DNA from: a virus
Length of the DNA: 20,696 nt
IMG/VR virus record: IMGVR_UViG_3300042516_001083
Span: 1-20,696 of that record
Reading direction: 5' to 3' (one strand)
The notes beneath the pieces are model-generated. The model was given only the letters and a program-made list of their open reading frames with translations. It ran no database searches and had not been told where the DNA came from. The position numbers and the translations under genes are program-made. This document shows positions 1 through 20,696 of this stretch, piece after piece (the first letter of the stretch is position 1; each line of letters begins with the position of its first letter).

Positions 1-1
1 G

Positions 2-3000
2 CATCGTCCGGATGGCGGTCATCTGCCGCTGCATGGACGCCTCGCGAGCCTCCATCTTCCGCAGCAGCGGCACCCGGGCAATCATCATGCCCTGAATCTG
101 ACCGTGGTGCATTCCGATACGGTGAGCGAAGTCGATCGCGCGCTGGGCTGCCTTCGCGTCCTGCTTGATGCGCTGCTCGGCAAGCCGAAGGTTCGCCTTC
201 GCCTGCTGCACGCGCGCCTCAAGGATCTCGATGCGCTTGCGGTACGGACGCTGGACAGCCTGCGCCCCGGCAACCTGTCCGGCGACCAGACCCTCGTTGC
301 GACCGATGGCGTATGCCCAGTTGGCGACCCGATCAACCTTGTCCTCGGTCTCGGCGACGACGTCGAGCACGTCGCGAACCGCGCTGCGCTGGTCGCGCAC
401 GTCCGCCTTCAGTTTCTGGATGCGCACCGCAGCCTCATCCAGTTTCTTGTTGAGTGCGGCAACCGTCTCGGACGCCGACGCCTTGTCGGCGGTGTTCTGC
501 TCCATCGCGCGCTCAAGGCGAGCCTTCATCCGCGACGCCTGCCCGCTCTTCTGCTCCGCCAACAGGGTCAGAGCGGTCAACTTGCGGGTCAGCATCTTGA
601 CCTCGTTCATCGCGTTCGCGCGCTGGGCAGCAGTGACGTTCTGCACGTCACGCATCTGCCGCTGCAAGTCGGCGATCTGCGCCTGCAGACCCTTGATCTG
701 CGACTCGTCGTCGGTGTTGCGCGCCATGCTTTCCGCGCCGACGATCAAAGGAGCGTTGGTTGGCGGCAGTTTCTTCCACGCAATTGTCATGCGCTCTGAA
801 ACATCGCTGTCGCTGTTGATCCATGGGCCGTCAACCGACATGCCGGGATTCATTGCCGACACAATGTCTTCAAACATCAGCATCAGGGGCGGATAGAATT
901 CCGCGAATCCATCAGGTTCGTTCACGTTCAACACTTCTAGCACCGCCAGCAGTTCCTTGGAAATCCCTCTGCTGTAGTCCAGCCATTCCTGCTGCGAGCG
1001 CGCCGCGCGTAGGACAAATTCCAACCACCGCGATTCCATTCGTCTGCGGTACGCGGCGCGCTGTTTCGTCAGCACCGCGTTGATGTCAGCCGTTGAAATT
1101 CCGTTCTTCTCCAACAGGGAAATCGTGGCAAGCATCATGTTGACCTGCTGATACGGACGCTTGTTCTCAAGCACCTGACTGATGTTGTTGACAAGCGCCT
1201 CAAGCATCCATTCAATCTGCGTGGCAGACGGACGGAACCGCGTCATGTTGACGACGGTGGCAGCCATTGCAATCATTGCATCGCTGTTTTCCGACATCAG
1301 CGCCAGTGTCACAAATTCCTTCTGCGCCTTATCAAGCCGCGCAAGATCAATCGAAGCAGTCACGCGCTGGCGTTCAACTTCCGACATGTGCCCGAGCAGG
1401 TCTTCCGCAAACGTTTCTGTTTGTGCGTTGAGCACAACGTGATTTGCGTGACGCAGAATTCGCCGCGCAATGCTTCCCTCTCCAGTGAGTTCCGACAGAT
1501 ATACCGATGACAGTTCCTGAATTGCCTGCTTGAGCAGCGGAATGTCTTTGTTGCCAATGCCAACCTCAATACGAACAATCGCGTCGTATGCCGTCTTCCA
1601 TTTGGCGGGATCGACACGATAATCCTGCGCTTCTGGTAGCAGCCATGCCGTTGGCGGAATTGCATTTTCTTCCCCGCGAATCCACTTCTCAAGATTTTCG
1701 TCGTTTACATTCGACGTGTGTGGATTGACGTCGATGTCATCCGGATCGACGCCATTGAGAATTGCGTTTATGCGCTTGACCGCAAACTCAAACGCTCCCT
1801 CTCGGTAGAACGTCTCCATCTCGTTCAAACTAAACGAGTTTCTGCCCAGCATGAACGCCATTGCGTATTCAACACTTTGCCGAAGCGAGGAAGGAATCTG
1901 CCTGTACTTCGCATCTGCCTCTCGTCGTTCGTCGGCAGTCAGATCTTCCTCAAATATTGCAGGATTCTGCAACTCCGCGATCTGTCTGGCTACGTCAAAG
2001 ACCCGATTGACAACGACGGATGCATCAGGTCTGCTGAACCAGTTCCCGTTGCGCTGGTACATCGACACGAGTTCGGACGCAAAGGTAAATCTTCCGATTC
2101 CCTGTTTTGGCGCGCCCATCGCTCGGTAATCCAGCGCACCTCCGACATCGACGTAGAACAATTGCTGGCTGACCGGATCCACGAGAACGTTGTCTGCCTC
2201 TAGACCAATGACGTCCCAGTTGCGCATCAGGACGTGATCGACGAAGTCTCGCTGCAGCATCGTTGCCACCGGGCTCGTCTCGTAGGTCTCGTCGTTGTCA
2301 CGACGGAACTCTCCGATCGTCACTGCGCCATCAAGGAACTTGGTGACGGTTCGCCACTCGTTCTTGTCCATATCGAATTCTTCGCTGAACTGGGGAACGT
2401 GACCATTCAGGAACTGGTATCCGCGCAAGGCAGCAACTTCGTTTGCCTGATGATCCTGATCCGCTCCCGCCTTGACAACCCACTGTCCGCCGCGCTCATC
2501 GGCAAATAGCCGTGCACCCGTGCTGCCACCGAGCGTCTTGACGTATTGCAACGCCGAGATCGGAGGAATCCCGCCGATCTGCTTCCATAGATGCTTGTCA
2601 TCGAACAGCAGCGTGTTTCCTGTCATCGGAGACACGAGATTGTTGCGACCAGTGATGACGATTTCGTCATGCAGTCCGCCATCATCGTCCACGTTGTGGA
2701 ACTGGACGACGTCGTATCCCAACTTTCGTGCCTGCCGCACGACTTCGTCCGTCGAACTGGTTCGGTAATCCTCAAATACCGCGACAAGTTCGGTGTCCGG
2801 AATATTCCACACGGGGACGGAGTCCCATGGACGTTGTTCGCAATCAATCGTGAGCACTCGCTGACCGATGACGTAGTAGCCGACCTGATACTTGCCGAAA
2901 CTTCCGATCGGCTTCTGATGCGTCGTGAAGCACAACGAACCGAGCGCACGCCTGTTCCTGTACGGATTGAACAGCGGATCATCCGTGTTGTGCATACACA

Positions 3001-6000
3001 TGAACGGAGTGTCGCGCGGATTAGATGCTGGCCCACAGAATTGCCAGCCTCCAACGGTGACAAGTTGCTTCACCTCGTCGGATGGATCGCGAGCGAACGA
3101 CGTCAGATCGACGTTGTTTGCCTGCGACCATTCCCAGACCCGCTCAATTGCGAACTTCGTCGCCAGCGCCTCGCGCTCCCGCTCCTGCTCTCTGGCAAAC
3201 GACTCGGTCGCGTTCTCTGCGATCGTCCCGCCACGCACCGCCTCGTCGATCTCCGCTGCCGCGTTGTTTGCAGCCACTGCCTCGGCGACTTCGCGGCGCA
3301 CGTCGTCGGACGCCATGTCCGCCTCCATCGCCTCGCTCATCGCCTTGCGGTAGTCCTGTCCAGCCGGGTCGTCTGCCGCGCCAAATGCCGCGTAGAGTTC
3401 CTTCTCCGTGTACCAGAGCCCCGCCTGCGCGTCCGCGAGTTGATAGTCCAGCCCAGTCTGGTTGCGCACGCTGACGATCGCCTCGTTGACCAACTGCCGC
3501 ATCAGCGAGCGGATGTAGTTGGAGTCCGGGGCAGCCGCCGAGGCATCGATTGCCTTGGCGTACCGAACGAGAGCCGCCTCGACGGGCGTCTTCTCGCGCA
3601 TCTTGAGCGCGTTGCCGACCACGACGCGGTTGTTCGGATCGCGCGGGAACGTCTTGTTGAACTCGCGAGCCGTATCCTCCAGCACAGCCGGGTTGATCAA
3701 CGCCTCCGGGCTCACCAGATCGAGCGACCGCTGCGCAGCCTGCTTCTCCTCCTCGCTGGACGTCTCCGACGCGAGCACGGCACGCGCCTTTGCCAGTTCG
3801 GTGGCAATGTCGCGCACCGCGCTGCGAACCGCCGTCGCATCCGGGCGGCGCAGTCCGCCAAGGGGTCGGAAGAACGTCCGGGTGAACCACACGTCCGCCG
3901 TCAGGGTGTCGAAACGCTTGTGGAGGTTGTTGTAGAACGACCCGATCTTCGGGCCGAGCACCGACGACATGTAGGTGACGTCGTCAGCCGAGTCCTTGAT
4001 GATCCCGATCACGTCCGACAGCGACTTCTCTGCACCGTTGACGTCGATCTTGGTCGCGCGAAGGTACTTGTTGTGCTCCGCGACGGTCTTCTTCTCCAGC
4101 ATCATCCGCTCGACCGCATCCCACGACCCGAAGTGGTCGTAGAGCGCGTTCAACTTGTCGAAGTTCATCGTCATCGCGCCGACATGGCGCGCGTCGAATG
4201 CCTTCGGGATGCGGATCCGCTTGCGTCCGTTCGCCTTCCACTCCTCGTAGAGGGCGCGAGCCAGCAGTGCGTTCTGCTTGACCTTCTCGCCCTGCGAGGT
4301 AATGGCGAGCATCATCGCGAAGACCCGGCGATCGTCGGACTTGACGTCCGCCATCTCCGGATACTTCTTCGCCGCCTCCTCCCACATCGTGTCGATGATG
4401 CGACCGTACCACTCCAGCGCGGATTCCTCGCCAGCCTTGGTCGCCGCGTACTTCAGGTCTTCCGCCAGCGATTCGACGATGATCGTCTGGATGTCGCGCG
4501 GCATGGGGCTGCGCTCGCTGTACTCGTCCAGCCATCCGACGATCGACTGGCTGAACGAATCGAGCAGACCCTGCAGTTCTCCGACGGTGTAGTTGCGGTC
4601 GTTGGCTGCCCGGTAGGACAGGATGCCGCGATCCGCCAGCAGGTCGCCGAACGTCTGCGCCTTGGCGTTCACCACCGCCTGCTGCGCCTCCGCAAGTTCC
4701 TGCTTTCGCGCCATGGCAGTGATGACCAGCGGGTGCGACACGCGCCAGTCGTCGATCCTCTGGGTGATCTCGTTGATCTCGGCACGAAGGCCAGCGATCC
4801 GCTGCCGGATGGCGAAGTCCTCGCGCTTCAGCGCCAGAGCCTCCTCCGGGGTCGCCGCAGCCTTGATCTGCGCAGCCGGGATGGTGGTCGTCGCCAGTTG
4901 CTTGGCGCGCGCCTCCATGTCCGTTCGCTGCGAGAGCGACGCCAGCATGGCCTGCAGTTCCTGCGACAGGTACGGAAGGACGAACGAGTCCTTCAGCATG
5001 TCCGTGTCCTTGCCGAGACGGATGTACTCCTCCGCAAGGGCAGTGCGCTTCTCCTGCTTCAGCCGCTCCGCAGTCTTGCCCTTCAGGATCTTGCGCAGTT
5101 GGCGACGTCGCGCCTGCACGGCCTTGCTGGCGCGCTGATACGACGCCTGCGCGCGATCGGCAGAGCGGAGAGCCTGCTCGATCGCTGCCTGCGCAGCGCG
5201 CGTCTCCGACCTCTTGGCTGCTGGCGTGGTCTCGACGGCGCGGTACAGCCACTGGGACGCGGACAGCAGTCGCCCCTTGACCTCCGGCGGGATGGATTCC
5301 AGTTCGCTCTGGAGCGCGAGCGTCAGGTTGACAAGCGAGATGCGTCCAGAATTGCCGACGAAGATGCTGCTACTCGGCGCTGCACGTCGGCTATTCCCTT
5401 GAGGTTCGCCAGTACCTGTTCGCGCGACATCCCCTGCCACAACTGCGCTGGGTTTTCCGTCCTCGGAGAGTTGTACAGCAACTGCAACGTCGCCTCCAGT
5501 TCCTCCGGCTGCAACGCGAGCCAGTCGCGACTTGTCAGCGGCAAAGCCTGCAAGGCCAGTGTTGCGTATTGCTCGTCGCTCATCTGCGGAGAGATTGAGT
5601 TTGGCGAACCAGACGCCGGGGTAGTTGGTGACGTTTCCATTCTCATCGGTCTCCGGAACCCAGCCCTCTGCCTTCCAGTACTTGACCATCGTGTCGATGT
5701 AGTCATCGACCGACAGTCCCGGCGGCGGCGACAGGTACTCGGGATTCCACGGGCTAAAGCCCAGAGGCCCGAAATTCGTGTCGGCGACGAACCCGAACAT
5801 GCGGTAGGCGGTCGGCAACTTGCCGTTCGTCTCCGTCTGCCCGGGCCGACGAACATCGTAACAATCGCAACGCATCTCGACGTCGGGATATCGAGAAATA
5901 GCGTGCAACATCACGGGAGCGATAATGTCGGTGATGTCGCCCTCGTTGCTGTACAGACCGACGGCCTCGTCGTACCGCTCCGCGACCTGTCCCTTCTCGT

Positions 6001-8971
6001 CGAGGTACTCGGTCTTCTTGATCATGTACGCCACGTCGAGCCCGGGAATTCCGTAGGGCTCAAACGAGATGCGTGCCTGCCGACCGTTGTCGTCCACGAC
6101 CTGCGGCGTGGAAATCTGGTCGATCGTGTACTGCGTCAGCGTCAGCGTCGCCTTGTTGCGCTTGTGCCCAGCGAGGTACTCCGCAGGCGTGAGCGACCGG
6201 AACGACAGGTTCGCCATGCTCGCCGCCGCCGACAGGAACCGACGCGACATCGCAAGCCGCTCACCCTCGCGCATCTTGCCAGCGCCGACCAGCGACGCTC
6301 GGAGTTTGGTGAGCACCTCCATCTTCTCCATCCTGCCGACTTGCTTCTTGCGAGCGGCGGCGGCAGCAAGTTCCGCAGGCGTCGCCTTCGGCTTGACGTT
6401 CCGCGCAGCCATCGCCTCGGACACGGCAGCGGCAGCAGCCTGCTTGGGCGGCAACTTCTCCTTGCCCTTTGAGGTCTCGATGGTCGCGGCGGTCTGCTCC
6501 TGCTGATCCTTCGTCGCGTCCTCGATGTCGCGCGCGAAGTTCACGTCCATGTTGTTTGCCCACAGCAGCGTGCGCGCGAGCGGCGACAGCGTGGCGTCCG
6601 CAGCCTGCACGCCAGCGACGTTCTCGATCGCTGCAGCACGCTGGGCGACGTCAAACACCGCCATGGCAGCCATCGTCTCCCTGCCAAGGAACCCGCGACG
6701 GGCAGCGAATCTGGCAAGCGGAGCAAGAACGCGGTTCGTCGTGGCGCCCTGCGCGGCTGCGGCGAATGCGTTCGCGGTTCCTTCCTGCTCGATGCGCGCC
6801 GCACCAGCGCGAGCCTCTGCGCCGCTGATCTGCGACGTGCGCCCCTCCAACTGGTTGATCACGTCCTCCGCCTGCGCGATCGCAGAACGGTCAAGACGCT
6901 CGATGGCTGCGGTCTCCCCGCGACCACGCAGCGCGTAATCGACGCCTGCGTTGTAGATCGGCGACAGGCCAGCCTTCTCCATGAACACCGCCGCCAGTTG
7001 CGGCTGGAACATCTGGATGTCGTGGAAGACCTCCTCCAACGCCTGCGCCATCATCGAGTTCGGGTTGGCATCGGCGTTCAGGTACACGACGCCCCGGGAA
7101 CGCATCGAGTGGAATGCCGGGTTGAACTTGCCGTCCGTTGCCCGGAACCAAACCACGCGACGACCGAGCGCCTCGACCTGCTGCTGGACGCGCTTGCCCT
7201 TCTTCGTCGGGCTTGCCTCTACCAGTGTCACTCCTGCCCGGGTGCCAACGTCCGTCAGCACCTGCTTCGGCTCCGCCTGCTCCATCAACGCAGGCATCTC
7301 GCTGATCTTTTCCGCTACGGCATTATGAGTTGCCGAAGCCATAAGTCGATCAGTCGCAACGACTTGCAGTTCGTCGTCGATCTGCTTGATCCGATCTTCG
7401 ATAGCAGTAACAGACTGTTCGGCTCCGGCGGTGGCGCGCGCGCCCATGAGCGCGACGTCCAGTTGCTGCCGCTCGTTGAGCAGGTTCTCCGCACGCTCCT
7501 GCGTCTGGACTCGACGCTCCGCCAGATCCACGAGGAACGCGCCCCGCTGCTCCTGCGTCATCCCGTTCAGGCTGTCCAGCGCGACGGCAACCTGCGCAGC
7601 CTGCGCGGAATCAAGGTCGGCAGTCCAGTTGGTCTTGGCCTTCAGCGCCTCGGAGTGCTTCACCCGCAGCACGCGCTCCGCGTCGGTCTCCGGTCGCAGT
7701 GCGTCTCGACGGTTCATCAGGGCGCGGTTGCCCGTGACCGCAAGCACGGATCCAGTACCGCCGATGCCGCCTGCGACGCCGCCGACGAAGGCTCCGTACA
7801 GCCCCTCCGTGATGTCCTCCGACAACGGAGCCGCCGTGAACGGCGCCATCAACGCACTGGAGACCAGTTCTTCCGTGCCTTCCTCGACGCCGGAGGCAGC
7901 CACGATTCCGGCAGCCCTACCGAGAAACCCGTTGCGGAACGATGCGGTGCCGTTGGACAGCCGCATGAACGCATCGACGCCTGCCTTGCCAGCCTTGCTT
8001 TCCAGCGCCCGGGTCGCGAGCGGAACGCCGCGCTCAAGGAACGGACGCATGGCAGCCTGCCCGACTTTGGACTTCACGCCATACCCGGCAAGCCGACCGA
8101 TCACCTTGCCGCCCAGCGAAGCACCGCCGAGTTCGACGCCGCTCTCGATGACCGCCTGCGCCTCCGCGCGCGTGCGCGACTTGGCAAGCGAGTACTCCGT
8201 CAGAGGTCGCCCCTCGATGGCGTCCAGCGCGCGCTGCTGATCAGTCTCCTCGATGTCGGCAATGAAGCCAGACGAGTACGCCGTCAGCGGCATCAGCGAC
8301 ATCGCAGCGATCGACGCAGCAACCGGGACGTTTCCGGTCGCAAGCGCGCCAGCAGTACCGACAGCCTGCGGCAGGTTCTGACCGACGGCACGGACGATGT
8401 CTGCAGCAATGCCTTCCTGCTGCCCCTGCTGCATTCCCTGCGCGGCACCGCGCATGGCGATCAGTTCCGTCCGCAAGTCATCCACGGACAGGCCGGAACC
8501 CTCGGGCTCCACGGCCTGCGACACCTTGTCCGCCACAATCTGTGCGGTCATCTGCCGGACAGCGGGATCGGCGTCGCTGAACAGATCGGCGACCATCTCG
8601 ACCGGGCGCATGACCGACCGAAGGAACTGACCGCGCATACCCGGCGTCGCGATCGCCTGCGCAGCCTGATCAATTCCCATGCGCAGACCGCGCTCGATCT
8701 CGCGAGGCTGAACGCCGAACGTCATCATCGTCCCCATGGGGCCGACGATGGGCGTGACCAACTGGTCTTCGTACTGCTGCGCAGCGATCTGCATCAGATC
8801 GGCTTCGCCGACGCCGCCGCCGGGGACGGCACCCGGAGCCTGCGCAGTCTCCAGTTTGGCAATCTCGTCGATCGCCGTGGCAAACGCCGTCTTCTTCGGG
8901 GCGGACTGGGGGCTGTCGGGCTGCACCTGCTGGCGCAGCACGTCGTCGATCGCCTTCTGGAAACTCGACAT
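2..8971 (-). CDS. Giant multidomain phage polyvalent protein, probably virion-ejected (C-terminus beyond window)
   Basis: An ATG at 8971 opens a frame I read codon by codon to position 2 with no stop: at least 2990 residues, still open at the left edge. A GAGGA ribosome site lies 5 bases upstream, and the start is 9 bases after the stop of the preceding gene. Visible order by residue: disordered N-terminus (1-50); helical, glycine-zipper, membrane-interacting region (about 60-410); coiled coil (415-550); zincin-like segment (590-665); GNAT-like segment (930-1145); helical coiled-coil region (1210-1500); segment resembling a helical family of large phage proteins (1510-1895); ADP-ribosyltransferase-like (1970-2118); kinase-fold (2135-2325); helical region (2330-2740); coiled coil with a duplicated IGxxxGxxxG motif (2755-2990). 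Its place after internal-virion-like genes fits a protein packaged in the capsid and delivered with DNA, as T4 Alt, P1 DarB or N4 vRNAP are. The domain names are inference; the open frame is direct observation. Confidence 0.93.
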   Translation of the reverse strand, partial: MSSFQKAIDDVLRQQVQPDSPQSAPKKTAFATAIDEIAKLETAQAPGAVPGGGVGEADLMQIAAQQYEDQLVTPIVGPMGTMMTFGVQPREIERGLRMGIDQAAQAIATPGMRGQFLRSVMRPVEMVADLFSDADPAVRQMTAQIVADKVSQAVEPEGSGLSVDDLRTELIAMRGAAQGMQQGQQEGIAADIVRAVGQNLPQAVGTAGALATGNVPVAASIAAMSLMPLTAYSSGFIADIEETDQQRALDAIEGRPLTEYSLAKSRTRAEAQAVIESGVELGGASLGGKVIGRLAGYGVKSKVGQAAMRPFLERGVPLATRALESKAGKAGVDAFMRLSNGTASFRNGFLGRAAGIVAASGVEEGTEELVSSALMAPFTAAPLSEDITEGLYGAFVGGVAGGIGGTGSVLAVTGNRALMNRRDALRPETDAERVLRVKHSEALKAKTNWTADLDSAQAAQVAVALDSLNGMTQEQRGAFLVDLAERRVQTQERAENLLNERQQLDVALMGARATAGAEQSVTAIEDRIKQIDDELQVVATDRLMASATHNAVAEKISEMPALMEQAEPKQVLTDVGTRAGVTLVEASPTKKGKRVQQQVEALGRRVVWFRATDGKFNPAFHSMRSRGVVYLNADANPNSMMAQALEEVFHDIQMFQPQLAAVFMEKAGLSPIYNAGVDYALRGRGETAAIERLDRSAIAQAEDVINQLEGRTSQISGAEARAGAARIEQEGTANAFAAAAQGATTNRVLAPLARFAARRGFLGRETMAAMAVFDVAQRAAAIENVAGVQAADATLSPLARTLLWANNMDVNFARDIEDATKDQQEQTAATIETSKGKEKLPPKQAAAAAVSEAMAARNVKPKATPAELAAAAARKKQVGRMEKMEVLTKLRASLVGAGKMREGERLAMSRRFLSAAASMANLSFRSLTPAEYLAGHKRNKATLTLTQYTIDQISTPQVVDDNGRQARISFEPYGIPGLDVAYMIKKTEYLDEKGQVAERYDEAVGLYSNEGDITDIIAPVMLHAISRYPDVEMRCDCYDVRRPGQTETNGKLPTAYRMFGFVADTNFGPLGFSPWNPEYLSPPPGLSVDDYIDTMVKYWKAEGWVPETDENGNVTNYPGVWFAKLNLSADERRAIRNTGLAGFAADKSRLARVAAGGTGGDVAVAVQLSEDGKPSAVVAGDVARTGTGEPQGNSRRAAPSSSIFVGNSGRISLVNLTLALQSELESIPPEVKGRLLSASQWLYRAVETTPAAKRSETRAAQAAIEQALRSADRAQASYQRASKAVQARRRQLRKILKGKTAERLKQEKRTALAEEYIRLGKDTDMLKDSFVLPYLSQELQAMLASLSQRTDMEARAKQLATTTIPAAQIKAAATPEEALALKREDFAIRQRIAGLRAEINEITQRIDDWRVSHPLVITAMARKQELAEAQQAVVNAKAQTFGDLLADRGILSYRAANDRNYTVGELQGLLDSFSQSIVGWLDEYSERSPMPRDIQTIIVESLAEDLKYAATKAGEESALEWYGRIIDTMWEEAAKKYPEMADVKSDDRRVFAMMLAITSQGEKVKQNALLARALYEEWKANGRKRIRIPKAFDARHVGAMTMNFDKLNALYDHFGSWDAVERMMLEKKTVAEHNKYLRATKIDVNGAEKSLSDVIGIIKDSADDVTYMSSVLGPKIGSFYNNLHKRFDTLTADVWFTRTFFRPLGGLRRPDATAVRSAVRDIATELAKARAVLASETSSEEEKQAAQRSLDLVSPEALINPAVLEDTAREFNKTFPRDPNNRVVVGNALKMREKTPVEAALVRYAKAIDASAAAPDSNYIRSLMRQLVNEAIVSVRNQTGLDYQLADAQAGLWYTEKELYAAFGAADDPAGQDYRKAMSEAMEADMASDDVRREVAEAVAANNAAAEIDEAVRGGTIAENATESFAREQEREREALATKFAIERVWEWSQANNVDLTSFARDPSDEVKQLVTVGGWQFCGPASNPRDTPFMCMHNTDDPLFNPYRNRRALGSLCFTTHQKPIGSFGKYQVGYYVIGQRVLTIDCEQRPWDSVPVWNIPDTELVAVFEDYRTSSTDEVVRQARKLGYDVVQFHNVDDDGGLHDEIVITGRNNLVSPMTGNTLLFDDKHLWKQIGGIPPISALQYVKTLGGSTGARLFADERGGQWVVKAGADQDHQANEVAALRGYQFLNGHVPQFSEEFDMDKNEWRTVTKFLDGAVTIGEFRRDNDETYETSPVATMLQRDFVDHVLMRNWDVIGLEADNVLVDPVSQQLFYVDVGGALDYRAMGAPKQGIGRFTFASELVSMYQRNGNWFSRPDASVVVNRVFDVARQIAELQNPAIFEEDLTADERREADAKYRQIPSSLRQSVEYAMAFMLGRNSFSLNEMETFYREGAFEFAVKRINAILNGVDPDDIDVNPHTSNVNDENLEKWIRGEENAIPPTAWLLPEAQDYRVDPAKWKTAYDAIVRIEVGIGNKDIPLLKQAIQELSSVYLSELTGEGSIARRILRHANHVVLNAQTETFAEDLLGHMSEVERQRVTASIDLARLDKAQKEFVTLALMSENSDAMIAMAATVVNMTRFRPSATQIEWMLEALVNNISQVLENKRPYQQVNMMLATISLLEKNGISTADINAVLTKQRAAYRRRMESRWLEFVLRAARSQQEWLDYSRGISKELLAVLEVLNVNEPDGFAEFYPPLMLMFEDIVSAMNPGMSVDGPWINSDSDVSERMTIAWKKLPPTNAPLIVGAESMARNTDDESQIKGLQAQIADLQRQMRDVQNVTAAQRANAMNEVKMLTRKLTALTLLAEQKSGQASRMKARLERAMEQNTADKASASETVAALNKKLDEAAVRIQKLKADVRDQRSAVRDVLDVVAETEDKVDRVANWAYAIGRNEGLVAGQVAGAQAVQRPYRKRIEILEARVQQAKANLRLAEQRIKQDAKAAQRAIDFAHRIGMHHGQIQGMMIARVPLLRKMEAREASMQRQMTAIRTM
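74..328 (-). repeat. Duplicated IGxxxGxxxG motif in coiled coil of the giant protein
   Basis: Residues 2882-2966. The pattern A-x-x-(W/F)-A-x-x-IG-x-x-x-G-x-x-x-G appears twice: around W2885/I2889 and around F2948/I2952, exactly 63 residues apart. The stretch between them is a charged coiled coil. This looks like a tandem structural repeat that may continue beyond the left edge. It is a protein-level repeat; I do not see long DNA identity. Confidence 0.45.
1997..2569 (-). other. Protein-kinase-fold (HipA/PI3K-like) domain of the giant protein
   Basis: Residues about 2135-2325. A glycine-rich loop LGGSTGA (2147-2153) is followed by WVVKAG with K2167 as candidate ATP-binding lysine, then QANEVAA with E2178 as its helix-C partner. 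The catalytic stretch is NWDVIGLEADN (2251-2261), followed 14 residues later by the metal-binding strand YVDVGGALDYRAMG (D2275). The lysine, the glutamate, an Asn/Asp catalytic loop and a D-x-G motif are all present in the right order. The NWD.IG...DN and DxGGAL.YRA.G signature is familiar from kinase-like domains of phage and effector proteins. Substrate unknown; it appears intact. Confidence 0.6.
2618..3064 (-). other. ADP-ribosyltransferase-like domain of the giant protein
   Basis: Residues about 1970-2118. The segment begins with MHNTD at 1993-1997, which fits the H-x-T of the first ART strand. A G-x-x-CFT strand start follows (GSLCFTT, 2011-2017). Next are YQVGYYVIGQRVLTIDCE and a helix TDEVVRQARKLGYDVVQF. 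The module ends with NVDDDGGLHDEIVI, which provides the acidic strand where a catalytic glutamate usually lies (candidate E2103). The final GYDVVQFHNV...EIVI layout matches ART-like modules in phage polyvalent proteins. NAD-dependent modification of a host protein, as by T4 Alt, would be the expected role but is inferred. Confidence 0.5.
3287..4444 (-). other. Helical domain resembling a conserved family of large phage proteins
   Basis: Residues about 1510-1895 have an ordered set of motifs: W..I..MW..AAKKYPE (1521-1538), AITSQGEKVKQN at 1556-1567, LGPKIGSFYNNL at 1672-1683, then TADVWFTR at 1691-1698, and finally DAQAGLWYTEKELY at 1847-1860. The order SQ...N, then G.K...F..NL, then T.D.W..R, then D.QA..WY.EK is familiar from uncharacterised domains in phage virion and polyvalent proteins, and looks like a helix-hairpin-helix type helical core. 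I cannot give a catalytic function. The conserved polar residues suggest a functional site rather than scaffold. Confidence 0.4.
5537..6184 (-). other. GNAT-like acyltransferase segment of the giant protein
   Basis: Residues about 930-1145. Strands around LDVAYMIKK and YDEAVGLYS are followed by a helix (DIIAPVMLHAISRYP) and a strand containing MRCDCYDV. Then comes LPTAYRMFGFVADTNFG at 1052-1068, which has the L-x-x-x-Y-x-x-x-GF pattern typical of the C-terminal half of GNAT acetyltransferases. The segment ends with WVPE and PGVWFAKL strands. Acetyltransferase-like domains with a DC(F/Y) strand before this motif occur in phage polyvalent proteins. The acetyl-CoA loop (Q/RxxGxG/A) is not evident, so activity is uncertain. 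Confidence 0.4.
6977..7204 (-). other. Zincin-like metallopeptidase segment with altered active-site motif
   Basis: Residues about 590-665 follow the layout of metallopeptidase-like segments in large phage proteins: a helix, the strand LGRRVVWFRATDG, a second strand VVYLNADAN, then a helix that would carry HExxH and run into a second helix (FQPQLAAVF). The motif reads EEVFH at residues 646-650. The glutamate and the second histidine are present, but the first histidine is replaced by glutamate. If the family call is right, this copy probably cannot bind zinc normally and may be structural or a binding module. Confidence 0.4.
7742..8404 (-). other. Membrane-interacting, glycine-zipper region of the giant protein
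   Basis: Residues about 190-410 of the giant protein. They contain a hydrophobic run rich in Ala, Met and Leu (residues 203-229), then paired Gly/Ala-rich helices. A SGVEEGTEEL motif at 365-369 and onward is followed by a segment of small residues, LYGAFVGGVAGGIGG, at 391-405. The spacing of an acidic EEGTEE turn followed by a Gly-zipper helix recurs in large internal phage proteins that are thought to cross or line the host envelope during DNA entry. I see the composition and motifs directly. The membrane role is inference. Confidence 0.55.
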
Positions 8972-8980
8972 GCGTCCTCG

Positions 8981-10471
8981 CTATTCGCGGTACTTGGCAA
9001 GCAGGGCTCTGAAGCGTTCGTAACGAGCGCGACCCTCACGCGAGGTGTCGGCCATCAGATCCTTCGCGGCCCCGATGATGTCATTCACCGGATCACCAGT
9101 ATCCGGCATCTCGTACCCCAACGCCAATACCTCCTCGCGGAGGGCTTGGTACTTGTCCTGATCTTCCTGCGTGATGATCCCCGTGATCGCCTCGGTCTGG
9201 GCAGCAGATGCCTCGCTGCGGCGCGCTCCAGCCCTCGTGGATTCCGCCCGAGCCTTCTCGGATTCCAACTTCGCCTGCGCCATCTCGCGCTCCCGGGAGG
9301 TCTTCTCGCGTGCCGTCGCCGCCTGCGCCATCCTGCCCATGGTCATGGCACGCTGCGGGTTCGTCGGCGGAGCCTCCGCCAACTGCTGCGGACTCATGTA
9401 CTGGGTGGACATCTCCTGCGTCGGCAGCCCACCAGCAAGCCGCTGGGCAATGTAGCGCATGGCAATGTCGCGATCAGCGTCCGACCACGGGCGCGTCCAT
9501 CCGATCCGACGGGTGTAGTCCTCTGCCCGGGCAGCAAGCGCTCCCAGCCGGAGCATCTGCGGCATCGATTCGATGGCGTCGCGACCGACATCCGAGATCG
9601 CCATGTCCGCCATGCTGACCATGGCGTTGGGATTTCCGGTCGTCTGGTAGTACGAGGGGAACGCGGCGGCATTCATCACCGCACCGTCCGGCGGTGCATA
9701 CACGCCGAACTGCTGCAGGTTCAGCAACTTGATGCGCAGGTGCTGCTCCATCTGTGCCTTGTAGTAATCCGGCACGGAATCGTCAGACATGATGCCCTGC
9801 ATCTGCGTCGTGTATTCCTCGGTCTTGAAATCCACGAACGACTGCGCCTGCATCCGCGCGACCTGCAGATTGGTGGTGTTGACGCGCTTCTGGATCTCCT
9901 GCAGCGCAGCCTCGTCCTTCGCCTTGATGCGCGCGTACAGATCCTGCACGGTGGAATACGCGGTCTGCGGATCGCGCTCCATCTCGATCGCAGCAAACTG
10001 ATCGAACCCGGGTGCGACCTGCTGCAGTTCACGCGCCATCTCCATGATCGGGGCACGAAGCCTGTCGGCGTCGCGCTTCTTGCGCATCTGCTGCGCCATC
10101 CCGATTCGCGCCTGCGCGCGCTGCTGCATCGCCCCGAACCACTGCTGGGTGGTCATGCGGATCGCCTGCCGCTGCCCGTTCTTGTCGGTGAACAGTGCAG
10201 CAGGCGTGCCGTCCGGGAGGGTGCCGAAGTCCATGGACTCCAGACCCGTGTAGTACCCGTTCTCAAGTGCCTGTTCGACAGCACCATACGTTCCGTATGG
10301 CGCGATCTCCCGGCTGCCGCGAGGATCCATCGCAGCCTTGCGGAGCATCTCGTCGTCGTCGAGAATGTCAACCTGCTGCTCCTCGACGGGACGCTGGAAC
10401 CCATCGTTCAGCGTGAGCGGAGGCTGCTGGCTGAAGTCGGTCGGCTCCGGCATGTTCGGCATTGCGCTCAT
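8981..10471 (-). CDS. Putative internal virion protein, helical, unknown family
   Basis: The product has 496 residues. I do not recognise the family. The N-terminus is polar and Pro-rich (MSAMPNMPEPTDF). Most of the rest is predicted helix rich in Gln, Met, Ala and Arg, including the coiled-coil-like stretch AREKTSREREMAQAKLESEKA near residues 395-415. The protein has no signal peptide and no clear membrane segment. Its ATG overlaps the stop of the upstream gene in an ATGA arrangement, and it ends 9 bases before the giant gene, so it is translationally coupled to both. By position (after nozzle and Ala-rich proteins, before the giant protein) it resembles the internal core proteins of podoviruses such as T7 gp15. 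That role is inferred from context only. Confidence 0.8.
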   Translation of the reverse strand: MSAMPNMPEPTDFSQQPPLTLNDGFQRPVEEQQVDILDDDEMLRKAAMDPRGSREIAPYGTYGAVEQALENGYYTGLESMDFGTLPDGTPAALFTDKNGQRQAIRMTTQQWFGAMQQRAQARIGMAQQMRKKRDADRLRAPIMEMARELQQVAPGFDQFAAIEMERDPQTAYSTVQDLYARIKAKDEAALQEIQKRVNTTNLQVARMQAQSFVDFKTEEYTTQMQGIMSDDSVPDYYKAQMEQHLRIKLLNLQQFGVYAPPDGAVMNAAAFPSYYQTTGNPNAMVSMADMAISDVGRDAIESMPQMLRLGALAARAEDYTRRIGWTRPWSDADRDIAMRYIAQRLAGGLPTQEMSTQYMSPQQLAEAPPTNPQRAMTMGRMAQAATAREKTSREREMAQAKLESEKARAESTRAGARRSEASAAQTEAITGIITQEDQDKYQALREEVLALGYEMPDTGDPVNDIIGAAKDLMADTSREGRARYERFRALLAKYRE

Positions 10472-10998
10472 CGCTGAATCCCCAGCATCAGGTTGCGGAC
10501 GCGACCGGACGCGCTTGACGGCGCCTCCTGCTGCATGATCGACGGGAACATCCCGACGTTGAAGTCGTAGGGTTCCTTCTGCTTCACGGGCTGCGAGATC
10601 CCTGCGGCAATGTCAGTCATCTTGACGTTGCCAAGACCCTCGGACATCACCGACGCGCGAGACGCCTGACCCTGCGCGATTTGCTCGGCAGTCGCGGCCT
10701 CCGATAGTGCGTTCAGGCGTTCCTGTTCACGACCAAACTGCGCTCGCTCTTCGGCGGCGGGACGCTGCAGCGCAGTCTGAAGACCGGGAGTCGCGGCGGT
10801 GATGGCCGCGCCGAACGAACTGTACGGGTTGTTCGGGTTGTAGTTCTGCAAGCCTCCGGCAAGTCCCATCAGGAAACTGCCGCCGACGCGCCCGGCGCCG
10901 GACAGGAAGTTGTCCCACCCGGACGCCTCCTTCGGCTGAACCTGCGGAAGCGTCTGCATCGCGGAACGAAGACCGACGTTTGCCATGAAACTGCTCAT
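10468..10998 (-). CDS. Small Ala/Gly-rich virion protein, probably internal or ejected
   Basis: A 176-residue protein I do not recognise by family. It has a Gly-rich small-residue helix SGAGRVGGSFLMGLAGG at about 33-49, compatible with membrane insertion. A GREQERLNALSEAATAEQ helical stretch lies around 90-110, and the C-terminus is polar. A good GGAGG ribosome site lies inside the last codons of the upstream gene, 9 bases before the ATG. The start overlaps the upstream stop as TAATG, and the stop overlaps the next gene as ATGA. The context (between two other presumed internal proteins) suggests a component of the DNA-ejection set, but direct evidence is only composition and order. Confidence 0.78.
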   Translation of the reverse strand: MSSFMANVGLRSAMQTLPQVQPKEASGWDNFLSGAGRVGGSFLMGLAGGLQNYNPNNPYSSFGAAITAATPGLQTALQRPAAEERAQFGREQERLNALSEAATAEQIAQGQASRASVMSEGLGNVKMTDIAAGISQPVKQKEPYDFNVGMFPSIMQQEAPSSASGRVRNLMLGIQR

Positions 10999-11807
10999 TA
11001 CCGCTGTCCTCCGAATGCCTGACCGAACGGCGAGAGAGCCTGACCGACGCCGCCACCGATTCCCTCGGCAATCGCGCCGATGCCTGCACCGAGCAGCGCG
11101 CCGCCGAGCGCGTTGCCGGAGGCCATGTCCATCATGGCCTTCTGCGTCGCCGCCGAGTACCGATTCTCGATCGGGCGCGTCATCAGGCCGATGTTCTGCT
11201 GCATCTGCGCCGCACGAGCAGCCTGCGCCGCAGCCGTGTACTGCTGGTACTGGCCGCTCTGGTACTGCGCGCTGCCGAGTCCGGCACCGAACAGGCTCTG
11301 CGCGGCGTTCTGCTCCATCTGCGCGATCGCGGACGCCTGCGCCATCTGCGCGGACGCGAGGGTCTGCGCGTACTGCTCCTGCACCGCACCTGCCTGAAGC
11401 GCTCCCTGCGCGGCCACCGCGTTCACCGCAGCCTGCCCGAACGTGGTGTTGGAAAGCCCGGTCAGCATCCCGCTCAACTGCTGGCGCGCGACGGCCAGAT
11501 CCGTCTGCTGCTTCAACAGGCCGAGCGTGGCATCGCGTCCGGACTCAAGCGTCTTGTACGCCTCCTTGCCAGCGGCAGCGAACGCGGCGCGGGACTGCGC
11601 CATCACGTCGCCGTACTGCTTGACGGCGCTGTTGTACGCCTGCGAGTACACGGCGGCGTTCGCCGTCCGCTCCTTCAGGAAGTTGTCGATGATCTTCCCG
11701 TACTCGACGTTCGCGTACCGACGCGCTCCGGCGTAACCCTTCTCCATCTGCTTGATCGCAGCGGTGTAGTCGGTTTCGCCTCCGAACAGGTTGCTGAACA
11801 GGCCCAT
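10998..11807 (-). CDS. Ala/Gln-rich internal virion (ejection-type) protein with C-terminal glycine zipper
   Basis: The product has 269 residues from the ATG at 11807, which overlaps the preceding stop as TGATG. The frame is open for 42 more codons upstream, but those lie inside the nozzle gene and have unlike composition, so I reject the longer start. MGLFSNLFGG begins the protein. The middle (about 20-225) is long helix rich in Ala, Gln and Tyr. Residues 231-268 form a glycine zipper (GGALLGAGIGAIAEGIGGG), typical of membrane-spanning or channel-forming segments. The pattern of short amphipathic N-terminus, Ala/Gln helices and Gly-zipper tail is common in podovirus ejection proteins (compare the roles of T7 gp14 and P22 gp7/gp20). 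No homology is claimed. Confidence 0.85.
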   Translation of the reverse strand: MGLFSNLFGGETDYTAAIKQMEKGYAGARRYANVEYGKIIDNFLKERTANAAVYSQAYNSAVKQYGDVMAQSRAAFAAAGKEAYKTLESGRDATLGLLKQQTDLAVARQQLSGMLTGLSNTTFGQAAVNAVAAQGALQAGAVQEQYAQTLASAQMAQASAIAQMEQNAAQSLFGAGLGSAQYQSGQYQQYTAAAQAARAAQMQQNIGLMTRPIENRYSAATQKAMMDMASGNALGGALLGAGIGAIAEGIGGGVGQALSPFGQAFGGQR

Positions 11808-13957
11808 CAGTAGGTTCCCTTCACGTTCTTGGTGTGGCCGTAAGGCTCGACCAGCACGGCCATGCGCTCGATAGCCCAAGGTACGCCAAGGCTTTCGATT
11901 CGCACATACGCCGCCTGATCGCGGATCCGGCACCGGAAAGCGTCGTTCCTGCCGGGAAGCAGCGTCCCGAGCGGGTTCTGGTTGGTGTTGTCGTAGGTCG
12001 CGCTGCTGACCGTGTAGCGCGGGGACACGATGTCCGACGGGAGATTGAACCCCAACTGCTTCTGTGCCGAGTAGTAGGTGTAGGTTCCGCCGGGGGTGTC
12101 AGCCGACGTTCCGGGGAGTGTCTCGTCACGGAGCATCATGGTCGCATTCGGGTTGGTCGTGTGCTGGATTTGCCAGTCCGTCGAGGCACCAGACACGTTG
12201 TAGACCCGATTGATCTGCTTGGTGTAGGTACGCCCGGTCGGGTCGGTGATCAGGGTGTCGGAGGTCAGGTACGTCCCGGCGATCTCCGTCTCGTAGAACA
12301 GGTCGAGCGCCTTGTCCGTCGCCGTAGACCACGAGGTGTTGTAGACGCCGCAGTCGTAGGTGGTCGTCGGGCTGAACACCGCATGGGTTCCGCAGTCCAC
12401 CAGCACCTCCGGGAAGTCGGGATCCTCGGTCACGGTCACGGAGGTGATGTTCTCTCCGATCGCCTCCTCGGCGGTCTGACCGGACAGGATCGATGCGAAC
12501 GGGCCGGACAGTCGCTCAACAGGAGTGTTGAACGCAGATTCCTCGATCGGCTCGTCCATCGTCAGTTCGATGCGAACGTCCTTCATCATCACCTGACCGA
12601 GCGACGGCTGAAGCACAGGGCCGAACGTCAGGCTGCTCGTGATCTTCTGCGCAGCCGCCTCCGTGTTATCCACGGCGAAGTCGCTGATCGCCTTGTACCC
12701 GACCGCAGCCTGACCATCCACGCCGGAAACGAGGTCGCGGTCGAACCACCCGATGTAGCCGTCCTCGCTGCCGAAGGCAAGGATCGGGGCGCGAGAGTCA
12801 CCGAACGGAAAGTCTCCGCAGCAGGTCGGGGCATGGAACGCAGGCCACCCGGTCTGGATCGGCCAGAAGGCGTCCGTCGCCTGACTGTAGAGCAGGTGGA
12901 CGCTGCTTGCAGGGAGGTCGGTGCGCGACATCATGCAGTAGACGTTCTGCGCCTCCGCGTCGTACCCAAGAACGCAGTTCAGGGCATCGAACTTCTGCTG
13001 CTGGAAGAAGGTGTCGAGTCGACCGCTCGTGATGCGACCGCTCTTCGTCACCTGAAAGTCGTTCGGCTGGACGCGGTATAGACCGTCCTGCGCCATCATG
13101 TAGATCGTCTGCGCGTCTGAAGCGCACCACGCACGCTCGGACACGATGCCGACCGAACGCGACAGTTCGATCAGCCGCGCGTCCGTCACCACCGGGTCGG
13201 CGGTCAGGTAGGTCATCGTGTGCCGTCCGGCGAACAGCAAGCCGCTCTCGCCAACAGGGACGAGCGCGACGATCGGCTCACCGGGAACGCCGAATCGCGT
13301 CGAGGACACGCCATTAACAGCGTCATGTACGTTTCCAGCACTCGGATGCCAGTCGTCCGGGTCGTTGATATGGCACAGGAACCAGTTGTTCGGAGCGGAC
13401 TTCAGTCCGGACATGGCAAGACGACCGCCGAATCGGACAAGCAACGTCGCTCGATTTGCACCGCTGCCGATGTAGTTGTACGGGCCGTTTGCGTGCGTCC
13501 AATCCAAGACTGCCGGAGTCGCACTAGTGATGTCAACCTTCCGATAGAACTCGCCGTCCGCAAAGTAGCAGTACTGCCCGAACACAGCCGCGCCAATATG
13601 GCCCGACGACTTCATGGCGTTGATGCCAGCACCGCGTGTGCATAGTGTCGCAGTGCCACCGTTGTCGATGACGTAGACCTCTCCGCCAGCAACAACGATG
13701 CACCTCTGGGTCAGCGTGCTGCTGACGTATGCATCCGCGCGCAGGATCACCTGCACCTCGCGGATCGCAGCCGTCGGGCTGGTGTTGAACCGATACGCCC
13801 CGAGAAGCGGCCTGCGCTGCCCGAGCCGCAACTTCCCCTTGTAGGCGTCGTAGGGGATCACGTTCATCGCCTGCGCGGTGAAGCCCGGAGGCAGCGCGGA
13901 ATACGAGGAATCCACGCTGACGCCGCGATACGGGAGTGTGACCGGGGAGTATGGCAT
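11807..13957 (-). CDS. Tail nozzle / head-completion stabilisation-type protein (beta-rich)
   Basis: The product has 716 residues. The N-terminal PYRGVSVDSSYSALPPGF stretch and KLRLGQRRPLL (41-52) are typical openings of phage nozzle or stabilisation proteins. Repeated strand-turn units follow, such as IVVAGGEVYVIDNGG, AAVFGQYCYFADG and LLVRFGGRLAMSGL. The motif NDPDDWHP near 198-205 is characteristic of this family, where a D-P-x-x-W turn occurs in a beta-propeller. P22 gp10 and T7 gp12 have analogous roles: closing the portal and carrying fibres or needle. The start overlaps the fibre gene stop as TGATG, and the end overlaps the next ATG likewise. No tail-tube or sheath gene is in view, supporting a short tail. 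Family assignment is by motif and layout. Confidence 0.82.
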   Translation of the reverse strand: MPYSPVTLPYRGVSVDSSYSALPPGFTAQAMNVIPYDAYKGKLRLGQRRPLLGAYRFNTSPTAAIREVQVILRADAYVSSTLTQRCIVVAGGEVYVIDNGGTATLCTRGAGINAMKSSGHIGAAVFGQYCYFADGEFYRKVDITSATPAVLDWTHANGPYNYIGSGANRATLLVRFGGRLAMSGLKSAPNNWFLCHINDPDDWHPSAGNVHDAVNGVSSTRFGVPGEPIVALVPVGESGLLFAGRHTMTYLTADPVVTDARLIELSRSVGIVSERAWCASDAQTIYMMAQDGLYRVQPNDFQVTKSGRITSGRLDTFFQQQKFDALNCVLGYDAEAQNVYCMMSRTDLPASSVHLLYSQATDAFWPIQTGWPAFHAPTCCGDFPFGDSRAPILAFGSEDGYIGWFDRDLVSGVDGQAAVGYKAISDFAVDNTEAAAQKITSSLTFGPVLQPSLGQVMMKDVRIELTMDEPIEESAFNTPVERLSGPFASILSGQTAEEAIGENITSVTVTEDPDFPEVLVDCGTHAVFSPTTTYDCGVYNTSWSTATDKALDLFYETEIAGTYLTSDTLITDPTGRTYTKQINRVYNVSGASTDWQIQHTTNPNATMMLRDETLPGTSADTPGGTYTYYSAQKQLGFNLPSDIVSPRYTVSSATYDNTNQNPLGTLLPGRNDAFRCRIRDQAAYVRIESLGVPWAIERMAVLVEPYGHTKNVKGTY

Positions 13958-15060
13958 CAGGAACGAATGCCGATGAACAGGGTGTTGGTCTGTCCGGACA
14001 GCCGAAGCAGAAGACCGTTGTATGTTCCGCTGGTCGAGTAGACGTACTGCGCGTTGGTAGCGAATGTTCCAGCAATCGACTGGTACGAAATCGCGGCAGT
14101 ACCGCCGACGTTCAGCGACGTGGTGGACGTGGTAATCGCACCGTTTCCGATCAGTTCGCTGGTAAGCGACCCGGTGAACACGGCAAGGACGAGCGCGCCA
14201 GCCTGCGTGTTGTCGAACCTGTTGAGGTAATTGGTCTTCGTCTCGTCGGCCATCGAGCCATAGGCCAGAAGCGTCTTCACCTGCGCTGCGGTCAGTTCGA
14301 TCGGCGCGGCAGAACTTCCGGTGTTGTTGCCGATGAGTCGCGCAGTTGTAATGTTCGCAAGGGCGGACAGCGGAACGTCAGTGTTGGCATCGAACGCTCC
14401 GGAAGCAAGCGTCCCGAATCCGAGCGCAGTTCCGGCGCGGCGAAGGACATGGCCGTCGGTTCCTGCGGCAATGTCGGCAGGAGCGCCAGTCGAGTTCGCG
14501 GAGCGACCGATGACGGTCAGCGCGGTCGATTGACGCAACTTCGCGTCGGTGACGCCGTCGCTCGTTCCGGTCGCGCTCTTGATCTTCGCCGTCTCGACGG
14601 CGTCGTTGGCAAGTTCCGTGACCGTGATGCTCCCCGCATACTGGCTGACCGCCACCCACGTCGTCCACGCGCTGCCGTCGTAGCCGCGCGCGAACGCCTT
14701 CTGCGTCTTGGTCGAGACGAGCAACTGCGCGATCGTTCCGCCGGACAACTTGGTGACGTGCAGGACGCCGGGGCCGTCCGACGCAGGCGTCCAAGCGGAC
14801 GGGACGTTCGACGTGACTGTCGTCGCGATCGCATACCGACCCTGCACGCTGTACCCGGCGGCGTTGATGTCAGTGCCGGACACCGTCACCTGCGGGTAGG
14901 TGCTGGAGACGTAGCCGAGCGAAGTCCACGCGGTCGTCGCGTCACCGATCTTGACGTTCCCGGTGTCGGTTTCAAAGCCGATCTCACCGGACTCAAGAGT
15001 CGGGTTGGAACTCGTCCAGTTGGACGCGGTGCCGCGACGGATCTGCAACTTGATCGCCAT
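13957..15060 (-). CDS. Tail fibre protein with pyocin-knob-like domain
   Basis: The product has 367 residues. The N-terminal MAIKLQIRRGTASNW...ETDTGNVKIGD pattern (1-45) is the common virion-attachment motif of phage fibres. Residues about 58-140 resemble a pyocin-knob fold: a GY.VQGRYAIAT strand, a P.GVLHV strand, then TKTQKAFARGYDGSAWTTW. Fibre-shaft repeats follow (TELANDAVETAKIKS, then LTVIGRSANSTGAPADI and HVLRRAGTALGFG), a well-known modular phage sequence. The C-terminus is Ser/Thr/Gly-rich and probably holds the receptor-binding or trimerisation tip. An AGAGGA-type ribosome site lies 7 bases upstream, and the ATG overlaps the lipoprotein stop as TAATG. It is one of two fibres in the window. 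Confidence 0.88.
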   Translation of the reverse strand: MAIKLQIRRGTASNWTSSNPTLESGEIGFETDTGNVKIGDATTAWTSLGYVSSTYPQVTVSGTDINAAGYSVQGRYAIATTVTSNVPSAWTPASDGPGVLHVTKLSGGTIAQLLVSTKTQKAFARGYDGSAWTTWVAVSQYAGSITVTELANDAVETAKIKSATGTSDGVTDAKLRQSTALTVIGRSANSTGAPADIAAGTDGHVLRRAGTALGFGTLASGAFDANTDVPLSALANITTARLIGNNTGSSAAPIELTAAQVKTLLAYGSMADETKTNYLNRFDNTQAGALVLAVFTGSLTSELIGNGAITTSTTSLNVGGTAAISYQSIAGTFATNAQYVYSTSGTYNGLLLRLSGQTNTLFIGIRS

Positions 15061-15365
15061 TACTTGTCCTCTTCCACGAACGAAGGCGGCACGCAGTACC
15101 AGCCTTCAGGGATGCGAACCTCGTTGTCGCCCAACTGCCAGCCGTCAGCCGTCTTGACGTACACCTTGCCCCGCACCTGCGGCCCCATCCTGATCGGGCT
15201 GCTCTCGCTTACCAGCACCGTGCGCGTGCAGCCAGTCGCGAATGCGAGAGCCACCGCGACGAAGCACAGAAGGATCAGCAGGAGCGTCAACCCCCGAACC
15301 TCGTCTGGGAAGAACGGAGTGCGCCCACTGCAGCAGCGACATGACGATGGCTCTGACGAGGTCAT
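15060..15365 (-). CDS. Small phage lipoprotein, possible outer-membrane spanin or lysis accessory
   Basis: A 101-residue protein from the ATG at 15365. A hydrophobic helix (residues 26-44) ends in a lipobox FATGC with the modified cysteine at C46. The mature part is VLVSESSPIRM...VYVKTADGW...IPEGWY, a short conserved-looking phage pattern. The 25 residues before the signal are polar and unusually long. An alternative TTG start (residue 26), with GAGG 8 bases ahead, would give a compact signal peptide with the cysteine at position 21. The position beside a holin-like gene fits a lysis role, but Rz1-type spanins are usually Pro-rich, which this is not, so the function is open. Confidence 0.72.
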   Translation of the reverse strand: MTSSEPSSCRCCSGRTPFFPDEVRGLTLLLILLCFVAVALAFATGCTRTVLVSESSPIRMGPQVRGKVYVKTADGWQLGDNEVRIPEGWYCVPPSFVEEDK

Positions 15366-15370
15366 ACACG

Positions 15371-15568
15371 TCACTCGGCCTTCTTGTTGTCCTTGGCGAA
15401 GATCAGCCCGACGCCAGCAATGCACGCAGCGGCCAGCGAACCCCAGTCCGGGACGGTCAGCGGGTCGTTGTCGGTCAGGGAGGTGAGAACAGCGCCGACC
15501 GCGACGAGGATCGCCGCAATGCCAGCGCCAGTGGTCTTCCACGAGGAATTCTTGATGATCTCGCTCAT
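15371..15568 (-). CDS. Holin-like small membrane protein
   Basis: A 65-residue protein. It has a short polar N-terminus (MSEIIKNSSWKTT), a first hydrophobic helix (about 14-31, GAGIAAILVAVGAVLTSL), a loop with TDNDPLTVPDW, a second helix (43-57, SLAAACIAGVGLIFA) and a charged tail KDNKKAE. Two transmembrane helices with both ends probably cytoplasmic fit class II holins, which make membrane holes at the end of infection. An AAAGG ribosome site lies 8 bases upstream, and the ATG overlaps the stop of the preceding gene as ATGA. No endolysin gene is in the window, so the lysis assignment rests on size, topology and neighbours. Confidence 0.75.
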   Translation of the reverse strand: MSEIIKNSSWKTTGAGIAAILVAVGAVLTSLTDNDPLTVPDWGSLAAACIAGVGLIFAKDNKKAE

Positions 15569-15771
15569 CGGTCGTGCCTTTCCAGTTTCTCCTCGATCTT
15601 GTCGAGGCGCTTGCTGATGCTGTCCTGATTCGTCACGACCTGCATCAGCAGGCGGTCGTGGTTTAGATACGCGGGAAGGAGCATTCCGACGAGCGTGAGG
15701 GCAATCGCGCAGAGCGCGATCCAGTTCGCCGTGGACAGGCTCACCTTGATGTTCGTCTTTTCGATTGTCAT
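15565..15771 (-). CDS. Single-pass membrane protein with coiled coil, possible lysis-cassette member
   Basis: A 68-residue protein from the ATG at 15771. A longer frame begins at a TTG 15 codons upstream, but that overlaps the preceding gene and has unlike composition, so I chose the ATG. Residues 17-35 (WIALCAIALTLVGMLLPAY) form one membrane helix. The C-terminus (about 47-68) is a charged coiled coil, DSISKRLDKIEEKLERHD. The layout of cytoplasmic N-terminus, one helix and exported coiled coil resembles inner-membrane spanins or holin accessory proteins, but it is shorter than typical spanins. No clear ribosome site; translation is probably coupled to the upstream gene 4 bases away. Confidence 0.7.
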   Translation of the reverse strand: MTIEKTNIKVSLSTANWIALCAIALTLVGMLLPAYLNHDRLLMQVVTNQDSISKRLDKIEEKLERHDR

Positions 15772-15775
15772 GGCG

Positions 15776-16078
15776 TTAGATGAACACTCGGTATGGGATC
15801 GTCGGAATCGGCTCAAACGTCGGCAACTCGTCCTCCTGCGCCTTCGTCAACTCAAATGACACGCGGATGTTCGCGTGGTAGCGGTTGTCGCCGGGACGCA
15901 GAATCACGCCCTCCTCGTCCACCTGCGCCGGGATCGCCCCGATGCGGTCAAGCGTGACACCCGTGACGGGCAGCACCATGACCTCGCCGTCCTCGTCGGT
16001 GCGTTCCTCGGCAAGCCCTGCGGCGATGAGGGCATCGTCGAGGTCGGACTCGGTGGTTGAGCGGAGTAGATAGTCCAT
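15776..16078 (-). CDS. Conserved-type small phage protein beside tail fibre, function unknown
   Basis: A 100-residue acidic protein. It begins MDYLLRSTTESDLDDALIAAGL, continues with a strand-rich middle (VMVLPVTGVTLDRIGAIP), and has HANIRVSFEL near 68-77. Short proteins with this DYLLRS...DRIG...NIR layout are common next to phage fibre genes, sometimes annotated only as hypothetical. No signal, membrane helix or catalytic motif is visible. The ATG follows the fibre stop by one base with no ribosome site, so it is probably translated by coupling. A role as fibre-associated or assembly protein is possible but unproven. Confidence 0.75.
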   Translation of the reverse strand: MDYLLRSTTESDLDDALIAAGLAEERTDEDGEVMVLPVTGVTLDRIGAIPAQVDEEGVILRPGDNRYHANIRVSFELTKAQEDELPTFEPIPTIPYRVFI

Positions 16079-16079
16079 G

Positions 16080-17960
16080 TCAGAGAGTGGTGATGGAGTT
16101 GAGGGTTGCCTGCGGAAGAGCGGTCGGCCAGAACTTGATTTGACGAAGCCAACCGTTCATGACGTTCACGGCAGTCGAATCACCGTTGCAACCGATACCC
16201 AGATGCGTCACAACGGATCCCAATGCGGCTGGAGCAGTTGTTGCCGCCGCATCGGTCACGCCATCACGCGAACCGATAAACGATGCCGAGTCGATTGCGG
16301 ATGCAAACTTGTGTCGCGTGTTGTAGGCAAGGCCAGTGATCATCGTCCTATCGGTATTCGGTAACGCGGAAACCTTGCGATGCACAGACATCGTTGCTGC
16401 CGTGTAGTAATAAATCTCGTTTCCGTAGGAGAACGCACCGCCAGCAGTTCGGTCGAACAATCGTGCGAGGTTCAGGAACCCTGCATTCGGAGTCATCGGG
16501 ATGCAATCCACGAACAGCGTGTTCGGATACGGATTGCCAGTGATGAACAAACTCGTCGGCATCGTGCAGTAATCAGCCGCCCTGCTCCCCGTGCTTGCCC
16601 CGGTCGGGATGTACGAGGATGCGCCGGAGCCGAGTTCGACTTGTGCGCCCCAAACGTAGATACCGTTGTTTGTTCCCGTATACGCAGGAAGACCAGCAGT
16701 CGCATTCTTCGTTGTCGCGTTGTAGATGTAGAACAACGTGGATGCCGCAGGAGCATTCATCGTGACCGAAATCCGCCACCATCCTCCGGGGTGCTGAACA
16801 GCGCGTGGAGTGACCGTACCCGGAGTACCAGCCGTGTAAGCAGTTCCGGTAGTTCCATCGGCAAGATCGAAGATCACGGAATAATCGGTTGCTGCCCCGC
16901 TCAACGTGATTCGCAGTCCAGCCAGCGTTCTCGTTCCATCTCCGCGAACAAACACGGAGAACGTGTATTGCGAACCAGATGTCACACCAACCGCCGTAAA
17001 CACAGTATGCGCGCTGTTCGCGGTGTCTTCTACCAATCGAATTGAGGATGCCAACCCCGCCGGGTTTGTTTGCGTTGTTGCAGTAACCGCAGATCCATTT
17101 AGTCCTGATGGATTCCAGTTGTTGCTTCCACCAGATACAGCAAATGACTCTGACAATGCAGTCAGATTGTTCGCACTCCCCTCAATCAGCAGTCCGCGAG
17201 GCTGGAGCGTGGTCGGGTCGTAGTCGAAGCGGGGGGCGTAGTAACCATTCGCTACGCTTCTGTTATACGGATTGGCTGTTGTTCCAATGTTGAGTTGGGG
17301 CGCCCAGATATAAACAGAGTCTCCTGCGGATTGTGTCGGTGTGTTTGGATAAATATACAAACCACCAGTACCAGCACCCGTTGGAGTAATGACAAGTTGC
17401 AGCAAAGTCCAATCGGTTGTTAGTCCGGTTACTGTGTGATAGGTAGAACCAGACCCACTTCCCTGAATTGTACCATTTCCGCTAACAATCGAAAGTACCG
17501 AGGGCTGAAAACTACTAACCAAAAACCCCATTGAAACTCGCGTACTAGTCGCGGCGCGAACCCAGACACGAACCGTGTATGAAAATCCAACCGCCAGATT
17601 TGCTCCAAGAATTGTTGAGGCACTTCCGGGAGAAGTTACCTGTAGTTGTATTGAACTAGTTCCACCAAGAGGATTAGTAATGGTTACTAGTGATCTTGCA
17701 ACATTTGGCCCATCCCAACCAGCCGCCGATGGGGTTTCGCTGTTTTGAAACACGTTCGCATCGGCGTACTGCACCAACCCCTGCGAGTTGATGAAGGTGG
17801 CGTTGGTCGTGCGCGTGAACGTCAGGCGCGGGTCGAGGACGCCCGTGGTGAAGTCCAGCGAGAGCGTGGAGCCGTCTCCGCCCTCTACCGGGAGCGTGCG
17901 CTGCCGACAACGCTCGACCGGGTCAGAGCCGAGCAGCCATGTCCGGTTGCGTGCGTGCAT
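16080..17960 (-). CDS. Large chimeric tail fibre with two carbohydrate-binding-like domains
   Basis: The product has 626 residues from the ATG at 17960 (TGATG overlap with the upstream stop). A longer frame reaching 18167 is inside the previous gene and is rejected. The N-terminal LDPRLTFTRTTNATFINSQGL (42-62) is a common phage fibre opening. Two jelly-roll-like modules follow, at about 65-235 and 262-455. Each ends similarly (VYIWAPQLNIG...NPYNRS and IYVWGAQVELGS...YIPT), and between them lies APRFDYDPTTLQPRGLLIE. Residues 462-626 resemble a LamG/concanavalin-like fold, closing with NGWLRQIKFWPTALP. The product would bind host surface glycans. The first module has strongly lower GC (37-45% in sample lines), suggesting acquisition. 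Confidence 0.87.
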   Translation of the reverse strand: MHARNRTWLLGSDPVERCRQRTLPVEGGDGSTLSLDFTTGVLDPRLTFTRTTNATFINSQGLVQYADANVFQNSETPSAAGWDGPNVARSLVTITNPLGGTSSIQLQVTSPGSASTILGANLAVGFSYTVRVWVRAATSTRVSMGFLVSSFQPSVLSIVSGNGTIQGSGSGSTYHTVTGLTTDWTLLQLVITPTGAGTGGLYIYPNTPTQSAGDSVYIWAPQLNIGTTANPYNRSVANGYYAPRFDYDPTTLQPRGLLIEGSANNLTALSESFAVSGGSNNWNPSGLNGSAVTATTQTNPAGLASSIRLVEDTANSAHTVFTAVGVTSGSQYTFSVFVRGDGTRTLAGLRITLSGAATDYSVIFDLADGTTGTAYTAGTPGTVTPRAVQHPGGWWRISVTMNAPAASTLFYIYNATTKNATAGLPAYTGTNNGIYVWGAQVELGSGASSYIPTGASTGSRAADYCTMPTSLFITGNPYPNTLFVDCIPMTPNAGFLNLARLFDRTAGGAFSYGNEIYYYTAATMSVHRKVSALPNTDRTMITGLAYNTRHKFASAIDSASFIGSRDGVTDAAATTAPAALGSVVTHLGIGCNGDSTAVNVMNGWLRQIKFWPTALPQATLNSITTL

Positions 17961-18463
17961 CAGATGAATCCGATGAGGGCGTTGGCGCTGCCGCTTGCGG
18001 CAACCATCTGCAACTCCACCATCTCGCTTCCGGCGAGGTCGATGATCACGAAGCCGCCCGGGCAGGACGCTTCCTCGCCGTTGTAAATCTTCAGGTCGCC
18101 AAGGCTCTTCAGGTAGTCGCGACCGGGGCGAAGGCTGCTGACGGCTGATCCAGACGTGGTGCTGCACGTCACGGTGAACTTGGTCAGCAACTTGGGGATC
18201 CAGAGCGACACAGCAGTCGAGTACGTCCAGCCGATCGCGTAGCAGGTCAGGGCAACCGATGCCGTATTCAGCGTCTGCAGCACGAGGTAGTTCATGTTCG
18301 TGCCGATGACGATGCTGTTTCCGGTCGTCGTAGGCTTGGTGGCCGTAGCCACTCGTGCCGTCGCAGACGACGCTGCCGTGATGTTGGTCGCGTTCGCAAG
18401 TTCAAGTACCGCCGGAACGGTTCTGGTGGCGGTGACGGTTGACATCATTCCGAGAAGGCTCAT
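17960..18463 (-). CDS. Small phage structural protein, unknown family
   Basis: A 167-residue protein, strand-rich and Thr/Ala/Val-rich (IVIGTNMNYLVLQTL, VALTCYAIGWTYS, GGFVIIDLAGSEMVELQ). I see no signal peptide or membrane segment. A good AAGGA ribosome site lies 6-8 bases before the ATG at 18463, supporting this start over the internal methionines at 6 and 7. It sits between the head-tail adaptor and the fibre, 9 bases after the adaptor stop, and ends as TGATG with the fibre. The Gly/Leu core and position suggest a neck or fibre-attachment component, but this is guesswork from context. Confidence 0.75.
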   Translation of the reverse strand: MSLLGMMSTVTATRTVPAVLELANATNITAASSATARVATATKPTTTGNSIVIGTNMNYLVLQTLNTASVALTCYAIGWTYSTAVSLWIPKLLTKFTVTCSTTSGSAVSSLRPGRDYLKSLGDLKIYNGEEASCPGGFVIIDLAGSEMVELQMVAASGSANALIGFI

Positions 18464-18472
18464 GGTGGTTCC

Positions 18473-19192
18473 TTACGAGGGATTCTGCACTGGGTTGAGG
18501 ATGATGAAGCCGGGGCCGTTCCGAGTTCCGGAACGCCACAGGTTCGGCTGTACCTGTCCGAAATGGCTCTGCACCATTCCGTCCTTCTGCTTGGCCGCGC
18601 CGAAGATCGGGCCAGCCTCGATCTCCGCGAACCGCTGGCTTTGCTGCCCGTCCTCGTATGCCTCCGCTACGGCGCGGACATACGAGATGAGGGTTGCCTC
18701 GACGTGCTTCGGGATCGAGATGACCTCCGAGGTCGCCGTCGAACTGGTGACGGACTGCCACCCGATTCGATACAGAACCTTCAGCGGCTCTGCGGTGGTC
18801 GGCGTTGGATACAACTCCAGACGGAACGACTGCGTCGGGGCAAGCGTCGTCGGAAGCACCGTCTTGACGTAGGCACGCCACGTCAGATCCGGGTAGTTGG
18901 TCTGACGAGCCGTCTCGACTTCCTCCGGAGACTGGATCCAGAGCGGATAGTCGTCCTTCCAGACCTGCGTCAGTTCAGCGAAGTCGGACGGGAGCGCAAC
19001 GTAGGACTGCGACACGACCGTCGTGACGGTCGCAGTCGCCTCCCGAAACTTCCACGGGTGGGTGAACAGATGCTCCCCTGCGGTGTTGATGATCTCCGCC
19101 TGACGCTCCGCGACGGTCTGCCCGGAGGCCGTCGATGGACGACCGCCGATGGCAAGCAGGACGTGGTTCTTGAGATCGCCGTAGGTGAGCAT
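18473..19192 (-). CDS. Head-to-tail adaptor (tail tubular A-like / gp4-like) protein
   Basis: A 239-residue protein from the ATG at 19192. A GTG four codons upstream (19204) also opens the frame, but it lies inside a hairpin, so the ATG is preferred. The N-terminus MLTYGDLKNHVLLAIGG is helical. Residues 45-50 (HPWKFR) and the strand pair around SYVALPSDFAEL (63-74) match the W.FR.....Y.LP.DF pattern of podovirus adaptors such as P22 gp4 and T7 gp11, which link portal and tail. The C-terminal half has LYRIGW and a helix VEATLISYVRAVAEAYEDG. Its place after the capsid genes and before fibres agrees. Confidence 0.82.
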   Translation of the reverse strand: MLTYGDLKNHVLLAIGGRPSTASGQTVAERQAEIINTAGEHLFTHPWKFREATATVTTVVSQSYVALPSDFAELTQVWKDDYPLWIQSPEEVETARQTNYPDLTWRAYVKTVLPTTLAPTQSFRLELYPTPTTAEPLKVLYRIGWQSVTSSTATSEVISIPKHVEATLISYVRAVAEAYEDGQQSQRFAEIEAGPIFGAAKQKDGMVQSHFGQVQPNLWRSGTRNGPGFIILNPVQNPS

Positions 19193-19200
19193 GGGTAATT

Positions 19201-19228
19201 CCACTGGCCGGGTTTCCCCGGCCAGTGG
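19201..19228 (-). terminator. Perfect hairpin with GAAA loop after the decoration gene
   Basis: The bases ccactggccggg, tttc, cccggccagtgg form a perfect 12-base-pair stem with a 4-base loop. On the transcribed minus strand the loop is GAAA, a stable GNRA type. It begins 17 bases after the stop of the decoration gene. No U-tract follows (AATTACCC), so a full intrinsic terminator is unlikely. Partial termination, or 3'-end protection of capsid mRNA, is more likely. Confidence 0.6.
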
Positions 19229-19245
19229 TGAATGGTTGTGTCAGA

Positions 19246-19758
19246 TCACTGCATGTCGCGCTGGAACCAGAGGGCGCTGTTCAGAAGCACGTTGATCGTC
19301 GCTTCCGAACCAGCCGTCACGCTGCCGAGCGAGATCGCAGCCGGGTACACGGTCGTGACGCCAGCCGCGTTTCCGAACGTTCCCGCATCATCTTCCGGAG
19401 CGAGGTTCGTCCCGATGATGACGTTGGCAGTCGTGGCTGTGACCTTCGCGGCGACCACGCCACCGAACTGCACCTCGACGGCGGTGTCGTCGGCGCCTGC
19501 GTTCGCAAGCAGGCTGGTGACGACGCCGATGTAACCGGACTGGTCGAGGACGTTGCCGTCAGCCTTGACGACGGACGCGAACGGGGTAGCCGAGTAACTG
19601 GCAACCGTATCCGCCGCAGGATAGACGACTTCGGTGTGACCGAACGAGGTGATGACAACGTCACCGACCGCGAGGGCGCTGCCCTGACGGTTGATGCACG
19701 CCACCTTCGTGCCGACGGGCTGAAGGCCGATAGGGCCGTTGTTGGGTGAGAAAATCAT
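19246..19758 (-). CDS. Capsid decoration-like protein
   Basis: A 170-residue protein, strand-rich and low in charge: GLQPVGTKVACINRQGSALAVGDVV (11-35) followed by many Val/Ala/Thr strands such as AVEVQFGGVVAAKVTATTANV. It has no membrane helix. The small size, beta-rich makeup and position directly after the major capsid gene suggest a head decoration or capsid-stabilising protein. A strong AAGGAAGGA ribosome site lies about 9 bases before the ATG at 19758, which implies high expression, as expected for an abundant capsid component. Hairpins lie on both sides of the gene. The exact family is not recognised. Confidence 0.75.
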   Translation of the reverse strand: MIFSPNNGPIGLQPVGTKVACINRQGSALAVGDVVITSFGHTEVVYPAADTVASYSATPFASVVKADGNVLDQSGYIGVVTSLLANAGADDTAVEVQFGGVVAAKVTATTANVIIGTNLAPEDDAGTFGNAAGVTTVYPAAISLGSVTAGSEATINVLLNSALWFQRDMQ

Positions 19759-19786
19759 TGTGTGTGTTCCTTCCTTGTGTGGTAGA

Positions 19787-19810
19787 GGGGGCGGGATCGC
19801 TCCCGCCCCC
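19787..19810 (-). terminator. Perfect hairpin with GCGA loop after the capsid gene
   Basis: The bases gggggcggga, tcgc, tcccgccccc form a perfect 10-base-pair stem with a 4-base loop. On the minus strand the loop is GCGA, also GNRA type. The stem starts 9 bases after the capsid stop. The following bases TCTACC carry no U-tract, so it looks like a weak terminator or an mRNA 3'-stabiliser, similar to the hairpin after the decoration gene. Confidence 0.6.
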
Positions 19811-19819
19811 GTTGCTTCA

Positions 19820-20696
19820 TCAGGTGGTCTTGACCGGGGCGACGATGCCGTGACGCTGGCGGCTGTTGCAGAACAGGTTCCACCAGCAATCGACGGGCTG
19901 CACCCAAGTGAACGGCTGGTTCGGGTGACGCATCACGTCGTGCTTCTTCATGTAGCGGGTGCTGTGGAAGATCGGCGTGAGGTACTGGCCGTTGACGAAC
20001 CAGAAGCGCGGCCCCTTGTCGATGGTGTTGGTCGCAGTCTCCGACAGCGTGGCCGTCGTGGACAGGGTCGCACCGTCTCGGCCAGCCTTGGTGTCGGCAA
20101 CGGAACCCGTGCCAGCGGGGAAGATCGCCGCGTCATCGAGGTTCGAGCAGTACTCGACCGGGATGCCCGAGAACGTCGGGGTGTTGTAGGCGCCGTCCTG
20201 CGGGCTGACGAGCATGTCATTCGACTCGCGAAGAGCACGCTTGTAGGTGTTCACGCCAAGACGGGATGCGAGGATCATCTGGCGCTGGAAGTTCGTCTCC
20301 TCGAAGTACTGACGCTGGGTCAGGGGAGCCTTGAACTGCACCTTCAGGTACATCTCGTCCATCGCCGGGAACAGACCGCCGACCTGACGGGTTCCGGCGT
20401 TGTGGTTCGAGTAGGCGAACGAAGCCGGGGCAGTGTTCTGGTTGAGCGCACGGTCGTAGAACGAAATCTGGTTCGACCACCGGGCGTCCGTGGCGGGGTT
20501 GATGCCGAGGACGTTCGTCCATCCGGTCGGAGCGCCACCGCGCTCACCGAAGGTGGTGACGCTGTTGATGATCTCCGTGATGAACGCGGGGAGGCCGTAA
20601 GGCTCCTTGCCGCCCGTCTCCATGTTTCCGTAGTTGCCGATGTACGGCGCCCACAGGTCGTTCTCCATGCCGTTCAGCATGGAAGTCCACATGCGC
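19820..20696 (-). CDS. Major capsid protein, C-terminal part (N-terminus beyond window)
   Basis: About 292 residues are visible to the right edge, where the frame stays open. The methionine at 20692 (MWTSMLNGMENDLWAPY) does not look like a true start. Visible features: WTNVLGINPATDARWSNQ, an extended loop/strand with PAMDEMYLKVQFKAP, TFSGIPVEYCSNLDDAA near the middle, then GPRFWFVNGQYLTPIFHSTRY and a C-terminal WVQPVDCWWNLFCNSRQRHG. The FxGIPV...LD and FWFVNGxYL pattern, the size and the position before a decoration gene and the adaptor point to a phage major capsid protein of HK97 type. It ends in a stop at 19820 followed at once by a hairpin. The missing N-terminus prevents a firm subfamily call. 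Confidence 0.8.
   Translation of the reverse strand, partial: RMWTSMLNGMENDLWAPYIGNYGNMETGGKEPYGLPAFITEIINSVTTFGERGGAPTGWTNVLGINPATDARWSNQISFYDRALNQNTAPASFAYSNHNAGTRQVGGLFPAMDEMYLKVQFKAPLTQRQYFEETNFQRQMILASRLGVNTYKRALRESNDMLVSPQDGAYNTPTFSGIPVEYCSNLDDAAIFPAGTGSVADTKAGRDGATLSTTATLSETATNTIDKGPRFWFVNGQYLTPIFHSTRYMKKHDVMRHPNQPFTWVQPVDCWWNLFCNSRQRHGIVAPVKTT

Follow-up and report, generated by a model that had tools for sequence, protein, structure and literature searches.

The window analysed here is a 20,696-base stretch of DNA, an IMG/VR virus record. A low-GC segment within its fibre gene is read, with a probability of about 85%, as one interchangeable module with a CBM-like beta-sandwich fold. 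This module occupies slot 1 of a multi-slot virion fibre, is exchanged by recombination, and probably alters the glycan that is bound. The modules lie between conserved joints, slot 1 may be empty or filled, and near-identical phages carry different combinations of modules with boundaries at the joints. The same modules are also found on unrelated phage backbones.

The fibre gene and its domains

The fibre gene and the genes around it are listed below, in coordinates of the window.

About 16080-17960 (16083-17960), minus strand: fibre (adhesin) gene, an open frame of 626 aa (P0001) in the tail protein family phrog_5939 (PHROG, E 3e-54)
17754-17876, minus strand: framework F1, a conserved joint, residues 29-69 (DGSTLSLDFTTG...TFTRTTNATFINSQGLVQYADAN)
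17244-17753, minus strand: slot 1 module M1, a low-GC beta-sandwich, residues 70-239
17178-17243, minus strand: framework F2, the conserved joint between the modules, residues 240-261 (YYAPRFDYDPTTLQPRGLLIEG)
16656-17177, minus strand: slot 2 module M2, of the same fold family as M1, residues 262-435
16560-16655, minus strand: framework F3, residues 436-467 (VWGAQVELGSGASSYIPTGASTGSRAADYCTM), conserved in alignments; the alignment with relative L006 resumes at 16654
16083-16559, minus strand: C-terminal domain, beta-rich, residues 468-626, also exchanged between sister phages
17960-18463, minus strand: gene of a 167-aa protein directly upstream of the fibre, a member of the travelling cassette that varies among sisters
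15776-16078, minus strand: gene of a 100-aa protein directly downstream of the fibre, a conserved cassette member
18473-19204, minus strand: SU10-like adaptor gene (Pfam PF24175, E 8.5e-13), the backbone marker for sister phages

The motif GLVQYADAN is located at fibre residues 61-69 (17754-17780), and YAPRFDYD begins at residue 241 (17240). Invariant columns of the fibre family alignment cluster in F2.

The full-length fibre model contains three folded domains, which correspond to M1, M2, and the C-terminal domain, and has a pLDDT below 50 for F1 (residues 1-66) and F2 (242-261). With an overall pLDDT of 68 and a pTM of 0.39, it was used for domain limits only. The most conserved parts of the fibre are predicted by this model to be linkers, which a trimer could order. 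The C-terminal domain is modelled as strands and a C-terminal helix. It is probably lectin-like, judging from the model and from weak laminin-G, galectin, and pentraxin matches of the full fibre model. Whole-chain Foldseek matches of the full model were mosaics of beta domains and were set aside as family assignments.

Fold and homology of the modules

The AlphaFold model of M1, built from a 40-sequence alignment, is one compact beta-sandwich (pLDDT 88.5, pTM 0.87). Its best Foldseek matches are baseplate or fibre proteins of the Pseudomonas phages Pa193 and E217, followed by CBM families 4, 16, and 22. Against CBM4-2 the model gives an E of 1e-5 and a TM of about 0.6, which places it within the CBM4-like beta-sandwich fold. 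In Pfam, the CBM_4_9 score was 23.7 for the whole protein (in the M2 region) and 17.2 for M1, short of the curated cut-off of 25.9. By its model, M1 is a separate domain with a fold like that of CBM4/16/22. Phmmer matches of M1 to fibronectin monobodies were weak and were set aside, as profile searches and Foldseek point elsewhere.

The M1 and M2 profiles are homologous by hhalign (probability 99.5%, E 1.9e-22), and both match the head spike fibre of RcGTA (PDB 6tb9), with E values of 8e-20 and 3e-31, respectively. Residues 242-467 of P0001 match the same fibre with an E of 2e-21. A BLAST comparison of M1 with M2 within the window fibre found no same-locus match, so the two modules are not recent duplicates. 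An earlier reading made from the sequence alone had taken M1 for an extra copy of the module that follows it. The two do belong to one fold family and are not unrelated folds, but no recent copying is seen.

Exchange within the lineage of the window

The backbone marker was the adaptor gene at 18473-19204, with which 69 loci were fetched and a panel of 20 sisters was formed. Modules were clustered at an 80% identity threshold, and the sample is modest. The median pairwise DNA identity of the adaptor in this panel is 96.7%. F1 behaves like the backbone, with a median of 96.9% and none of the 190 pairs unalignable. M1 is unalignable in 137 of 153 sister pairs, the remainder being 94.8% identical, and M2 is unalignable in 174 of 190, the remainder being 99.9% identical. 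The C-terminal domain (20 of 21 pairs) and the region or gene upstream of the fibre (75 of 190) are also often unalignable. Pairs are thus either near-identical or unalignable, a bimodal pattern that indicates replacement and not gradual divergence.

Slot 1 varies among sisters: some leave it empty, some fill it with an unrelated insert of about 78 aa, and others with one of many modules. The commonest slot-1 module, M1 cluster 1, is combined with M2 clusters 1, 2, 3, and 9. M2 cluster 1 is found with M1 clusters 1, 2, and 7, and M2 cluster 3 with M1 clusters 1, 6, and 11.

Individual pairs locate the edges of the exchanged units. The sister L006, whose flanks match the window best apart from those of L002, aligns with the window without gaps at 96.9% over 17751-19238. 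Most of both modules is then unalignable, and the alignment is back at 87% from 16654 down to 14756. The slot-1 module of L006 is 34% identical to that of the window. L221 and L238 are 97.6% identical as far as the end of F1 and share M2 at 96%; their M1 and C-terminal domains are different, and the match returns downstream of the latter. L234 and L235 are 98.8% identical for 4370 bp from F2 on and differ in the contents of slot 1, which in one of them is the insert of about 78 aa. L152 has the backbone of the window lineage and an empty slot 1. Its distal F1 residues differ from the occupied form, which places the L152 crossover upstream of the end of F1.

The independently assembled L002 carries the same fibre as the window (99.8% over 6156 bp). 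This agreement shows that the window fibre is not a local assembly chimera.

Slot states across the family

More than 300 relatives of the fibre are present in IMG/VR. By the number of residues between F1 and F2, they group into classes of 2-8 (empty slot), about 77, 153-206, and 359. The 80-locus sample is biased to module-bearing forms, the query having carried a module, and a sample selected by the F2 motif only was drawn to correct for this. It contains 50 relatives with the two motifs within 12 residues of each other versus 23 classed as one-module, further occupied cases being among its rows without an F1 found. DNA pairs over 57 loci are alignable in 1192 of 1596 cases for F2 and in 813 for F1, compared with 33 of 1035 for M1 and 40 of 1596 for M2.

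The insert of about 78 aa (GTGSKSVTLTATAG...) has a high GC and shows no sequence relationship to the beta-sandwich modules; it is present in the sisters L235, L237, and L253 and in L015, L077, and L078. L061, with 359 residues from F1 to F2, apparently has two modules in tandem in slot 1. L036 has a second fibre match at positions 73-747 of its contig, near the other end, which covers the C-terminal part only.

The sequence-only reading had the two motifs normally close together in phage fibres, which is true for about half of these relatives. Its expectation that some relatives lack residues of about 68-238 is borne out, including by L152 on the same backbone. Relatives do not all share one module, and most sisters fill slot 1 too, with different modules, so the insertion is not peculiar to the window phage. 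The proposal of a host-range swap inside a gene had the right direction, since exchange is seen. It was too narrow for what appears to be a standing site of domain exchange with many swaps, and its host-range part is conjectural.

With the window M1 alone as the query, only its near-identical contig was matched, and no direct donor was found. The closest M1 relatives by protein (33-36% identity) are those of L006 and L018 and of the low-GC phages L011, L012, and L016. These sequence matches hint at a low-GC donor of M1. A single relative was identified in the genome collection (L085, 5001-5840), on a 58.7-kb contig of a Comamonadaceae MAG. This one case points weakly to a host group and does not suffice to name a host.

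Sharing with unrelated phages

L004 and the window share three framework blocks at 90-98% DNA identity (F1 98%), between which the modules are unalignable. No similarity was found between the 3-kb upstream flank of L004 and L002, the near-identical relative of the window. The sister L227 and L004, the latter with an unrelated backbone, have M1 in common at 98.0% over 555 bp. L012, L025, and L038, with backbone GC of 0.42, 0.59, and 0.52, have M2 in common at 93-95% and differ in M1. In L036 and L068 (backbone GC 0.68 and 0.43) an identity of 90% begins exactly at F2, and slot 1 of L068 is empty. Boundaries coincide with framework edges in unrelated pairs (backbone GC 0.68 vs 0.43 and 0.42 vs 0.52), the exact crossovers inside the joints not being placeable because an alignment runs on through any conserved sequence.

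Every relative comes from metagenomic assembly, where conserved joints might give rise to some chimeric contigs. Three observations count against misassembly: the agreement of the window with L002, the recurrence of the same module combinations in separate samples (L222/L225/L232 and L235/L237), and the linkage of modules over kilobases to their own surroundings.

Base composition of slot 1

Fibre residues 70-236 (17253-17753) have a GC of 0.47 and a GC3 of 0.34. The preceding 69 codons, the N-terminal flank of M1, have a GC of 0.61-0.70 and a GC3 of 0.85-0.96, and the F2 motif segment has values of 0.64 and 0.79. M2 is also low, with a GC of 0.51 and a GC3 of 0.45 at its start. The other window genes tested have a GC3 of 0.77-0.88. 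Among 4736 in-frame 167-codon segments of the 13 annotated genes (mean GC3 0.78, sd 0.09), the minima all start at 17738-17753, and the lowest value outside the fibre is 0.53. The dip is thus far beyond chance. The abrupt change in GC is located at the joint.

The position of a low-GC segment between the two motifs, as read from the sequence alone, is right to a few bases, and the boundary given there, 17755, lies close to the edge of the L006 exchange at 17751. High GC had been ascribed to both flanks. This describes the N-terminal flank well, whereas downstream only the short F2 motif is high.

Across the family, M1 and M2 each average 0.084 GC (8 points) under the framework. Where the phage itself has a GC of about 42%, slot-1 modules mostly still reach 53%. 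The largest GC3 drop of the family set is that of the near-identical relative of the window (-0.59). Slot-1 GC3 in the lineage of the window ranges from 0.33 to 0.87 with a median of 0.62, the lowest values being those of the window module and the L224 module. With such a dip throughout the family, low GC alone does not signal recent import.

Proposed mechanism and alternatives

The fibre chain would consist of an N-terminal anchor, F1, an optional slot-1 module, F2, a slot-2 module, F3, and a C-terminal lectin-like domain. In co-infected cells, homologous recombination would occur between phages that share the conserved joints (F1, F2, and F3) and flanking genes. An exchange could replace one module, more than one, or everything in the distal part, with modules drawn from a pool common to sister and unrelated phages. 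Each new combination would probably alter which bacterial surface glycan is bound, and with it possibly the host range. Binding of a receptor or glycan by the modules is suggested by their fold, homology, and turnover. Such shuffling of attachment parts probably lets the virus family keep pace with changing bacterial surfaces. More tentatively, the conserved linkers may be kept as recombination joints through which unrelated backbones trade single adhesin domains. Within one species-level lineage, the adhesin would then be put together anew as a combination of upstream protein, slot 1, slot 2, and C-terminal domain; this is possible, and we lean somewhat against it.

A foreign extra module gained once by the lineage of the window would account for the relatives with an empty slot, the sister L152 among them, and for the extreme GC3 of the segment. 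Such a single insertion is improbable given that most sisters have a slot-1 module that differs from one to the next, that low GC is found family-wide, and that L006 has a module of its own at only 34% identity. Rapid diversification of a resident module by point mutation, whether under positive selection or by a diversity-generating retroelement, fits the retention of one fold despite strongly differing sequences, and the second fibre gene of the window has an Mtd_N domain. It is very improbable when set against sister pairs that are nearly identical or unalignable with intermediates absent, slot contents from none to more than 200 residues that include the unrelated insert of about 78 aa, and the abrupt GC change at the joint. 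As for a retroelement, a Pfam scan of 10 window proteins matched no reverse transcriptase, on a contig that is incomplete.

Variable units flanked by conserved joints are also what an intragenomic shufflon or silent-cassette system, flipping in stored module copies, would display. With essentially one framework copy per contig in 21 relatives (partial contigs), this is the most remote of the readings considered. One more reading accepts the exchange as real but takes the fibre for mainly structural decoration, with swaps selectively neutral as to receptor; it is unlikely. Consistent with that view, the fibre could belong to the head or to the tail, and the upstream protein is without a match to a known base protein. 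The CBM-like fold of M1, the homology of the modules to a capsule-dependent fibre, and the very high turnover of modules among near-identical phages argue against it.

Comparison with known systems

RcGTA particles attach to capsular polysaccharide through the head spike fibre Rcc01080 (PDB 6tb9; Bardy et al. 2020, PMC7296036), and this fibre binds cells more strongly with capsular polysaccharide present (PMC10218006). The M1 and M2 profiles match its beta-domain, and the match spans F2 through M2. In both systems the fibre gene adjoins the gene of a small protein. Unlike the window fibre, RcGTA apparently has the one-module form, its match starting at chain residue 67. The N-terminal Ile/Leu-Gly repeat of the RcGTA fibre docks into a base pentamer (PMC7296036), whereas the N-terminus of the window fibre is MHARNRTWLLGSDPVERC, and the docking repeat is absent from it and from most of the relatives listed. 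In sequence comparison, neither the upstream protein nor its 32-member profile matched any solved phage protein, Rcc01079 kin being sought as the base protein.

E217 gp45 and Pa193 gp46 (8env, 9b45), from the tail fibre or baseplate of Pseudomonas phages, are the top Foldseek matches of M1, and the profiles of both modules match them as well. They are other virion proteins, and the identity is low (17%).

Metaviromic islands and phage pan-genome modules combine near-identical cores with interchangeable, highly diverged host-recognition segments (Mizuno 2014, PMC3909814; Bellas 2020, PMC7468147). Recombination is offered as the cause in the latter, which includes one case of two variable domains in one reading frame (PMC7468147). 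The window fibre differs from these: its units are single domains between defined joints, one slot is optional, and modules also occur on unrelated backbones. Receptor-binding proteins are well known to shuffle domains (Smug 2023, PMC10684548), and T-even adhesin exchange at conserved motifs is a classical case (Tetart 1998, as cited in PMC7468147). Both resemble the window fibre in the exchange of specificity domains and in conserved motifs as crossover sites. The recent examples of Smug 2023 keep the N-terminus and swap the C-terminal domain; in the window fibre, internal slots between joints change independently. With its hypervariable segments, which lie between conserved motifs and are swapped among near-identical phages, the window fibre falls into the adhesin-exchange class. 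No description of the fibre family was found in open-access papers.

Interchangeable host-recognition segments, adhesin domain shuffling, and exchange at conserved motifs are therefore already known, while the internal optional slot, the single-domain resolution with identifiable joints, and the modules common to unrelated backbones are new. Recombination of phage host recognition is usually documented at the gene level or as exchange of fibre tips. In the lineage of the window, whose core is about 97% identical, each fibre has three or more internal units of exchange and an optional slot, and modules turn up again in other combinations and on unrelated phages. Should the modules differ in the glycans that they bind, these phages form a natural panel that is near-isogenic apart from one domain. 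Such a panel could be used to ask which domain determines host range and at what pace phages reassort it in nature.

Neighbouring genes

Homologues of the 167-aa protein adjoin the fibre in 43 of 49 candidate loci, and homologues of the 100-aa protein are present in 27 of 32. PDB, Pfam, and PHROG searches returned no match for either protein. This neighbourhood of the 167-aa protein, fibre, and 100-aa protein is kept across otherwise different phages, which indicates that the cassette itself also travels. The 167-aa gene (17960-18463) is swapped among sisters, while its last 30 bp or so and the fibre start stay conserved. The protein is possibly a fibre attachment or base protein.

A second mosaic junction is present upstream. 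The 97-99.8% identity of L006 and L002 to the window ends at 19238 and returns at 76-78% from 19759. From this break (19239-19758), the 170-aa gene between the adaptor and the capsid-region gene has been replaced in both L006 and L002.

The second fibre-like gene, with the Mtd_N domain (Pfam PF18454, E 1e-15), is located at 13957-15060. A gene of at least 2990 aa, without a Pfam match, occupies positions 2-8971 and runs off the window. It is opposed by plus-strand open frames of 1293 and 1159 aa, which are probably a by-product of high GC3.
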